A DNA stretch of 64,000 bases from Microbacterium sp. B35-30 (GTDB lineage Bacteria; Actinomycetota; Actinomycetes; Actinomycetales; Microbacteriaceae). The translations under genes and the position numbers were made by a program. A model generated the notes under the pieces. That model was given only the letters and a program-made list of their open reading frames with translations. It did no database searches and was not told the DNA's origin. Location: positions 1 to 64,000 of the forward strand of contig NZ_MWLQ01000012.1 of the NCBI RefSeq assembly GCF_010634855.1, in the 5' to 3' direction. Shown here piece by piece: positions 1 through 64,000 of this stretch (within the stretch, counting starts at the first letter, position 1; each line of letters opens with the position of its first letter).

Positions 1-40
1 AAGAGGAGGCGTTCGCCGGCGTCGCTCCTCGCAAAGACCC

Positions 41-81
41 GGATGCCCCGGCCCACCTGTCCACACAGGGCCGGGGCATCC
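41..81. terminator. Strong GC hairpin, probable terminator
   Basis: A perfect 14-bp inverted repeat (arms 41-54 and 68-81, GGATGCCCCGGCCC and its complement) encloses a 13-nt loop. It lies just past the end of the minus-strand sugar operon, whose last stop is at 126, and could also end a plus-strand gene left of the window. There is no clear T-tract, as is usual in high-GC actinobacteria. The rest of bases 1-125 shows no gene. Confidence 0.7.
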
Positions 82-125
82 GCTGTTCCATGAGCCGCCC
101 GCACAGTGCTGCTGCGCGGAATGCG

Positions 126-1037
126 TCAGACCTGCGCGACCGAGACCGCGTGGGCGAGCGGATGCCGCGCCTCGAGGCCCGCGAGAGCGACGGCGCCGTC
201 GATGCCGAGGCCGAGGGGCTCGACGAGCGTGACGTCGAGTTCGCTCGCCCGGATGTGCGAGGCGAACGCCTCGTACAGCTGCGGGGAGCGGAACACGCCG
301 CCGATCGCGCACGCCGCGAAGTGCTCGTCAGGGTCGTCGGAGCGCACCCGCCGCAACGCCGTCTCGACGCTGTGCGCGAGCTCGCCACCGGCGCGCACAG
401 TGATGTGCTGCGACACGGCGTCGCCGTCGGACGCCAGCCGGGCGACCTGCTCGGCGAACGAGGCGACGACGCTCACCCGGTCGTCGGCGGACTGCAGATG
501 GATGTACGCCTGCCCGAGGTCGGGCCACCGCTCCTGCGCCACGGCGCGCAGTCGCGTCGTCGGCCCGCGCCCGTCGAACTCGCGCATCACGGCGTCGAGC
601 GCTTCGCGCCCGATCCAGTAGCCGCTGCCCGCATCGCCCATGAGGTAGCCCCATCCGTCGACGCGGGCCACGCGCTCGGCGCCGACGGCGAGGGTCACGA
701 CCCCGGTGCCTGCGGCGACGACCGCTCCGCGGGTATCTCCGAGCGCGCCGAGGAACGACGTCGTCGAGTCGTGGGCGAGGATGACCTCGCGCACCGCGGG
801 ATCGTCGATGCGGGCGAGGAACTCGGCGGCATCCGCTTCCTGGGTGGTGAGCCCCGACACCCCGGCGCTCACGACGGACACCTCGGCGCCCGTGCGCTCG
901 ATCGCGGCGCGCGCGACCGCCGTGAGCTGCGGCAGCAGCGGCTCGTGGGTGCGGATGCCCGGGAAGACCATGTCATGCCCCCGGAGGCGCACCTTGATGC
1001 CGGTCTGCCCGGCATCGATCGCCAGTACTGTGCTCAT
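126..1037 (-). CDS. BadF/BadG-family sugar kinase (N-acetylglucosamine kinase-like)
   Basis: About 303 aa of the ASKHA fold. The N-terminal phosphate loop AIDAGQTGIK and the later AAGTG loop bind ATP, and GWGYLMGDAGSGYWIGREAL is the signature seen in eukaryote-type GlcNAc kinases. It probably phosphorylates a monosaccharide released in the cytoplasm. It is last in the mannan-type operon. I chose ATG 1037 because homologues begin near MSTVLAIDAG and an AAGAAGGGG ribosome site precedes it. ATG 1109 is an alternative that overlaps the upstream stop by 4 bp (ATGA) and adds 24 poorly conserved residues. The substrate is not determined; mannose or GlcNAc are both possible. Confidence 0.8.
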   Translation of the reverse strand: MSTVLAIDAGQTGIKVRLRGHDMVFPGIRTHEPLLPQLTAVARAAIERTGAEVSVVSAGVSGLTTQEADAAEFLARIDDPAVREVILAHDSTTSFLGALGDTRGAVVAAGTGVVTLAVGAERVARVDGWGYLMGDAGSGYWIGREALDAVMREFDGRGPTTRLRAVAQERWPDLGQAYIHLQSADDRVSVVASFAEQVARLASDGDAVSQHITVRAGGELAHSVETALRRVRSDDPDEHFAACAIGGVFRSPQLYEAFASHIRASELDVTLVEPLGLGIDGAVALAGLEARHPLAHAVSVAQV

Positions 1038-1105
1038 GCGGCTGTCGCCCCTTCTTCCCGCAGAGTCGGTCGTGCCCGTGGACACCGCTGTCACCGTGTG
1101 CTCGG

Positions 1106-2089
1106 TCATGGCAGCTGCGGCATCCTTGCCTGGCCCGCGCGGAGACGGTACGCCTCGCGGAGGAACTCACCGGCCGGCTTGCCGTAGGGGCAGTAGTCGT
1201 CGTTGCCCGCCGCGGCATCGGCGCCGTAGAGCCGGGGCGGCCAGTCCCACAGCATGAAGCCGGCCACCCAGGGGCGCCCGTCGCACGCGGCGAACATCGC
1301 CTCGTAGTAGCGCAGCTGCTCGTCGCCCGAAGGGGCACCGGGCAGCGACCAGTCGTTCGGGCGGTCGGGCGACCCCTCGCGCGACGGACATCCGGCCTCC
1401 ATGAAGAAGAACGGCTTGCCCGTCGCGGCCACGGCCCGCTCGATCCGGTCGAGCTCGGCATCCCAGCGGCCGATCGGGTAGTAGCCGCTGGACGTGACGA
1501 CGTCCACCGCGTCCCACCAGCCGAGGCGGTCCTCCTGATACTTGTCGCAGTTGTACGTCACGATTCCCGAGTAGACGGTGCGCACGGCGGCGACGAGCTC
1601 GCGCCACTCCGCCTCGCGGGCGTCGGCGCGCACCATCTCGCAGCCGATGCAGAGCATCTCGCAGCCCTCGGCCTCGGCGATGCGGGCCGCGTGCAGGATG
1701 AACTCGCGGTACGAGGCGAACCACTCGCCCCAGGTCGGCTCACCCGGCACGTCCTGGTCGAAGAACCCGATGTGGGCGCGCCATGTTCCGTCGGCCACGT
1801 TGACGACCGGCTTGAGGCACACCTTCAGCCCGAGCGCCTGCGCTTGCCGGATCGCCCACACGATCTCGTCGTCGGTGACCGTCGGCTCGTCGCGGAACCG
1901 CACCTCGGTCGACTGCGCGGTCTCCTGCAGGGCGGAGTACGCGATCGCCGTCCAGTTCACACCGTGGTCGGCCATCGCACGGAGGGAGTCGGATGCCTCG
2001 GCCGTCGCCCAGGTGCCGCGCACGCCCGTCCATCCCCAGGTCATTCCGGCCACGTAGGGCTCGAGGGCATGGGCGGCCTCGGCGGTCAC
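1106..2089 (-). CDS. GH113-like endo-beta-1,4-mannanase
   Basis: 327 aa, no signal peptide, so likely intracellular, acting on imported manno-oligosaccharides. The TIM barrel opens with YVAGMTWGWTGVRGTW, typical of GH113-type proteins. The likely acid/base is E151 in CIGCEM and the nucleophile E231 in FFFMEAGCPS; FMLWDWPPRLYG near the end is also family-like. It starts at GTG 2089, overlapping the beta-mannosidase stop (GTGA), and its own stop overlaps the alternative start of the kinase, so the genes are probably translationally coupled. Family assignment is from motif memory; automated annotation may call it only a glycoside hydrolase TIM-barrel protein. Confidence 0.8.
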   Translation of the reverse strand: MTAEAAHALEPYVAGMTWGWTGVRGTWATAEASDSLRAMADHGVNWTAIAYSALQETAQSTEVRFRDEPTVTDDEIVWAIRQAQALGLKVCLKPVVNVADGTWRAHIGFFDQDVPGEPTWGEWFASYREFILHAARIAEAEGCEMLCIGCEMVRADAREAEWRELVAAVRTVYSGIVTYNCDKYQEDRLGWWDAVDVVTSSGYYPIGRWDAELDRIERAVAATGKPFFFMEAGCPSREGSPDRPNDWSLPGAPSGDEQLRYYEAMFAACDGRPWVAGFMLWDWPPRLYGADAAAGNDDYCPYGKPAGEFLREAYRLRAGQARMPQLP

Positions 2090-4563
2090 GAGGCGACCAG
2101 TTCGTTGGCGGTGCGCAGGACCCGCGGATCCGAGAGCGCGGATGCCGCGAGCGGATCGCCGTCGTGGCGCACGAGCACCGTCGTGCTCTCGCCGGGCAGC
2201 AGGGTCATGAGCGCATCGGAGGCCACGGCGTCGGGGTCGACCTTGTCGACGAGCAGGGTGAGGTCGCGCACCAGGGAGCCGGCGGTGAGCGAGACGAGCG
2301 TGCCGTCCGCGGCCGGCTCCGTGCGGACCTCCACCTGCGCCGCGCCGAGTGCCGATTCGCGAGGCTCCGCGAAGAACCAGTGGCCACGCACCTCGTCGAC
2401 GCCGGCGACGACGAGCTCGCTCGCCGCGGCGTCCGCCGCAGCGACCTCGGCGGGAAGGGGCACGGTGATCGTCTCCCGCGGTGCGAGCGAGACCGGTGAG
2501 GTGAACCGGGCGAGCTCGTCGCCCGCGAAGCCGACGCGGCGCGCCACGAACTCGCCGTCCCAGGTGTCGGCGGTGTCGTTCACGAGCACGGCGGCGAGAC
2601 CGCCCTCACGGGGCTGGATGGTCACCAGTCGCGGGGCGAACGCGTTCTTCAGCCCGTAGTACAGCGGCTTCGGGCGCTCGTCTCCGTCGATGGCCGCCCA
2701 GGAGGTGACCGGCCAGCAGTCGTTGAGCTGCCAGACGATGGCGCCCTGCGTGTGCGGCGCCCACGAGCGGAAATGCTCGAGCGCGGTGCGCACGGCCACC
2801 GCCTGGTTGAGCTGCATCGCCCAGTGCCAGTCCTCCATGGCCTCCGGCATCCGGAAATGCGGGATCAGCCCGTTCGTGAGCTTGGTGTTGCCCTCCATCG
2901 CCTTCTGGTGCACGATCATGCCGGGCGATTCGGGGGTGAGCGGGGCGTCCGAGACGGAGCGGACGAGGGTGCTCCACGCGGGCGGTCCCTGCCAGCCGAA
3001 CTCGGCGACGAACCGCGGCCGGTGGTCGCGGTAGGTCGGCCAGTCGAGCCGGTTCCACTGCTCCCAGAGGTGCATCGAGCCGTGCTGCTCGTCGTTGGGG
3101 TGGGGGCCGGTCTGCCCCTCGCCGTCCCAGCCGGCACCGGGGCTGAACGGGCTGCCGGGGGCGTATGGCACGTGCGGTGCGAGCTCGGCCACGAGGGCCG
3201 GGAACAGCTCGTAGTAGTAGTGCGCACCCCACGTCTTGCCGTCCAGGCGCAGCTTCCAACCCCAGTCCTCGTAGCCCCACAGGTTCTCGTTGTTCCCCGT
3301 GAGCAGCACGAGCGAGGCGTGGTGGCCGAGTCGCACGATGTTCTCGCGCGCCTCGGCCTCGATCTCGGAGCGCAGCGGCTCCTCCTCGGCGTACGCGGCG
3401 CACGCGAACAGGAAGTCCTGCCACACCAGCAGGCCCATCTCGTCGGCAAGCTCGTAGAAGTCGTCCGATTCGTACAGTCCGCCGCCCCACACGCGGATGA
3501 GGTTGAGGTTCGCGTCGAGCGCCTGTTCGAACCGGCGGCGCAGCCGGTCGCGTGTGACGCGGACCGTGAGGGCGTCGTCGGGGATCCAGTTCACGCCCTT
3601 CACGAAGACCGGCTGGTCGTTGACGACGAGCGTGAACGGCGTGCCGGCCTCGTCGGGCGTCATGTCCCAGCGCACGTCGCGGAAGCCGACCTTGCGGGTC
3701 GCACGGTCGAGGACGGAACCGTCGGATGCCGCGAGCTCGACCTCGACCTCGTACAGCGGCTGCGAGCCATAGCCGACAGGCCACCAGCGCTCGACGTTCG
3801 CGAGCGACACCACGAGCGTCGCGGTCGTGTCCCCGGCGGCGACATCGACCGCCCCCACGACCCCGCCCGCGCGCACCGTCAGCGTCACTGCGTCCTCGCG
3901 TGCGCGTTCGAGTTCCACATCGACGGTGATCGTGCCCCCGCCGCCCGCCGCCGTCGCAACCACGTGCGTCTGCTCGAGGCGAGTGGCCGACCACGACTCG
4001 AGCCCGACGGGCTTGACGATGCCGCTGGTGTAGGTCGCAATGCCCCAGTCCCACCCGAAGCTGCACGCCGACTTGCGGATGGCGTCGTAGGGGAGGGGGT
4101 AGGGGCGCTGGCGTGCGCCCAGCGCGACGCTCTGCTCGTTGGCGTACTTGACGGGAGAGCGGAACCGCACCACGAGCTCGTTCTCGCCGTTGACGAGCGC
4201 ATCACGCACATCGAACCGGTACGAGCGGTGCTGGTTCGCCGTCGCGCCGATCTCGCTCCCGTTGAGGAGGATCGTGGTCACCGTGTCGAGGCCCTCGAAC
4301 ACCAGGTCGGTGCGATCGGTGTCATCCGGTGCCCAGGTGAACGAGGTCGTGTAGGTCCAGTCCACGAGGCCGATCCACGCCAGCGCCGACTCGTTGTCGT
4401 CGAGGAACGGGTCGGGGATGAGGCCGGCGGCGAGAAGGTCGGTGTGCACGCAGCCGGGGACGACGGCATCCATCGGCGCGTCGAAGCCGTCCGGCGCGGG
4501 CCCGGCTGCAGCCCGGAGGGTCCAGCCCGAGTCGAGGGGACGGAACGAGAGGGCGGTGGTCAC
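2086..4563 (-). CDS. GH2 beta-mannosidase
   Basis: 825 aa, cytoplasmic. The sugar-binding domain comes first (PGCVHTDLLAAGLIPDPF), then an immunoglobulin-like domain, then the TIM barrel. The catalytic acid/base is E426 in LTGNNENLWGYEDW and the nucleophile E521 in RFVAEFGWQGPP. The motif DWTYTTSF and the barrel GVNWIPDDAL are characteristic of beta-mannosidases within GH2. It should release mannose from the non-reducing end of beta-1,4-manno-oligosaccharides. I use GTG 4563, which overlaps the permease stop as GTGA and gives VTTALSFRPLDSGW; an upstream in-frame ATG at 4671 would add 36 residues of permease shadow. Confidence 0.92.
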   Translation of the reverse strand: MTTALSFRPLDSGWTLRAAAGPAPDGFDAPMDAVVPGCVHTDLLAAGLIPDPFLDDNESALAWIGLVDWTYTTSFTWAPDDTDRTDLVFEGLDTVTTILLNGSEIGATANQHRSYRFDVRDALVNGENELVVRFRSPVKYANEQSVALGARQRPYPLPYDAIRKSACSFGWDWGIATYTSGIVKPVGLESWSATRLEQTHVVATAAGGGGTITVDVELERAREDAVTLTVRAGGVVGAVDVAAGDTTATLVVSLANVERWWPVGYGSQPLYEVEVELAASDGSVLDRATRKVGFRDVRWDMTPDEAGTPFTLVVNDQPVFVKGVNWIPDDALTVRVTRDRLRRRFEQALDANLNLIRVWGGGLYESDDFYELADEMGLLVWQDFLFACAAYAEEEPLRSEIEAEARENIVRLGHHASLVLLTGNNENLWGYEDWGWKLRLDGKTWGAHYYYELFPALVAELAPHVPYAPGSPFSPGAGWDGEGQTGPHPNDEQHGSMHLWEQWNRLDWPTYRDHRPRFVAEFGWQGPPAWSTLVRSVSDAPLTPESPGMIVHQKAMEGNTKLTNGLIPHFRMPEAMEDWHWAMQLNQAVAVRTALEHFRSWAPHTQGAIVWQLNDCWPVTSWAAIDGDERPKPLYYGLKNAFAPRLVTIQPREGGLAAVLVNDTADTWDGEFVARRVGFAGDELARFTSPVSLAPRETITVPLPAEVAAADAAASELVVAGVDEVRGHWFFAEPRESALGAAQVEVRTEPAADGTLVSLTAGSLVRDLTLLVDKVDPDAVASDALMTLLPGESTTVLVRHDGDPLAASALSDPRVLRTANELVAS

Positions 4564-5462
4564 TTGACGGCTCCTGCGGTGAGGCCCTTGTAGATCCATC
4601 GCTGCAGCAGCAGGAAGGCGACGAGGGTCGGGATGATGACGAGGACGGTGCCGGCCGAGATGACCTCCCACTGCGCGCCGAACGGTCCCTTGAACCGGAA
4701 CAGCGACGTGGAGATGAGTCCTTCGGACGGCAGATAGAGGAACGGGGCGTAGAACTCGTTGTACACCGCGATGCCCTTGATGATGACGACGGTCGCGATC
4801 GCGGGTCGCAGCAGCGGCAGCACGATGCGCCAGTAGATCGTCCAGCGGTTCGCGCCGTCGATCATGGCCGCCTCGTCGAGGGAGACCGGGATCGACTGCA
4901 TGAACTGGATGAACAGGTAGATCGCGATGATGTCCGTGCCCATGAACAGCAGGATCAGCGCGGCCTTCGTGTCGTACAGCCCCAGCCCGTTGATGAGCTG
5001 GAAGGTCGCGACCTGGCTCGTGACGCTCGGGATGAGCGTCGCCACGAGGAAGAGCGCGAACACGAGCTTCTTGCCACGGAACGCGAACCGGTCGAGCGCG
5101 TACGCGGCCATCGTGCCGATGAAGATCGTGCCGGCGAGCGACACGACGAGCACGATGGAGGTGTTGACGAAGCCCTCGAGCATCTTGCCGCTCGTGAACG
5201 CGGTCACGAAGTTGTCGAAGTTGAACCAGTTCTCGGGCGGGTCGAACGGTCCGGTCTGCGCGTACTCGGGTGCGGTCTTCAGGCTCGCGAACAGGAGCAC
5301 CGACAGCGGGAGCAGGGTGAGGATCGACGCGATGATCAGGCTGAGGTACTTCGCGGTCGTCGCACTGACGCCTCGGAGGCGCTCGCGTGCCGTCCGGCCC
5401 CGGATCGTGCGCGGCGGGGTCGTGCGCAACGGCATCGTCTGCAGCGGTTCGGTGGTGGTCAT
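4560..5462 (-). CDS. Carbohydrate ABC transporter permease, MalG type
   Basis: 300 aa inner-membrane permease of the CUT1 family with about six hydrophobic segments. The EAA loop reads SLDEAAMIDGANRWTIYWRI, the contact site for the ATPase. The N-terminus carries a short repeat (QTMPLRTTPPRT). It starts at ATG 5462, overlapping the stop of the other permease (ATGA). No MsiK-type ATPase is encoded here; as in many actinobacteria, a shared ATPase from elsewhere probably energises the importer. It probably imports manno- or galactomanno-oligosaccharides, judged from the adjacent hydrolases. Confidence 0.92.
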   Translation of the reverse strand: MTTTEPLQTMPLRTTPPRTIRGRTARERLRGVSATTAKYLSLIIASILTLLPLSVLLFASLKTAPEYAQTGPFDPPENWFNFDNFVTAFTSGKMLEGFVNTSIVLVVSLAGTIFIGTMAAYALDRFAFRGKKLVFALFLVATLIPSVTSQVATFQLINGLGLYDTKAALILLFMGTDIIAIYLFIQFMQSIPVSLDEAAMIDGANRWTIYWRIVLPLLRPAIATVVIIKGIAVYNEFYAPFLYLPSEGLISTSLFRFKGPFGAQWEVISAGTVLVIIPTLVAFLLLQRWIYKGLTAGAVK

Positions 5463-6451
5463 GTCAGGTCGACCTTCTCGTCGGGGAACACCTTGCGCTG
5501 GATCCACGTGATCACCAGCACGATCGCCAGCAGCACCACGGCCATGGCGGACGCGAGACCCACTTGCCGGAAGGTGAACGCGGTCTGCAGCGTCTGGATG
5601 ACGAACGTGGCGGATCCGTTGGCGCCGCCGGTCATGATGAACGGGATCTCGAAGACGCTGAGGCTGCCGGCGATCGCCAGGATGAACGACAGGCCCACTA
5701 CGCGGCGGATGCCCGGGAAGATGATCGCCCAGAACTGCTGCCAGCGGCTCGCGCCGTCCAGGTCCGCCGCTTCGTAGAGCTCGTGCGGGATCGACTGGAT
5801 CGCGCCGAGGAAGAGCACGAAGTTCATGCCGGTGTAGCGCCAGACCGACGTGCCCGCGAGCGACCAGTTGACGACGTCGGGGTTGCCGAGCCACTGCGGG
5901 GGATCCGCGACGCCGAACCAGCTCAGCACCGTGTCGAGCGTGCCGCCGGGCTGGAAGAGGTAGAGGAACACGAACCCGATCGCGACCCCGTTGATGAGAT
6001 AGGGGAAGAACAGGATGCCGCGGAACAGGTTCGAGAAGCGCGTCGAGAAGCTGAGCAGCGTGGCGAAGTACAGCGCGATCGCCATCTGCGCGAACGACGC
6101 GAAGAAGTAGTAGAGGCTGACGCCGAACACCGAGAAGATCCGCGGGTCGGTGAAGACCTGCACGTAGTTGTCGAGGCCGACGAAGTTCTTCTCGAGGTCG
6201 ATGCCGTCCCAGTCGGTGACGCTGAAGTAGAACAGGTTCAGCGCCGGCCAGTAGGTGAACAGCAGCAGCAGTCCCACTGCCGCGGCCAGGAAGAACCAGG
6301 GGGTGAGGTGCTGCAGGACATTGCGTCCCGCGGAGCCGCCCCGCCGGCGGTCGGTCCGGCGGGACGACCCGCCGAACCGACGCGCCCGCGCGGGGGCCGA
6401 GAGGACGGCAGGGGCATCCGCCGGTGCCGCACCCGGAGTTGCGATGGCCAT
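5459..6451 (-). CDS. Carbohydrate ABC transporter permease, MalF type
   Basis: 330 aa. A basic, proline/alanine-rich cytoplasmic N-terminus (about 45 aa) precedes the first membrane helix (PWFFLAAAVGLLLLFTYWP). The EAA-like loop is ELYEAADLDGASRWQQFWAI. It is the first of two permeases after the binding protein and is coupled to the second by an ATGA overlap. Its start is 19 bp after the binding-protein stop, so it belongs to the same transcript. It forms the translocation pore with its partner. Confidence 0.92.
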   Translation of the reverse strand: MAIATPGAAPADAPAVLSAPARARRFGGSSRRTDRRRGGSAGRNVLQHLTPWFFLAAAVGLLLLFTYWPALNLFYFSVTDWDGIDLEKNFVGLDNYVQVFTDPRIFSVFGVSLYYFFASFAQMAIALYFATLLSFSTRFSNLFRGILFFPYLINGVAIGFVFLYLFQPGGTLDTVLSWFGVADPPQWLGNPDVVNWSLAGTSVWRYTGMNFVLFLGAIQSIPHELYEAADLDGASRWQQFWAIIFPGIRRVVGLSFILAIAGSLSVFEIPFIMTGGANGSATFVIQTLQTAFTFRQVGLASAMAVVLLAIVLVITWIQRKVFPDEKVDLT

Positions 6452-6470
6452 GTCTCTGCCGTCCTCCCGG

Positions 6471-7784
6471 TCAGCCTGCGAGCTTCTCGACCGAGGCGCC
6501 CCAGCGCTCGTTCAGCTCGGCGAAGTAGCTCTCCTTGTCGCCGTCGGCGGCGCCGCGCGCGATGTCGACGAGCTTCTGGCGGTAGATCGGGCCGTACAGG
6601 TCGATTTGCGAGTCATCGGCGATGTTGTTGATGAGGCCTTCCTTGCCCGCGGGGGCAGGGTTCATCTCCATCAGCTCGACGCCCGCCTCTTCGAAGCCCT
6701 GCAGGTTCTCGGGAAGCGGCTTGTCGAGCACCGGCGAGATCATGCCCTGCGCCTCGGTGTAGCCCGAGTCCTCGGCGACCCACTGGATCCACGCCCACGC
6801 GGCGGCCTTGGCCTTGGAGTGCTTGCTCACGGCCAGGTTGTAGTCGCCGCCGATGACGGCGAGCTGCGTGCCGTCCACGTTGGCGGGGAACGCCATGTAG
6901 CCGATGTCGTCCGCCGATGCGCCGTTCTCCTCGGCGGCGGCCTGCATCTGCGAGATGGCCCACGAACCGAGCGGCATGGTGGCGATCTTGCCGGTGCCGA
7001 GGTCGACCTTCGACTGCTCCCAGTTGGTGGTGAGCGGGTCGTCCTCGGTCAAGCCGGCCGCGACCGTGTCGTACAGCAGACCGTCGATCGCGTAGACGTC
7101 CGTACCCTCAGTCCAGGGGGCCGGGTCTTCCGCCATCGTGATCGGCGCGTCGGGATCGTCGGTGATGGCGCCGAGGTTGCCGAAGCTCTGCGTGAGCGGC
7201 CAGCCGTCCTTGTAGTTGGTGTACATCGGGATGGCGTCGGTGTTGTCCTTGACCTTCTGCAGGGCGTCCAGCCACTGCTCGGGGGAGGTGGGAAGCTCCG
7301 TGACACCCGCCTCGTCGAAGATCTTCTTGTTGTAGACGACGCCGTTCGCGTTGCCGCCCCATGCGATGCCGTACTGCGTGCCGTCGTAGCTTGCGGCCGG
7401 AAGGAAGCGGTACGTGTCCTCGAAGTCGGCCGTCTCGCCGAGCGGCTCGAGGAACTGCTCGTACTGGTCGGGCTTGATGGCCGGGATGCCGATGACGTCC
7501 CCGTAGTTCGTCGTGCTCATGCGGGTGAGCATCTCGCCCGCGTAGTCGGTGATGCCCTCGAACGTGACCTTGACGTCGGGGTACTCCTTGTTGAACTCCT
7601 CGGCGTACTTCTCGAACGTGCCGTCCTCGACGAGGTCGGTGCGCCAGGTGACGACCTTGATGTCGCCCTTGACCTCGCCGTCGATCGTGTTGTCCGCGTC
7701 GTTCGCGCCGCCGCCGGCGCAGCCGCTGATCGCGACCGCGGCCGTGGCCAGCAGCGCGATGCCCGCGAATGCCTTCTTCGCCAT
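6471..7784 (-). CDS. Extracellular sugar-binding lipoprotein of ABC importer
   Basis: 437 aa CUT1-type solute-binding protein. The N-terminus MAKKAFAGIALLATAAVAISGCAGG is a lipoprotein signal with lipobox ISGC; Cys22 should be lipidated. The mature part has the bilobed binding-protein fold (ITDYAGEMLTRM, GIAWGGNANGVVYNKKIFDEAG). A GACAAGGAGACATCAC ribosome site precedes ATG 7784. As first gene of the operon it is the likely high-affinity receptor for mannan-derived oligosaccharides, inferred from the beta-mannosidase, mannanase and alpha-galactosidase around it. Confidence 0.93.
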   Translation of the reverse strand: MAKKAFAGIALLATAAVAISGCAGGGANDADNTIDGEVKGDIKVVTWRTDLVEDGTFEKYAEEFNKEYPDVKVTFEGITDYAGEMLTRMSTTNYGDVIGIPAIKPDQYEQFLEPLGETADFEDTYRFLPAASYDGTQYGIAWGGNANGVVYNKKIFDEAGVTELPTSPEQWLDALQKVKDNTDAIPMYTNYKDGWPLTQSFGNLGAITDDPDAPITMAEDPAPWTEGTDVYAIDGLLYDTVAAGLTEDDPLTTNWEQSKVDLGTGKIATMPLGSWAISQMQAAAEENGASADDIGYMAFPANVDGTQLAVIGGDYNLAVSKHSKAKAAAWAWIQWVAEDSGYTEAQGMISPVLDKPLPENLQGFEEAGVELMEMNPAPAGKEGLINNIADDSQIDLYGPIYRQKLVDIARGAADGDKESYFAELNERWGASVEKLAG

Positions 7785-7863
7785 GTGATGTCTCCTTGTC
7801 AGGTTCGCCCTTGAACTGCCGGTGCGCGTCGTCGCACCGTTGCGTGGTTCGTCGCGCCGTCAG

Positions 7864-7896
7864 ATTAGACACACTCGAAACGGTTCCGCAAGCGTT
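7864..7896 (-). promoter_or_regulatory. Promoter of mannan operon with overlapping LacI-type operator
   Basis: On the minus strand, a -35 TTGCGG (7891-7886), a 16-bp spacer and a -10 TCTAAT (7869-7864) form a plausible promoter about 80 bp ahead of the binding-protein start. An 18-bp imperfect palindrome, AACGgTTcc/gcAAgCGTT (7879-7896), covers the -35 and the spacer. It has the AACGnTT...AAnCGTT layout of LacI-family operators. The LacI gene diverges from this promoter, so repression of the operon by that protein is the natural reading. Confidence 0.7.
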
Positions 7897-8008
7897 CGAT
7901 GTCAGCGCTGTCTTGTCGTGTCCGATTCGAATCCATGAACCGTAAAGGCCGCACAACCAGGTCTAAATATGACGCTGTGAACGGCTAGCGCGTGGCAATG
8001 TCCGCTGA

Positions 8009-8025
8009 ATGTCCCACGTGGACAT
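8009..8025. promoter_or_regulatory. Palindrome upstream of lacI-type gene
   Basis: ATGTCC-cacgt-GGACAT is a 6-bp perfect inverted repeat about 53 bp before the regulator start, with a further direct copy of AATGTCC at 7997-8003. It lies where the regulator's own promoter should be. It does not match the LacI-type operator at 7879-7896, so it may bind a second factor or be incidental. Confidence 0.35.
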
Positions 8026-8077
8026 TGCGGGCGATCCAGTGCTACCGTGAACCCCGGCACGGCAAGGAGGCCCACCG

Positions 8078-9100
8078 ATGACGGTTCAGCAGCGCGCGAC
8101 ACTCGAAGACGTCGCCCGGCTCGCCGGCGTGAGCTCGAAGACGGTATCCCGCGTCTTCACGCACCGAGACCTCGTCGCGCCCGACACCGTAGACCGGGTG
8201 CTCGCGGCGGCCAAGCGGCTCCGCTTCCGGCCCAACCCGCTCGCGCGGAACCTGCGCCGCGGGGGGCCGACGAACACGATCGGCTTCATCATGGGCGAGC
8301 TGAGCAACCCGTTCTACTACAAGCTCGCCGCCGGCATCGAGCGCGAGCTGGCGGCGAGCGGGTACTCGCTCGTCGTCGCGACCACCGACGACACGGCGGA
8401 GGGCGAGGAGCGTGTCGCCGACGCGCTCCTCAGTCAGCGCCTGGGGGCGCTCCTGCTGATCCCCGTGGCCGAGGACCAGTCCTACCTCGAGGGCGAGCGG
8501 CATCTCGGCACGCCGATCATCGCGATCGACCGTCCGGCGCGCAACCTCGTCGCCGACTCGATCGTCCTCGAGAACCACAAGGGCGTCTTCGAGGCGACGA
8601 CGCGCCTGCTCGAGCGGGGCCATCGCCGTATCGGCTACGTCTGCAACCCGGCATCCGTCTACACGCAGGCCGAGCGTCTGCGTGGCTACCGCGACGCGCT
8701 CGCCGCCTACGGCATCGCCGACTCGTCGAGGTGGGAGCGGCTCGCCGACGATCTCGCGCGGCCTGCCGACGGCTTCATCGCCGACCTGCTCGACCAGCAC
8801 GACGCGCCGACGGCGATCATCACCGGCAACAACCGGGTGACCGTCGCCGCGCTCCGAGTGCTGCGGGATCGGCACGACGCCGAGACGGCACTGATCGGCT
8901 TCGATGACTTCGACACCGCCGATGTGCTCGGCGTGACCGTCATCAACTACGACCCGCTGGCGCTCGGTCGCGCCGCTGCGACGCTCGCCATCGAGCGTAT
9001 GCAGGACCCGGCCGGCTTCACGCGTCAGCTCGAGATGCCGACGTGGCTGGTGCCGCGCGGCACCGGCGAACGACCGCCCGCTGAGAGGACCACCGCATGA
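8078..9100 (+). CDS. LacI-family transcriptional regulator of the mannan locus
   Basis: 340 aa. The helix-turn-helix spans about residues 8-27 (TLEDVARLAGVSSKTVSRVF), followed by the hinge and a periplasmic-binding-protein-like effector domain (NTIGFIMGELSNPFYYKLAAGIE, GHRRIGYVCNP). The hinge reads RPNPLARNLRRG. An AAGGAGG site lies 8 bp before ATG 8078. The gene diverges from the importer operon and overlaps the alpha-galactosidase start by 4 bp, so it is co-transcribed with it. It probably represses both directions until a mannan- or galactose-derived sugar binds. Confidence 0.93.
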   Translation: MTVQQRATLEDVARLAGVSSKTVSRVFTHRDLVAPDTVDRVLAAAKRLRFRPNPLARNLRRGGPTNTIGFIMGELSNPFYYKLAAGIERELAASGYSLVVATTDDTAEGEERVADALLSQRLGALLLIPVAEDQSYLEGERHLGTPIIAIDRPARNLVADSIVLENHKGVFEATTRLLERGHRRIGYVCNPASVYTQAERLRGYRDALAAYGIADSSRWERLADDLARPADGFIADLLDQHDAPTAIITGNNRVTVAALRVLRDRHDAETALIGFDDFDTADVLGVTVINYDPLALGRAAATLAIERMQDPAGFTRQLEMPTWLVPRGTGERPPAERTTA

Positions 9101-11232
9101 CTTCCGGCTTCATCCGTCTCGAGAAGGAGGGCATCAGCGTGATCGTCGACGCCCGCGGTGCGGGTCTGCCGCGCGTGCTGCACTGGGGCGCGCCGGTCGG
9201 TGCGATCACGTATGCCGATGCCGAGGCGCTCGCCCACGCGCTGAGCCGGCAGACCTCGCCGGGCAGCCTGGATGGCGCGTGGCAGCTGTCGCTCTCGCCG
9301 CAGGAGGGCGACGGATGGACCGGCCGCCCGGGCATGCAGCTGCGCCATGACGGCGTTCTGCACCACGCGCGCTGGAGCGTCGACGGGATCGACGCCGACG
9401 ACGCCGCGCTGACGATCAGGGCGCGGGATGAGGCATCCGCTCTGCGTCTGTCGATCACGATCGGCATCGAAGCGGGCGGGGTCGTGTGGGTGGGACACAC
9501 GCTGGCTCACCAGGGTGGAGCCGAGGCTGCGCCCATCGACGTCGACTGGCTCGAGGCGACACTGCCGGTGCCGTCGACGACCGACACGCTGCTGACCTTC
9601 GACGGTCGCTGGACGCGCGAGAAGCGCCCGGTCGCGACCCCGATGCCCGCCGGCGCCACGGTGCGGCAGTCACGGCGGGGTCGCCCGGGGCACGACAGCC
9701 CCGTCGCCGCGATCGCCGCCATCGGGGCGCCGCGCTGGCAGGACGGCGCCCTGTGGGGCGTGCACCTCGCATGGTCGAGCGATCTCACGACCCGCGTCGA
9801 CCGCGTCACCGATGCGGTGACCCTGATCGGCGCCGGCGAGCTGCTGCGTCCGGGAGAGGTCCGGCTCGCTCCGGGCGACGAGTACCGCGCGCCGCGAGCG
9901 GCGTTCGTGCACAGCAGCGCCGGGCTCGACGGTTTCGCGCACCGCGTCCACACGTGGCTGCGGGCCCGGCCGCAGCATCCGTCGTCTCCGCGGCCCCTCG
10001 TGCTCAACACCTGGGAGGCCGTGTACTTCGGCCACGATCCCGCCCGTCTCGCCGCGCTCGCCGACCGCGCGGCCGAGGTGGGGATCGAGCGGTTCGTGCT
10101 CGACGACGGCTGGTTCCAGGGGCGCCGTGACGACTCGACCAGTCTCGGCGACTGGACCGTCGACCGATCTGTCTGGCCGGATGGCCTGGGCCCGCTCGCC
10201 GAGCGGGTGCACGGGCACGGCATGCAGTTCGGGCTGTGGTTCGAGCCCGAGATGATCAGCCTCGACTCGGACGTCGCCCGCGCGCACCCCGACTGGCTGC
10301 TCCACGACCCCGGCCATCTCGCTCACGACGAGCAGGTGTCGTGGCGGGGGCAGTACGTCATGGATCTGGCGAACCCGGATGCCTACGCCCACGTCTTCGG
10401 CCAGATCGACGCGCTCGTGACCGAGCTCGGCATCGACTTCATCAAATGGGACCACAACCGAGATCTCGTCGAGAGCGTCCACGCCGGACGCCCCGGCGGG
10501 CACGCGCAGATGACGGCGGTGTACGCGCTGCTGGCAGAGCTGAAGGCGGCGCACCCGGCGCTCGAGATCGAGTCCTGCTCCAGCGGCGGCGCGCGCACCG
10601 ACCTCGGGATCCTCGACGTCACCGACCGCGTGTGGGCGAGCGACTCCAACGACCCGGTGGAGCGGCAGGACATCCAGCGGTGGACGGGCCTGCTGCTGCC
10701 GCCCGAACTCGTCGGCGCCCACGTGGGCCCGACGACCTCGCACTCGTCGGGCCGCACCACGGCGCTGTCCTACCGCATGGCCACGAGCCTCATGGGATCC
10801 GCGGGCTTCGAGTGGGACATCCTGTCGTGCGACGAGACGGAGACCGAGGCGATCGCGCGCTTCGCGGCGCTCTACAAAGAGCTGCGGCTCGTCGTCCACG
10901 GCGGGCGCGTGCTGCACCCGGAACTGCGGGATCCGGCCTGGCGCGCGACGGCGTTCGTGGGCGCAACGGCAGCCGTCGTCGTCGTGGCGACGGTGGCCAG
11001 TCTCGAGGACGCCCGGGCCGAGCGGCTGCGGCTACCCGGCCTCGACCCCGACCGCCGCTACCGCGTGCGGGTGCGGCGGGAGATCGGCGCGGCCGAGTAC
11101 GGGTGGATCGCACCCGAGTGGTTCACCGTCGGCGAGATCGAGCTGCCGGGGTCGCTCCTCGCCGAGGTAGGCCTGCAGCTGCCGACGCTCTGGCCCGTGC
11201 AGGCCTTCGTCCTCCACCTCGAGGCGGTGTGA
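9097..11232 (+). CDS. GH36 alpha-galactosidase
   Basis: 711 aa, no signal peptide. The N-terminal beta-sandwich is followed by the barrel with LNTWEAVYFGHD, VLDDGWFQGRRDD and GLWFEPEMIS. The nucleophile is D452 in IKWDHNRD and the acid/base D516 in WASDSNDPVERQ; the ESCSSGGARTD loop is also family-defining. It hydrolyses alpha-1,6-galactosyl residues. Next to beta-mannosidase and mannanase, its likely job is to debranch imported galactomannan oligosaccharides. It starts at ATG 9097 inside the regulator's stop (ATGA). Confidence 0.93.
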   Translation: MTSGFIRLEKEGISVIVDARGAGLPRVLHWGAPVGAITYADAEALAHALSRQTSPGSLDGAWQLSLSPQEGDGWTGRPGMQLRHDGVLHHARWSVDGIDADDAALTIRARDEASALRLSITIGIEAGGVVWVGHTLAHQGGAEAAPIDVDWLEATLPVPSTTDTLLTFDGRWTREKRPVATPMPAGATVRQSRRGRPGHDSPVAAIAAIGAPRWQDGALWGVHLAWSSDLTTRVDRVTDAVTLIGAGELLRPGEVRLAPGDEYRAPRAAFVHSSAGLDGFAHRVHTWLRARPQHPSSPRPLVLNTWEAVYFGHDPARLAALADRAAEVGIERFVLDDGWFQGRRDDSTSLGDWTVDRSVWPDGLGPLAERVHGHGMQFGLWFEPEMISLDSDVARAHPDWLLHDPGHLAHDEQVSWRGQYVMDLANPDAYAHVFGQIDALVTELGIDFIKWDHNRDLVESVHAGRPGGHAQMTAVYALLAELKAAHPALEIESCSSGGARTDLGILDVTDRVWASDSNDPVERQDIQRWTGLLLPPELVGAHVGPTTSHSSGRTTALSYRMATSLMGSAGFEWDILSCDETETEAIARFAALYKELRLVVHGGRVLHPELRDPAWRATAFVGATAAVVVVATVASLEDARAERLRLPGLDPDRRYRVRVRREIGAAEYGWIAPEWFTVGEIELPGSLLAEVGLQLPTLWPVQAFVLHLEAV

Positions 11233-11247
11233 CGCAGCGCGCCGCTC

Positions 11248-11303
11248 GGAAACGTACCCTTTCGCGAATCCGCTGACCGGGAATCGCGAAAGGGTACGTT
11301 TCC
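11248..11303. terminator. Long palindrome between convergent genes (terminator, repeat family 2)
   Basis: A perfect 20-bp inverted repeat (11248-11267 and 11284-11303) with a 16-nt loop separates the convergent alpha-galactosidase and esterase genes, and probably ends both transcripts. The core CGCGAAAGGGT...TTTCC recurs with the same flanks (CGGGAATCGCGAAAGGGT) in reverse orientation near 39482-39511, so this is also a member of a dispersed palindromic repeat. Confidence 0.75.
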
Positions 11304-11310
11304 GCTCGCG

Positions 11311-12279
11311 TCAGGCGAGCGATGCGAGGAAGGCGGCCTGCTTCGGGAACTGGAACGCCTGGCCGCCCTCGTGGCCGTTGTGGGTGTAGACCTCGATGCG
11401 CTTGTCGGCCGTCTCGTGGCGGTTGAACGCGGCGTAGACGGTCGACGGCGGGCAGATGGTGTCCATGAGCGCGACGGAGTACAGGGCTGCGGCATCCGCC
11501 CGCTTCGCCATGTTCACGCCGTCGAAGTACGACAGGGTCTCGAACACCCGCTCGTCGGCGCCGCGGTGCACCGCCAGGTAGCGCACGACCTCCTGGTAGG
11601 GGTCGTCGCCGGTAAGGCCGACCGCGCGCTCGAAGTGGCAGAGGAACGGCACATCGGGCATGACGGCCACGAGACCGTCGGAGAGACCCGCCGCCGCGAT
11701 CGCGATGCCGCCGCCCTGGCTGGCGCCGCAGACGGCCACACGGTCGGCGTCGACCTGCGGGAGCGTGCGGACGGCGTCGACCGCGCGCACGGCGTCCGTG
11801 AAGACCCGGCGGTAGTAGTACGTCGCGGGGTCCTCAATACCGCGGGTCATGAAGCCGGACGACGACGGGCCGGTGCCGTGCGGGTCGAGCGTGTCGCCGC
11901 CCGAACCCCACATCGATCCCTGGCCGCGCGTGTCCATGAAGAGGTGGGCGTAGCCGGCGGCGGCCCAGCCGATCCGCTCGCCGGGAAGGCCGCGGCCGCC
12001 ACCGTAGCCCTGGAACTCGACGACGGCCGGCAGCGGACCCTCGGCGCCGGCGGGCAGGGTGAGCCACGCCTTGACCGGGTCGCCGTCGAAGCCGGGGAAC
12101 GTGACGTCGAAGACGTCGATCAGCGTGTACGGCGTGTCGAGGAGCGTGACCTCGGGTGCGGAATCCCACTGTCGCGACATGGCGATCGTGGCGGTCCAGA
12201 AGTCGTCGAAATCAGCGGGCTCGCGGACCTCGGGAGCGTAGGTCGCGAGGTCGGCGGGGGACAGGTCGAATCTCGGCAC
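11311..12279 (-). CDS. CE7 acetyl esterase (acetylxylan esterase / cephalosporin-C deacetylase family)
   Basis: 322 aa alpha/beta hydrolase. The RGQG motif of CE7 (FMDTRGQGSMWG), the nucleophile elbow CGASQGGG, the aspartate in LMDTICPPST and the histidine in NGHEGGQAF make the catalytic set. CE7 enzymes remove acetyl groups from short xylo-oligosaccharides and other acetylated sugars. No signal peptide, so it acts in the cytoplasm. Beside the mannan locus it may deacetylate imported acetylated (galacto)glucomannan fragments; this substrate is inference. Confidence 0.9.
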   Translation of the reverse strand: MPRFDLSPADLATYAPEVREPADFDDFWTATIAMSRQWDSAPEVTLLDTPYTLIDVFDVTFPGFDGDPVKAWLTLPAGAEGPLPAVVEFQGYGGGRGLPGERIGWAAAGYAHLFMDTRGQGSMWGSGGDTLDPHGTGPSSSGFMTRGIEDPATYYYRRVFTDAVRAVDAVRTLPQVDADRVAVCGASQGGGIAIAAAGLSDGLVAVMPDVPFLCHFERAVGLTGDDPYQEVVRYLAVHRGADERVFETLSYFDGVNMAKRADAAALYSVALMDTICPPSTVYAAFNRHETADKRIEVYTHNGHEGGQAFQFPKQAAFLASLA

Positions 12280-12337
12280 GGCCTCACACTAGCGGTTCAC
12301 CCGCAAGCGTTTCGACGACGGAACGAGAAGGCGACGA

Positions 12338-12367
12338 GGCCTCGATGGGGGAGGGGTATTCGAGGCC
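12338..12367. terminator. Short hairpin downstream of GNAT gene
   Basis: GGCCTCGA (12338-12345) and TCGAGGCC (12360-12367) form an 8-bp stem with a 14-nt loop in the 158-bp gap between the GNAT gene and the esterase. It may terminate the GNAT transcript. The rest of the gap shows nothing I can name. Confidence 0.45.
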
Positions 12368-12437
12368 CCGCCGCCGGTCTCTGGGGCGCCCGAGGGCGCT
12401 GCGTGGGGAAAGCTGTCGGTAATGGTGCGGGTAGGCG

Positions 12438-12890
12438 TCAGAGACGGATCTCTGCGATGACTTCACCGTACTCGGTCTCGCCGACCGGTGTGAAGCCTAC
12501 GCGCTCGAAGAACTGCTGCGGGCCGCCTTCTCCGGCTTCGTAGATGACGCAGAGGTGGTCCATCCCACGGTTGCGCGCCTCTTCGATGAGCCCCTTCACG
12601 GCGAAGCGGCCGACGCCGCGGCCCTGGTCATCGGCGTCGACGTTGATGCGCCACAGCACCGAGCGGAAATGATCCACCGGGTTGTCGGGGTCGAAGTTGG
12701 CGCTGACGAAGGCGACCACCTCCTCGCCGTCGAGCACGACGCGCTGCCACGTCGTCTGCGGGTTGACCACGGTCGCCGCGATGCCGTAGCTGACGGGGGA
12801 GAGGTACTCCTCCTGGCCGGGCTTGAGCGACAGATTGTTGACCGCCACGATGGTCGCGGCGGACAGTTCGACGAGTCGCAGATCACCCAT
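12438..12890 (-). CDS. GNAT-family N-acetyltransferase
   Basis: About 150 aa. The acetyl-CoA loop is DDQGRGVGRFAVKGLI (motif A, Q-x-x-G-x-G), preceded by the beta strand WRINVDADD and followed by ERVGFTPVGE (motif B). It resembles small spermidine/diamine acetyltransferase-like GNAT proteins, but the acceptor cannot be read from sequence. I prefer ATG 12890 (MGDLRLVELSA), because residues from an upstream ATG at 12926 do not look conserved. It stands alone between the esterase and the divergent icd gene. Confidence 0.82.
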   Translation of the reverse strand: MGDLRLVELSAATIVAVNNLSLKPGQEEYLSPVSYGIAATVVNPQTTWQRVVLDGEEVVAFVSANFDPDNPVDHFRSVLWRINVDADDQGRGVGRFAVKGLIEEARNRGMDHLCVIYEAGEGGPQQFFERVGFTPVGETEYGEVIAEIRL

Positions 12891-13027
12891 GGGGCCCAGG
12901 CTAGCCCGGATGACGACATCCAGCACTCTGCGGGTTCGGGATTTACACGGTGTTCACGCGTGACGTCGTCTCGATCTCGCGTGGTGACATCGGGCAGGAA
13001 CCGCAGAAACACGGCCCTACCAGGAGC

Positions 13028-13055
13028 AGAGATCTCTTGACGTCGAGATATCTCG
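13028..13055. promoter_or_regulatory. Stacked palindromes in icd upstream region
   Basis: Two perfect palindromes, AGAGATCTCT (13028-13037) and CGAGATATCTCG (13044-13055), flank a TTGACG -35-like hexamer (13037-13042), with GAGAT repeated 16 bp apart. They lie 48-75 bp before the icd start, where a regulator or promoter is expected. The TAGGCT at 13067-13072 is the best -10, but its spacing to TTGACG (24 bp) is too long, so the promoter itself is unsettled. Confidence 0.4.
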
Positions 13056-13102
13056 GGTGCTTGCGATAGGCTGATGGCCGACCCGCAAGAAGGACGTGAC
13101 AG

Positions 13103-15319
<2,217 letters not shown>

Positions 15320-15328
15320 CCCGCACGC

Positions 15329-15377
15329 AGATGAGAAGAGCGGATGCCCCGTCCCGGGGCATCCGCTCTTCTCATCT
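15329..15377. terminator. icd / L,D-transpeptidase bidirectional terminator
   Basis: Perfect 22-bp arms (15329-15350 and 15356-15377) with a 5-nt loop lie between the convergent icd and transpeptidase genes. The stem contains GGATGCCCC, as does the hairpin at 41-81. It is the strongest stem-loop in the window. Confidence 0.85.
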
Positions 15378-15391
15378 GTTCAGGGTGTGGG

Positions 15392-17515
15392 TCAGTTATG
15401 CACCGACACCTCCGTGCCGACGCGCGACCAGTCGTAGATGAACTTCGCGGCGTCGTCCCACATGTTGACGCAACCGTGGCTCTGCGGGAATCCGAGGGAG
15501 GAACGGAAGGCGCTGGCTCCGTGGAAGGCGATGTCCGGATAGAACCAGGTGACCCACGGCACGTCCTCGGTGCAGTAGCTGTTCACCGCGTTCGGGTTGT
15601 AGCACAGGGCGCCCATGTCGGTGATGGACGTGTACGCGTAGACGGTGAAGTTCCCGGTCGGGGTCCCGGTGCTGGCGGCCCCCGACGAGATCACGAACGA
15701 CTGGACGACCTGATCGTTCTCGAAGAGCGTCGCCCGCTGCGTGCTGAGGTTGACATCGATCCGCCGGGCGAGGTTCGTCGTCGTGAACGGGGTCGCGGTG
15801 ACCGGCAGCTGGTAGACGCCGTCACCGCCGGCGAGCTGGTCGGCGAACGCGGCCGCGATGCCGTCGGTGCTGTCGAGGCTGCGGCCCTCGACGCCGCTGG
15901 AAACCGGGTTGGGCAGCGCCTTGCCTGCGCTGTTCGTCACGACTGTCGCGTTGACGGCGTCGCGGTTCACGAGGCCAGGCAGGGTGTCGACGACGCTCTG
16001 GATCTTCTGCTCGTCGACATCGACGATGATCGCGCCGTCGTCGCCCTGGTCGAGCGTGATCCACGATGCCGCCACCGCGGGATCCACGGGCACGGTGCGC
16101 TCGTCGCCGACGTAGAAGCCGATGTTCGAGAGCACGCCGTTGAGCTTCGTCGCCGTGTCGGCGGCGGTCTCGGTCGAGATCGCCGCAGGGATCTCAGCGA
16201 TGACAGGGTCGACGTTCACGCTCGCCTTGCCGGCTTCGAACGCGGCCTGAAGCGCCTGCTGCACGGTGGCGACATCGACGCCGCTGCCGGACGCGGCGGG
16301 CGTCGAGACATACGACGTCGACGCGGTGTCGAATGCGACCGTCGCGTCGATCGGGTCCGTGAAGAGGTCGGGCGCGGCATTCTGCAATGACTCGACCGCG
16401 GTGGGCGTGTCGATCTCGACCTCGGCGCCGGTCTGAGCGAACCACGCCGTCGGGTTCCACATCGGGTGCTCGGCGAAGGCCGCGTCGGCGAGGGCCTGGG
16501 CGTCGACCGACGCTCCCAGCTCGGCGCCTGTGAGCTCGACGTCGCCGCCGTCGCCGGTGAGCACCACCGTGGTCTCGGCCAGCCGCTGCTCGATCGCGCC
16601 GGCGGCGGCACCGGGTGTCATCCAGCCGACCGCGACGCCGGCGACCGTGGTGCCCGGGGCGATCAGCAGCAGCGAGGTGACGACGAGGCCGAGGACGGCG
16701 ACGCCGGCTGCCGCGCTGATCCAGATTGCGGTGTGCTTCTTCTTGGGCTTCGGCTCCGCGGGAGCCCAGGAGTACACGGTTCCATCCGCCGCGGTTTCGG
16801 CGGGAGCTGTCGAGGGAGCGAAGTCGGTTGTGGGTGCGGGTGCCACGGCCGGAGCGGGCGCGACGTCGAGGGATGCGGCCGGTGCCAGCACGGCGGTCGC
16901 CACGGCGACGGTCTCGAGGTCGGCGTCGGGCGCGTTCTCGGACGCGACCTCTGCGACGTCGGAGTCGACCTCGGCCTCCGGCCCGTCGGCGTCGTCCGTC
17001 TCGACCTCCGACTCCGGCTCATCGGCGTCAGGCTCTTCGGCCGCGGGCTGCTCGGCGTCGGAATCCTCCGCCTCGGGCTCCGTGGCCGCGGTCTCTTCGG
17101 CCTCGGGCTCCGTGGCCGCGGTCTCGTCGGCCTCGGGCTCCGTAGCCTCGGGCTCTTCGACCTTCGCCTCGGGCTCTTCGGTCTCGGGGTCCGTGGCCTC
17201 GGTCTCTTCGGCCTCCGCCTCGGGCTCCGTGGCCTCGGGATCGGTAGCCTCGGGCTCCGCTGCGGATTCAGGCTCCGCAGTGTCGGCTTCGGCCTCGACG
17301 GCGGGGGAGACCTCAGTGCCCGCCGAGGGCACGTCGGAGTCCGCCGTGACGGCGTCCGCCTGAGTCACGGCATCCTGTTCGTCCGAAGCGTCCGAAGCGT
17401 CCGACGGCTCGAAATCGGCCGTGGCGGTCGCCTCGGTGTCGACGTCCTGCTCAGTGTCGACGGCGTCATCCCCGGACGCCTTTCCGGCATGTGACTGGGT
17501 CGCCAGATCTGTCAC
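15392..17515 (-). CDS. Membrane-anchored L,D-transpeptidase with acidic N-terminus
   Basis: 707 aa. Residues about 1-230 are extremely acidic (Glu/Asp/Ala/Pro, with TEPEAEETAA-type repeats) and would be cytoplasmic. One membrane helix follows (IWISAAAGVAVLGLVVTSLLLIAPG), then two putative peptidoglycan-binding domains of the PG_binding_4 type. The C-terminal YkuD domain has the HGASAFRSSLGFPQSHGCVNM signature with catalytic C682. It should form 3-3 cross-links in peptidoglycan or attach proteins to it. GTG 17515 is chosen from a GGGGTGAGGC site. The acidic tail far exceeds the normal family length, and its role is unknown. Confidence 0.9.
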   Translation of the reverse strand: MTDLATQSHAGKASGDDAVDTEQDVDTEATATADFEPSDASDASDEQDAVTQADAVTADSDVPSAGTEVSPAVEAEADTAEPESAAEPEATDPEATEPEAEAEETEATDPETEEPEAKVEEPEATEPEADETAATEPEAEETAATEPEAEDSDAEQPAAEEPDADEPESEVETDDADGPEAEVDSDVAEVASENAPDADLETVAVATAVLAPAASLDVAPAPAVAPAPTTDFAPSTAPAETAADGTVYSWAPAEPKPKKKHTAIWISAAAGVAVLGLVVTSLLLIAPGTTVAGVAVGWMTPGAAAGAIEQRLAETTVVLTGDGGDVELTGAELGASVDAQALADAAFAEHPMWNPTAWFAQTGAEVEIDTPTAVESLQNAAPDLFTDPIDATVAFDTASTSYVSTPAASGSGVDVATVQQALQAAFEAGKASVNVDPVIAEIPAAISTETAADTATKLNGVLSNIGFYVGDERTVPVDPAVAASWITLDQGDDGAIIVDVDEQKIQSVVDTLPGLVNRDAVNATVVTNSAGKALPNPVSSGVEGRSLDSTDGIAAAFADQLAGGDGVYQLPVTATPFTTTNLARRIDVNLSTQRATLFENDQVVQSFVISSGAASTGTPTGNFTVYAYTSITDMGALCYNPNAVNSYCTEDVPWVTWFYPDIAFHGASAFRSSLGFPQSHGCVNMWDDAAKFIYDWSRVGTEVSVHN

Positions 17516-17698
17516 GCCTCACCCCCGAATGTGATCAACGCGTTCCCTCATGGTAAGGGACGCGAACCGGTCGCGAGGTCACGTCCTCATCACAGACGAA
17601 TCGCCGGTCACGCACGGAAACCGACGCACCGCGCCGCAATTGCCGTGGACACGCAGGTCACGGTTTTGTAAAGCATCCGTTCAAATATCGCCGAAGAC

Positions 17699-17730
17699 TT
17701 GCGAAAAGGCGGTTCGTAAGGTCTACTAAC
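17699..17730 (+). promoter_or_regulatory. Promoter and operator of the amino-sugar ROK operon, likely leaderless
   Basis: A -35 TTGCGA (17699-17704), a 17-bp spacer and a -10 TCTACT (17722-17727) place transcription start about at the ATG at 17735, so the mRNA may be leaderless. The -10 sits inside GTAAGGTCTACTAAC (17716-17730), an interrupted palindrome (GTnAG...CTnAC). A related 15-mer lies directly before the hexosaminidase gene at 32680-32694. The ROK protein encoded next is the natural candidate to bind it. Confidence 0.6.
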
Positions 17731-17734
17731 AAAC

Positions 17735-18928
17735 ATGTCACCCACGGAAGCGCAACGCGGACCTTCCCTCGTCGACGCGCCGCACACCGCGAATGCTCGA
17801 GCGTTCGCCCCCGGACGCACGCTGCGTCAGGGGACCAAAGTACTCCCCGAGCACGCCCGCGGTCACAACCGCGCTCTCGTCCTGCAGACGCTGTTCCATC
17901 AGGGAGCGATGAGCCGGGCCGACCTCTCCCGCGAGACCGGGCTGACACGCGTCACCATCTCGGATCTGGTCGCAGAGCTCATCGCCGACGGCTTCGTCGC
18001 AGAGATGGGCGTGCGCGAGGCCTCCGGCCCCGGCAAGCCGGCGATCCTCGTCGACCTCGACCACGCCGGGCACCGCATCATCGGGCTCGACCTGTCGGGC
18101 AGCGACACCTTCATCGGCGCGGTGCTGACGCTCGACGGCAGCATCGTCGCCCGGCGCGAAGTCGCGCTTCCCGCCGACGAGGACGTCGTCTCGACCGTGG
18201 TCGAGCTCGCTCGTGGACTCGTCGCGGACTCCCACGCGCCCGTGCTCGGCATCGGCGTCGGCACGCCCGGTGTCGTCGACGACCGCGGTGTGATCCTCAC
18301 TGCGCCGAACTTCGGCTGGGCGGGCTTCGATCTCGAAGGGGCGCTGCGCAGTGCTCTCGGGGTGCCCGTCCTGGTCGCCAACGACGCCAATGCGGCGGTG
18401 CTGGCGGAGTACACGTTCGGCGGCGCTCCGGACGACGTGCTGCTGGTCAAGGTCGGGCGCGGCGTCGGCTCGGGGCTGCTGCTCGCCGGCCAGCCCATGC
18501 GCGGGAGCCGCTTCGCGGCGGGTGAGATCGGCCACGTCACCGTCGGCACCGACGGCGGTCCGCAATGCGCGTGCGGGAAGGTGGGATGCCTCGAAGCCTG
18601 GCTGTCGGTGCCCTCGCTGTCGTCGCGGCTGGGTGCGGCATCCGATTCCGAAGCCCGCGAGGGGATCCTCCGCGACGCGGGGGAGCGGCTCGGCATTGCG
18701 CTCGCCCCCGTGGTCGGCACCCTCGACGTTTCGGAGATCGTGCTCTCCGGCCCCCCTGAACTCCTCGGCGGCTCCCTCGCGGAGCAGACCGTCGAGACCC
18801 TCCGCGCGCGCACTCTCGCGCCGTCCGTCGACGAAGGCGTGCGCGTGCGGATGACGGAGCAAGGCCAGGACATCGTCCTGCGCGGCGCGGCCGTCATGGT
18901 CCTGTCAGGACAACTCGGGGTGTCCTGA
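17735..18928 (+). CDS. ROK-family transcriptional repressor (NagC-like)
   Basis: 397 aa. An N-terminal winged helix-turn-helix (about residues 45-100: HNRALVLQTLFHQGAMSRADLSRETGLTRVTIS, in part) precedes a ROK sugar-kinase-like domain with GIGVGTPGVVDDRG, VANDANAAVLAEY and the zinc motif CACGKVGCLEAWLS. In regulators this domain senses sugars such as GlcNAc or GlcNAc-6-P. It heads a plus-strand series of importer, kinase and nagB, and probably represses that set and the hexosaminidase-nagA operon. Which sugar is sensed is inferred from neighbours. Confidence 0.9.
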   Translation: MSPTEAQRGPSLVDAPHTANARAFAPGRTLRQGTKVLPEHARGHNRALVLQTLFHQGAMSRADLSRETGLTRVTISDLVAELIADGFVAEMGVREASGPGKPAILVDLDHAGHRIIGLDLSGSDTFIGAVLTLDGSIVARREVALPADEDVVSTVVELARGLVADSHAPVLGIGVGTPGVVDDRGVILTAPNFGWAGFDLEGALRSALGVPVLVANDANAAVLAEYTFGGAPDDVLLVKVGRGVGSGLLLAGQPMRGSRFAAGEIGHVTVGTDGGPQCACGKVGCLEAWLSVPSLSSRLGAASDSEAREGILRDAGERLGIALAPVVGTLDVSEIVLSGPPELLGGSLAEQTVETLRARTLAPSVDEGVRVRMTEQGQDIVLRGAAVMVLSGQLGVS

Positions 18929-19064
18929 CGCAGCGCCATCGCTCCGGAGGCTCCCCAGGGAGCCGCTGGTCGCACCGTCCGGGCCGACGCCCGGAACCCC
19001 GGTTCCCCCCGGATGGGTCACCCGGCCCACCCGAACACCCACAGAAGACACGAAAGAAGACACC

Positions 19065-20399
19065 ATGAAGAAGACGCTCGGAGCCGTAGCGCTCATCGGC
19101 GCCTCGGCACTGGTGCTCGCCGGCTGCGCCGGCGGGACCACCCCCGGTGGATCGGACGACGCCGCGGGGTTCGACCCCGAAGGCGCCGAGAACCAGAACA
19201 TCACTTTCTGGGTCATGGGTGGCGACACCCCCGATGAACTGCGCGAGTACCTGAAGGACGAGTACAACGCGGCCACCGGCGGCACCCTCACGATCGAGGA
19301 GCAGTCGTGGGGCGATGCGCTGACCAAGCTGGCCAACCAGCTTCCCGATGCCAAGAACACCCCTGACGTCACCGAGATCGGCAACACCTGGTCGCCGACC
19401 TTCACCACCTCGGGTGCCTTCAGCGACCTGAGCGCCGTCTACGACGACCTGGGCGGCGACGACCTGCTCCAGTCGTTCGTCGACGTCGGCACGGTCGACG
19501 GCGCGCAGTACGCGCTGCCGTACTACTTCGGCTCGCGCTACATCACGTACCGCAAGGACATCTGGGAGGCCGCGGGCCTCGAGGTGCCCACGACGCTCGA
19601 AGAGTTCAACGAGGACGTCAAGACGCTCCGCACGGCCGACCAGTCGGGCTTCTACCTCGGCGGCGAGGACTGGCGCAACGGCGTCTCGTGGATCTTCGCC
19701 AACGGCGGCGAGCTCGCCACGAAGGACGGTGACAAGTGGGTCTCGACGCTGAGCGACGAGAAGACCATCACCGGCCTCGAGCAGTTCCAGGACCTGTTCC
19801 AGAACGCCTCGAACGCTCCGGCGACCGAGGACGACAGCACGCCGTGGGTCAACATCAACAACGACAAGACCGGCAACCCGCCGACGGCCGCCACGATCAT
19901 CGCACCCGGCTGGGCGCACTGGTCGATCGGTGACTTCGTCGAGGAGAAGACGGCTGACGACGGCACCGTGTCGGAGGTCCGCGAGTGGAACGACGACACA
20001 TTCGGCGTCTTCCCGCTCCCTGGCACGACCGCGGGTGAGGCGGCTCCCGTCTTCGCCGGCGGCTCGAACGTCGGAGTCTCGGCGAAGAGCGAGAAGCAGG
20101 CGGGCGCCAAGGAGCTGCTGCGCATCATCTTCTCCGACGAGTACCAGCAGATGCTCGGCGAGAACGGCCTGGGCCCGGCGAACACGAAGTTCGTCGACTC
20201 GCTCGGCGACGACATCTTCGCCACCGCGCTCATCGACTCGGCCCTGAACTCGAAGCTCACCCCGGCCGCGCCGGGCTGGGCCGCGGTCGAGGGCCAGAAG
20301 ATCCTCGAGGAGTTCTTCGGCAAGGTCGCGGCGGGTGGCGACATCCCCGCGCTGGCTGAGGAGTACGACGAGAAGATCGACGCCATCATCAACGGCTGA
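19065..20399 (+). CDS. Sugar-binding lipoprotein of amino-sugar ABC importer
   Basis: 444 aa with a lipoprotein signal (MKKTLGAVALIGASALVLAGC; lipidated Cys21). The mature protein is a CUT1 solute-binding protein; the blocks WGDALTKLANQLPDAKNTPDVTE (part) and GSRYITYRKDIWEAAGL resemble those of chitobiose-type NgcE/DasA binding proteins. Two permeases, a ROK kinase and nagB follow, so the ligand is probably GlcNAc or a chitin oligosaccharide. A weak AAAGAAG site precedes ATG 19065. The 136-bp leader after the ROK gene holds a small TCCGGGC/GCCCGGA hairpin (18978-18995). Confidence 0.92.
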   Translation: MKKTLGAVALIGASALVLAGCAGGTTPGGSDDAAGFDPEGAENQNITFWVMGGDTPDELREYLKDEYNAATGGTLTIEEQSWGDALTKLANQLPDAKNTPDVTEIGNTWSPTFTTSGAFSDLSAVYDDLGGDDLLQSFVDVGTVDGAQYALPYYFGSRYITYRKDIWEAAGLEVPTTLEEFNEDVKTLRTADQSGFYLGGEDWRNGVSWIFANGGELATKDGDKWVSTLSDEKTITGLEQFQDLFQNASNAPATEDDSTPWVNINNDKTGNPPTAATIIAPGWAHWSIGDFVEEKTADDGTVSEVREWNDDTFGVFPLPGTTAGEAAPVFAGGSNVGVSAKSEKQAGAKELLRIIFSDEYQQMLGENGLGPANTKFVDSLGDDIFATALIDSALNSKLTPAAPGWAAVEGQKILEEFFGKVAAGGDIPALAEEYDEKIDAIING

Positions 20400-20413
20400 G
20401 ACCTTCAGCAATC

Positions 20414-20445
20414 CCGGGGTCGCGGACACGCGTCCGCGACCCCGG
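20414..20445 (+). terminator. Intra-operon hairpin after binding-protein gene
   Basis: A perfect 13-bp stem (CCGGGGTCGCGGA 20414-20426; complement 20433-20445) with a 6-nt loop sits between the binding-protein and permease genes. Such stems often protect or partly terminate the transcript, so that the binding protein is made in excess over the permeases. Confidence 0.65.
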
Positions 20446-20476
20446 TCCCCTGCGACACCCCCTGAAGGAGGCGGGC

Positions 20477-21466
20477 ATGGCGGTTCCTGCCCCCACCACA
20501 CTGAAGCCGAAAGGCAAGCTCCGCGCCGGCAGCGCCGAGCGCGGCGGTCGCTCCGACGAATCCGTCGGAGCCCGACGCCGCACACCGGTTCCCCTCTTCC
20601 TGCTGATCCCCGCGATCGCCATCCTGCTGTTCGGCATGGGCTATCCCGTCGTCTGGCAGATCATCACGTCCTTCCAGAAGTACGGCGCCTTGCAGCAGCT
20701 CGGCGGCAAGGCCCCCGACTTCGTCGGCCTCGACAACTACATCGCGGTCGCCACGAGCCCCACGTTCTGGGAAGTCGCGATCCGTTCGGTGCTCTTCTGC
20801 CTCGTCACGGCACTGATCACGGTCGTCGTCGGCATGGCACTCGCCCTGCTGATGACCCGCGTCCCCTCGGGCGTGCGCATCACCCTGCAGATCGCGCTGC
20901 TGCTCGCCTGGGCCATGCCCGTCGTCGCGGCGATGACGGTCTGGATCTGGCTCTTCGACCGCCGTCGCGGCGTCGTCAACTACCTGCTCGACCTCATCCC
21001 GGGCGTCGACATGAACCAGTTCAACTGGATCGGCGGCGAGCCGTTCGTCTTCTTCCTCGTCGCCTCGATCATCGTGGTGTGGATGTCGGTGCCCTTCGTC
21101 GCGTTCTCGGCCTACGCCGGCCTCACGCAGGTCTCGACCGAGATGGTCGAGGCCAGCCAGCTGGACGGCGCGACCGGCTGGCAGCGGCTGCGCTTCATCG
21201 TCTTGCCCATCATCCGCCCGGTCATCATGATCGTGCTGCTCCTCAACCTGATCTGGGATCTGCGTGTGTTCACGCAGATCACGATGCTCCAGGACGCCGG
21301 GTCGAACTCCAGCGACTACGACCTGCTGGGCACCTACATCTACAAGATGGGCGTCGCCGGCCTGAACTTCGGTCAGGGCGCGGCGATGGCGATCTTCGTG
21401 CTCGCGCTGACGATCGTCCTCAGCTGGTTCTACATCCGCAGTCTCTTGAAGGAGGACCAGGTCTGA
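20477..21466 (+). CDS. Carbohydrate ABC transporter permease, MalF type
   Basis: 329 aa, about six membrane segments after a basic N-terminus. The EAA loop is TEMVEASQLDGATGWQRLRF. A strong TGAAGGAGG site lies ahead of ATG 20477. It pairs with the next permease, whose ATG overlaps its stop by one base. No ATPase gene is present, so a shared MsiK-type ATPase probably serves this importer too. Confidence 0.92.
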   Translation: MAVPAPTTLKPKGKLRAGSAERGGRSDESVGARRRTPVPLFLLIPAIAILLFGMGYPVVWQIITSFQKYGALQQLGGKAPDFVGLDNYIAVATSPTFWEVAIRSVLFCLVTALITVVVGMALALLMTRVPSGVRITLQIALLLAWAMPVVAAMTVWIWLFDRRRGVVNYLLDLIPGVDMNQFNWIGGEPFVFFLVASIIVVWMSVPFVAFSAYAGLTQVSTEMVEASQLDGATGWQRLRFIVLPIIRPVIMIVLLLNLIWDLRVFTQITMLQDAGSNSSDYDLLGTYIYKMGVAGLNFGQGAAMAIFVLALTIVLSWFYIRSLLKEDQV

Positions 21467-22383
21467 TGTCCGCGTCCGCACAACTCGCGTCTCCGCCGGC
21501 GCCGACCCGGCCGGCAGCCATCCGGACTTCCGCACCGGCGGCGAAGCGCCGGCGCCGCGGCTCGGCCGCGACCTGGGGCTGGAGCATCCTCGCGATCATC
21601 GCCGCCCTCATCTGGGTGTTCCCCGTCTACTGGATGGTCAACTCGTCGATGCTGTCGTCGGCCACCCTGGAGTCGTTCACCCCCACGTTCCTGCCGTTCG
21701 GCGGCTCGTTCGCCAACTACCGCGGCGTCGTCGACGGCTCGTTCTTCAGCGCGCTCGGCATCAGCGTCGCCGTCACGCTGATCGCGGTGTTCTTCTGCCT
21801 GCTGTTCGCCTTCCTCGCGTCGGTCGCGATCAGCCGGTTCCGCTTCCGCGGCCGCACCACCTTCGTGCTCGCGATCCTGATCATCCAGATGCTGCCGGCC
21901 GAGGGCCTGTTCATCGCGCAGTACAAGATGATGAGCGAGCTCGGGCTGCTGTCCAACGTCTTCGGCCTGAGCCTGCTCTACATCGCTGCCGTCGTGCCGT
22001 TCACGGTGTGGATGCTCCGCGGCTTCGTCACGGGTGTTCCGGTCGAGCTGGAGGAGGCGGCGATGGTCGACGGCCTCAGCCGCACCCAGGCCTTCATGCG
22101 CATCACGCTGCCGCTGCTCGCACCGGGGCTCGTGGCATCCGGCGTCTTCGCCTTCCTGCAGTGCTGGAACGAGTTCACGGTCGCGCTGGTGATCATGAAC
22201 GCCGAGAACCAGACCCTGCCGTTGTGGCTGCGCGGCTTCGTGCAGCAGAGCTCGAGCCGCGCGATCGACTGGGGCGAGGTGATGGCCGCATCGACCATCG
22301 TCGCGATCCCGGTCATCGTGTTCTTCGTGATCGTCCAGGGCCGCATGACCAGCGGACTCGTCGCGGGGGCGGTCAAGGGCTGA
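21466..22383 (+). CDS. Carbohydrate ABC transporter permease, MalG type
   Basis: 305 aa. A basic alanine/proline-rich N-terminus precedes the first helix (WGWSILAIIAALIWVFPVYW). The EAA loop reads VELEEAAMVDGLSRTQAFM. The start is the ATG in TGATG (21464-21468), behind AAGGAGGA, coupling it to the upstream permease. It is the second pore subunit of the amino-sugar importer. Confidence 0.92.
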   Translation: MSASAQLASPPAPTRPAAIRTSAPAAKRRRRGSAATWGWSILAIIAALIWVFPVYWMVNSSMLSSATLESFTPTFLPFGGSFANYRGVVDGSFFSALGISVAVTLIAVFFCLLFAFLASVAISRFRFRGRTTFVLAILIIQMLPAEGLFIAQYKMMSELGLLSNVFGLSLLYIAAVVPFTVWMLRGFVTGVPVELEEAAMVDGLSRTQAFMRITLPLLAPGLVASGVFAFLQCWNEFTVALVIMNAENQTLPLWLRGFVQQSSSRAIDWGEVMAASTIVAIPVIVFFVIVQGRMTSGLVAGAVKG

Positions 22384-22429
22384 TGCGCGCGCAGCAAGAC
22401 ACGGCCTTCCTCCGTGGGGAGGCCGGCCG

Positions 22430-23404
22430 ATGAAGGTCGGGCTGGACATCGGCGGCACCAAGACCGACGCGGTCGCGGTCGACGACACGGGGGCGATCGC
22501 CGGGCGAATCCGCATGGCGACCGGCTGGGGCCCGGATGCCGTGGGCCAGACGGTCGTCGACGCGGTGCGCTCACTCGGGGCCGAGGCAGGTGTGGACCTG
22601 TCGGCCGTGCGGTCGGTGGGGGTCGGCATCCCGGGTCAGATCGAGCCCGGTTCCGGTCGCGTCGTGCACGCGGTGAACCTCGGCGTCGACGAGATGGACC
22701 TGGCGGCGATGGTCGCACCGAAGCTGCGCGTCGTCGCCCCGGGACTGCGGCTGCCCGTGCAGGTCGAGAACGACGTCAAGGCGGCGGCGCTCGGCGCGCA
22801 GGCGCTGCACACCCGCAACGGCTCGCCGGCGCCCGGTTCGATGGCGTACCTGAACCTCGGCACGGGCATCGCGGCGGGAATCGTGTCGGACGGCGTGCTG
22901 TGGCGCGGCGCGCGCGGCACCGCCGGCGAGGTCGGGCATATCTCCGTGGACCCGAACGGCCCGCTGTGCCGCTGCGGTCAGCGCGGCTGCATCGAGGCGT
23001 TCGCGGGCGGGGGAGCGATCGCCGAGCGGTGGGCGAAGCGCTCGGCGCTGCCGGTGCGCGGCGTCTTCGACGCCGCCGATGAGGGCGATCCGTCGGCTCG
23101 GCAGCTGCGAGCCGGACTCGCGCGCGGTGTGGCGGCCGCGGTCCGGGTACTGGTGCTGACGGCGGACGTCGATATCGTGGTCCTCGGAGGGGGTGTGACG
23201 GCCTTGGGCGATCGACTGATGACGGATGTCGCAGCCGAGCTGTCGGCCAGTGCCGAGGCATCCCCGTTCATGCGCTCGCTGCACCTGACCGACCGGGTCG
23301 AGCTGCTGCCGCCGGGTTCACCGGCCGCCGCTCTCGGCGCGGCGCTGGTGGGTGCCGAGGGCGACGCCGCACACGACGCCCAGGAGGCATTGGTTCATGG
23401 CTGA
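22430..23404 (+). CDS. ROK-family sugar kinase (GlcNAc kinase / glucokinase type)
   Basis: 324 aa without a DNA-binding domain, so an enzyme rather than a regulator. It shows the ATP loop GLDIGGTKTDAVAVD, VENDVKAAALGA, the EVGHISVDPNG block with its catalytic-region histidine, and the zinc site CRCGQRGCIEAF. By position before nagB it most likely makes GlcNAc-6-P (or glucosamine-6-P) from imported sugar. The mannan locus has an unrelated BadF-type kinase, so the window carries two kinase solutions. Confidence 0.88.
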   Translation: MKVGLDIGGTKTDAVAVDDTGAIAGRIRMATGWGPDAVGQTVVDAVRSLGAEAGVDLSAVRSVGVGIPGQIEPGSGRVVHAVNLGVDEMDLAAMVAPKLRVVAPGLRLPVQVENDVKAAALGAQALHTRNGSPAPGSMAYLNLGTGIAAGIVSDGVLWRGARGTAGEVGHISVDPNGPLCRCGQRGCIEAFAGGGAIAERWAKRSALPVRGVFDAADEGDPSARQLRAGLARGVAAAVRVLVLTADVDIVVLGGGVTALGDRLMTDVAAELSASAEASPFMRSLHLTDRVELLPPGSPAAALGAALVGAEGDAAHDAQEALVHG

Positions 23405-24176
23405 GATCGTCATCGTCCGAGACAAGGCAGCCGCGGGTGCCCTCGTCGCCGACCACATCGCGGGTCTGCTCCGCGCGAACCCCGAGACGGTGCTGGGCCT
23501 TGCCACCGGCTCGACGCCGGTGCCCGTCTACGAGGCGCTGCGCTCGCGCCTCGACGGCGTCGACGTGTCACGTGTGCGCGGGTTCGCGCTCGACGAGTAC
23601 GTCGGCATCGACCCGGCGCACCCTGAGAGCTACCGCTCGGTCATCACGCGCGAGGTCGTCGAGCCACTCGGCCTCGATCCGTCGCGCATCCGCACGCCGG
23701 ACGGCACCCCCGAGGGCATCGAGCACCACGGCGAGGAGTACGAGGCCGCCATCCGCGAGGCGGGCGGCATCGACCTGCAGATCCTCGGCATCGGCACCGA
23801 CGGCCACATCGGGTTCAACGAGCCCGGTTCGTCGTTCGCGTCGCACACCCGCGTGAAGACCCTGACCGAGCAGACCCGCCGCGACAACGCCCGCTTCTTC
23901 GACTCGATCAACGATGTGCCCATGCACTGCATCACGCAGGGCCTCGGCACCATCCTCCGTGCACGGCACCTCGTGCTGCTGGCCTTCGGCGAGGGCAAGG
24001 CCGCCGCCGTCGCGGGCGCCGTGGAGGGGCCGCTGTCAGCGTCGCTGCCCGGTTCGGCGATCCAGCTGCACCCCCGCGCGACCGTGGTCGTCGACGAGGC
24101 TGCGGCGTCGCAGCTCGCCCGCGCCGACTACTACCGCTACGCCTACGACAACAAGCCCGACTGGCAGGGCATCTGA
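23397..24176 (+). CDS. nagB: Glucosamine-6-phosphate deaminase
   Basis: 259 aa, full length. Converts glucosamine-6-P to fructose-6-P and ammonia, feeding amino sugars into glycolysis. Family marks are LGLATGSTPVPVYEAL, FALDEYVGI with the catalytic aspartate, and GIGTDGHIGFNEPGSSF containing the active-site histidine. ATG 23397 overlaps the kinase stop by 8 bp. Together with nagA (29836-30972) it completes the GlcNAc-6-P catabolic route in this region. Confidence 0.96.
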   Translation: MAEIVIVRDKAAAGALVADHIAGLLRANPETVLGLATGSTPVPVYEALRSRLDGVDVSRVRGFALDEYVGIDPAHPESYRSVITREVVEPLGLDPSRIRTPDGTPEGIEHHGEEYEAAIREAGGIDLQILGIGTDGHIGFNEPGSSFASHTRVKTLTEQTRRDNARFFDSINDVPMHCITQGLGTILRARHLVLLAFGEGKAAAVAGAVEGPLSASLPGSAIQLHPRATVVVDEAAASQLARADYYRYAYDNKPDWQGI

Positions 24177-24192
24177 GCCGTAGTCTGACGGC

Positions 24193-24942
24193 ATGACGGA
24201 TGCCGCCGACGGCGTGACGGTCCCCCCACCCGTTCCACCGGGCACCGGCGCGCCGCGCGACGTCGCCGGGGCGGCAGGCCCGGCGCGGGCCCGCGCGGGC
24301 GGGCTGGCGCGGACCCTCATGCTCGGCGGTGTGCTCCTCATCGTGAGTGCTGTCGCCGCGTTCGCGGCGCCGAACGCGTTCGGCGCGAGTCTGCCGTTCC
24401 ACACTGCCCTCTACTGGGGTTCGGTCGCCGCGTTCTCGACGAGCGTGCTCGTCTTCGCCTTCGGAGTGGGGCGCGGCGGCAGCATCATCGAGCGACGCCC
24501 GTTGGGCGTGACGGCTGCGCTCGTCCTCGCGCTGTGGCCGTTCGCGGAGCGCGTGCTGACGTGGGCGATGCCCTTCGGCGACGGCACCGCGGAGTTTTAT
24601 CAGGTCTGGGGGTACGTCTCACTGACCGTGGAGATCGCGGCGGCGGTCGTGCTCGTCGTGCAGATCGCGCGCGCCGGGGTCGTGTCCGGACGGCTGCGCT
24701 GGGCACCCGCGTGGGCGCTCGCCGCCGTCGTCGTGCCGCAGATCCTCGCCCAGGTGCTGCTGATCGCGATGGGGATCGACCAGAGCAGGACCGAGGTCGA
24801 CGGGCTGATCCTGCTCTTCGGGCTGGGACAGCTTGCGTCTTTCGCGGCGCCGGTGACCCTCGGCATCCTGGCCATCGTCCTCGCGCAACGTCCCCCTGCA
24901 CCCTACGGCGACCCCGTGCAGATCTATCCGCCCGCCGCCTGA
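24193..24942 (+). CDS. Multipass membrane protein, function unknown
   Basis: 249 aa. A proline/glycine/alanine-rich cytoplasmic N-terminus (about 40 aa) is followed by about six hydrophobic helices (MLGGVLLIVSAVAAFAAP, AALVLALWPFAERVLTW, ILAIVLAQ and others). I recognise no domain. It starts 16 bp after nagB and may be co-transcribed, or may have its own start (TAGTCT at 24181-24186 is a possible -10 placing +1 at the ATG). Confidence 0.7.
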   Translation: MTDAADGVTVPPPVPPGTGAPRDVAGAAGPARARAGGLARTLMLGGVLLIVSAVAAFAAPNAFGASLPFHTALYWGSVAAFSTSVLVFAFGVGRGGSIIERRPLGVTAALVLALWPFAERVLTWAMPFGDGTAEFYQVWGYVSLTVEIAAAVVLVVQIARAGVVSGRLRWAPAWALAAVVVPQILAQVLLIAMGIDQSRTEVDGLILLFGLGQLASFAAPVTLGILAIVLAQRPPAPYGDPVQIYPPAA

Positions 24943-24973
24943 CAGAGCCCTTGGGCCGACGTGCCCGTGCCGA

Positions 24974-25042
24974 GATCAGGTGATTTCGCCGGGGTAGGGC
25001 GTTTCGGCGCGAATTGTCCTACCTCCGCGAAGTCACCTGATC
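24974..25042. terminator. Extended imperfect palindrome between convergent genes
   Basis: GATCAGGTGAtTTCGC (24974-24989) pairs with GCGAAGTCACCTGATC (25027-25042) with one mismatch. An inner GTAGG/CCTAC pair extends the stem, giving a roughly 69-nt cruciform-like element. It sits between convergent genes and is probably a bidirectional terminator. The arms differ from the other repeat families here. Confidence 0.65.
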
Positions 25043-25062
25043 CGGCGACGCGACGGGCGGAT

Positions 25063-26454
25063 TCAGGGGGCGAAGACCTTGCCGGGGTTGAGGATGCCCT
25101 GCGGGTCGAAGACGCGCGCGATCTGCCGCTGCAGCTCCCATTGATCGTCGCCGAGCTCGTCGGCGAGCCAGCGGCGCTTCAGCACGCCCACGCCGTGCTC
25201 GCCGGTGAGGGTGCCGCCCAGACGCAGGGCGGCGCGGAAAAGGTCGTCGGCCGCCGCCCAGATGTGCTCGGGCGCCTCGACCACGCCGAACTCGTCGGGC
25301 TCGCCCGCGAAGATGAAGTTCGGGTGCAGGTTGCCGTCGCCCGCATGGGCGACGGTCGGGATGACGATGCCGTGCTCGCGCTCGACGCGCGCGATCTCGT
25401 CGAACATCGCGGGAAGGGCGCTGCGAGGCACCGAGACGTCTTCGATGAGCGCCGTGCCGAGCGCCTCCATGGCCGGGTGCATCGCGCGGCGGATCGCGAG
25501 GAGCCGCTCGCCCTCCGCCGGGTCGTGCGACACCGCCACGTTCCCGCCGGCGACGCGCAGCACCGCGGCGATCGCGTCGGCCTCGGCGACGGCCGTCGCC
25601 CCGTCCGTCTGAATCGTGAGCTGGGCGGCGCCCGGCGTGGGCGCGTCGAGGGACAGCAGAGCGTGCACGGCCGCGAGGGAAGCGGCATCCATCAGCTCCA
25701 TGATCGCGGGCTGCGCACCGGACGCGGTGACGGCGGCGGATGCCTCGGCCGCTGTCCGCACGTCGGCGAAGGTGGCGGCGATCGTGCAGACCTGGCCGGG
25801 CACCAGCCGGCGCAGCTTCAGCGTCGCGCCGACGACGACGCCGAGCGTCCCCTCTGAGCCGATGACGAGCGACGTCAGATCGAGACCGGTCACGCCTTTC
25901 ACGGTGCGGTGCCCGAGACGCAGCAGGCGTCCGTCTGCGAGCACGACATCGACGCCGAGCACCGCATCACGCACCGCGCCGTACTTCGCGCAGAGCAGGC
26001 CCCCGGCGCCGGTCGCGATGTTGCCGCCGACCGTGGAGATGGCACGGCTCGCGGGATCAGGCGCCCACCAGAGTCCATAGGGCTGGAGTGCGGCGTTCAG
26101 GTCGGCGTTCAGGATGCCGGGCTCGACCACGGCGAGGAGATCGTCGGGACGCACCTCGAGGATGCGGTCCATCCCGCGCACCGAGAGGGCGATCTCGCCG
26201 TGGCCCGCGTTCGCGCCGCCCGCGAGCCCGGTGCCGGCGCCACGCGTGACGACCGGGGTGCCGGTGCGGCTCGCGATGCGGAGGGTCTGCTGGACATCCG
26301 CGACACTGCGCGCGTGGACGACGGCGATCGGCTGACCGGATGCCGCATGCCCCGACTTGTCGGCGCGTGCGGCGGCGAGTGACTCCGGCGAGGTGTCGAC
26401 GCGGTCGCCGAGTTCCGCGCGCAGCAGGGTGAGCGCGTCCGCGCCCGGGTTCAC
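25063..26454 (-). CDS. FAD-linked oxidase, glycolate oxidase subunit GlcD / D-lactate dehydrogenase type
   Basis: 463 aa. The FAD_binding_4 (VAO/PCMH) domain has VVTRGAGTGLAGGANAGHGE, STVGGNIATGAGG and the VKGVTGLDL loop; the C-terminal FAD-oxidase domain has HAGDGNLHPNFIF and LTGEHGVGVLKR. It oxidises a 2-hydroxy acid such as glycolate or D-lactate and passes electrons on. I use GTG 26454, which overlaps the stop of the upstream small membrane protein (GTGA); longer readings run into that gene's shadow. Confidence 0.9.
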   Translation of the reverse strand: MNPGADALTLLRAELGDRVDTSPESLAAARADKSGHAASGQPIAVVHARSVADVQQTLRIASRTGTPVVTRGAGTGLAGGANAGHGEIALSVRGMDRILEVRPDDLLAVVEPGILNADLNAALQPYGLWWAPDPASRAISTVGGNIATGAGGLLCAKYGAVRDAVLGVDVVLADGRLLRLGHRTVKGVTGLDLTSLVIGSEGTLGVVVGATLKLRRLVPGQVCTIAATFADVRTAAEASAAVTASGAQPAIMELMDAASLAAVHALLSLDAPTPGAAQLTIQTDGATAVAEADAIAAVLRVAGGNVAVSHDPAEGERLLAIRRAMHPAMEALGTALIEDVSVPRSALPAMFDEIARVEREHGIVIPTVAHAGDGNLHPNFIFAGEPDEFGVVEAPEHIWAAADDLFRAALRLGGTLTGEHGVGVLKRRWLADELGDDQWELQRQIARVFDPQGILNPGKVFAP

Positions 26455-26843
26455 GACAGACGCCGGCGGCCGGCGATGACTCCCGCGGTGACCGCGACGA
26501 CGCCGAAGGCGAGCCCGATCCAGGCGTTGCCCATCGACCACCATGCGATGGTCGCCGACGCGTACACGAGCAGCTCGACGATCGCCCGCACGAACGGGTG
26601 CACCGCGAGCACCGCGCGCGGCGACACGAACAATGCCCAGAGCAGGATCGCGACCGCCGGTGCCGCGATTCCGGCGACGATGTTCCACGGGAACGGCCAC
26701 ATCGTGAAGCCCCACAGCGCGAGGGTGCCGAAGGCGAGGATCTCGCAGACGAAGGCGACCAGGTCGATCGCCGAGAGCGGCGCGCGGGTTCCCGGTGCCG
26801 GTTCGGCAGGGGGGACGGGCGTGACGTTCGGCGTGTCGGACAT
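26451..26843 (-). CDS. YrdB-like DUF2568 small membrane protein
   Basis: 130 aa with a proline-rich N-terminus and four hydrophobic helices (VAFVCEILAFGTLALWGF, NIVAGIAAPAVAILLWALFV, RAIVELLVYASATIAWW, WIGLAFGVVAVTAGVIAG). The FGTLALWGF and LWALFVSPRAV blocks are typical of DUF2568/YrdB proteins, whose function is unknown. It is translationally coupled (GTGA) to the downstream FAD oxidase. Confidence 0.75.
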   Translation of the reverse strand: MSDTPNVTPVPPAEPAPGTRAPLSAIDLVAFVCEILAFGTLALWGFTMWPFPWNIVAGIAAPAVAILLWALFVSPRAVLAVHPFVRAIVELLVYASATIAWWSMGNAWIGLAFGVVAVTAGVIAGRRRLS

Positions 26844-26866
26844 GGCCTCCAGTCTACGGCGGGGTG

Positions 26867-29419
26867 CTAGGACATCGCGGCCGCAGGAAGGGCGGGCGAC
26901 GCTGCCGTGACCGGTTCCGCGTCGTCGGCGAGCGGCGCCGCGGCCGTCGGCAGAACCGGCGACGCAGCGGTCGGAGCCTCGGGAGTGGCGGGTTCGGAGG
27001 CCCGCGTTCGGGATGCTGCCACGGACGCGGTTGCGGAAGCTCCCCGCTCCGACGGGGTCGGACCGGCCGGTGCGGTGGATGCGCCCGCGGCGGCGGGGGT
27101 CGCCGGGGTGGCGGGGGTCGCCGGGGTGGCGGGCTCCGCCGGTTCGGCGGGGTCGGCCGGGGTTGCGGCTGCGCCGGGGGTCGCCGGGCGGGCCGGGGTT
27201 GCGGCTGCGCCGGGGGCCGCCGCGCGGGCCGGGGTCGCGGGTGTGGCGGGAACGGCGGGTGTCGTCGCGGTCGCCGGGCTTGCCGGAGTCGCCGGAGAGG
27301 CCGCGGCCGCGCCGGCGGGCGTCGAGACGCGGCCTGGGGTGAGGGATGCCGAGCGGGTCGCGGAGCGGCTCGCCGCGGCATCCGTCCCTGCGTCGTCCTG
27401 AGAAAGGCCGACCGGCGCTGGCGTCGTCGCCGCTGCTGACGCCGGCGCGTCGGTACGGGTGGAGCGCAGGCTCTGTCCGGAACGCAACGCGCGCGGCGTG
27501 GTCCGGGTGCCGATGGCGAGGATCACGGTGTCGGTGTCGGTGTCTTCCGTCTGCGCGCCGAGCACGGCAGCGATCCCGTCGGCGTTCGCGTTGCCGTTGC
27601 TCATCCGCGAGGCGTGGACCTTGCCGTTCGCCGCGCCGTTGCCGGTGCCGGTCGGAGTGCCGTTGCCTGTCGTGCCGTCGTTGCCGGTGGTCCCGCCGTT
27701 GCCGTTGCCGGTGCCGGTCGGAGTGCCGTTGCCGGTGCCGGTCGGAGTGCCGTTGCCCGTCGTGCCGTCGTCGCCGGTGGTCCCGCCGTTGCCGTTGCCG
27801 GTCCCGTTGGTCGGAGTGCCGTTGCCTGTCGTGCCGTCGTTGCCGGTGGTCCCGCCGTTGCCGTTGCCGGTCCCGTTGGTCGGAGTGCCGTTGCCTGTCG
27901 TGCCGTCGTTGCCGGTGGTCGCGCCCTCGCCCTCGCCGCTCCCAGGTCCGGGGTCGGTGCCGACGTCGCCACCGGCACCGCCGGCGCTGCCGTCGCCGTT
28001 CTCCGCCGCCGACCCCTCGCCACCGGCCTGCTGGTCGCCGGAGCCATCGCTCGTGCCGCTCCCGGTGCCCGCTCCGCCCGCGGTGCCGACGTCGGTCACC
28101 ACCGGGATGTCAGCAGGGCCGGGCCCGGGCTCGGAGAGCTCGAGGGGTGTGTCGGAAGTGTCGTCGGTGATCCCGGGCACTCCGGCCTGTGTGGGCGCGG
28201 TGATGTCGACCTTGCTCGTCGGCGCGGGCTCCGGGGTCGTCGGGGGGAGTGCCACGGCTGCCGCGACGACGCCGCCGACCACGACGAGGCTCGCCGCCGC
28301 CAGCCCTGATGCCGCACCGATCCCCGCGAACGCTGCTCCGCCCGCCGCCGCGGTCACCGCCGTCGTACCGGCCGCCGTCGCGGCCGCTCCGGCTCCGGCG
28401 GCAGCGCCGCCGGCGCCGGCGCTCGAGCCGATCGCAGCCGCACCTCCACCCAGGCCGGAGCCCACGGTGAACGTGCCGCCTGCGGTGGCACCCGTGCCCA
28501 CGACGGTCGTCGATCCTGCGGCGCCGGCCATGCCCACCGGGCTGCCCGCAGCCGCGCCCTGCACGACGGCCGACGGCATCGCCGGCATCGACGCCAGCGC
28601 GACCAGCGGGGCGCCGCCGCCTTGCACGCTCGCCAGGTAGCCGGCCGTGCCGGCAGCGCCCAGGGCGAGGGGCAGCAGCACCAGCGCCAGGCGGCCCGAC
28701 ACCTCCTTGGCCTCGCTCGCGACGATCGAGCAGCGGGCGCAGCCGGCGAGGTGGTGCTCGAGCTTCGCGTGGTCGCGGCGACCGAGATTGCGGCGGGCGT
28801 AGGCGCCCAGGTGCTCGATCGTCCATTGGCAATCCGACCCGTCCGCCACCGAGCGCAGGTGCGCCTGGATCCACGCTTCGCGCAGTCCCTCGCGCGCGCG
28901 GAAGGTGAGCTGGGCGACCGCGGTCGGCTTCATCCCCAGGAGCGGGGCGATCTCGGCGGGCTTCATCCGCTCGATCTCGGAGTACCAGAGCACCTCCTGC
29001 CACCGGGTCGGCAGGCTCCGGAACGCCTGATGCGTGAGGCTGCGGTCGAGCGCGGCCTCGCTCTCGTGCTCGGCGGCCGACAGATCCTCGACGCCGTCGA
29101 GCTCGTCGTACGGCGTCTCGCGTCGCGCGCGGCCCCAGGCCGCGGCGGTGTTGCGGATGCTGGTGAAGAGGTACGCGCGGAACGACCCGGTCGGCCCGCC
29201 GCCGTTGACGATGGAGTGGTAGATGCGCGTGTACGCCTCTTGCACGAGGTCGTCGGCATCGAGGCTCGAGGTCATGTTGCGGGCCACGGTGACACCGGCG
29301 CGATAGTGGCGCCGCCACAGCTCGCCGAATGCGGCAGTGTCGCCCAAGCGCGTGCGCAGCACCAGGTCGGCGTCTGCGACGACGTCGGGATCGTGCTCGC
29401 GCACTTCCTCGTGATCCAT
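26867..29419 (-). CDS. ECF-type sigma factor fused to zinc-finger anti-sigma domain, membrane segment and low-complexity tail
   Basis: 850 aa from ATG 29419. Residues about 20-90 form sigma region 2 (DADDLVQEAYTRIYHSI) and about 125-185 region 4 (RWQEVLWYSEIERMKPAEIAPLLG, in part, with KPTAVAQLTFRAREGLR). About residues 195-235 hold a zinc-finger (HLAGCARC, H-x3-C-x2-C) as in zf-HC2 anti-sigma domains. A hydrophobic segment (LALVLLPLALGAAGTAGYLA) and a second (AAASLVVVGGVVAAAVAL) follow, then about 500 aa of Gly/Thr/Asn repeats and Ala/Pro/Thr. This looks like a self-tethered sigma factor, released by proteolysis or controlled by an outside signal; that mechanism is inference. The start is set where sigma homology begins. 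Confidence 0.85.
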   Translation of the reverse strand: MDHEEVREHDPDVVADADLVLRTRLGDTAAFGELWRRHYRAGVTVARNMTSSLDADDLVQEAYTRIYHSIVNGGGPTGSFRAYLFTSIRNTAAAWGRARRETPYDELDGVEDLSAAEHESEAALDRSLTHQAFRSLPTRWQEVLWYSEIERMKPAEIAPLLGMKPTAVAQLTFRAREGLREAWIQAHLRSVADGSDCQWTIEHLGAYARRNLGRRDHAKLEHHLAGCARCSIVASEAKEVSGRLALVLLPLALGAAGTAGYLASVQGGGAPLVALASMPAMPSAVVQGAAAGSPVGMAGAAGSTTVVGTGATAGGTFTVGSGLGGGAAAIGSSAGAGGAAAGAGAAATAAGTTAVTAAAGGAAFAGIGAASGLAAASLVVVGGVVAAAVALPPTTPEPAPTSKVDITAPTQAGVPGITDDTSDTPLELSEPGPGPADIPVVTDVGTAGGAGTGSGTSDGSGDQQAGGEGSAAENGDGSAGGAGGDVGTDPGPGSGEGEGATTGNDGTTGNGTPTNGTGNGNGGTTGNDGTTGNGTPTNGTGNGNGGTTGDDGTTGNGTPTGTGNGTPTGTGNGNGGTTGNDGTTGNGTPTGTGNGAANGKVHASRMSNGNANADGIAAVLGAQTEDTDTDTVILAIGTRTTPRALRSGQSLRSTRTDAPASAAATTPAPVGLSQDDAGTDAAASRSATRSASLTPGRVSTPAGAAAASPATPASPATATTPAVPATPATPARAAAPGAAATPARPATPGAAATPADPAEPAEPATPATPATPATPAAAGASTAPAGPTPSERGASATASVAASRTRASEPATPEAPTAASPVLPTAAAPLADDAEPVTAASPALPAAAMS
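27640..27930 (-). repeat. Tandem repeat encoding Gly/Thr/Asn-rich tail of the sigma fusion
   Basis: About four copies of a 69-bp unit (shorter in one copy) encode GGTTGNDGTTGNGTPT followed by NGTGNGN. Copies are nearly identical in DNA, so length is likely to vary by slippage or recombination. The repeat encodes the predicted extracytoplasmic linker and carries no recognised domain. Confidence 0.85.
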
Positions 29420-29835
29420 GGGTCCCCCAGCTCCGCGGGCGCTCGCCATCGGCGGGCGTACCGCGTTCGCAGCGCGATGCGGCGCGATCGTTCCATTGTG
29501 GTCGCCACTGCGCGATTTGACCAGTGCTCCGCGGCGTCGGCAGCCCTGCGGTCGGAACGCCGCGCAGGAAGGGCCCGCGGCCTCGGCGCCAGAAATTCTC
29601 GTGAACTCGCGTAATAGAACGGGGGTGGCGCGGTCTCTTTGGTCAGAGTGGCTGGCCGCCCTTGTGTGGGGCACGTCGGCGGCCGCCCTACCGCGTTGAA
29701 TTCGCGGGCTTGGCGGGGCTCGAAGGTATCTCGGGGGAGGGACCTTCGGCCCCGCCTTCACGTGTCCGCCGGGCGATGACACCGCCCGCACTCCGCGGTG
29801 CCGCATCGCGCGGTCCGGCGGCGGGGACGCGGTCG
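29420..29835. other. 416-bp intergenic region upstream of sigma fusion, downstream of nagA
   Basis: This gap holds the 5' region of the sigma fusion gene (minus strand) and the 3' region of nagA. Apart from the nagA terminator at 29712-29756 I see no convincing gene, and no well-spaced -35/-10 pair on the minus strand. The AT-richer patch at 29591-29620 (AGAAATTCTC, GTAATAGAAC) is the likeliest promoter location. Confidence 0.5.
29712..29756 (-). terminator. nagA terminator hairpin
   Basis: GGCGGGGcTCGAAGGT (29712-29727) pairs with ACCTTCGGCCCCGCC (29742-29756) through about 14 bp with one bulge and a 14-nt loop. It lies 80 bp beyond the nagA stop on the minus strand and is the likely end of the hexosaminidase-nagA transcript. 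Confidence 0.75.
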
Positions 29836-30972
29836 TCAGGCGTCGCGGCCGGCGACCCACACCCGACGCACGGTCAGGTCATCGTTCAGCAGCACCGCGT
29901 CCGCCAGTGCGCCGACGTCGAGGTGCCCGAGGTCGTCTCGCCCGATCGCGTGCGCAGGCTGGGCGCCGAGCGCATGCGCGACGACGTCGAGGGGCACTCC
30001 CGCGCTTGCCACGTTGCGCAGCGCCACGTCCTGCGTGAGGGTCGAGCCCGCGATCGCGCCGCCCTGCTCCAGTCGTGCCACGCCGTCGGTCACCTGTACG
30101 GCGAGACCGCCGAGGTCGTAGCGGCCGTCCTGTGACCCGGCGGCCGCCATCGCATCCGTGATGAGGGCGATCCGGTCGCCGGCGACGGCGAAGAGCGTCG
30201 CGATCAGCTCGAGGTCGACGTGCACGCCGTCGGCGATGACCTCGAGCGTCACGCGGTGGTCGCGCAGGGCCGGGACGACCGGACCCGGAGCGCGGTGATG
30301 GATGCCGGGCATCGCGTTGAACGCGTGCGTGATCAGCGTCGCGCCGGCGTCGAATGCCCGGCGCGTGGTCGCGGCATCCGCGTCGGTGTGTCCGACGGCG
30401 ACCTTCACACCGGCCTCGACGAAGCGCTGGATCGCCTCGAACGCACCCGGTCGTTCCGGTGCCAGGGTGACCTGGCGGATCGTGCCGCGTCCGGCCTCGA
30501 TGAGTCGGTCGACGGATGCCTCATCCGGCGCCCGCAGCAGGGACTCGGTGTGCGCACCCTTGTGTACGGGGTCGAGGAAGGGCCCTTCGAGGTGCGAGCC
30601 GAGGATGGTGGGATCGGCGTCGCTGAGATCGGCGACCATGGCCACGCGCGCCGCGAGCACGTCGATCGGCGCGGTGATGAGCGACAGCACGGCGCGCGTG
30701 GTGCCGTGCGAACGATGGATGGCGCGCGCGGCGGCGATGGCTTCCGGGCCGTCGTCGAAACTCGCGCCACCACCGCCGTGCCCATGGATGTCGATGAAAC
30801 CGGGGACGAGGCATCCGCCCGCGCCGTCCACCGTGTCGTCGCCGCGCGGCGGTGTGCCGCCGATGCCCGTCGCCGCGACTCGGCCGTCGTCGAACAGCGC
30901 CCACGCATCGCGCCGATCGCTGTCGACCGACGCGGAGCCGAGCAGGCGGATGGAGTGGACGAGGGTGCTCAT
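29836..30972 (-). CDS. nagA: N-acetylglucosamine-6-phosphate deacetylase
   Basis: 378 aa amidohydrolase. Hydrolyses GlcNAc-6-P to glucosamine-6-P and acetate, the step before NagB. Visible signatures are PGFIDIHGHGGGGASFDD, the metal ligand region GSHLEGPFLDPVHKGAH, VAVGHTDAD, LITHAFNAMPGIHHRAPG, and the catalytic aspartate in LITDAMAAAGS. It lies 48 bp behind the hexosaminidase gene on the same strand, so one transcript probably carries both. GlcNAc released by the hexosaminidase would be imported and phosphorylated first by the 19-23 kb genes. Confidence 0.96.
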   Translation of the reverse strand: MSTLVHSIRLLGSASVDSDRRDAWALFDDGRVAATGIGGTPPRGDDTVDGAGGCLVPGFIDIHGHGGGGASFDDGPEAIAAARAIHRSHGTTRAVLSLITAPIDVLAARVAMVADLSDADPTILGSHLEGPFLDPVHKGAHTESLLRAPDEASVDRLIEAGRGTIRQVTLAPERPGAFEAIQRFVEAGVKVAVGHTDADAATTRRAFDAGATLITHAFNAMPGIHHRAPGPVVPALRDHRVTLEVIADGVHVDLELIATLFAVAGDRIALITDAMAAAGSQDGRYDLGGLAVQVTDGVARLEQGGAIAGSTLTQDVALRNVASAGVPLDVVAHALGAQPAHAIGRDDLGHLDVGALADAVLLNDDLTVRRVWVAGRDA

Positions 30973-31020
30973 GGGGTGCTCCAGGTCACTCGGTGGTGGT
31001 GGTGGCGGTGGCGGTGAACG

Positions 31021-32679
31021 TCATTCGGTGACCCAGGGGATCTCGTCGGACGGGTGGAAGCCGATGCCCATGCTGGTCCACAGCGGGCCGAGTGCGCCCA
31101 CGCGTTCACGGAAGGATGCCCAGGTGCGCAGGTCGCTGGCGCCGGTCGCCGGCGACCAGGCGGCCTCCGCCGCAGCGGCGGCACGGGGGAAGGCCATGGT
31201 GTCGATGTCGGCCGCGGTGCGGATCGTCTCGGTCCACAGCGGCGCCTCGACGCCGAGGATGCCCGAGTCGTCGATGCCGTCGACGATGTCGGACGGCTCC
31301 CACGTATAGGCGCGCTCGATGCTCGTCGGGCCGTTGGCCCACGTGAGGCCCAGTTCCGGACCGTTCGGGTACTTCATGTCGAGGTAGATCGCGTCGGCGG
31401 GGGAGAGGATCAGCTGCCCGCCGTTGTCGACGAACGCGCGGGCCCTGTCGGACACGCCCTCCTGCGGGGTGAGGTAGCCCCAGTACTGCCCGATCGTGGT
31501 GTCGGCGAGGCCTGCCGCGGCCCCGGCCTCGTGCCACGCCACCGGCGTCTTGCCGAGGTCGGCGATAATGTCGCTGGCCCGCGCGACGAAGACCGCGAAG
31601 TCCTCGTCGGTCGTCGAGAGCGACTCATCGCCGCCGAAGTGCAGGTACGGTCCCGGCGTCATCGCGGCGAGCTCACCGAACACGTCCGCGACGAAGTCGT
31701 ACGTCGCCTCGTCGCGCGTCTTCAGCGACGAGAAGCCGACAGCCATGCCCTGGTACGGAACGCCGGGGCGCGGCTCCTCGCCGCCGTAGTCGCGGATGAT
31801 CTCGCGCATGTGGTCGCTGATGGTCGGCTCTTCGGCGAGTTCGGGGTAGGCGAGGCCGACCGCGTGGGTGTGGCCCGGCATGTCGATCTCGGGCACCACG
31901 ATCATGTGACGGGATGCCGCGTACTCGACGATCTCGCGATAGTCCGCCTTCGTGAAGAAGCCGCCGGGCGTGCCCTGGCCCTCGGTGCTGTCGCCGCCCA
32001 CCGACGTGCCCGAGGCTCGCTCGGTCAGCTCCGGCCGCGAGTCGAGCTGGATGCGCCATCCCTGATCGTCGGTGAGGTGCAGGTGCAGCGCGTTCAGCTT
32101 CAGTGACGCCGCGCGGTCGATGTATCCCTTGACCGTCTCGAGCGGGTGGAAGTGGCGCGCGACGTCGAGCATGGCGCCGCGGTAGGCGAAGCGCGGCGCG
32201 TCTTCGATCGTGACCGCCGGCACCGTCCATTCGGCATCCTCGCCCTCCTGCTGGCCGCCGGCGCTGTTGCGGGCGATCAGCTGGCCGAGCGTCTGCACGC
32301 CGTAGAACAGGCCGGCCGCGTCGGCGCCGGTGACGACGACGGATGCCTCATCCACGGCGATCCGGTAGGACTCAGGGGAACCGGACCCCGGGTCGATCCG
32401 GAGGTCGATGCCGGACTCCACTGCGCCCTTCGCCGGCGTGAAGCCCGCGCGGGCCTCGACGATCGCCGCGAGGGTGGCCGCGGCATCCGCTTCTCCGGTC
32501 ACCGTCGTGTCGGGCGTGAGCCGGAACGGCGCACCGGAACCCGCCTCGATCGAGGCGGGAGCGGGGACGACGGCAGGAAGCGACACAGTGTCTCCATTCT
32601 GTGCGACCGGAGCGCAGCCGGCCAGCAGCGAGGCGGCGAGGAGCGCCGCGGCGGCGGTGCGTCCTCGTCGACGTTTCAT
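31021..32679 (-). CDS. GH20 beta-N-acetylhexosaminidase, lipoprotein
   Basis: 552 aa. The N-terminus MKRRRGRTAAAALLAASLLAGC is a lipoprotein signal, so the enzyme acts on the outer face of the membrane. A GH20b domain precedes the catalytic barrel, with FAYRGAMLDVARHFHPL, the catalytic pair D351-E352 in HFGGDES, and VAWHEAGAAAG. It removes terminal GlcNAc from chitin oligosaccharides or peptidoglycan fragments. ATG 32679 abuts the operator-like site at 32680-32694; in-frame upstream codons reach into the divergent glyA leader and are not used. Confidence 0.94.
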   Translation of the reverse strand: MKRRRGRTAAAALLAASLLAGCAPVAQNGDTVSLPAVVPAPASIEAGSGAPFRLTPDTTVTGEADAAATLAAIVEARAGFTPAKGAVESGIDLRIDPGSGSPESYRIAVDEASVVVTGADAAGLFYGVQTLGQLIARNSAGGQQEGEDAEWTVPAVTIEDAPRFAYRGAMLDVARHFHPLETVKGYIDRAASLKLNALHLHLTDDQGWRIQLDSRPELTERASGTSVGGDSTEGQGTPGGFFTKADYREIVEYAASRHMIVVPEIDMPGHTHAVGLAYPELAEEPTISDHMREIIRDYGGEEPRPGVPYQGMAVGFSSLKTRDEATYDFVADVFGELAAMTPGPYLHFGGDESLSTTDEDFAVFVARASDIIADLGKTPVAWHEAGAAAGLADTTIGQYWGYLTPQEGVSDRARAFVDNGGQLILSPADAIYLDMKYPNGPELGLTWANGPTSIERAYTWEPSDIVDGIDDSGILGVEAPLWTETIRTAADIDTMAFPRAAAAAEAAWSPATGASDLRTWASFRERVGALGPLWTSMGIGFHPSDEIPWVTE

Positions 32680-32694
32680 GTAAAGAGTCCTAAC
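32680..32694 (-). promoter_or_regulatory. ROK-type operator directly before hexosaminidase start
   Basis: On the minus strand, GTTAGGACTCTTTAC ends at the base before ATG 32679. It is palindromic around its centre (GTnAnGA-n-TCnTnAC) and, with the flanking TT, matches 13 of 17 positions of the reverse complement of the site ahead of the ROK repressor (17716-17732). This suggests one regulator for import and catabolism of GlcNAc/chitobiose. Confidence 0.6.
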
Positions 32695-32732
32695 AAAAGG
32701 AATGTGACTCAGCCTAGCGGGTCGGGTTCGGT

Positions 32733-32738
32733 TATGCT
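32733..32738 (+). promoter_or_regulatory. Likely -10 of glyA-folD promoter
   Basis: TATGCT immediately before the riboswitch is a good actinobacterial -10. No convincing -35 lies 16-18 bp upstream. Confidence 0.4.
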
Positions 32739-32739
32739 C

Positions 32740-32820
32740 GGGTTGTCGCGACTGGCGTTGAGGTGGGTCACCACCGGGGAGCGACGGACTACGGCATTCG
32801 ACCGCACGCCTGGGCCGATG
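32740..32820 (+). promoter_or_regulatory. ZTP (pfl-motif) riboswitch
   Basis: The leader of glyA shows the conserved pfl pattern: GCGACTGGCG (32747-32756), a GGTGGGTCACCACC hairpin running into CGGGGAGCG (32761-32783), and the 3' block CCGCACGCCTGGGC (32802-32815). This motif binds ZTP/ZMP, which accumulates when 10-formyl-tetrahydrofolate is short, and commonly controls glyA, folD and purine genes, exactly the genes that follow. A short GGCAC/GTGCC hairpin downstream may belong to the expression platform. Identified from memory of the motif, not from a covariance model. Confidence 0.85.
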
Positions 32821-32875
32821 TGATTCCCGGCACCCCGTGCCGCGCACCCCGAAAGCCGCAGTCAAGGAGATCGTC

Positions 32876-34150
32876 ATGACCGATCAGTACTTCAATGCCC
32901 CGCTCGCCGAGGTCGACCCCGAGATCGCGCAGGTGCTCGAGCGTGAACTCGAGCGTCAGCGCGGCTACCTCGAGATGATCGCCTCCGAGAACTTCGTGCC
33001 GGTCTCGGTGCTGCAGTCGCAGGGCTCGGTGCTCACCAACAAGTACGCCGAGGGCTACCCGGGCCGTCGCTACTACGGCGGGTGCGAAGAGGTCGACGTG
33101 GCGGAAGAGCTGGCGATCGAGCGCGCGAAGTCGCTGTTCGGCTCGGAGTTCGCCAACGTCCAGCCGCACTCCGGCGCCTCTGCCAACGCCGCCGTGCTGC
33201 ACGCGATCGCGCGCCCCGGCGACACGCTGCTCGGCCTGTCGCTCGACCAGGGCGGTCACCTGACGCACGGCATGAAGATCAACTTCTCGGGCCGTCTCTA
33301 CAACATCGTCGCCTACGGCGTGAATCCCGAGACGAGCACGATCGACATGGACGAGGTGCGCCGTCTCGCCGTCGAGCACCAGCCCAAGGTCATCATCGCG
33401 GGATGGTCGGCGTACCCGCGTCAGCTCGACTTCGCCGCGTTCCGCGCGATCGCCGACGAGGTCGGCGCGCTGCTCTGGGTCGACATGGCCCACTTCGCCG
33501 GCCTCGTCGCGGCCGGGCTGCACCCGAACCCGGTGCCCCACGCCCACGTCGTCTCGTCGACCGTGCACAAGACGATCGGCGGCCCCCGCTCGGGCTTCAT
33601 CCTCACGAACGACGCCGACGTCGCGAAGAAGATCAACTCGGCGGTGTTCCCGGGCCAGCAGGGTGGCCCGCTGATGCACGTGATCGCCGCCAAGGCGACC
33701 GCGTTCAAGCTCGCGGCGACGCCGGAGTTCAAGGAGCGCCAGGAGCGGGTGCTCAGCGGTGCGCACATCATCGCCGAGCGGCTGTCCCAGCAGGACGTGA
33801 AGGATGCCGGCATCTCGATCCGCTCCGGCGGCACCGATGTGCACCTCGTGCTCGTCGACCTCCGCAACGCCGCGATCGACGGCAAGCAGGCCGAGGACCT
33901 CCTGCACGAGATCCACATCACCGTGAACCGCAACGCGGTGCCGAACGATCCGCGGCCGCCCATGGTCACCTCGGGCCTGCGCATCGGCACCCCGGCCCTG
34001 GCGACGCGCGGCTTCGGCGACGGCGAGTTCACGGAGGTCGCAGACGTGATCGCGCTGGCGCTCCTTCCCGGCGCCGATGTCGAGGCACTGCGCGCCCGCG
34101 TTGCCGCGCTGACCGCCGCCTTCCCGCTCTACCCGGGACTGCAGCAGTGA
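32876..34150 (+). CDS. glyA: Serine hydroxymethyltransferase
   Basis: 424 aa PLP enzyme, converting serine and tetrahydrofolate to glycine and 5,10-methylene-THF. Family blocks are [50 protein letters not shown] and the PLP lysine in [19 protein letters not shown] 32876 follows an AAGGAGA site; a longer in-frame reading from 32837 has no ribosome site. Its stop overlaps the folD start (GTGA), and a ZTP riboswitch precedes it. Confidence 0.97.
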
Positions 34151-35022
34151 CCGCGCAGAAGCTCGACGGGCGCGCCGCTGCGGCCCGGATCAAGGAGGAG
34201 CTGCGCGAACGCGTCGCAGCGCTGAAGGCTCAGGGCATCACGCCGGGCATCGCGACGGTGCTCGTCGGCGCCGACCCGGCCTCGCAGCTGTACGTGGGGA
34301 TGAAGCATCGCGAGTCCGAGTCCATCGGCATGAACTCGATCCAGCGCGAGCTGCCCGCCGACGCCACGCAGGCCGACGTGGAGGCGCTGATCGACGAGCT
34401 CAACGCCGACCCGGAGTGCCACGGCTACATCGTGCAGCTGCCGCTGCCGAAGCACATCGACACCGACGCGATCCTCGAGCGCATCGACCCCGCGAAGGAC
34501 GCCGACGGGCTGCACCCGACCAACCTCGGGCGGCTCGTGCTCAACGTCAACGGCCCGATCACGACGCCGCTGCCGTGCACGCCGCGTGGTGTGATCGAGC
34601 TGCTGCTGCGCAACGACTACGACCTCAAGGGCAAGGACGTCGTCGTCGTCGGCCGCGGCGTCACGATCGGCCGTTCGATCGGGCTCCTGCTGACCCGCCG
34701 CGAGATCAACGCGACCGTGACGCTGACCCACACGGGCACGACCGATCTGTCGCACCACCTGCGTCAGGCCGACGTGATCGTGGCGGCCGCGGGCGTCAAG
34801 CACATCGTGCGCGCCGAGGACGTCAAGCCGGGGGCCGCCGTGCTCGACGTCGGCGTCACGCGCGAGGAAGACCCCGAGACCGGCAAGTCCAAGGTGTACG
34901 GCGACGTGCATCCCGACGTCGCCGAGGTCGCGGGCTACCTGTCACCGAACCCGGGTGGAGTCGGGCCCATGACGGTGGCTCTCCTCATGACGAACGTGGT
35001 CGAGGCCGCCGAGCGCGCATGA
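34147..35022 (+). CDS. folD: Bifunctional methylene-THF dehydrogenase / methenyl-THF cyclohydrolase
   Basis: 291 aa. Oxidises 5,10-methylene-THF and hydrolyses the product to 10-formyl-THF. Visible are the catalytic lysine region [14 protein letters not shown], the [13 protein letters not shown] block, [25 protein letters not shown] (NADP loop) and [15 protein letters not shown]. Start GTG 34147 lies within the glyA stop, so the two one-carbon enzymes are translationally coupled under the same riboswitch. Confidence 0.97.
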
Positions 35023-35053
35023 CGCCTCGTGCGCGCGCCTGTATGGTGAGCGC

Positions 35054-36013
35054 GTGCGCGCGATGGTGTACGAACGATACGGCGGCCCCGAGGTTCTCAC
35101 GCTGCGAGAAGTCCCCAGACCGATTCCGTCGCGCGGTGAGGTGCTCGTCGAAGTCGTGGCGACTTCGGTCAATCTCTCGGATTGGGAGGGACTGCGCGGC
35201 CGTCCCGGCTATGCGCGCTTCGGCGGACTCATCCGGCCCGCGCGCCAGACTCTGGGCTCCGACATCGCCGGTCGAATCGTCGCCATCGGCGAGGGCGTGA
35301 GCCGTTTCGTCGTCGGTGACGAGGTGTTCGGCGACAACCTCACACGCAAAGGGGGATTCGCCGAGTACGCGGTGGCGCCGGAGTCTGCGCTGACACACAA
35401 GCCGAAGGAGCTCTCGTTCGCCGAGGCCTCGACGATCCCTCAGGCGGGGGCGATCGCGTCGCAGGCCGTTGCCCTTGCGACTCCCGGGTCGCGGATGCTG
35501 ATCAACGGCGCCGGCGGCGGGTCGGGCTCGTTCATGGTTCAGCTGGCGAGCGCGAAGGGAGTGCACGTCACGGCGGTCGACAATGCCGGCAAGCAGGACT
35601 TCCTGAGGGTGCTCGGCGCCGACGCGACCCTCGACTACCGACGCGACGACTTCACACGCACGGGTCCGTACGACCTGATCGTGGACCTCGTCGCCAGTCG
35701 GTCGATCTTCGCTTTTCGGCGCGCGCTCGCGAAGGGCGGGCGCTGCGTCGTGATCGGCGGCACCAGCCGGGCCGTTCTCCGGATGGTCACGGTCGGGCGG
35801 CTGCTCGGCGTGCTGACCCGCGCGCACCTCGGCCTGCTCATCGTTCGGCAGGGTCCCGCAGGCTTCGCTTCGGTGGCGAGATCATGCGCGAGCGGTGACC
35901 TCGACATCCACATCGATCGGGTCTTCAGCTTGAGCGAGGTGCCTGCTGCGCTGGCCTGGCACGGAGAAGGGCGAGCACGCGGCAAGGTCGTCGTAGCCGT
36001 GCGAGAAGGCTGA
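35054..36013 (+). CDS. MDR-family zinc-independent NAD(P)-dependent quinone oxidoreductase / alcohol dehydrogenase-like
   Basis: 319 aa medium-chain reductase. GroES-like N-terminal half (EVLVEVVATSVNLSDWEGLRG, in part) and Rossmann half (MLINGAGGGSGSFMVQLA) are clear. The catalytic zinc cysteine/histidine set of true alcohol dehydrogenases is absent, which points to the quinone-reductase/enoyl-reductase branch. Substrate unknown. Start GTG 35054, with ATG 35063 as an in-frame alternative; TATGGT at 35042-35047 could be the -10 of a leaderless transcript. Confidence 0.82.
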   Translation: MRAMVYERYGGPEVLTLREVPRPIPSRGEVLVEVVATSVNLSDWEGLRGRPGYARFGGLIRPARQTLGSDIAGRIVAIGEGVSRFVVGDEVFGDNLTRKGGFAEYAVAPESALTHKPKELSFAEASTIPQAGAIASQAVALATPGSRMLINGAGGGSGSFMVQLASAKGVHVTAVDNAGKQDFLRVLGADATLDYRRDDFTRTGPYDLIVDLVASRSIFAFRRALAKGGRCVVIGGTSRAVLRMVTVGRLLGVLTRAHLGLLIVRQGPAGFASVARSCASGDLDIHIDRVFSLSEVPAALAWHGEGRARGKVVVAVREG

Positions 36014-36026
36014 GACCCCCGGGAGG

Positions 36027-36056
36027 CTCGTCCGGCGCACGTCACGCCGGGACGAG
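36027..36056. terminator. Hairpin between convergent oxidoreductase genes
   Basis: CTCGTCCGGCG (36027-36037) pairs with CGCCGGGACGAG (36045-36056) with one bulge. The right arm overlaps the last codons of the minus-strand flavoprotein gene. A probable shared terminator. Confidence 0.55.
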
Positions 36057-36689
36057 CTCCTCGCTCTCGCGCGCGACGACGGATTCGGCATCCGTCGCCC
36101 CGAACGATGCCATGCCGCGCACCCAGCGCTCGCGGTCGGCGTCGCTGCGGTGGCGTACCTCTGCGAGCCGCGTGACGCCGCGCACGCGGATGCCGCAGAA
36201 TCCCAGCGTCGCGTTGCGCAGCGAGCGGATGGCGGCGTTGCGGTAGACCCAGGCGTTCCAGATCTTGGGGGAGTCCATCGTCATCACGATGCGCGCCGTG
36301 CGGCCGGTGAGGAGCTTGTCCCACCAGCGGCCCGTGGGGCGGTAGCGGTAGGCGAAGCCCGACAGGAAGACCCGGTCGATCCAGGTCTTGAGCGCTGCCG
36401 GGTACGACCCCCACCACTGCGGGAAGAAGAAGACCAGGTGGTCCGCCCAGTCGACGTCGGCGATGTAGGCCGCGACCTCGGGGGCGAGCGGAACGTCGGA
36501 ATCGGTGCGGGGGAGGCGGACCTCGTTGCGCTCTGACGGATGCTGAGGCACCGCGTCGCGGGCGAGGTCGATGAGGCGCACCTCGGCGCCGGCGGCGTGC
36601 GCGGCGTCGGCGTACGCGTGTGCGAGCGCGTGGTTGAGGCTGCCGGCGAGCGGCGTGCCGATCACCACGAGGATGCGGGGGGCGTTCAT
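36042..36689 (-). CDS. Flavodoxin-fold NAD(P)H quinone oxidoreductase (NQO/KefF-like)
   Basis: 215 aa. N-terminal FMN/FAD-binding fold with ILVVIGTPLAGSLNHALAHAY, the middle VFFFPQWWGSYPAALKTWIDRVF motif that defines the flavodoxin_2 family, and a C-terminal TLGFCGIRV block. Such enzymes reduce quinones by two electrons and often protect from electrophiles. It overlaps the MarR gene stop by 4 bp (ATGA), so the regulator and enzyme are one operon, a common redox-sensing pair. Confidence 0.88.
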   Translation of the reverse strand: MNAPRILVVIGTPLAGSLNHALAHAYADAAHAAGAEVRLIDLARDAVPQHPSERNEVRLPRTDSDVPLAPEVAAYIADVDWADHLVFFFPQWWGSYPAALKTWIDRVFLSGFAYRYRPTGRWWDKLLTGRTARIVMTMDSPKIWNAWVYRNAAIRSLRNATLGFCGIRVRGVTRLAEVRHRSDADRERWVRGMASFGATDAESVVARESEELVPA

Positions 36690-37165
36690 GACTGGATCTC
36701 CTCGGGGATGGCCGTGCGCCCGCGGGGCGACGGCTGCTGCTTGATGAAGGCGGTGAGCGCGACGAGCTGTGCGTTCAGGCGCGGCGCGTCGATCGGGTCG
36801 TCGCCGAGGGCCGGGTCAGTGAGCATCGCGGCGAAATGCTGCTCGAGCATGGCACCGGCGTCGCGCACGAGCTCGGTGCTCTGGGGTGTGAGCGAGAGCA
36901 GGACGCTGCGGCCCGCGCCGCGCGGGGACCGCGCGGTGATCCACCCGTCCTCGACGAGGGCGGGGACGCGTTTGCTGACCGCCGCCTTGGTGACTCCCAG
37001 GCAGTGCGCCAGCGTCGTCATGTCGGCGGGCTCCGCGTCGTACAGCACCGCGAGGAACTGGAAGTGGCTGAAGGTGACGCCGTAGCCGGACCGCAGCGCG
37101 GCGTCCGCGAAGGCGTCGAGCTCGGCGAGCAGCTCGTGAAGGGTGAAGGTGAGTCGGTCGGACAC
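36686..37165 (-). CDS. MarR-family transcriptional regulator
   Basis: 159 aa winged-helix protein. The recognition region is ADMTTLAHCLGVTKAAVSKRVPAL (in part) and the wing ITARSPRGAGRSVLLSLTPQS. Start GTG 37165. A near-perfect palindrome at 37173-37209, directly before the start, fits autorepression. It probably controls the downstream quinone reductase and responds to phenolic or quinone compounds; the effector is inference. Confidence 0.9.
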   Translation of the reverse strand: MSDRLTFTLHELLAELDAFADAALRSGYGVTFSHFQFLAVLYDAEPADMTTLAHCLGVTKAAVSKRVPALVEDGWITARSPRGAGRSVLLSLTPQSTELVRDAGAMLEQHFAAMLTDPALGDDPIDAPRLNAQLVALTAFIKQQPSPRGRTAIPEEIQS

Positions 37166-37172
37166 ATGCTGA

Positions 37173-37209
37173 GTAAACCAGTTGACTCGCCGTGAGTCAA
37201 CATGTTTAC
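37173..37209. promoter_or_regulatory. MarR operator palindrome
   Basis: GTAAACcaGTTGACTC (37173-37188), a 5-nt centre, then GAGTCAACatGTTTAC (37194-37209): 14 of 16 arm positions are complementary. It lies 8 bp upstream of the MarR start and also contains TTGACT and TTTACT promoter-like hexamers. The best operator in the window by symmetry. Confidence 0.85.
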
Positions 37210-37222
37210 TCGTCGCCGCGCG

Positions 37223-38347
37223 TCAGACCAGGCGAGCCTCTGCCGCAGCGAGCGCGGCCCGTGCGCCGTCGGTCGGTGCGATGGCGAGGAGGCCCCGATA
37301 GAGCTTTACGAGCGTCTCGAGGTCGAGCGCGCCGGTGCGGGCGCGGTCGCAGTGCACCGCCTGGATCGCCGCTTCGAGCTGGAAGCGGCCGAGCGGGCGT
37401 CCGAGAGCGGAGGCCCGCCGCAGCAGTGCGGCGCCCTCGGCGATGAGCGCGCGGTCCCAGAGCGCCGGATCCTGCTGATCGAGCGGTGGCCAGGGCGCCT
37501 CGGCCCGCGCGGGCGCCCGGGACTGCGCGTAGGTGAGAAGCGCGGCGAGTCCCCATGCCTCCGGCTCGTCGCCGAGGAGGGTCGCCGTGAGCACTGCGAG
37601 CCAGCGCGCCTCGTCGGCGAGCGACTCCCGAGGCTCGTCGCCCTGGTCGAGCCAGCCGATCGCGTAGGCGCCGTAGATCGCCTCCAGCACCGCGGGCAGC
37701 CGTGCGGGCATGTCAGCCCGCGTCGGAACGCGGAACGGGATGCCGGCGTCGCGGATGCGGCGCTTCGCCCGCACCAGGCGCTGCGCCATCGCCCCCTGCT
37801 CGACCCCGAAGGCGCCCGCGATGGCGGCGGCGTCGAAGCCGAGCACGGACTGCAGCATGAGCGGAGTGCGGACGGCGGGGTCGATCGCCGGGTGCGCGCA
37901 CGCGAAGAGCAGCTCCAGCCGCTTGTCGGGGATCGCCTCGCCCTGCTCGAGCGCCGTGAGCGCGTCGACGGCGTGCTCGTCGGCACGAGCTGCGGCGATC
38001 CCCTCGTCGAGCGGAACGCCGCGGCGGTGCGACGCGGAGCCCAGAGCGTCGCGCAGGCGGTTGCGAGCCACGGTGACCAGCCACCCTTCGGGATTGGCGG
38101 GGATGCCGGCATCCGGCCACGTGCGCAGCGCCCGCTCGAACGCGTCGGCCAAGGCATCCTCGGCGAGCGTGAGGTCGTTCGTGGAGGCGGCGAGGATCGA
38201 CAGGATGCGGCCGTACGACGCCCGCGCGGCGCGCTCGGCGGCTGCGCGGGCGTCGTCCTGGCGTGCGGCGTCGTCGGGGTCCCCGCTCCCGGGTGCTCCG
38301 TGCAGCGCGCCGGCGCTGTGCGGAGGGGGCGCGGGGTCCGTCGGCAT
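37223..38347 (-). CDS. ECF sigma factor with DUF6596-type extension (SigI/ECF42-like)
   Basis: 374 aa. Sigma region 2 (YGRILSILAASTNDLTLAEDALADAF, in part) and region 4 (PLMLQSVLGFDAAAIAGAFGVEQGAMAQRLVRAK, in part) are followed by a C-terminal helical extension of about 200 aa with AIYGAYAIGWLDQGDEPRE and LAIAPTDGARAALAAAE, typical of the ECF group that pairs with YCII/DGPF proteins. There is no anti-sigma gene. I start it at ATG 38347, which overlaps the YCII stop by one base (TGATG). Confidence 0.9.
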   Translation of the reverse strand: MPTDPAPPPHSAGALHGAPGSGDPDDAARQDDARAAAERAARASYGRILSILAASTNDLTLAEDALADAFERALRTWPDAGIPANPEGWLVTVARNRLRDALGSASHRRGVPLDEGIAAARADEHAVDALTALEQGEAIPDKRLELLFACAHPAIDPAVRTPLMLQSVLGFDAAAIAGAFGVEQGAMAQRLVRAKRRIRDAGIPFRVPTRADMPARLPAVLEAIYGAYAIGWLDQGDEPRESLADEARWLAVLTATLLGDEPEAWGLAALLTYAQSRAPARAEAPWPPLDQQDPALWDRALIAEGAALLRRASALGRPLGRFQLEAAIQAVHCDRARTGALDLETLVKLYRGLLAIAPTDGARAALAAAEARLV

Positions 38348-38727
38348 CAGCGCGCGAAGGTCGTCCAGGCGCCGTCGCGGAAGTGCGTCGCGCTCGGACG
38401 CACCTCGACGGCACCCCAGCCCGCCGACGGCGCCTTGCCGGCCCATTCGATCGCGGCATCGAGGTCGGGCACCTCGATGACGAAGCTGCCTCCGAGCTGC
38501 TCCTTGGTGTCGGCGAAGGGGCCGTCCTGCACACGGAGCGAGCCGTCGGCCGCGGTCACGGTCGTCGTGACCGCTGAGGGCTGAAGCACCTCGGCGGAGA
38601 TGAGCACACCGGCGTCGTCGAGCGCCTTGGCGTACTCGTCGAACTCGCGCATGCCTTCGGCCAGCGCGTCGGGGCCGAGCTCCTCGGGGGTCATCTCGGG
38701 GTAGTGCAGAAGCAGTGCGTACCGCAT
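38347..38727 (-). CDS. YCII/DGPF-domain protein paired with ECF sigma factor
   Basis: 126 aa. Begins MRYALLLHYPEM and carries the VQDGPFADTKEQLGGSFVIE signature of DGPF-domain proteins. These small ferredoxin-fold proteins are regularly encoded before ECF42-type sigma factors, as here, and may take part in signalling, but their biochemical role is not settled. Coupled to the sigma gene by a TGATG junction. Confidence 0.9.
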   Translation of the reverse strand: MRYALLLHYPEMTPEELGPDALAEGMREFDEYAKALDDAGVLISAEVLQPSAVTTTVTAADGSLRVQDGPFADTKEQLGGSFVIEVPDLDAAIEWAGKAPSAGWGAVEVRPSATHFRDGAWTTFAR

Positions 38728-38803
38728 GGCGTCGTCCTTTCTGGTGGGATCACGACACCCCTATGACGATCTCCGCCGTCTCCGATCGACAGGTCTGATC
38801 GAA

Positions 38804-39397
38804 TCAGCCCTTGCCGAGTTCGTCCAGCATGCGGCGCTGCTCGTCGGTGAGGCCGTCGTCGAGCTCTCGCCGACCTGCGTCGGTCGCCGGCGCCGCGCCC
38901 GGATAGGCGCGGGACGTGCCGGCCGGGGAAGCCGAGGTCGCGGCATCCGCGGTCACGGTCTTCGTCCCCGTCGCCCGGTCATAGAGGGCGCCCGCGTGCC
39001 CTTCGACCTTGTCGTCGATGGCGCCGTAGATCGCCCAGCCGATGAGGAGGATGACGGGGGGCAGCACCCATCCCCAGAAGGCGCCGAAGATGCCGCCGCC
39101 GATCGAGACGCCCGTGAAGACGACGGTGGCGATCCACACGAGGAAGGCGACGGCGAAGGCGAGGAAGAACTCCACCAGCTTCTCGCCGGCCTTGGTGCGC
39201 TGCGCGGACGACTTGGACGCCATCGAGCGGAACCACTTCTCGACGAGCGGCTTGATCCAGATGACGAGCGCGGTCAGGACGATGCCGGCCCACACCGCGG
39301 CCCAGCCCACGCGGGCGGGGGTGAGCCAGCCGACGACCAGCAGCACGAGGATGTTGAACACCAGCAGCGACGCGAACCGCACGACCCACTTCTTCAT
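38804..39397 (-). CDS. Four-helix membrane protein with charged C-terminus, unknown
   Basis: 197 aa. Four hydrophobic helices (FASLLVFNILVLLVVGWL, AAVWAGIVLTALVIWI, FFLAFAVAFLVWIATVVF, VLPPVILLIGWAIYGAI), then a soluble Thr/Ala-rich tail ending in GLTDEQRRMLDELGKG. No family recognised; the arrangement recalls small actinobacterial envelope proteins. It stands alone between the YCII gene and the hpa operon. Confidence 0.65.
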   Translation of the reverse strand: MKKWVVRFASLLVFNILVLLVVGWLTPARVGWAAVWAGIVLTALVIWIKPLVEKWFRSMASKSSAQRTKAGEKLVEFFLAFAVAFLVWIATVVFTGVSIGGGIFGAFWGWVLPPVILLIGWAIYGAIDDKVEGHAGALYDRATGTKTVTADAATSASPAGTSRAYPGAAPATDAGRRELDDGLTDEQRRMLDELGKG

Positions 39398-39450
39398 GCG
39401 TTCACTGTGCCATGTTCCGTCGGCAGGACGGAAACGCCAGGGTGCGGATG

Positions 39451-39511
39451 CGCGAAAGGGTAGATCTCCGCCGCTCCAGTGTGCGGAAATCCACCCTTTC
39501 GCGATTCCCGG
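39451..39511. terminator. Palindrome at 3' end of hpa operon (repeat family 2)
   Basis: CGCGAAAGGGT (39451-39461) pairs with ACCCTTTCGCG (39494-39504), and the pairing extends inward by GAT/ATC. The outer flank GCGGAAATCCACCC...GATTCCCGG is the inverse of the flank at 11277-11307, so both belong to one dispersed element. Position 7 bp past the hpaI stop suggests terminator use. Confidence 0.65.
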
Positions 39512-39517
39512 GGGCGG

Positions 39518-40321
39518 TCAGTACGACGAGCGCTTGTCGTTGTCGGATGCCGCGACCCAGCGGGCAGCGAGGGCTTCGGACCCGCGGGCGAGGAGCGCGA
39601 CGTCGGCGCCGACGAGGACGAAGTCCGCACCGGCCCCGAGGTACGCGTCGGCGGCGGTGGGATCGAACGCGTTGACGCCCACCTTCTTTCCGGCGGCGTG
39701 CACGGCCTCGAACGTCCGGAGCGCGGCCGCGACGACATCCGGATGCGTCTGCTGACCGAGGACTCCCATCGACGCGGCGAGATCCGACGGACCGACGAAG
39801 ACGCCGTCGACGCCGTCGACCGCGGCGATCTCGGCGGCAGCCTCGACCCCGGCAGCGGTCTCGATCTGGACGAAGAGCGACACGTGCGCGTCGGCATCGG
39901 CCAGGTACCCGTCGACGCGGTTCCACCGCGCCGACCTTGCGAGGGCCGATCCCACGCCCCTCGTGCCCCGCGGGGGATAGCGCACGGCGGCGACGGCGGC
40001 CTCGGCATCCGTCTTCGACGACACCATGGGCACGAGCAGATTCTGGGCCCCGAGATCGAGCACCTGCTTGATCGTCACGACGTCGCCGATCGGCACGCGC
40101 ACCACCGGCGTCACCGGGTAGGCGGCGACCGCCTGCAGCTGCGCGAGGACGGACTCGAGGCCGTTGGGGGAGTGCTCCATGTCGATGAGCAACCAGTCCA
40201 GACGCGACCCCGCGCAGATCTCGGCGACGAGCGGCGAGCCCGAGCACACCCACATGCCCGCAAGGGGACGGGATGCCTCGGCCAGCGTCGCGCGGAAGGT
40301 CGGGCTCAGACGAAGCGACAT
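39518..40321 (-). CDS. hpaI: 4-hydroxy-2-oxo-heptane-1,7-dioate aldolase
   Basis: 267 aa HpcH/HpaI-type class II aldolase. Cleaves 4-hydroxy-2-oxoheptanedioate into pyruvate and succinate semialdehyde, the last step of the homoprotocatechuate path. Signatures are LLIDMEHSPNGLES, FVQIETAAGVEAAAEIAAVDG (in part, metal glutamate) and GVFVGPSDLAASMG. ATG 40321 lies inside the 3' end of hpaH (16-bp overlap). The succinate semialdehyde formed could be oxidised by the GabD-like enzyme that begins at 63682. Confidence 0.9.
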   Translation of the reverse strand: MSLRLSPTFRATLAEASRPLAGMWVCSGSPLVAEICAGSRLDWLLIDMEHSPNGLESVLAQLQAVAAYPVTPVVRVPIGDVVTIKQVLDLGAQNLLVPMVSSKTDAEAAVAAVRYPPRGTRGVGSALARSARWNRVDGYLADADAHVSLFVQIETAAGVEAAAEIAAVDGVDGVFVGPSDLAASMGVLGQQTHPDVVAAALRTFEAVHAAGKKVGVNAFDPTAADAYLGAGADFVLVGADVALLARGSEALAARWVAASDNDKRSSY

Positions 40322-41091
40322 GTGATGGTTCCCATCGGTCCGTAGTCGCACAGCACGCTATCGCCTCGCGCCACCCACATGGGGCGGGTGAACGAACCGG
40401 CGAGGATGATCTCGCCCGCCTCGAGCCGCCCGCCGTGCTGATGGAGCTTGTTCGCGAGCCACGCCACGCCGGTCGCCGGATGGCCGAGCACGCCCGCGGC
40501 GACCCCGGTCTCTTCGATCTCGCCGTTGCGGCTCAGGACGCCGGGGACCCAGCGCAGGTCGATCTCGTCGGGGCGCTTCCGCACCTCGCCGAGCACCATC
40601 GCACCGTACGCGGCGTTGTCGGCGATCGTGTCGACGATGGTGCGGCCCTCGAGCTCGATGTGGGAGTTCAGCACCTCGAGAGCCGGAACGGCGTAGTCGA
40701 TAGCGGCGAGGGCGTCGTCGAGCGTGCAGTCCGGACCCTCGAGCGGCGCCTTCAGCACGAACGCGAGCTCGACCTCGATGCGCACGTTCGAGAACTGCGC
40801 GACCGCGATCTCGGCGCCCGACTGGTACACGGTGTCGTCGAACATCACGCCGTAGTCCGGCTCGGTGATGCCCGTCGCCTGCTGCATCGCCTTGGACGTC
40901 AGACCGATCTTGCGCCCGACGAGCCGGCGGCCCGCGGCGACGTTCGCATCGCGCCAGACGCCCTGGATCGCGTAGGAGTCCTCCACTGTCGCGTCGGGGT
41001 ACCGCGCCGTGATGCGCGGGATCACGCCGTGCGTGCGGTCGGCCTCGGCCAGCTCATCCGCGAGCTGCCGGATCACCTCGGGTGGAAGCAT
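40306..41091 (-). CDS. hpaH: 2-oxo-hept-4-ene-1,7-dioate hydratase
   Basis: 261 aa, FAH-superfamily hydratase (MhpD/HpaH). Adds water to 2-oxohept-4-enedioate to give the HpaI substrate. Blocks are [41 protein letters not shown] (metal EVE), [10 protein letters not shown] and the ending [19 protein letters not shown] 41091 follows an AAAGGGAG site. Order and spacing place it between hpaD and hpaI in one transcript. Confidence 0.92.
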
Positions 41092-41130
41092 CCGTCTCCC
41101 TTTCGTCTTCTCTGCGTGCCTTGTGGTCTG

Positions 41131-41205
41131 CATGTCCCACTTTCGGTCGTTCCCAGCCGCGGTAGCGACGGGAATTGGGACATGATCGAGCGGAATCGGG
41201 ACATG
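41131..41205. repeat. CATGTCCCA palindromes between hpaD and hpaH
   Basis: CATGTCCCA (41131-41139) is complementary to TGGGACATG (41176-41184), and a third GGGACATG ends at 41205. A weaker GTCG/CGAC pairing lies inside. The group fills the 154-bp gap between hpaD and hpaH and could be a processing hairpin, a regulator site or a small repeat family. Confidence 0.5.
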
Positions 41206-41245
41206 CGCGCTCTGCGGCGGGGCGAAGAGCGCACGGATGCCGCGG

Positions 41246-42412
41246 CTAGAGCTGGTGGCCGAGCTTGTACTCGCCCTGCTTCCAGCTGGGCAGCTCCTCG
41301 GCCTTGTCGTCGGGGCGGGTGTATGAGAAGCCGTCGGCGCCGATCGTCACGGCCATCTCGGACGCGTCGGTGCGCGCCACGACGGGCTGCGGGTTGCCGT
41401 CGAGGTCGAGCACGAGGGATGCCTCGGTGTACCACGACGGCACCACGGGGTTGCCCCACCAATCGCGGCGCTGGTTGTCGTGCACGTCCCACGTGACCAC
41501 GGGGTTGTCGGGGTCGCCGGTGTAGTAGTCCTGCGTGTAGATCTCGACGCGGTGTCCGTCGGGGTCGCGCAGGTACAGGTAGAACGCGTTCGAGACGCCG
41601 TGGCGGCCGGGGCCGCGCTCGATCGCGTCGGAGCGGCGGAGAGCACCGAGCTTGTCGCAGATCGCGAGGATGTTGTGCTTCTCGTGGGTGGCGAACGCGA
41701 CGTGGTGCATGCGCGGGCCGTCGCCGCCGGTCATCGCCGTGTCGTGCACGGTGGGCTTGCGGCGCATCCAGGCGGCGTAGACGATGCCCTCCTCGTCCTG
41801 GATGTCCTCGGTGACGCGGAAGCCCAGCGACTGCATGAAGTTCACCGCGCGCGGCACGTCGGGGGTGACCTGGTTGAAGTGGTCCAGCCGCACCAGCTCA
41901 CCCGGCGTGTGCAGGTCGTAGCGCCACGACAGCCGCTCGACGTGGTCGGTCTGGTGGAAGAACTCGTAGGGGAAGCCGAGTGGATCCGTCACACGCACCG
42001 CGTCGCCGATGCCCTTCACGAACCCGTCGGCACGGCGCTCGACCCGGCACCCGAGCTCCTCGTAGAACGCGACTGCCTTGTCGAGGTCTTCGGGCGTCCG
42101 CACGCGGTACGAGAACGCGGCGACGGCGGCCACCGGCCCCTGCCGCAGGACGAGGTTGTGGTGGATGAACTCCTCCGTCGAGCGCAGGTAGATCGCCTCG
42201 CCGTCCTCCTCGGTGACGTACAGGCCGAGCACGTCCACGTAGAACGTGCGCGACGCGGCGAGATCGGTGACCACGAGCTCCATGTACGCGCAGCGCAGGA
42301 TGTCGGGGGCCGGGCTCGTCGGCGTGGGCACCGGATCGTCGGTGTGGATGGGCGCCTCCTGGCTCACGTAGAAGCCCGAGGAGGTGAGGGTCATGTCGTC
42401 ACGGTGGGTCAT
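41246..42412 (-). CDS. hpaD: 3,4-dihydroxyphenylacetate 2,3-dioxygenase
   Basis: 388 aa two-domain VOC extradiol dioxygenase, matching the Gram-positive HPCD type in size. It cleaves homoprotocatechuate to 5-carboxymethyl-2-hydroxymuconate semialdehyde. Metal ligands are the histidines in LDHFNQVTPDV and MHHVAFATHEKHN and the glutamate in HRVEIYTQDYYTGDP; the C-terminus (DWWGNPVVPSWYTEAS, SWKQGEYKLGHQL) is also HpaD-like. It sits in the operon between hpaE and hpaH and is separated from hpaE by a dispersed repeat. Confidence 0.95.
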   Translation of the reverse strand: MTHRDDMTLTSSGFYVSQEAPIHTDDPVPTPTSPAPDILRCAYMELVVTDLAASRTFYVDVLGLYVTEEDGEAIYLRSTEEFIHHNLVLRQGPVAAVAAFSYRVRTPEDLDKAVAFYEELGCRVERRADGFVKGIGDAVRVTDPLGFPYEFFHQTDHVERLSWRYDLHTPGELVRLDHFNQVTPDVPRAVNFMQSLGFRVTEDIQDEEGIVYAAWMRRKPTVHDTAMTGGDGPRMHHVAFATHEKHNILAICDKLGALRRSDAIERGPGRHGVSNAFYLYLRDPDGHRVEIYTQDYYTGDPDNPVVTWDVHDNQRRDWWGNPVVPSWYTEASLVLDLDGNPQPVVARTDASEMAVTIGADGFSYTRPDDKAEELPSWKQGEYKLGHQL

Positions 42413-42444
42413 GTCGCGTCCTTGCGTTACTCGGATGGTCGGGG

Positions 42445-42528
42445 CGTTTCGTCTCGCTCGTTCCTCACTCGCTCAACGACCGGGATCGTGGTCGTCGAGC
42501 GGGGGAGCGAAGCGACCGGGACGAAACG
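42445..42528. repeat. Dispersed palindromic repeat, copy 1 (intergenic, hpaD-hpaE)
   Basis: Imperfect inverted repeat: CGTTTCGTCTCGCTCG...GCTCAACGACC (42445-42481) and GGTCGTCGAGCG...GACGAAACG (about 42489-42528). It ends at the base before the hpaE stop codon. Same family as the copies at 45630, 54382, 54830, 55771 and 60530. Confidence 0.85.
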
Positions 42529-44088
42529 TCAGCGCGGGTCGGGATCGTCGAGGTCGGTCGGCTCGTGCGCGTCGGCTTTGCCGAAGGTCGGGTTGTGCGC
42601 CGGGCCGAGCGTGATGTGCACCGCCTGCTGGTCGGTGTAGAAGTCGATCGAGCGGTAGCCGCCCTCGTGGCCGAGGCCGGAGGCCTTCACCCCGCCGAAC
42701 GGCGTTCGCAGGTCGCGGACGTTGTTCGAGTTGAGCCACACCATGCCGGCCTCGATCGCCTGCGAGAAGTTGTGGGCGCGCTTGAGGTCGTTCGTCCAGA
42801 CGTAGGCCGCGAGCCCGTACTTGACGCCGTTGGCGAGCTCGAGCGCCTCTTCGTCGGTGTCGAAGGGCGTGATGGCGACGACCGGGCCGAAGATCTCCTC
42901 CTGGAAGATGCGCGCGTCGGGCGCGACATCGGCGAACACCGTCGGGCGCACGAAGTTGCCGCCGTCGAACCCCTCGGGGCGGCCGCCCCCGGCGACGAGG
43001 CGCGCCTCGCGCTTGCCGATCTCGATGTAGCTCATCACCTTGTCGTAGTGCTCGGGGTGCACGAGCGCCCCGACCTCGGTCTTCGGGTCGTGCGGGTAGC
43101 CGACCACGACGCGCTCGGCCTGCGCCGCATAGCGCTCGACGAACTCGTCGTACACCGACCGCTCCACGAGGATGCGCGAGCCCGCGGTGCAGCGCTCGCC
43201 GTTGAGCGAGAAGACGCCGAAGATCGTGGCGTCGATCGCCGCCTCGAGGTCCGCGTCGGCGAAGACCACGGCGGGCGACTTGCCGCCAAGCTCCATCGAC
43301 AGGCCTTTCAGGAACGGCGCGGCGTTGCCGAAGATCAGCTGGCCGGTGCGGCTCTCGCCCGTGAACGAGATGAGCGGGACGTCGGGATGCTTCACCAGCG
43401 CGTCGCCGGCATCCTCTCCCAGTCCGTTCACGAGATTGAACACGCCCTGCGGCAGCCCCGCCTCTTCGAAGATGCCGGCCCAGAGCGACGCCGACAGCGG
43501 CGTGAACTCGGCGGGCTTGAGCACGACGGTGTTTCCGGTCGCGAGGGCCGGGCCGAGCTTCCACGACTCGAGCATGAACGGCGTGTTCCACGGCGTGATG
43601 AGCCCGGCGACGCCGATCGGCTTGCGGTTGACGTAGTTCATCTGGCGGCCCGGCACCTTATAGGCGTCATCGGCCTGCGCGACGATCAGGTCGGCGAAGA
43701 ACCGGAAGTTCTCGGCCGCGCGGCGTGCTTGACCGAGGGCCTGCGTGATCGGCAGCCCCGAGTCGAAGGACTCGAGCTCGGCGAGCCGCGCGTCGCGGGA
43801 CTCGACGATGTCGGCGATGCGGTGCAGCACGCGCGAGCGCTCGCGCGGCAGCATCCGTGGCCAGGGCCCGTCGGTGAAGGCGCGCCGCGCGGCGGCCACG
43901 GCCCGGTCGATGTCGGCCTTCTTGCCGGCCGCGGCCCGCACGTAGGTCTCGTTCGTCACCGGGTCGAGCACGTCGAACGTGTCGCCGTCGGCCGAGTCGA
44001 CGAACGCGCCGTCGATGTAGTGCTGGATGCGCTCGGGCAGGCCCTCGGGCACGTGGCGCGTCTCCGTGGTGGTTGCGGTGTCGGTCAT
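42529..44088 (-). CDS. hpaE: 5-carboxymethyl-2-hydroxymuconate semialdehyde dehydrogenase
   Basis: 519 aa NAD-dependent aldehyde dehydrogenase. Oxidises the ring-cleavage semialdehyde to the acid. Key residues are the Glu in SMELGGKSPAVVF and the catalytic Cys in NGERCTAGSRI; KPIGVAGLITPWNTPFMLESWK (in part) and YVWTNDLKRAHNF are typical of the HpaE branch. ATG 44088 follows CGAAGGAGC. The C-terminal extension DAHEPTDLDDPDPR is unusually acidic. Identity to HpaE rather than another ALDH rests on the flanking hpaD/H/I genes. Confidence 0.92.
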   Translation of the reverse strand: MTDTATTTETRHVPEGLPERIQHYIDGAFVDSADGDTFDVLDPVTNETYVRAAAGKKADIDRAVAAARRAFTDGPWPRMLPRERSRVLHRIADIVESRDARLAELESFDSGLPITQALGQARRAAENFRFFADLIVAQADDAYKVPGRQMNYVNRKPIGVAGLITPWNTPFMLESWKLGPALATGNTVVLKPAEFTPLSASLWAGIFEEAGLPQGVFNLVNGLGEDAGDALVKHPDVPLISFTGESRTGQLIFGNAAPFLKGLSMELGGKSPAVVFADADLEAAIDATIFGVFSLNGERCTAGSRILVERSVYDEFVERYAAQAERVVVGYPHDPKTEVGALVHPEHYDKVMSYIEIGKREARLVAGGGRPEGFDGGNFVRPTVFADVAPDARIFQEEIFGPVVAITPFDTDEEALELANGVKYGLAAYVWTNDLKRAHNFSQAIEAGMVWLNSNNVRDLRTPFGGVKASGLGHEGGYRSIDFYTDQQAVHITLGPAHNPTFGKADAHEPTDLDDPDPR

Positions 44089-44114
44089 TGCTGCTCCTTC
44101 GTCGGAGGTCGTGA

Positions 44115-44143
44115 TCCGGATGCCGGTGGTTCCGGCATCCGGA
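44115..44143 (-). terminator. Intra-operon hairpin between GntR and hpaE genes
   Basis: A perfect 12-bp stem (TCCGGATGCCGG 44115-44126; complement 44132-44143) with a 5-nt loop fills the gap between the GntR stop and hpaE start. It may be an attenuator or a mRNA-stabilising end that uncouples hpaE-D-H-I levels from the regulator. Confidence 0.6.
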
Positions 44144-44147
44144 AGCT

Positions 44148-44837
44148 TCAGAACGCCGGGAGGCCCAGGGCCTCGTCGGGGTGCTCGTGGATCATGTACG
44201 CATCGAGCGTCGCCGAGCGATGCCGCCGCGCGGCCTTCTCGATCTCGCCGAGAGGTGCGCCGGTCTCGATCAGCTGCAGGATGTTCTCGTGCTCGCGCAC
44301 GGACTCCGCCGCGCGGCCGGGGACGAAGCTGAACGTCGAATCGCGCAGGTGTCCCAGCCGCCCCCACTCCGCTTCGACGAGCTCGAGCATGCGCGGGTTG
44401 GCGCACTTCGAGTACAGCGCCGCGTGGAACTCCTGGTTCAGGCCGGTGAACGCCCGCGGGTCGAAGTGCTCGAGGGTCTCGATCATCAGCTCGTTGATCC
44501 GCCGTGCGGCGCGGATGTCGTCGGCCGTGAGCCGGCGCGCCGCCAGGGCGGTGGCGGCGCCCTCGAGGATCGACAGCGACTGCATGCTCGAGCGGTACTG
44601 CGAGTCGTCGACCATCGACACCCGCGCGCCGACGTTGCGCTCGAAGGTGACGAGCCCTTCGGCCTCGAGCTGGCGGATCGCCTCGCGCACCGGCACGACG
44701 CTCATGTCGAGATCGCCCGCGATGCTGCCCAGCACCAGCCGGTATCCCGGGGTGAACTCCTGGTTGGCGATCCGCTCTTTCACCCAGCGGTACGCGAGCT
44801 GCGACTTGCTGAAAGTCGTCGTCGTGTCGGGGGTCAT
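44148..44837 (-). CDS. GntR-family regulator, FCD (FadR) subfamily, of the hpa operon
   Basis: 229 aa. N-terminal winged helix (YRWVKERIANQEFTPGYRL, DLDMSVVPVREAIRQLEAEG) and C-terminal FCD effector domain with metal-site histidines (LNQEFHAALYSKC, REHENILQLI, AARRHRSATL). It lies inside the operon it probably controls, coupled to the upstream FAH-RraA gene by ATGA. The likely operator is the TCGTATAnGA-type pair at 46571-46593; the effector may be homoprotocatechuate or a pathway intermediate. Confidence 0.9.
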   Translation of the reverse strand: MTPDTTTTFSKSQLAYRWVKERIANQEFTPGYRLVLGSIAGDLDMSVVPVREAIRQLEAEGLVTFERNVGARVSMVDDSQYRSSMQSLSILEGAATALAARRLTADDIRAARRINELMIETLEHFDPRAFTGLNQEFHAALYSKCANPRMLELVEAEWGRLGHLRDSTFSFVPGRAAESVREHENILQLIETGAPLGEIEKAARRHRSATLDAYMIHEHPDEALGLPAF

Positions 44838-46549
44838 CGTCCGGCCTCCCGGTCTTCGAGCGTTGCAGTTCCCTGCGGCCGCTGCGTCTGGGTCGCCGGG
44901 CGTTCGCCGGAAACTGCCGCGCTCGCCTCTCGCGCGGCTTCGAACCGCGCCCGCCACTCGGCGTTCATCGGGAAGAGCCCGTCGACCGGATGCCCCTCCG
45001 CGACGCGCTCGGCGATCCACGCGTCCTCGTCCTCCTGGGCGAGCGCGGCGTCGACGACCTCCTCGACGATGTCCGGCGGGATCACCACGACCCCGTCGGC
45101 GTCGCCGACGATGACGTCCCCCGGCTGGACCGTCGTGCCGCCGCACGCGATCGTGAGGTCGGCGTCCCACGGCACGTGCTTGCGGCCGAGGACGGCCGGG
45201 TGGGCGCCGGAGGAGTAGACCGGAATGCCGACGGCCGCGACGGCTGCGGCATCCCTGACTCCTCCGTCGGTGACGATGCCCGCGGCGCCGCGGGCGTGGG
45301 CGCGGATCGCGAGGATGTCGCCCAACGTGCCGGAGCCGGCGTCGCCGCGCGCCTCGATCACGACGACCTCGCCGTCGCCGACCGCGTCGAACACGCGCTT
45401 CTGCGCGTTGTAGCCGCCGCCGTGGGAGGCGAACAGGTCTTCGCGGTTGGGCACGAAGCGGAGCGTCCGCGCGGTGCCGACCAGCTTCGATTCCCTATCC
45501 GGCGAGTCGGCAGCGCGGAGCGGCCGCACGCCGTCGATGTGCACGTTGTTCAGCCCGCGCTTGCGCAGCTGCGCCGAGAGCCCCGCGACGGGCACGGCCT
45601 CGAGCTTCGCGCGGAGGGCGGCACTGATTCCGGTCGTTGAGCGAGCTTGCGAGTCGAAACGCGCTTCGCCGCCGTTGCTGGTCGGTTCGGCCCGTTTCGT
45701 CTCGCTCGTTCCTCGCTCGCTCAATGACCGCGTTCCTCGCTCGCTCAACGACCGGGAGGAGGCGGCCTCGCGGGACCCCCATGCCTCGGCGCGCTGCAGG
45801 TCGTCGGCTTCGGGAAGCGAGCCGAGGTCGGGGTCGAAGTCTGCGGCGCCCTGGACGACGGTGGTCACGAGTCGGCCGGAGGACGGCCCGCCGGGTACGT
45901 CGACCTCCACGTCGACCACATCGCCGGGCTGTGCCACGGAAGAGCCGGCCGGCGTCCCGGTGAGGATCACGTCGCCCGGCTCGAGGGTGAAGTGCTGCGA
46001 CAGGTCGGCGACGAGCTGCGTGAGCGGGAAGATCATGCCCGCGGCCGTGTCGTCTTGGACCAGGGCGCCGTTCAGCCAGGCCCGCACGCGCAGCGCGTCG
46101 GGGTGGACGAGGGCGGCGTCGATGAGGGCGGGGCCGATGGGCGTGTAGCCGTCGCCGCCCTTCGACCGCACGTTCGATCCCTTGTCGTTCGCGCGCAGGT
46201 CGTACAGGCCGAAGTCGTTGGCCGCGGTGATCCCGGCCACATGCGACCAGGCGTCGGCGAGCGATACGCGTCGCGCAGTGCTGCCGATCACGAGCGCGAT
46301 CTCACCCTCGAAGGCCAGCAGCTCGGTGCCCGCGGGCCGCTCGATGGTGCTTCCCGAGGCGGCGACAGAGCTCGACGGCTTGAAGAAGTACGACGGATGC
46401 TGCGGCCGGCGCCCGCGCTGATCCGCGCGGGACGCGTAGCTGAGGTGGACGGCGACGATCTTGCCGGGCCGGGCGGGGAGGGCCGCGAAGCGGGGATCGG
46501 CCGAGGATCCGGGATTCCCCGTGGCGACGGCATCCGTCTTCTCATCCAT
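44834..46549 (-). CDS. Fusion of FAH-family (HpaG-like) domain and RraA-like aldolase/decarboxylase domain
   Basis: 571 aa from ATG 46549 (GGGAG site). Residues about 30-235 are a fumarylacetoacetate-hydrolase fold with the metal motif FEGEIALVIG, AANDFGLYDLR and VILTGTPAGSS. Residues about 310-545 are RraA/HMG-aldolase-like (GTLGDILAIRAHARGAAGIV in part, then TDGGVRD with the Arg-Asp pair). A linker of about 40 aa (265-307, [20 protein letters not shown]) is encoded by a dispersed repeat. In hpa operons HpaG isomerises and decarboxylates the pathway acid; here a single FAH domain plus an RraA domain may share these two tasks. The activity split is inference. Confidence 0.85.
   Translation of the reverse strand: MDEKTDAVATGNPGSSADPRFAALPARPGKIVAVHLSYASRADQRGRRPQHPSYFFKPSSSVAASGSTIERPAGTELLAFEGEIALVIGSTARRVSLADAWSHVAGITAANDFGLYDLRANDKGSNVRSKGGDGYTPIGPALIDAALVHPDALRVRAWLNGALVQDDTAAGMIFPLTQLVADLSQHFTLEPGDVILTGTPAGSSVAQPGDVVDVEVDVPGGPSSGRLVTTVVQGAADFDPDLGSLPEADDLQRAEAWGSREAASSRSLSERGTRSLSERGTSETKRAEPTSNGGEARFDSQARSTTGISAALRAKLEAVPVAGLSAQLRKRGLNNVHIDGVRPLRAADSPDRESKLVGTARTLRFVPNREDLFASHGGGYNAQKRVFDAVGDGEVVVIEARGDAGSGTLGDILAIRAHARGAAGIVTDGGVRDAAAVAAVGIPVYSSGAHPAVLGRKHVPWDADLTIACGGTTVQPGDVIVGDADGVVVIPPDIVEEVVDAALAQEDEDAWIAERVAEGHPVDGLFPMNAEWRARFEAAREASAAVSGERPATQTQRPQGTATLEDREAGR
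45630..45755. repeat. Dispersed palindromic repeat, copy 2 (inside FAH-RraA gene)
   Basis: Starts CCGGTCGTTGAGCGAGC (45630-) and ends GCTCGCTCAACGACCGGG (-45755), with CGTTTCGTCTCGCTCG inside. The tip TGACCGCGTTCCTCGCTCGC shows a duplicated half. Its 126 bp equal 42 codons and keep the frame open between two enzyme domains. Confidence 0.9.
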
Positions 46550-46565
46550 TCGAGCTCCCTCACTC

Positions 46566-46593
46566 TTGCGTCGTATGCGAAATCGTATATGAT
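46566..46593 (+). promoter_or_regulatory. MFS promoter with GntR-type operators, hpa intergenic region
   Basis: On the plus strand, -35 TTGCGT (46566-46571), a 16-bp spacer and -10 TATGAT (46588-46593) form a promoter for the transporter. Two imperfect palindromes, TCGTATGCGA (46571-46580) and ATCGTATATGAT (46582-46593), resemble FCD-GntR operators and cover the spacer and -10. The same sites lie upstream of the minus-strand operon, so one repressor could close both. Confidence 0.6.
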
Positions 46594-46661
46594 CGTCGCA
46601 CATCCGGCAACCGCCCTCAGTTCGCCGCCGACGAAGACGTCACCCGACACAGGAGTCACGA

Positions 46662-48044
46662 ATGAGCAGCTCACAGCCCCCACAGGGTTTCACGCCCACC
46701 GGAACCATCGCCAGCCCCGTCGATCGCCGCCGCGTCGTCTTCGCGACCGTCGTCGGCACCACCGTCGAGTGGTACGACTTCTTCATCTACGCCACAGCGG
46801 TCGGCCTGGTCTTCGGTCAGCTGTTCTTCGCGCCGCTCGGTGCGAACAGCGCGATCGTGGCCTTCGCCACCGTCGGCGTGAGCTTCCTGTTCCGCCCGCT
46901 CGGCGCCTTCCTGGCCGGCCACTTCGGCGACAAGTACGGCCGCAAGGTCGTGCTGATGTGGACGCTGATCCTGATGGGCGCCGCGACCGCGCTGATCGGC
47001 GTGCTGCCCACCTACGAGGCCATCGGCGTCTGGGCGCCGATCCTCCTGGTGCTGCTGCGCATCCTGCAGGGCATCTCGGCGGGCGGCGAGTGGGGCGGCG
47101 CGGTCCTGATGGCCGTCGAGCACGCCCCGCGCACCCGACGCGGCGCCTTCGGCGCCTCCCCGCAGATCGGCGTTCCCCTCGGCCTGCTGCTCGCCTCGGG
47201 CGTCATGGCCGTCATGGCGATGATCGCGCCCGGCGACGCCTTCCTGGTGTGGGGCTGGCGAGTGCCGTTCCTGCTCAGTGTGGTGCTGATCTTCATCGGC
47301 TACTACGTGCGCCGTCGCGTCGAGGAGAGCCCCGTGTTCACTGAGCTCGCAGCCCGCAAGGAGAAGGCCAAGACGCCGATCGTCCAGCTGTTCCGCAAGC
47401 ACACGCTGCTGGTCTTCATCGCCGCGCTGGTCTTCGCCGGCAACAACGCCGTGGGCTACATGACGACCGGCGGCTACATCCAGGGCTACTCGACCAACCC
47501 CGAGGGTCCGCTCGCCCTCGAGCGAGGACCCGTGCTCTGGGCCGTCGCCGGCTCTGCGGTGACGTGGCTGCTGTCGACGCTCACGGCCGGCTTCGTGTCC
47601 GACCGCATCGGCCGCCGCACGACGTACATCATCGGCTGGATCCTGCAGCTCGTCGGCGTCTTCCTGCTGTTCCCGCTCGTGAACACGGGCAACATCTGGC
47701 TGCTGTTCCTCGGCCTCGCGATCCTCACGTTCGGCCTCGGCTTCACGTACGGGCCGCAGGCCGCGCTGTACTCCGAGCTGTTCCCGGCATCCATCCGCTT
47801 CTCGGGCGTCTCGATCTCGTACGCGATCGGCGCGATCCTCGGCGGCGCCTTCGCCCCGACCATCGCGACGGCGCTGGTGCAGGCGACCGGCTCGACGGTG
47901 TCGGTCACGTGGTACCTCGCCGGGATGACGGTCATCGGCCTCCTCGCGACGCTGCTGCTCCGCGACCGCTCCGGCATCCCGCTCGGCCCCGACCACGAAG
48001 CCGAGCAGTCCGTCAGCCCGATCTACGGGATGGCGAAGGCCTGA
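46662..48044 (+). CDS. MFS transporter, metabolite:H+ symporter (MHS) family
   Basis: 460 aa with 12 predicted helices. MHS marks are VVGTTVEWYDFFIYATA in helix 1, GHFGDKYGRKVVLMWTL after helix 2, LRILQGISAGGEWGGAVLM and EYAP-like EHAPRTRRGAFGASPQ. Members take up organic acids and aromatic acids with protons. Divergent to the hpa operon, it probably imports 4-hydroxyphenylacetate or homoprotocatechuate; substrate inferred from context only. Confidence 0.9.
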   Translation: MSSSQPPQGFTPTGTIASPVDRRRVVFATVVGTTVEWYDFFIYATAVGLVFGQLFFAPLGANSAIVAFATVGVSFLFRPLGAFLAGHFGDKYGRKVVLMWTLILMGAATALIGVLPTYEAIGVWAPILLVLLRILQGISAGGEWGGAVLMAVEHAPRTRRGAFGASPQIGVPLGLLLASGVMAVMAMIAPGDAFLVWGWRVPFLLSVVLIFIGYYVRRRVEESPVFTELAARKEKAKTPIVQLFRKHTLLVFIAALVFAGNNAVGYMTTGGYIQGYSTNPEGPLALERGPVLWAVAGSAVTWLLSTLTAGFVSDRIGRRTTYIIGWILQLVGVFLLFPLVNTGNIWLLFLGLAILTFGLGFTYGPQAALYSELFPASIRFSGVSISYAIGAILGGAFAPTIATALVQATGSTVSVTWYLAGMTVIGLLATLLLRDRSGIPLGPDHEAEQSVSPIYGMAKA

Positions 48045-48055
48045 CCTTCACGCGG

Positions 48056-48105
48056 ACGGATGCCGCGCCCCGAGCGCCTGTGCATGCTCGGGGCGCGGCA
48101 TCCGT
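48056..48105 (+). terminator. MFS gene terminator
   Basis: A perfect 20-bp stem (48056-48075 and 48086-48105, containing GGATGCCGCGCCCCGAGC) with a 10-nt loop begins 12 bp past the transporter stop. It stands between the convergent transporter and TetR genes and can serve both. Confidence 0.85.
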
Positions 48106-48221
48106 CGTCCGGTCCGTGCGAAAAGTCGGGCCGGTGACGGCGGCGCCGATGATGGATGCCGCGACGCCACGTGTCGGGCGACCGGCCAGGCTTTTCGCAG
48201 CGGGCCGCGGGGGGAAGAGCG

Positions 48222-48845
48222 TCAACGGGTGCGCATGCCGTCGAGGACGACCGTGACGACGTCTTGCGCGAGGCGCTCGCGGTCGACCGGGCCCGCGGGC
48301 CGGTACCACTCGACGATCGAGTTGACCATGCCGAAGAGCAGGCGCGTGGCGACCGCACCGTCGACGTCGGTGCGCACCTGGCCGGCGCGCTGCGCCTCGA
48401 CGACGAGAGCGGTGACGCGGTGGTCGAACGCGCGACGCCGCTCGAGGGCTGCCCGTTCGACGTCGCTGTTCCCGCGCACCCGCAAGAGGAGCGTGACGTA
48501 GGGAAGCTTGTCGACGAGCACCCGCACCGCACCGCGCAACACGGCGCCGAGCCGCTCGGCCGGGTCGTCGGCCGCGGCGTCGGAGGCGTCGAGCATTCCC
48601 TCGAGTTCCCCGAGAGCCTCGTCGAGCGCGAGCGCGAGCAGCTGCTCCTTCGAATCGAAGTGGTGGTAGAGCGCCGACTTGGTGAGACCGAGTCGCGAGG
48701 CGAGGTCGGCGACCGATGTGGCGTCGTAGCCTTGCTCGTTGAAGAGCGCCACCGCGACCGCGAGCACCTGGTCGCGGTCGTACCCCGGGCGTCCCCGCCG
48801 TGCGGGCGTCGGTTCGCCGTTCGCGGGGCTCGTCAGGGCGGACAT
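48222..48845 (-). CDS. paaR: TetR-family regulator of phenylacetate catabolism (PaaR-like)
   Basis: 207 aa. N-terminal helix-turn-helix TSVADLASRLGLTKSALYHHF and a C-terminal ligand domain of the TetR_C type. It diverges from the paa genes. Two related 22-bp palindromes (49021-49042 and 53363-53384) in front of the two paa transcription units are the likely binding sites. PaaR proteins elsewhere release DNA when phenylacetyl-CoA binds; that this protein does so is inferred from position. Confidence 0.8.
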   Translation of the reverse strand: MSALTSPANGEPTPARRGRPGYDRDQVLAVAVALFNEQGYDATSVADLASRLGLTKSALYHHFDSKEQLLALALDEALGELEGMLDASDAAADDPAERLGAVLRGAVRVLVDKLPYVTLLLRVRGNSDVERAALERRRAFDHRVTALVVEAQRAGQVRTDVDGAVATRLLFGMVNSIVEWYRPAGPVDRERLAQDVVTVVLDGMRTR

Positions 48846-49020
48846 GCGCCCCAGTCTGGCACCGCCGCCCGGGTCGGCGCCGCAGCGTCGTGGTCGTCAG
48901 CGCCGTTGGGATCGCGGGCTCTCAGCCGGGACACCCGTTGTGAGCGAGGAATATCGTGGGCTTTCGGCGACAGCCCGGGCTCCGACCGCGGGGTGCCAGG
49001 CGACGAGGCGGCGACCAGGA

Positions 49021-49042
49021 TTACTGAACGATTGTTAGGTAA
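49021..49042. promoter_or_regulatory. PaaR-type operator 1
   Basis: TTACTGAACGA followed by TTGTTAGGTAA is an imperfect 22-bp palindrome about 36 bp before the first paa enzyme gene and 176 bp from the divergent TetR gene. The left half is identical to that of operator 2. Confidence 0.75.
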
Positions 49043-49077
49043 TATGGGCGACGACCGCGAGGGAGCGGATCGAGAGG

Positions 49078-49869
49078 ATGCCGATGCCAGGGTCGAGTGC
49101 CGGGTGGAGTGCGGGGTCGAGTGCGGGTTCGAGTGCAGGGCCGCTCCAGATCCAGCGCCGCGCGGATCGCGTCGTCGCGACTCTGACGCGTCCCGAGGTA
49201 CGCAACGCCATCGATCAGGACATGATCGACCGGCTGCACGAGCTCTGCGAGGAGCTGGAGCGTGAGCCGCGCACCCTGATCCTGACCGGCTCCGACGGCG
49301 TGTTCGCCTCGGGTGCCGACATCGCGCAGCTGCGCGAGCGACGCGGCGCCGATGCCCGTCGCGGCATCAACACCCGCGCGTTTCAGCGGGTGCGGAGGCT
49401 CCCGATGCCGGTGATCGCGGCGATCGACGGGTACGCGCTCGGCGGCGGCGCCGAGCTCGCGTACGCGGCCGATATCCGCATCGGCACGCCCGCCCTGCAG
49501 ATCGGCAACCCCGAGACCGGCCTCGGCATCATCGCGGCGGCCGGCGCCACGTGGCGACTGCCCGAGATCGTGGGGGAGGCGCGGGCCGCCGAGATGCTGC
49601 TGACGGGACGGATCCTGGATGCCGACACCGCCGTCGCCTGGGGCCTCGTGTCGTCGCTGTACGAGCCCGCCGACCTGCTCGCGGCGGCCCACGCGATCGC
49701 CGACCGCATCGCCCGGAACGATCCGCTCGCGACGCGCTACACGAAGGCCGCACTGCTGGCGCCGCGCACCGCGCACCCCGAGATCGAGCTCGAACTGCAG
49801 GCGAAGCTGTTCGAGAGCCCCGAGAAGGAGCGGCGCATGGCCGCGTTCCTCGAGAGCCGCAAGCGATGA
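49078..49869 (+). CDS. paaF: Enoyl-CoA hydratase (2,3-dehydroadipyl-CoA hydratase candidate)
   Basis: 263 aa crotonase. The oxyanion loops are FASGADIAQLRERRG and AAIDGYALGGGAELAYAADIRIG (in part), and the first catalytic Glu lies in GNPETGLGIIAAAG. In the paa path this would hydrate 2,3-dehydroadipyl-CoA before PaaH. The first 20 residues (GSSAGWSAGSSAG) come from a 12-bp tandem repeat and are not family sequence. ATG 49078 or 49084 are the only starts that fit. Its stop overlaps the paaH start. Confidence 0.85.
   Translation: MPMPGSSAGWSAGSSAGSSAGPLQIQRRADRVVATLTRPEVRNAIDQDMIDRLHELCEELEREPRTLILTGSDGVFASGADIAQLRERRGADARRGINTRAFQRVRRLPMPVIAAIDGYALGGGAELAYAADIRIGTPALQIGNPETGLGIIAAAGATWRLPEIVGEARAAEMLLTGRILDADTAVAWGLVSSLYEPADLLAAAHAIADRIARNDPLATRYTKAALLAPRTAHPEIELELQAKLFESPEKERRMAAFLESRKR
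49090..49137 (+). repeat. 4 x 12-bp tandem repeat at 5' end of paaF
   Basis: Four units of GGGTCGAGTGCC or close variants encode a Ser/Ala/Gly-rich N-terminal tail. A multiple of three, so copy changes keep the frame. Confidence 0.85.
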
Positions 49870-50723
49870 GCGTGCCGGAGCGCGTCGGCGTGATCGGCGG
49901 TGGCCGCATGGGCGCGGGCATCGCGCACGCGTTCGTCCTCGCCGGCGCCGAGGTCGTCGTGGTCGAGCGTGACGCCGAGGCGGCGGCTGCGGCATCCGCT
50001 CGTCTGCTCGAGACCGTGCGGCGCAGCGTCGAGCGCGGCGCGACACCCCGCGGCTACGACGCGCTCGCCGCGGCGATCGAGACGGGGACGGATGCCGCGG
50101 CCCTCGCCGGCTGCGGGCTCGTGATCGAGGCGGTGCCGGAGGAGCGAGAGGCCAAGCTCGCGGCCCTCAGCCGAGCGGAACGGGTGCTCTCGCCCGACGC
50201 TGCGCTCGCCACCAACACCTCCTCGATCTCCATCGACGACCTGGCGTCGGCGCTGGCTCGGCCGCAGCGCTTTCTCGGGCTGCACTTCTTCAACCCCGTG
50301 CCCGCCTCGCAGCTCGTGGAGGTCGTGACCGGTGCCGCCACCGAGCCGGGGCTCGTGGACGACGCGCGGTCGTGGATCGAGGCGCTCGGCAAGACGCCGA
50401 TCGTCGTCCGCGACAGCCCGGGCTTCGCATCGAGCCGCCTCGGCATCGCCCTCGGGCTGGAGGCCATCCGGATGCTCGAGGAGGGCGTCGCCTCGGCCGC
50501 CGACATCGACGCGGCGATGGAGCTCGGCTACCGGCATCCGATGGGTCCGCTGCGCACGACCGACCTGGTCGGACTCGACGTGCGCCTCGGGATCGCCGAT
50601 GAACTGCACCGCAAGCTGGGGGAGCGGTTCGCGCCGCCGCCCCTGCTGCGGCGCCTCGTCGCCGAGGGACATCTGGGCCGCAAGTCCGGCCGCGGTTTCT
50701 ACGAATGGAGTGATCAGCGATGA
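49866..50723 (+). CDS. paaH: 3-hydroxyacyl-CoA dehydrogenase
   Basis: 285 aa. NAD loop GVIGGGRMGAGIAHAFVLAG, catalytic His in GLHFFNPVPASQLVEVV, and the C-terminal ELGYRHPMGPLRTTDLVGLD dimer domain. In the phenylacetate path it oxidises 3-hydroxyadipyl-CoA to 3-oxoadipyl-CoA. ATG 49866 overlaps the paaF stop and its own stop overlaps the paaZ start, so the genes are tightly coupled. The thiolase PaaJ expected next is not in the window. Confidence 0.92.
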   Translation: MSVPERVGVIGGGRMGAGIAHAFVLAGAEVVVVERDAEAAAAASARLLETVRRSVERGATPRGYDALAAAIETGTDAAALAGCGLVIEAVPEEREAKLAALSRAERVLSPDAALATNTSSISIDDLASALARPQRFLGLHFFNPVPASQLVEVVTGAATEPGLVDDARSWIEALGKTPIVVRDSPGFASSRLGIALGLEAIRMLEEGVASAADIDAAMELGYRHPMGPLRTTDLVGLDVRLGIADELHRKLGERFAPPPLLRRLVAEGHLGRKSGRGFYEWSDQR

Positions 50724-52879
50724 TCGAGCAGACAGGGACCATCGAGCAGGCGGGGACGATCGAACCGCCCCGCACCGGCATCCTCCCCAGCTATCTGCGC
50801 GACGAGTGGTGGATCCCCGATACCGGCGACGACGCCGCCCCCGTGCTCGACGCGTCGACGGGCGAGGTGGTCACGTATCTCAGCACGCAGGGCGTCGATC
50901 TCGCCGCGGCGATCGCGCACGCCCGCACCGTGGGGCAGGCGGGCCTGGGCGCGCTCACGTTCCACCAGCGCGCGCTGCTGCTCAAGGAGTTCGGCAAGGC
51001 CCTCACCGCGCGCAAGGAGGAGCTGTACGAGCTGTCGAAGCGGGCCGGCGCCACGGTGCGCGACTCGCTGAACGACATCGACGGCGGCATCGGCGTGCTC
51101 TTCACCTACTCGTCGAAGGGGCGCCGAGAGCTGCCGAACGGGCAGGTGTACCTCGACGGGCCGGTCGAGTCGCTGTCGAAGGACGGCTCGTTCCTGGGCC
51201 GTCACGTGTACACGCGGCTGCCCGGCGTCGCCGTGCAAATCAACGCGTTCAACTTCCCGATGTGGGGCGCACTCGAGAAGTTCGCGCCGGCCTTCCTCGC
51301 CGGCGTGCCGACGATCGTGAAGCCGGCCTCACCGACCGCGTACGTCGCTGAGGCGTGGGTGCGCATCCTCGTCGAGACAGGGCTGCTTCCCGCCGGGTCG
51401 CTGCAGTTGGTGAGCGGCGCGGTGCCCGGTCTGTTCGAGCACCTCGGCCTCGGGGACCTGGTCGGCTTCACCGGCAGTGCGTCGACGGCGGAGCGCCTGC
51501 GCGCACAGGCAGCTCCGGCGGTGCGCTTCACGAGCGAGACCGACTCGATCAACGCGTCGGTGCTCGGGCCCGACGCGGGGCCGGGCACGCCCGAGTTCGA
51601 TGCCTATGTGAAGCAGCTCATGGTCGAGCTGACGACGAAGGCGGGCCAGAAGTGCACCGCGATCCGCCGTGCCATCGTGCCCGCAGACTCCGTCGATCCG
51701 CTCGTCGAGGCGCTCCGGGCGAAGATCGCCGAGCGCGTCGTCGTCGGCGATCCGCGCGCCGAGAGCGTCACGATGGGCCCGCTCGTGTCGCTCGCGCAGC
51801 GCGATGAGGTGCTGAGGGCGGTGGGCGCTCTGGAGGCCGCCGGCGGCCGCATCCTGCTGGGGACAACGGGTGCCCCGGACGTGACGCATGCGGACGGCTC
51901 CACCGGCCCCGCGCCCGACGGGGCGTTCGTCGGCCCGATCCTGATCGGGTTCGACGGCGCGGCGGATGCCCTGCCCGACGCGGTGCACGACGTCGAGGTG
52001 TTCGGCCCGGTGGCCAGCGTGCTGGCGTACCGCACGGTGGACGAGGCCGCCGATCTCGTCGGCCGCGGTGGCGGGTCGCTCGTCACGAGCGTCGCCACCT
52101 CCGACCCCGCCGTCGCCGCGACCCTCCTGGCGCGTACCGCGGCCTACAACGGCCGGCTGCTGTTCCTCGACCGCGACGACGCCCGCACCTCGACCGGTCA
52201 CGGCGCGCCGGTGCCCCACCTCGTCCACGGCGGTCCCGGCCGCGCCGGCGGCGGTGAGGAGCTAGGCGGCATCCGTGCGGTGCTGCACCACATGCAGCGC
52301 ACCGCCGTGCAGGGCTCACCCGCGATGCTGACCGCCCTGACCGGCGTCTGGCACCAGGGTGCGGCATCCCGGTCCGACCGGCATCCGTTCCGCAAGTCGC
52401 TCGCCGAACTCGCCGTCGGCGACCAGCTCGCGTCGCCCTCGCGCGCGGTGACGCTCGCCGACATCGAGACGTTCGCGAACTTCACCGGCGACCTCTTCTA
52501 CGCCCACATGAACGAGGAGGCCGCCGCCGCGAACCCGTTCTTCCCCGGCCGGGTCGCGCACGGCTACCTGCTCGTGTCGTGGGCCGCAGGGCTCTTCGTC
52601 GACCCCGATCCGGGTCCGGTGCTCGCGAACTACGGGCTCGAGAACCTGCGATTCGCGACCCCGGTGTCGCCCGACGACGAGATCCGTGTCGTGCTGACGG
52701 CGAAGCAGATCACCCCGCGCGAGACGGACGACTACGGCGAGGTGCGCTGGGACGCCGTCATCCTCAACCAGCGCGACGAGATCGTCGCGACCTACGACGT
52801 GCTCACGCTGGTGGCCAAGACTGCGGAGGCGCCGGACGCGCCAACGGGAGACCCCGTGTCGGCAGGGGTCGGGGCGTGA
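50720..52879 (+). CDS. paaZ: Bifunctional oxepin-CoA hydrolase / 3-oxo-5,6-dehydrosuberyl-CoA semialdehyde dehydrogenase
   Basis: 719 aa. Residues about 20-520 are an aldehyde dehydrogenase with the cysteine in LTTKAGQKCTAIRRAIV; about 550-700 are a MaoC/hot-dog enoyl-CoA hydratase (FANFTGDLFYAHMNEEAA, FFPGRVAHGYLLVSW). This fusion opens the oxepin ring and oxidises the aldehyde. The N-terminus contains a small IEQTGTIEQAGTIE repeat not typical of PaaZ. Its stop overlaps the paaI GTG start. Confidence 0.95.
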   Translation: MIEQTGTIEQAGTIEPPRTGILPSYLRDEWWIPDTGDDAAPVLDASTGEVVTYLSTQGVDLAAAIAHARTVGQAGLGALTFHQRALLLKEFGKALTARKEELYELSKRAGATVRDSLNDIDGGIGVLFTYSSKGRRELPNGQVYLDGPVESLSKDGSFLGRHVYTRLPGVAVQINAFNFPMWGALEKFAPAFLAGVPTIVKPASPTAYVAEAWVRILVETGLLPAGSLQLVSGAVPGLFEHLGLGDLVGFTGSASTAERLRAQAAPAVRFTSETDSINASVLGPDAGPGTPEFDAYVKQLMVELTTKAGQKCTAIRRAIVPADSVDPLVEALRAKIAERVVVGDPRAESVTMGPLVSLAQRDEVLRAVGALEAAGGRILLGTTGAPDVTHADGSTGPAPDGAFVGPILIGFDGAADALPDAVHDVEVFGPVASVLAYRTVDEAADLVGRGGGSLVTSVATSDPAVAATLLARTAAYNGRLLFLDRDDARTSTGHGAPVPHLVHGGPGRAGGGEELGGIRAVLHHMQRTAVQGSPAMLTALTGVWHQGAASRSDRHPFRKSLAELAVGDQLASPSRAVTLADIETFANFTGDLFYAHMNEEAAAANPFFPGRVAHGYLLVSWAAGLFVDPDPGPVLANYGLENLRFATPVSPDDEIRVVLTAKQITPRETDDYGEVRWDAVILNQRDEIVATYDVLTLVAKTAEAPDAPTGDPVSAGVGA

Positions 52880-53331
52880 CCGATCCTGCCGCGCATTTCG
52901 CCGGCCAGCGTCGCATGCTGCAACGCGATCGCGCGTCGGCGGCGCTGGGCATGGTCGTCGAACGCGACGAGCCGGGGGAGGCGGTCGTGTCGATGCGCGT
53001 GCGCGAGGACATGACCAACGGCTTCGCGATCACGCACGGGGGGATGGTGTTCGCCCTCGCCGACACAGCGTTCGCGATGGCTTGCAACGCCGTGGCCACG
53101 GCTGAAGCGGACACGGATGCCGATATCACGGTCGCGGCCGGCGCCGACATCTCGTTCCTCAAGGCGACGTACGCGGGTCAGACGCTCACGGCGCACGCAC
53201 GACGCCGTGCCCTGACCGGCCGCAGCGGGCTGTACGACGTGACGGTGACCGACGAGACCGGAGACGTGGTGGCGGAGTTCCGCGGACGCTCGTTCACCAC
53301 GCGCCGCGCCGACCCCGGCACCGCCGGTTGA
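52876..53331 (+). CDS. paaI: Phenylacetyl-CoA pathway hot-dog thioesterase
   Basis: 151 aa. The PaaI signature [20 protein letters not shown] and [19 protein letters not shown] are clear. PaaI hydrolyses dead-end ring-hydroxylated CoA esters and so spares the CoA pool. GTG 52876 overlaps the paaZ stop (GTGA). It ends the first paa transcription unit; a second operator and promoter follow at 53358-53385. Confidence 0.92.
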
Positions 53332-53357
53332 CGGTGGCTGCGGCATCCGTCCTGGGG

Positions 53358-53385
53358 TAGACTTACTGAACGAACGGTCTGTAAA
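53358..53385 (+). promoter_or_regulatory. paaABCDE promoter with PaaR-type operator 2
   Basis: TTACTGAACGA then ACGGTCTGTAA (53363-53384) is a 22-bp imperfect palindrome whose left half equals operator 1. A -35-like TAGACT (53358-53363) and -10-like TGTAAA (53380-53385), 16 bp apart, flank it, so binding would block RNA polymerase directly. Confidence 0.7.
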
Positions 53386-53398
53386 TGAGGAGTCGATG

Positions 53399-54502
53399 AT
53401 GACGACCGATGTGCTGATCGACGAGGCTGCCGAGCAGGCGGCTTTCGACGCGATCATCGAGGCCGACTCGCGCATCGAGCCGCGGGATTGGATGCCGGCG
53501 GCCTATCGCAAGACGCTGATCCGGCAGATCTCGCAGCACGCGCACTCCGAGATCATCGGCATGCAGCCGGAGGGCAACTGGATCACGCGTGCGCCGAGCC
53601 TCAAACGCAAGGCGATTCTCATGGCGAAGGTGCAGGACGAGGCCGGGCACGGGCTGTACCTCTACTCCGCGGCGCAGACCCTCGGCATCACGCGCGACGA
53701 GATGACCGAGCAGCTCATCGCCGGCCGGGCGAAGTACTCGTCGATCTTCAACTACCCGACCCCCACCTGGGCCGACATGGGCGCGATCGGCTGGCTCGTC
53801 GACGGTGCCGCGATCTGCAACCAGGTGCCGCTCTGCCGTGCATCGTACGGGCCGTACGGCCGCGCGATGGTGCGCATCTGCAAGGAGGAGTCGTTCCACC
53901 AGCGGCAGGGCTTCGAGATCCTGCTGACCCTCATGCAGGGCACACCGGCCCAGCAGCGGATGGCGCAGGATGCCGTGGACCGCTGGTACTGGCCCTCGCT
54001 CATGATGTTCGGGCCCCCGGATGAGGCGTCGCCCAACTCGGCGCAGTCGATGGCGTGGAAGATCAAGCGCTTCTCGAACGACGACCTCCGGCAGCGGTTC
54101 ATCGGGATGCTGGTGCCCCAGGCCGAGGTGCTGGGTGTGACGCTCCCCGACGCCGAGCTGCGCTGGGACGAAGAGGCGCAGCGGTGGCACACGAGTGACA
54201 TCGACTGGACCGAGCTGCAGGAGGTGATCGCCGGCCGCGGCGCGATGAACGGCGAGCGCATCCGCAACCGGCGCAACGCGCATGAGGACGGCGCCTGGGT
54301 GCGCGAGGCCGCCGCCGAATACGCCCGCAAGCAGGCCGGCATCCGCTCGTTGGGCGATGAGCGCGGCGGTGGCGAGCGCCGTTCCCGGTCGTTGAGCGAG
54401 CGAGGAACGAGCGAGACGAAACGCAGTGAGTCCGCGGCGGACGTCGATCGCGTTTCGTCTCGCTTCGCTCGCTCAACGACCGGGAACGAGGTGGCGCGGT
54501 GA
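53399..54502 (+). CDS. paaA: Phenylacetyl-CoA 1,2-epoxidase catalytic subunit PaaA
   Basis: 367 aa diiron protein. The two E-x2-H motifs [13 protein letters not shown] and [12 protein letters not shown] bind iron. It epoxidises phenylacetyl-CoA with PaaB, C and E. The normal family core ends near residue 325; residues about 329-362 come from a dispersed repeat ([12 protein letters not shown]...RFARSTTG). ATG 53399 has GAGGAG at 6 bp; ATG 53396 is adjacent. Its stop overlaps the paaB GTG. Confidence 0.94.
54382..54486. repeat. Dispersed palindromic repeat, copy 3 (3' end of paaA)
   Basis: TTCCCGGTCGTTGAGCGAGC...GACGAAACGC (54382-54424) pairs with GCGTTTCGTCTCGC...CAACGACCGGGAA (54450-54486). 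The whole hairpin is read in frame as the PaaA C-terminal extension, 13 bp before the paaB start. Confidence 0.92.
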
Positions 54503-54804
54503 CGACCTCAGGCGCTTCGCCGCGCGAGTCCTGGCCTCTTTGGGAGGTGTTCGTCCGCGCCGGGCGGGGCCTCAGCCACGTGCACGCCGGCTCGCTGCAC
54601 GCCCCCGACGCGGAGTTCGCGCTGCGCAACGCCCGCGACGTCTACACGCGTCGCGGCGAGGGCACGTCGATCTGGGTGGTGCCCGCCGATGCGATCACCA
54701 CGAGCGACCCCGATTCGAAGGGCGCGTTCTTCGAGAGCCCCGCGGGCAAGAACTACCGCCACGCCACGTACTACACGGCGTCGGAGGGGGTGCCGCACCT
54801 GTGA
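54499..54804 (+). CDS. paaB: Phenylacetyl-CoA epoxidase subunit PaaB
   Basis: 101 aa. Contains [20 protein letters not shown] and the [15 protein letters not shown] block typical of PaaB, a small subunit that bridges PaaA-PaaC dimers. Start GTG 54499 overlaps the paaA stop and the stop overlaps the paaC GTG start. Length is normal for the family, and it carries no repeat, unlike its neighbours. Confidence 0.93.
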
Positions 54805-55754
54805 TCCACGTGTATCCCGACGACCAGGGAGTTTCGTCTCTGCGTTTCGACTCGCAGGCTCGCTCAACGACCGCAACACCGCCTGTCGTTGAGCGACCGA
54901 GGAACGAGGGAGACGAAACGTCGCGACCCGATCTCCGAGACGATCCGCACGGCGAGGTGACCGTCGAGCGGGTCGCGCTGTCGGCCGAGCTCGCGGGTGG
55001 GGAGGGGCGTGCCGCATCCGCGGACGTCGCGGAGTACGCCCTGTGGCTCGGCGACGACGCGCTGATCCTCTCCCAGCAGCTCGGGGCGTGGATCGCGCGC
55101 GCCCCCGAACTCGAGGAGGACGTCGCGCTCGCCAACATCGCGCTCGACCTTCTCGGGCATGCGCGCTCGTTCCTCCGCTACGCGGGCACCTACGACGACC
55201 GCAGCGAGGACGACCTCGCCTACTGGCGCGACGAGCCGGAGTTTCGCTGCGCCTGGCTCTTCCAGCAGCCCGACGGAGACTTCGCGCAGACGATCGTGCG
55301 CCAGCTGGCGGCATCCGTCTACCTCTTCGAGCTGTACACGGCACTGCAGGATTCTTCCGACGTGACGCTGGCCGCGATCGCGGCGAAGGCCGTCAAGGAG
55401 GTCGAGTACCACCGCGACCACGCCGTGCAGTGGACGCTGCGGCTCGCCGGCGGCACCGACGAATCGCGCCGTCGGATGATCCGGGCGGTGGGCGACGTCT
55501 GGCCCTACGTGGCGGAGCTGTTCCGCGACGAGCCGCTCATCGACCGGCTCGACGGCGTGGCCGTGCGGCCGTCGACGCTGCAGCCGGCGTTCGATGCGGT
55601 CATCGCCGCCGTGTTCGCCGAGGCGGAGGTGGAGCTTCCGACCGGGCCGATGTCGTCGGCCGGTGGTCGGAACGGGCACCATTTCTCGACCCTGGGCTTT
55701 CTCCTCGCCGAGATGCAGGTGCTCGCGCGGCAGCATCCGGGGGCGACGTGGTGA
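54801..55754 (+). CDS. paaC: Phenylacetyl-CoA epoxidase structural subunit PaaC
   Basis: 317 aa from GTG 54801 (GTGA with paaB). The ferritin-like core starts near residue 60 (AEYALWLGDDALILSQQLGAWI, in part) and includes LDLLGHARSFLRYAGTYD and KEVEYHRDHAVQWTLRL. PaaC is the structural partner of PaaA. Residues about 11-40 (SLRFDSQARSTT...ERPRNEGDET) are encoded by a repeat. An internal start after the repeat is possible but none has a good ribosome site. Confidence 0.92.
   Translation: MIHVYPDDQGVSSLRFDSQARSTTATPPVVERPRNEGDETSRPDLRDDPHGEVTVERVALSAELAGGEGRAASADVAEYALWLGDDALILSQQLGAWIARAPELEEDVALANIALDLLGHARSFLRYAGTYDDRSEDDLAYWRDEPEFRCAWLFQQPDGDFAQTIVRQLAASVYLFELYTALQDSSDVTLAAIAAKAVKEVEYHRDHAVQWTLRLAGGTDESRRRMIRAVGDVWPYVAELFRDEPLIDRLDGVAVRPSTLQPAFDAVIAAVFAEAEVELPTGPMSSAGGRNGHHFSTLGFLLAEMQVLARQHPGATW
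54830..54919. repeat. Dispersed palindromic repeat, copy 4 (5' end of paaC)
   Basis: GTTTCGTCTCTGCGTTTCG...CTCAACGACCG (54830-54873) pairs with TCGTTGAGCGACCG...GAGACGAAAC (54885-54919). It lies 26 bp after the paaC start and is read through as coding sequence. Confidence 0.92.
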
Positions 55755-56383
55755 TGACCCAGCAAGGCACCCGGTCGTTGAGCGAGCGAGGAACGCGGTC
55801 GTTGAGCGAGCTTGCGAGTCGAAACGCAGAGACGAAACGCCTCGAGCCTCCGGGCAGCGCCGATCCGCAGTCGGCGGCCGTCGTCAGCGCCGCCGCACGG
55901 GCGTGGCAGGCCGCGGCATCCGTTCTCGATCCGGAGGTGCCCGTGCTCACGATCGAGGATCTCGGCGTACTGCGCGACGTCCAGGTCGTCGCCGACGACT
56001 CCGGCGCCCCCGGGCGCGTCACGGTGACGATCACGCCGACCTATTCGGGATGCCCCGCGATGGATGCGATCCGCGACGACGTCGTGCTCGCCCTCACGGC
56101 CGCCGGATTCGACGACGTCGACGTGCGTCTCGTGCTCGCGCCCGCATGGACGACGGACTGGATGACGGATGCCGGCAAGCGCAAGCTCGTCGACTACGGC
56201 ATCGCGCCGCCGAACGGGCGTGCAGCGGTCGCGGGTCCGATCCGCGTGCAGCTGTCGGTGCGGTGCCCGCGCTGCGGGTCGCTCGACACCCGTGAGCTCG
56301 CACGGTTCGGGTCGACGTCGTGCAAGGCGCTGTACGAGTGCCGCGCCTGTCTCGAGCCGTTCGACCACTTCAAGGTGCACTGA
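55754..56383 (+). CDS. paaD: PaaD, MIP18-type maturation factor of phenylacetyl-CoA epoxidase
   Basis: 209 aa. DUF59/MIP18 domain with VPVLTIEDLGVLRDV and TPTYSGCPAMDAI, plus the C-terminal zinc-ribbon (CPRCGSLDTRELARFG, CKALYECRACLEPF) found in PaaD. It helps assemble the metal centres of the epoxidase system. ATG 55754 overlaps the paaC stop by one base. Residues about 6-30 ([20 protein letters not shown]) derive from a repeat. GTG 55751 is an alternative start. Confidence 0.92.
   Translation: MTQQGTRSLSERGTRSLSELASRNAETKRLEPPGSADPQSAAVVSAAARAWQAAASVLDPEVPVLTIEDLGVLRDVQVVADDSGAPGRVTVTITPTYSGCPAMDAIRDDVVLALTAAGFDDVDVRLVLAPAWTTDWMTDAGKRKLVDYGIAPPNGRAAVAGPIRVQLSVRCPRCGSLDTRELARFGSTSCKALYECRACLEPFDHFKVH
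55771..55840. repeat. Dispersed repeat, copy 5 (5' end of paaD, half element)
   Basis: Two head-to-tail left halves (GGTCGTTGAGCGAGCGAGG at 55772- and GGTCGTTGAGCGAGCTTGC at 55798-), ending in GAGACGAAACGC at 55840. No right arm is present, so this copy is a partial or tandem form. Read in frame. Confidence 0.88.
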
Positions 56384-57603
56384 TGGAGCCCGACGCCCTT
56401 CGACAGGCCCAGGGACCGGGAAAACCGGATCAGGAGAACCAGCGCATCGCCGAGACGCTGCTCACCACCTCGGTGGGTGGACCGCGGGGCAGCCGGCATC
56501 GCGCGCGCTTCCACACGCTCCGGGTCGCAGCGGTCCGGCCGCTGACGGACGCCGCGGTCGAGGTGACGTTCGCGATCCCCGAAGAGGTGCGCGGCGAGTT
56601 CGACTACCTCGCCGGCCAGCATGTGGCACTGCGGACGGTGCTCGACGGGCAGGAGCTGCGCCGCTCGTACTCGCTGTGCCGCGCGGAGGACGCGGGCGGT
56701 GGCGGCGATGGTCCGCGCACCATCAGCGTCGCCATCAAGCGCGACCAGGGCGGCCGGTTCTCGACGTGGGCGCAGACCGAGCTGCGCGCGGGCGACCAGC
56801 TCGACGTCATGAGTCCGCAGGGCACTTTCACCTCGAAGCTCGCCGACCTCGACGGCTCGCACGTCGCGGGCATCGCGGCAGGCTCCGGCATCACGCCGCT
56901 CATGGCGCTCGCCGCCACCGTGCTGGCGCGGTCCGCCACGTCGCGATTCACGCTCGTGTACACGAACCGTTCGAGCCTCGACGTGATGTTCCTCGACGAG
57001 CTCTCCGATCTGAAGGACCGGTATCCGACGCGGCTCGCCCTGCACCACGTGCTGTCGCGCGAGCAGCGCACTGCTCCGCTGCTGTCGGGGCGCATCGACG
57101 AGCCGCGCCTGCGGCGCATCCTCGACGAGCTCGTGCTGCCCGACACCGTCGACGAGTGGTTCCTCTGCGGACCGTTCGAGCTGGTGCAGCTCTGCCGCGA
57201 CACCCTCGCCGACATAGGGATCGACCCCGCGCACGTGCGCTACGAGCTGTTCACCACCGGTGAGGGCGAGCGCGCCGAGCCGTCGGCCGGTCGCCCGGTG
57301 GTCGTCGCCCCGGACGAGCCCGTGCGTCGCATCGAGTTCACCCTCGACGGCCAGTCGCAGGCGGTCGACAGCCCGGTCGCCGCGCACGAGTCGATCCTCA
57401 ACGCGGCGCTGCGCGTGCGGCCAGATGTTCCCTTCGCCTGCGCGGGCGGGGTCTGCGGCACGTGCCGCGCCAGGCTGCTGGAGGGGTCGGTCACGATGAC
57501 CGAGAACTACGCGCTCGAGCCCGAAGAACTCGAACGCGGGTACGTGCTCACCTGCCAATCCCACCCGACGACCGATACCGTCGTCGTCGACTACGACGTC
57601 TAG
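56383..57603 (+). CDS. paaE: Phenylacetyl-CoA epoxidase reductase PaaE
   Basis: 406 aa. FAD domain (GQHVALRTVLDGQELRRSYSL, in part), NAD domain (GIAAGSGITPLMAL, WFLCGPFELVQLC) and C-terminal plant-type 2Fe-2S domain with cysteines in FACAGGVCGTCRARL and VLTCQSHP. It passes electrons from NADPH to the PaaA diiron site. The first about 25 residues include ALRQAQGPG, the product of a separate repeated element. ATG 56383 overlaps the paaD stop. Confidence 0.94.
   Translation: MEPDALRQAQGPGKPDQENQRIAETLLTTSVGGPRGSRHRARFHTLRVAAVRPLTDAAVEVTFAIPEEVRGEFDYLAGQHVALRTVLDGQELRRSYSLCRAEDAGGGGDGPRTISVAIKRDQGGRFSTWAQTELRAGDQLDVMSPQGTFTSKLADLDGSHVAGIAAGSGITPLMALAATVLARSATSRFTLVYTNRSSLDVMFLDELSDLKDRYPTRLALHHVLSREQRTAPLLSGRIDEPRLRRILDELVLPDTVDEWFLCGPFELVQLCRDTLADIGIDPAHVRYELFTTGEGERAEPSAGRPVVVAPDEPVRRIEFTLDGQSQAVDSPVAAHESILNAALRVRPDVPFACAGGVCGTCRARLLEGSVTMTENYALEPEELERGYVLTCQSHPTTDTVVVDYDV
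56394..56420 (+). repeat. ALRQAQGP-type short repeat in paaE 5' end
   Basis: CCCTTCGACAGGCCCAGGG with following ACCGGG is a known-looking actinobacterial short palindromic element (arms CCCT/AGGG). Read in frame as ALRQAQGPG. Only one copy is seen in this window. Confidence 0.5.
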
Positions 57604-57627
57604 CCTTTTCGAACGCGGAGGATCGAG

Positions 57628-58389
57628 ATGATCGAGCTGTCCATCACCGGCGATGTCGCCGAGGTCGTGCTGAACGCCCCCGAGAAGCTCAACGCCCTCT
57701 CGCTGCGGGCGCTGGGCGAGATGGATGCCGCCTACCGCAGCGCCGAGGAGTCCGGCGTGCGGGCGCTGCTGCTGCGGGCCGAAGGCCGGGCCTTCTGCGC
57801 CGGGCGCGACATCGCCGGCGTCGACCCCGAGACCGACGATGTGCCCCAGTATCTTGCCGGCGTCGAGACGCTCATGCGGCGGATCGCCGCGTTCCCCGCT
57901 CCGACGTTCGCCGCCGTTCACGGCGCATGCCTCGGAGTGGGGCTGGGGCTCGCCATCGCGACCGATGTGGTCTACGTCGCCGACGACGCCAAGATCGGGT
58001 CGCCGTTCGCGAGCCTCGGAGCGATGCTCGATTCCGGCGGCCACGCCCTGCTCTACGAGCGACTGGGTGCCCACCGGGCGCTCGACCTCATCTACACCGG
58101 CGACATGCTGAGCGGCGCCGAGGCGGTCGCGGCGGGTCTGTTCAGCCGCGCCCTGCCCGTCGAGGAGGTCTTCGACTTCGCGTGGCAGCGGGCGGTGGTG
58201 GCGGCATCCGGTCCGACCGCCGCGTTCCTGGCCTCGAAGCGCCTCATCGCCGGCCTCCGCGACGAGAGACTGTGGGATGCCGTCGCGCAGGAGGCCCGTG
58301 GACAGGAGGCGCTGCGCGCCACCGCCGACTACCGCGAGGGCTTCGCCGCGTTCCAGCAGAAGCGCAAGCCCGACTTCACGGGGGAGTGA
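57628..58389 (+). CDS. paaG: Crotonase-family isomerase (PaaG, ring-1,2-epoxyphenylacetyl-CoA isomerase)
   Basis: 253 aa. Loops FCAGRDIAGVDP and AVHGACLGVGLGLAIATDVVYV (in part), plus FASLGAMLDSGGHALLYERLG, which resembles the PaaG segment carrying its catalytic aspartate. PaaG turns the epoxide into oxepin-CoA and later shifts a double bond. A GCGGAGGATCGAG ribosome site precedes ATG 57628. It follows paaE by 24 bp and is probably the end of the second paa unit. Confidence 0.85.
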   Translation: MIELSITGDVAEVVLNAPEKLNALSLRALGEMDAAYRSAEESGVRALLLRAEGRAFCAGRDIAGVDPETDDVPQYLAGVETLMRRIAAFPAPTFAAVHGACLGVGLGLAIATDVVYVADDAKIGSPFASLGAMLDSGGHALLYERLGAHRALDLIYTGDMLSGAEAVAAGLFSRALPVEEVFDFAWQRAVVAASGPTAAFLASKRLIAGLRDERLWDAVAQEARGQEALRATADYREGFAAFQQKRKPDFTGE

Positions 58390-58420
58390 CGCGCACGGAG
58401 CGGTCGGCTTCTCGCCGAGG

Positions 58421-60091
58421 TCAGGAGTTCACGCGGATGATCTCGCGCTGATACGGCGCGACGATCTCGCCCGAGATGCGGCAGTCGAGTACCAGGAACG
58501 CGCGGGATGCCTCGGGCTCGGTCACCCACGTCGCGAGGCGTTCGAGGTCCTCGAGGCCGCGCACGACGACCCCCTCGGCGCCGACGCCCGCCGCGAGGGC
58601 GGCGAAGTCCACCTCTGGGATGCGCATGGGCGCCTCGGCGAGTCCCTTGAGGCCGTACAGGTGCACCTCGGCACCGTATGCCGCGTCGTTCCACACCACG
58701 GCGAGCCCGCGGCCGCGCGCGACACGGACGGCTGTCTCGAGGTCGGCGAGCGCCATGAGCCCGCCGCCGTCGCCCGTCGTCAGCACGACCGTGGCCGAGG
58801 GCTTCGCCAGTGCGGCACCGGGCACGGAGGGCCAGCCGAGTCCGATCGACTGGAAGGCCGTGCCGACCATCATCATGCGGTCGGGCGACGCGACGGGCCA
58901 GAACATGTTCGCCCAGCCGATGAAGTGACCGCCGTCCGATACCACGACGCGGTCCTTCGGCAGGAGCTCGCCGATGCGCGCGGCGACCGAGCGCGGGTCG
59001 AGCCGGCCGTCGGGGGCTATCCCGTCACCGACGTCGTGCCCGCGTGCCGCGGCCACGTCGACCGCCTCGCGCCAGTCGGTCGGCTCGGCCGCGATCTTCC
59101 GCACTTCGTGCGTGATCGCCTGGGCGACCAGGCGCGCGTCGCCGCGCACATACCCGCCGACGTGCGGGTGGGTGGCCGTCGGCGCGATGTCCACCTGGAA
59201 GATGCGCGTGCCGGGCGAGAACAGATCTCCGAAGCGCATCGTGAACTGGTTGAGAGACGCCCCGAACACCACCGCGACGTCGGCCTCGCGCACGTGTTCC
59301 ATCGCGCTCTCCGCCCCGAAGCCGCCGGTCACCCCGAGGTCGAAGTCGCTGTTCGGAAAGACGCCGCGCCCGAGCGCCGTCGAGGCGGTGAGAGCTCCGG
59401 TGGCGTCGGCGAGGGCGCCGAGCGCCTCGCCGGCGCCCGAGATCCACGCCCCGCGGCCCGCGAGCAGGAACGGCCGACGGGCGCCGGCGAGCGCCTCGGC
59501 GATCTCGCGCACCGCGGCGCGCGCGAACTCTCCGGTCGGGGCGACGGGATCGGGAAGCCGCGGCTCCGGCGCCCCGGGCACCGGGCCGGCGTCGCGGGCG
59601 GCGACGTCGTAGGGGATCGCGAGCACCGTCGGCACCCGGTAGGTGAGGGCGTGCTCGATGGCGATCACGGTCGTGGCCGCGGCATCCGCTCGCCCGACGG
59701 TATACGTGCGCGCACCGACGGCCGACGCGAGGGCGATCTGGTCGACGTCCCACGGGCGCGGGCCCGACGTCGGCTCGTCGCCGACCACGAGCACGAGCGG
59801 CACGTGCGCCTGCACGGCCTCGGCGAGAGCCGTGATGGTGTTGGTGAAGCCGGCGCCGTACGTCGCCGTTGCGGCCGCGAGACGCCCCGAGGCGCGGTGG
59901 TACGCGTCCGCGGCGACGACGCCGCCGGCCTCATGCCGCACCGCGGTGAACTGCACCTCGGTGGACCGCTCGAGCGCGTCGAGGAAATACGCGTTGCCGT
60001 TGCCCATCACGCCGAAGACGTGGTCGATGTGGCGGGCGAGGGTGAGGGCGACGTGCGCGGAGACGGTGCTCATAGCCGGATTGGCGGGCAT
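58421..60091 (-). CDS. Thiamine-diphosphate-dependent enzyme (acetolactate synthase / benzoylformate decarboxylase-like)
   Basis: 556 aa three-domain TPP enzyme. The N-terminal domain has the catalytic Glu in FTAVRHEAGGVVAADAYHR; the central domain FLLAGRGAWISGAGEALG; the C-terminal TPP-binding motif is TTGDGGGLMALADLETAV...VVWNDAAYG. The exact reaction is not evident. Location beside paa genes suggests a 2-oxo acid of an aromatic route (for example phenylpyruvate or phenylglyoxylate), but this is speculation. ATG 60091 has AAAGG at 8 bp; ATG 60073 is an alternative. Confidence 0.85.
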   Translation of the reverse strand: MPANPAMSTVSAHVALTLARHIDHVFGVMGNGNAYFLDALERSTEVQFTAVRHEAGGVVAADAYHRASGRLAAATATYGAGFTNTITALAEAVQAHVPLVLVVGDEPTSGPRPWDVDQIALASAVGARTYTVGRADAAATTVIAIEHALTYRVPTVLAIPYDVAARDAGPVPGAPEPRLPDPVAPTGEFARAAVREIAEALAGARRPFLLAGRGAWISGAGEALGALADATGALTASTALGRGVFPNSDFDLGVTGGFGAESAMEHVREADVAVVFGASLNQFTMRFGDLFSPGTRIFQVDIAPTATHPHVGGYVRGDARLVAQAITHEVRKIAAEPTDWREAVDVAAARGHDVGDGIAPDGRLDPRSVAARIGELLPKDRVVVSDGGHFIGWANMFWPVASPDRMMMVGTAFQSIGLGWPSVPGAALAKPSATVVLTTGDGGGLMALADLETAVRVARGRGLAVVWNDAAYGAEVHLYGLKGLAEAPMRIPEVDFAALAAGVGAEGVVVRGLEDLERLATWVTEPEASRAFLVLDCRISGEIVAPYQREIIRVNS

Positions 60092-60190
60092 GGCGAAGCC
60101 TTTCGAGACAGGGACGGATGCTGAGGCCGTGTGTGTCTCGCGCGTGCGCGCTGCGTGCCCATTTTTCGAGCACCGGCGGGGTCATTCCCG

Positions 60191-60213
60191 TCGGACAGTC
60201 CGAGTATAGGACT
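60191..60213. promoter_or_regulatory. Palindromic site and -10 in divergent TPP-enzyme / NIPSNAP region
   Basis: TCGGACAGTCCGA (60191-60203) is a perfect 13-bp palindrome, and AGTCC gagtata GGACT (60197-60213) overlaps it. TATAGG (60205-60210) could be the -10 of the NIPSNAP gene. No -35 is clear. Confidence 0.4.
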
Positions 60214-60222
60214 TCCGCCAAG

Positions 60223-60540
60223 ATGGGAGTCATGAAGACGATCCAGCTGCGCCGGTACACGCTCGTCGAGGGGGAGTACGACGCGTTCGTCTCCTGGTGG
60301 GGCGAATGGATGCCGAAGGTGCGGCCGGCGGCGGGCTTCGCGATCGAGTTCGCCTACGGCCTCCGCGAGACGAGCGAGTTCGTGTGGGCGGTCAGCGCCG
60401 AGGGCGACGAAGCGGCCTTCCTCGCGCTGGAGAAGGTGTACATGGCGTCGGACGCACGCGCCGAGGCCTTCGCCGGCGTCCCGCAGCGGGTGGCCGAGCA
60501 CAACATCCGCTTCGTGCAGGAGTTCTTCCCCGGTCGTTGA
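60223..60540 (+). CDS. NIPSNAP-family protein
   Basis: 105 aa. KTIQLRRYTLVEGEYDAFVSWW (in part), FAYGLRETSEFVWAVSAEGD and a ferredoxin-like fold are typical of small NIPSNAP/dimeric alpha-beta barrel proteins, often found by aromatic or hydroxy-acid catabolic genes; function unknown. Start ATG 60223 or 60232. The final Gly-Arg and the TGA stop (FFPGR*) lie inside a dispersed repeat, so insertion may have truncated or replaced the original end. Confidence 0.8.
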   Translation: MGVMKTIQLRRYTLVEGEYDAFVSWWGEWMPKVRPAAGFAIEFAYGLRETSEFVWAVSAEGDEAAFLALEKVYMASDARAEAFAGVPQRVAEHNIRFVQEFFPGR

Positions 60541-60680
60541 GCGAGCGAAGCGAGACGAAACGCCACGAGCCTGGCGCAGAGCAGGGCTCGTCGTCAGTTC
60601 GCTGCGTTTCGTCTCGCTCTTTCCTCGCTCGCTCAACGACCGGCAGACCGACGCCCGTCCTTGAGTGAGCAAAGCGAGAC
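60530..60680. repeat. Dispersed palindromic repeat, copy 6 (3' end of NIPSNAP gene)
   Basis: CCGGTCGTTGAGCGAGCG...GACGAAACGC (60530-60563) pairs with GCGTTTCGTCTCGC...CAACGACCGG (60604-60643). A further partial GTCCTTGAGTGAGC...GCGAGAC (60657-60680) follows. It contains the NIPSNAP stop codon and may act as terminator for it and for the convergent IclR gene. Confidence 0.92.
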
Positions 60681-60688
60681 CTGATGCC

Positions 60689-61420
60689 TCATCCGCCGAG
60701 CGCGTCGCGGATCGCGGTGGCCGACTCCCTCAGGCGCGCGGCGATCGCCTCGTCCGTGTGCGCGCTGGCGACGAACACGACGGCGATCGCCGCCGGCCCG
60801 CGCCCGCGCACGACCAGCGGCACGGCGACGGCCCGCAGGCTGGGGATCACCTCGTCGTGGCTCGTCGCGAAACCGCGGGCCGCGGCATCCCTCACCTCCG
60901 CCGCGAGCCCTTCCGACACCTCGTCCGGCCACGAGGATTCCGGCAGCAGCGACAGGATCGCCTTGCCCGGTGCGCCGCGCGTGATCGGATGCCGCGTACC
61001 GGGCCGCTGCGCGACGGGGTTCACGGCGTGACGCGGCTCCACGCTCGAGAGCGTCACGCACTCGTCGTGGTCGAGCACGGCGAGGAAGCACGTCACACCC
61101 AGGTCGCCGGCGACCGCGGTGAGCTCGGGGAGGGCCTCGGCCTGCAGATCGTGCGCCACGCCCGCGGCGAGGGCGGCCATCCGCGCACCGAGTTCGACAC
61201 GACCGGCGGGGTCTCGCTCGACCAGCCCGTGATCCTCGAGCGTGCGCAGCAGCCGATAGGCGACCGAGCGGTGCACGTCGAGGCGCAGGGCGATCTCGTC
61301 GATCGACAGTGGGCCGCGCGCCTCGGCGAGCACTTCGAGGATCCGGATGCCGCGGCTCAGCGTCTGCGAGGCGGGAGCGATGCGGCCCCCCGTCCCCTGC
61401 CGAGACTTCACATATGTCAT
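60689..61420 (-). CDS. IclR-family transcriptional regulator
   Basis: 243 aa. N-terminal winged helix (RGIRILEVLAEARGPLSIDEIALRLDVHRSVAYRLL, in part) and C-terminal GAF-like effector domain (ALPELTAVAGDLGVTCFLAVLD, HPITRGAPGKAILSLLP). IclR proteins often govern aromatic acid catabolism. It diverges from the FAD hydroxylase, with twin operators between. ATG 61420 follows AAAGGA at 10 bp; longer readings enter the operator region. Confidence 0.9.
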   Translation of the reverse strand: MTYVKSRQGTGGRIAPASQTLSRGIRILEVLAEARGPLSIDEIALRLDVHRSVAYRLLRTLEDHGLVERDPAGRVELGARMAALAAGVAHDLQAEALPELTAVAGDLGVTCFLAVLDHDECVTLSSVEPRHAVNPVAQRPGTRHPITRGAPGKAILSLLPESSWPDEVSEGLAAEVRDAAARGFATSHDEVIPSLRAVAVPLVVRGRGPAAIAVVFVASAHTDEAIAARLRESATAIRDALGG

Positions 61421-61478
61421 CGTGCGGGGTCCTTTCGCGGACATTCGTGAAGTATCGCGCCCCAGGGACAGGGCGGCC

Positions 61479-61507
61479 TTGCCGCGTCGACGCGGGTCGT
61501 ATACGAT
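61479..61507 (+). promoter_or_regulatory. Promoter of FAD-dependent hydroxylase
   Basis: -35 TTGCCG (61479-61484), 17-bp spacer, -10 TACGAT (61502-61507). The IclR-type sites at 61509-61546 begin at the expected transcription start, consistent with repression or contact-dependent activation. Confidence 0.55.
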
Positions 61508-61508
61508 C

Positions 61509-61546
61509 TGTTCAATAGTAGAACGGCGTGTTCGAATATAGAACAC
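61509..61546. promoter_or_regulatory. Twin IclR-type operators
   Basis: TGTTC-aatagta-GAACg (61509-61525) and gTGTTC-gaatata-GAACAc (61528-61546) share the layout TGTTC-N7-GAAC and are spaced 20 bp apart, two helical turns. This fits two regulator dimers on one DNA face. Confidence 0.75.
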
Positions 61547-61595
61547 GACACCCCTGACCACAAGCCCTCGACACCGTCGTCCGAGGAGGACACCG

Positions 61596-63533
61596 ATGCA
61601 GTTCCACCACCACGGCTACGTCTCGGGCGACCCGCGCGTGCAGGATGCCGCCGGGACCGGCATGGACCGCCCCGCCGACCTGCCCGACGAGATGGACGTG
61701 CTCGTCGTCGGCTCCGGTCCCGCGGGCATGCTGCTCGCCGCGCAGATGTCGCAGTTCCCCGGTGTCACGACGCGGATCATCGAGCGTCGCGACGGCAGGC
61801 TCGTGCTGGGCCAGGCCGACGGCATCCAGCCGCGCAGCGTCGAGACTTTCCAGGCGTTCGGGTTCGCGGAACGCATCGTCGCGGAGGCCTACAACATCGC
61901 CTGGATGAACTTCTGGGGGCCCGACCCCGAGAACCCGCGCAACATCGTGCGCACCGCGCGCACCGAGGACTACGCGTTCAAGATCAGCGAGTTCCCGCAC
62001 CTCATCGTCAACCAGGCGCGCGTGCTCGACTACTTCGCCGAGGCGGCGGCCAAGGGGCCCGGGCGGATCGTGCCCGACTACGGCATCGAGTTCGTCGGCC
62101 TCACCGTGGATGAAGAGCGCGAGCACCCGGTCGAGGTGCGCGTCAAGTACGTGACGGGGGAGCGCGCCGGCGAGGAGCGCACCGTGCGCGCCAAGTACGT
62201 CGTCGGCTCCGACGGGGCTCGCAGCGGTGTGCGCGAGGCGATCGGCCGCAAGCACGTCGGGCAGTTCGCGGCCCACGCGTGGGGGGTCATGGACGTGCTC
62301 GTCAACACCGACTTCCCCGACTGGCGCACCAAGTGCGCGATCAACTCCACCGCCGGGAACATCCTGCACATCCCGCGGGAGGGCGGCTACCTCAGCCGCA
62401 TGTACATCGATCTGGGAGAGGTGGCCGCCGACGACGACCACCGCGTGCGCCAGACCCCGATCGACGAGATCATCCGCCGGGCGAACGAGATCCTCCACCC
62501 GTACTCGCTCGACGTGAAGCAGGTCGCCTGGCACAGCGTGTACGAGGTCGGCCATCGCGTCACCGACAAGTTCGACGACGTCGACCCCGACCAGAGCCAC
62601 GCCCCGCGAGTCTTCCTCACCGGCGACGCCTGCCACACGCACAGCGCGAAGGCCGGGCAGGGCATGAACGTCTCGATGCAGGACGGCTTCAACCTCGGCT
62701 GGAAACTCGGGCACGTTCTCACCGGCCTCAGTCCCGCGTCACTGCTCGAGACGTACTCCGCCGAGCGGCAGCCGGTGGCGCAGCAGCTCATCGACTTCGA
62801 CCGGGAGTGGTCGGCCCTCATGGCACGCAAGCCCGAGGAGATCTCCGACCCGCAGGAGCTCGCCACGTTCTACCTCGGCACGGCCGAGTTCCCGTCCGGC
62901 TTCATGACGCAGTACGGCCCGTCGATGATCGTGACGGATGCCGCGCACCAGCAGCTCGCCGAAGGCTTCCCGCTGGGCAAGCGCTTCAAGTCCGTCGAGG
63001 TGGTGCGCGTATGCGACGGGAACCCGATCCACCTCGGGCACCACGCGCGCGCAGACGGGCGCTGGCGGGTCTATGCCTTTGCGGACACCGCGGCCGGGGC
63101 CTTCGCCGACGCGCCGAGCGCGGGCGAGGCATCCGTCCTCTCGGACTGGGCCGCCTTCATGGCGTCGCCCGAGTCGCCCGTCCTCCGGTTCACGCCGGAA
63201 GGCGCCGACATCGACGCGGTGCTCGACGTGAAGGTCGTCTATCAGCAGCGCCACGAAGATGTGGATCTCACGCGGGTGCCCCAGCTCTTCCTGCCGAAGA
63301 CGGGACCGCTCGGACTCACCGACTGGGAGAAGGTCTATGCGGCCGCCCCGAGCGCGTGGACGACCGACGACATCTTCGAGGAGCGCGGGCTGTCGCGCGA
63401 CGGCGTGGTCGTGGTCGTGCGCCCCGATCAGTACGTCGCCGGGGTCTTCCCGCTCGAGGCGACGGACGAGCTGTCCGCCTTCTTCGCGCGGTCGTTCCTG
63501 CCTCAGCGGCAGCCGGCGACCATCGCCGGCTGA
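61596..63533 (+). CDS. FAD-dependent aromatic hydroxylase, phenol 2-monooxygenase / 3-hydroxybenzoate 4-monooxygenase (MobA) type
   Basis: 645 aa. FAD motifs: VVGSGPAGMLLAAQM, VVGSDGARSGVREAIG (DG motif) and VFLTGDACHTHSAKAGQGMN (GD motif). The C-terminal about 200 aa form the thioredoxin-like dimerisation domain found in phenol hydroxylase and MobA, and the length matches MobA (about 640 aa). It should hydroxylate a phenolic acid with NADPH and oxygen. A GAGGAGG site precedes ATG 61596. 3-Hydroxybenzoate is the first candidate substrate, but phenol or 3-hydroxyphenylacetate cannot be excluded. Confidence 0.88.
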   Translation: MQFHHHGYVSGDPRVQDAAGTGMDRPADLPDEMDVLVVGSGPAGMLLAAQMSQFPGVTTRIIERRDGRLVLGQADGIQPRSVETFQAFGFAERIVAEAYNIAWMNFWGPDPENPRNIVRTARTEDYAFKISEFPHLIVNQARVLDYFAEAAAKGPGRIVPDYGIEFVGLTVDEEREHPVEVRVKYVTGERAGEERTVRAKYVVGSDGARSGVREAIGRKHVGQFAAHAWGVMDVLVNTDFPDWRTKCAINSTAGNILHIPREGGYLSRMYIDLGEVAADDDHRVRQTPIDEIIRRANEILHPYSLDVKQVAWHSVYEVGHRVTDKFDDVDPDQSHAPRVFLTGDACHTHSAKAGQGMNVSMQDGFNLGWKLGHVLTGLSPASLLETYSAERQPVAQQLIDFDREWSALMARKPEEISDPQELATFYLGTAEFPSGFMTQYGPSMIVTDAAHQQLAEGFPLGKRFKSVEVVRVCDGNPIHLGHHARADGRWRVYAFADTAAGAFADAPSAGEASVLSDWAAFMASPESPVLRFTPEGADIDAVLDVKVVYQQRHEDVDLTRVPQLFLPKTGPLGLTDWEKVYAAAPSAWTTDDIFEERGLSRDGVVVVVRPDQYVAGVFPLEATDELSAFFARSFLPQRQPATIAG

Positions 63534-63681
63534 GCGCCCTCCGCGACGGCGAAAGAACCTCTTCCGCTGTACATGACGTATATCGGCCGCCGCGGCGGCG
63601 ACGGGCAGAATTGGCCCGGTAGACATCGACACAAACGGATGCCGCAGGCAGCCCGCATCCGGAACCGACAAGGGAGTCCCC

Positions 63682-64000
63682 GTGACCACGACGATCACCG
63701 AAACCCGTGAGAGCGAACTGCTCGCGTCCGTGCCCGACGGTCTGTTCATCGGCGGCCAGTGGCGCCCGGCATCCGGCGACAAGACGCTGAAGGTCTACGA
63801 CCCCAGCAACGGCGAGGTCGTCAAAGAGATCGCGAACGCGTCGCCCGAGGACGGCAAAGCCGCGCTCGACGCGGCCGTGGAGGCGTTCCCGGCGTGGGCC
63901 GCGACGCCGGCGCGCGAGCGGGCCGAGATCCTGCGTCGCGCCTTCGACCTGCTGCAGGAGCGCAAGGAGGACTTCGCGCTGCTGATGACGATCGAGATGG
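63682..64000 (+). CDS. NAD(P)-dependent aldehyde dehydrogenase, N-terminal part (succinate-semialdehyde dehydrogenase-like)
   Basis: Open at the window end; 106 codons seen. FIGGQWRPASGDKTLKVYDP and GEVVKEIANASPEDGKAALDA (in part) followed by RAEILRRAFDLLQERKEDFA are the usual N-terminal ALDH blocks, closest in memory to GabD. GTG 63682 follows AAGGGAG. If it is GabD, it would oxidise succinate semialdehyde made by HpaI, linking this gene to the 39-46 kb operon. Catalytic residues lie outside the window. Confidence 0.8.
   Translation, partial: MTTTITETRESELLASVPDGLFIGGQWRPASGDKTLKVYDPSNGEVVKEIANASPEDGKAALDAAVEAFPAWAATPARERAEILRRAFDLLQERKEDFALLMTIEM

Follow-up and report, generated by a model that had tools for sequence, protein, structure and literature searches.

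The window, which is the whole 64,000-nucleotide stretch of DNA analysed here, carries on its minus strand (26867..29419) a gene whose product joins an ECF sigma factor, an anti-sigma domain, a probable membrane anchor and a tail. The single open frame starts from an ATG at 29419, directly preceded by GGGGGA, and ends at a stop at 26867-26869, comprising 850 codons without an internal stop. An MDHEEVRE-like N-terminus is common to the close relatives. After the sigma gene come a DUF2568 membrane protein and an FAD-linked oxidase, with a GH20 hexosaminidase and nagB near. Upstream and on the same strand, nagA lies with its centre 1.5-2.5 kb from that of the sigma gene in 55 of the 61 Microbacterium-set loci besides that of the window (the set includes some draft bins titled otherwise), in 9/9 sister-genus loci, and in none of 29 further loci, namely 28 from other families and one Microbacterium paralogue; some of the six loci lacking nagA are short of flank. 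The usable rows of this synteny comparison were nagA, nagB, the FAD-oxidase, the 26451 membrane protein and glyA.

The sigma gene sits within an amino-sugar block (22430-32877) that holds a ROK-like kinase (22430-23404, assigned by a look at the sequence), nagB, nagA and the GH20 hexosaminidase. As the whole block is syntenic, this setting is suggestive only. Elsewhere in the window, short tandem repeats at 45707-45754 and 55761-55811 have the units CGTTCCTCGCTCGCTCAACGACCG and AGCAAGGAACCCGGTCGTTGAGCG, whose partly reverse-complementary look resembles that of dispersed palindromic elements. The dense 15/30/51-bp tandem repeats at 17012-17259 are probably a low-complexity stretch of another protein.

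Homology search using residues 1-264 as the query revealed homologues in 219 of 295 Microbacterium genomes (E <= 1e-10; at most six matches per genome), and in 149 of 396 genomes sampled across the order (E <= 1e-12), covering 44 of 109 genera. Most among the matches listed in the genus and order searches have frames longer than 450 aa, and the nearest named homologues belong to Microbacterium yannicii, M. trichothecenolyticum and M. ureisolvens. The genome of the window itself (4.56 Mb, 71 contigs) has one gene of the fused type and two more sigma matches that are weak (28-29%); zf-HC2 exceeds its cut-off at one other place. At one locus of the set (L074, 3381-5562), a second fused sigma gene adjoins the first, with no CxxC at the place searched. 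The gene is real and well conserved, and its fused design is common and already described.

The sigma part and the anti-sigma domain

The N-terminal part of the protein contains sigma region 2 (residues 34-97; 29129..29320, minus strand; PF04542, E 7.7e-9), sigma region 4 (residues 130-177; 28889..29032, minus strand; PF08281, E 5.7e-7) and a predicted zinc-type class I anti-sigma domain (residues 197-230, with predicted helices to 239; 28730..28831, minus strand; PF13490, E 1.2e-7). All three matches exceed the Pfam cut-offs, and TIGR02937 matches with an E of 1e-20. The presence of sigma2 and sigma4, with sigma3 absent (no Pfam match between residues 34-97 and 130-177), corresponds to the ECF superfamily. 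Across the whole 850 aa, Pfam at E up to 1 gave nothing beyond sigma2, sigma4 and zf-HC2. The earlier note had read the order sigma2, sigma4, zinc finger, hydrophobic segment and tail within one protein, and the uninterrupted 850-aa frame together with the Pfam matches bears this out; an internal stop was looked for in 26867-29419 and none was found.

The AlphaFold2 model of the window protein has helices for sigma2, sigma4 and the anti-sigma domain, in addition to a separate helix at residues 244-266. Structural similarity search using Foldseek gave as its best eight matches the ECF sigma chains of sigma/anti-sigma complexes (SigW-RsiW, sigmaE-RseA and AlgU-MucA), with E values of 1.7e-4 to 5.7e-4 at whole-model TM-scores of ~0.2; the sigma chains of 1or7 and 5wuq are among the matches. 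A second structural look at the whole-chain model covers mostly residues 12-189, and so says nothing on the anti-sigma part.

The predicted zinc ligands are arranged as C197-x25-H223-x3-C227-x2-C230, which together with the predicted helices agrees with the class I form H/C-x25-H-x3-C-x2-C. C197, C227 and C230 are the only cysteines of the protein. Alignment of 53 sequences (the window included, the other members being 38-95% identical to it) revealed that H223, C227 and C230 are invariant, and that C197 is conserved in at least 90%. The helices spanning residues 196-239 were predicted in AlphaFold2 blocks with mean pLDDT values of 90-98.

Membrane anchor and topology

Beyond its zinc finger, the window protein has two hydrophobic segments, at residues 244-262 and 373-391, separated by 110 residues that contain no K, R, D or E. 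Nearly all complete homologues likewise possess two such segments. We compared the segments in 57 Microbacterium-set, 8 sister-genus and 34 other-family proteins, leaving out proteins that were truncated and short or had no CxxC where it was expected, and using a biological hydrophobicity scale. The second segment is more hydrophobic than the first in 56/57, 8/8 and 27/34 proteins, respectively. Its N-terminal flank is more positive than its C-terminal flank in 53 of the 57 (four equal), six of the eight (one equal, one opposite) and 33 of the 34 (one equal). In the other families, the 20 residues before the second segment have on average 1.21 K/R and 0.26 D/E, against 0.50 K/R and 2.62 D/E after it. 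By the positive-inside rule, the more positive flank of a membrane segment lies on the cytoplasmic side; these flank charges therefore indicate an N-in/C-out orientation, a pattern that on pooling holds in 92 of the 99 homologues, with six equal and one opposite. Accordingly annotated as N-in/C-out from its flank charges, the segment LAAASLVVVGGVVAAAVAL (residues 373-391; 28247..28303, minus strand) reaches a Kyte-Doolittle value of 2.51 and is probably the anchor, whereas the segment adjoining the zinc finger probably is not. The earlier note had assigned a single membrane segment following the zinc finger, which is right in that an anchor is predicted (373-391), but there are two hydrophobic segments and the anchor is probably the farther one. 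Its description of an ECF sigma factor with its own zinc-type inhibitor and a membrane tether agrees with the domain matches and the charge pattern.

The tails of several relatives offer a second clue to the topology. Big_6 was found at E <= 0.01 in 3 of 10 scanned relatives (two above the cut-off), and a second scan gave DUF11 in 3/8 (two above the cut-off), in addition to one match each to PLipase_C_C and CARDB. Pfam gave no tail match in six of the ten relatives of the first scan (Big_6 or Big_13 in three; sigma families only in L154) and in four of the eight of the second, PT repeats not counted. Taken together, the flank charges and the surface-type tail domains of relatives place the tail outside, which calls for an odd number of spans, and the first segment need not cross the membrane. 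A two-span hairpin, in which both segments cross, the Gly/Ala linker lies outside and the long tail is cytoplasmic, would accommodate the hydrophobicity of both segments in nearly all complete homologues, and a review's summary of the ECF53/ECF48 groups gives one to two membrane helices (PMC8999054). Such a hairpin, however, runs against the second-segment charges, which are N-in/C-out in 92 of the 99 homologues, equal in six and opposite in one, and would put the surface-type domains of several relatives inside; we consider it quite unlikely. The tail would also be outside with three spans, if a middle span were formed by the semi-hydrophobic ALAAMPSSVVQGAV stretch that follows the first segment. 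This stretch reaches a Kyte-Doolittle value of 1.6 in 27/57 Microbacterium-set homologues, but in 0/8 sister-genus and 2/28 further rows, and no window within the stretch of the present protein does so, which makes this arrangement very improbable.

The Gly/Ala/Ser linker (residues 267-372; 28304..28621, minus strand) is free of K, R, D and E in the window protein; across the 57 Microbacterium-set homologues, its 4793 residues include 4 K/R and 30 D/E. Since it is nearly chargeless in Microbacterium, charge cannot tell the side of the linker within the genus.

The first hydrophobic segment (residues 244-266, with a core at 244-262; 28622..28690, minus strand) carries P250 and G254, both invariant across the 53 aligned sequences. 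A glycine four residues after the proline occurs in 57/57 Microbacterium-set, 8/8 sister-genus and 28/33 other-family proteins. The segment was predicted as a helix at middling confidence, with block pLDDT values of 76, 61 and 56. Class I anti-sigma domains are described as three bundled helices and a linker, followed by a helix 4 that binds sigma2 (PMC7406223). Considering the invariance of P250 and G254, the separate predicted helix, the class I layout and the odd span number, the segment appears, with fair confidence, better read as a sigma-clamping helix 4 than as a membrane span; it could nonetheless span, being long enough in many homologues. Polar residues within the first segment were considered as a bar to spanning and set aside as a weak argument: 31 of 33 other-family members have a polar or charged residue, mostly at the edge of the 19-residue window.

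The outer tail and the Ig-like domain

The predicted outside tail (residues 392-850; 26870..28246, minus strand) begins with Gly/Thr/Asn repeats, continues as an Ala/Pro/Thr-rich stretch, and has a net charge of -25. The earlier note had estimated an external tail of about 500 aa; the outside location agrees with the charges and the relatives' domains, and the length beyond the second segment is 459 aa. It had further described 69-bp tandem repeats forming a long outside linker. Tandem repeats coding for Gly/Thr/Asn units are indeed present (27635..27943, minus strand), where TRF reports 3.2 copies of a 69-bp period (27724-27943, score 356) and 2.1 copies of a 90-bp period (27635-27826), but they make up only part of the tail; TRF also found 36/18-bp repeats within 27092-27295. 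The length variation that the note had anticipated is seen in whole-protein lengths of 581-850 aa among the 16 complete members of the window's clade.

Comparison with the nearest relative, L115, revealed how the tail evolves. The core is 96% identical, and L115 is 24 residues shorter at one place in the repeat block. The tail differs at first, second and third codon positions by 63/65/131 nucleotides, which argues that it behaves as a translated sequence. Within the tail, 84 codons are synonymous and 114 residue-changing among 417 compared, against 35 and 10, respectively, among 270 in the core; such fast evolution of the tail also fits decay. About 40 residues outside the membrane, the motif GPGPADIPVV (near residues 431-440; 28100..28129, minus strand) is conserved in the clade: GPxPADIP is recognisable in 17/17 rows, 16 by pattern and L123 (GPRPADIP) by alignment. 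Nine of the 62 loci have a contig end in the tail-coding part (L036, L042, L047, L050, L056, L065, L067, L124 and L130), a hint that assemblies break at the repeats; in a tenth locus, L069, the contig end falls in the core.

A domain profile grown from the C-terminus of one relative was run on 52 complete Microbacterium-set proteins, and found the domain in 30 of them: none of the 16 clade members (15 plus L046) has it, against 30 of the 36 others. The six non-clade proteins without a match are L062 and L063, whose tail ends look frame-shifted, L066, L068 and L071, which have other or diverged C-termini, and the distant L075. AlphaFold2 predicted this domain as a seven-stranded beta-sandwich with a pLDDT of 94.6. 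It is weakly like bacterial Ig domains, Big_3_5 and Big_6 each matching 2 of the 30 members at E <= 1. Structure searches with the domain model gave no specific relative (best Foldseek E 0.041; best Z 7.8, with an rmsd of 3.8 over 79 aligned residues), and the likeness behind the best Z may just reflect a common arrangement.

In a tree of 63 cores, built without truncated rows, L062, L063 and L075, the window belongs to a clade (support 100/99) whose 16 rows all lack the domain, adjoined by the carriers L126 and L125. The presence label requires 6 changes on this tree, versus 19.9 for shuffles. As judged from these sequences, the window's clade is one that lost the Ig-like domain, nested among carriers, and has fast-changing repeats in its place; outside the genus, absence of the domain may mean divergence only. 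If so, the tail in this lineage would act only as a length- and protease-dependent spacer, or via the short motif GPxPADIP.

The tail might also have become vestigial, so that after domain loss it senses nothing, control passes to transcription of the gene or slow turnover, and the repeats drift under loose constraint. The absence of the domain in the whole clade, the excess of residue-changing over synonymous codons in the tail relative to the core, and the varying whole length would all be expected on this account. A freely drifting tail, however, should sometimes lose its frame, whereas all 16 complete clade members keep a frame that runs on through a long tail, and GPxPADIP persists in every clade row; the seemingly frame-shifted tail ends of L062 and L063 occur outside the clade. 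A vestigial tail is therefore rather unlikely in our view.

Candidate element, proposed activation and known relatives

About 190 bp before the ATG lies a candidate regulatory element, GAGAC-N16-CTATTACGCG (29608..29637, minus strand), which was singled out by its association with the gene in the clade and across the genus; a slightly looser pattern has one match in the window versus 0.07 expected. A GAGAC-N16-YATTACG block is common to the sequences preceding the gene in 15 clade members. Of the Microbacterium-set loci, 60 have 300 bp or more of upstream sequence. In 42 of these, GAGAC reads toward the gene in a copy that starts 142-250 bp before it, and 31 have an inverted copy, of which 30 lie 43-89 bp before the gene and one (L042) at 209; both orientations occur in 19 loci and neither in six. 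All 17 clade loci have the element only as the GAGAC-toward-gene copy. The toward-gene and inverted copies occur in four and six of nine sister-genus loci, and in three and none of 29 further loci.

The strict pattern GAGAC-N16-YATTACGCG yields 97 sites in 64 of 149 genomes and none in the backwards control; a looser pattern is less specific, with 70 sites versus 7 backwards-control matches in 58 genomes. Of the 97 strict sites, at least 59 are found no more than 700 bp upstream of a sigma match; a further one (G085) precedes a sigma gene by 39 bp. Sites away from sigma genes occur in 30 of 108 sigma-bearing versus 3 of 41 sigma-lacking genomes (Fisher p 0.007, kinship ignored), and the three latter genomes have only 28-34% matches on a looser search. 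GAGAC reads toward the gene at 53 of 59 sites next to sigma genes. Of 38 loci with sites elsewhere, 24 have a gene 5' end beyond GAGAC and 12 have one on the ATTACGCG side (six have both and eight neither), as read from ORFs chosen by a codon-composition script, some of which may be wrong. The two sets of orientations disagree, and the element may be a promoter or an operator, in either direction: two unlike blocks at a fixed spacing fit a promoter, and the two orientations fit an operator equally. We lean slightly towards the element being the sigma factor's own target.

The genome of the window has a second copy (L205 6973-7002; C13:28972-29001), the only other site there with the YATTACG core, located between the 3' end of nrdF and a membrane protein with collagen-like GEQ repeats (PF01391). 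A similar collagen-like membrane protein stands beside the element in four other loci. Ten loci share by eye a flank GGCTCCGG..ATCCCC beside the element, possibly a leader or small RNA.

On the basis of domain order, conservation, charge pattern and domain loss, all read from sequence, we consider it probable that the protein combines, in one chain, an ECF-type sigma factor with a class I zinc anti-sigma domain of its own, is tethered to the membrane by one span with its tail outside, and is activated by cutting. At rest, anti-sigma helices 1-3 (196-239) and the hydrophobic, proline-kinked helix 4 (244-266) would clamp sigma2 and sigma4; the charge-free linker would run through the cytoplasm to the single span, oriented as in RseA or RsiW, with the 459-aa tail beyond it. 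For activation, an outside protease would cut close to the membrane, perhaps at or near GPxPADIP, and a site-2 protease would then cut the span and free the sigma part. Such proteolytic release is plausible, an M50 site-2 protease being found at one place in the same genome. For the mechanosensing role that the earlier note had raised as possible, the analysis gave evidence neither for nor against. A further proposal, that after loss of the folded sensor the disordered, repeat-built tail of evolving length is the sole outside reporter of a one-protein envelope sensor and gauges how far the juxtamembrane GPxPADIP is accessible to a protease or cell-wall pores, seems unlikely; were it true, a change in repeat number would directly retune the threshold of the sigma factor.

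Few of the fused sigma/anti-sigma proteins, which transduce a signal within one chain, have been tested, and the Ig-like carriers and non-carriers within one genus provide a natural domain-swap series on the role of the outer part. If the element were confirmed as the promoter of this sigma factor, it would supply a large group, present in 219 of 295 Microbacterium genomes, with a reporter and with a small regulon in which several of the proteins next to sites are surface or secreted ones. A literature search gave no such protein in Microbacterium and no repeat-tailed sigma factor in titles or abstract openings.

RseA/RsiW-type factors consist of an anti-sigma domain, a linker, a single N-in/C-out span and an outer part, a layout like that of the window protein, but their anti-sigma factor is a separate protein. 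IutY of Pseudomonas putida (ECF243) differs in the type of its anti-sigma part and is not known to have repeats. As described in the review, IutY is likewise a fused sigma and anti-sigma factor, released by Prc and RseP, but serves iron cell-surface signalling, unlike the window protein (PMC8999054).

Judged by their descriptions, the window protein has the layout of the actinobacterial ECF52/ECF53/ECF48 groups, in which a zinc finger and a membrane helix are fused C-terminal of sigma4. Published descriptions give these groups a zinc finger, long extensions and membrane helices that number one to two or vary, and expect proteolysis to activate them (PMC5826349, PMC8999054, PMC10766802). ECF53 and ECF48 share with the window protein the C-terminal fusion, the zinc finger, the one to two membrane helices and the activation expected by proteolysis, but their extensions are given as up to 400 residues, compared to ~660 residues after sigma region 4 here (PMC8999054). 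ECF52 is said to be confined to Actinobacteria, and proteolytic release has been proposed for it (PMC5826349). Its member SCO4117 of Streptomyces coelicolor, compared here by description only, likewise joins a sigma domain, a zinc finger (pfam13490), a membrane segment and a Pro-rich outer extension in one chain; its truncated form is reported to be partly active, and autoregulation was suggested (PMC5826349). SCO4117 ends in a carbohydrate-binding module (smart00776; PMC5826349), whereas the tail of the window protein has no Pfam match; no such terminal module was found in residues 231-850 by Pfam at E up to 1. Altogether, earlier work on ECF52/53/48 had already put forward the sigma/anti-sigma fusion and its proteolytic activation (PMC8999054, PMC5826349), and the present analysis adds to them the corrected anchor and tail side, the clade-specific loss of the outer domain, as read from sequence, and the candidate element GAGAC-N16-YATTACGCG.
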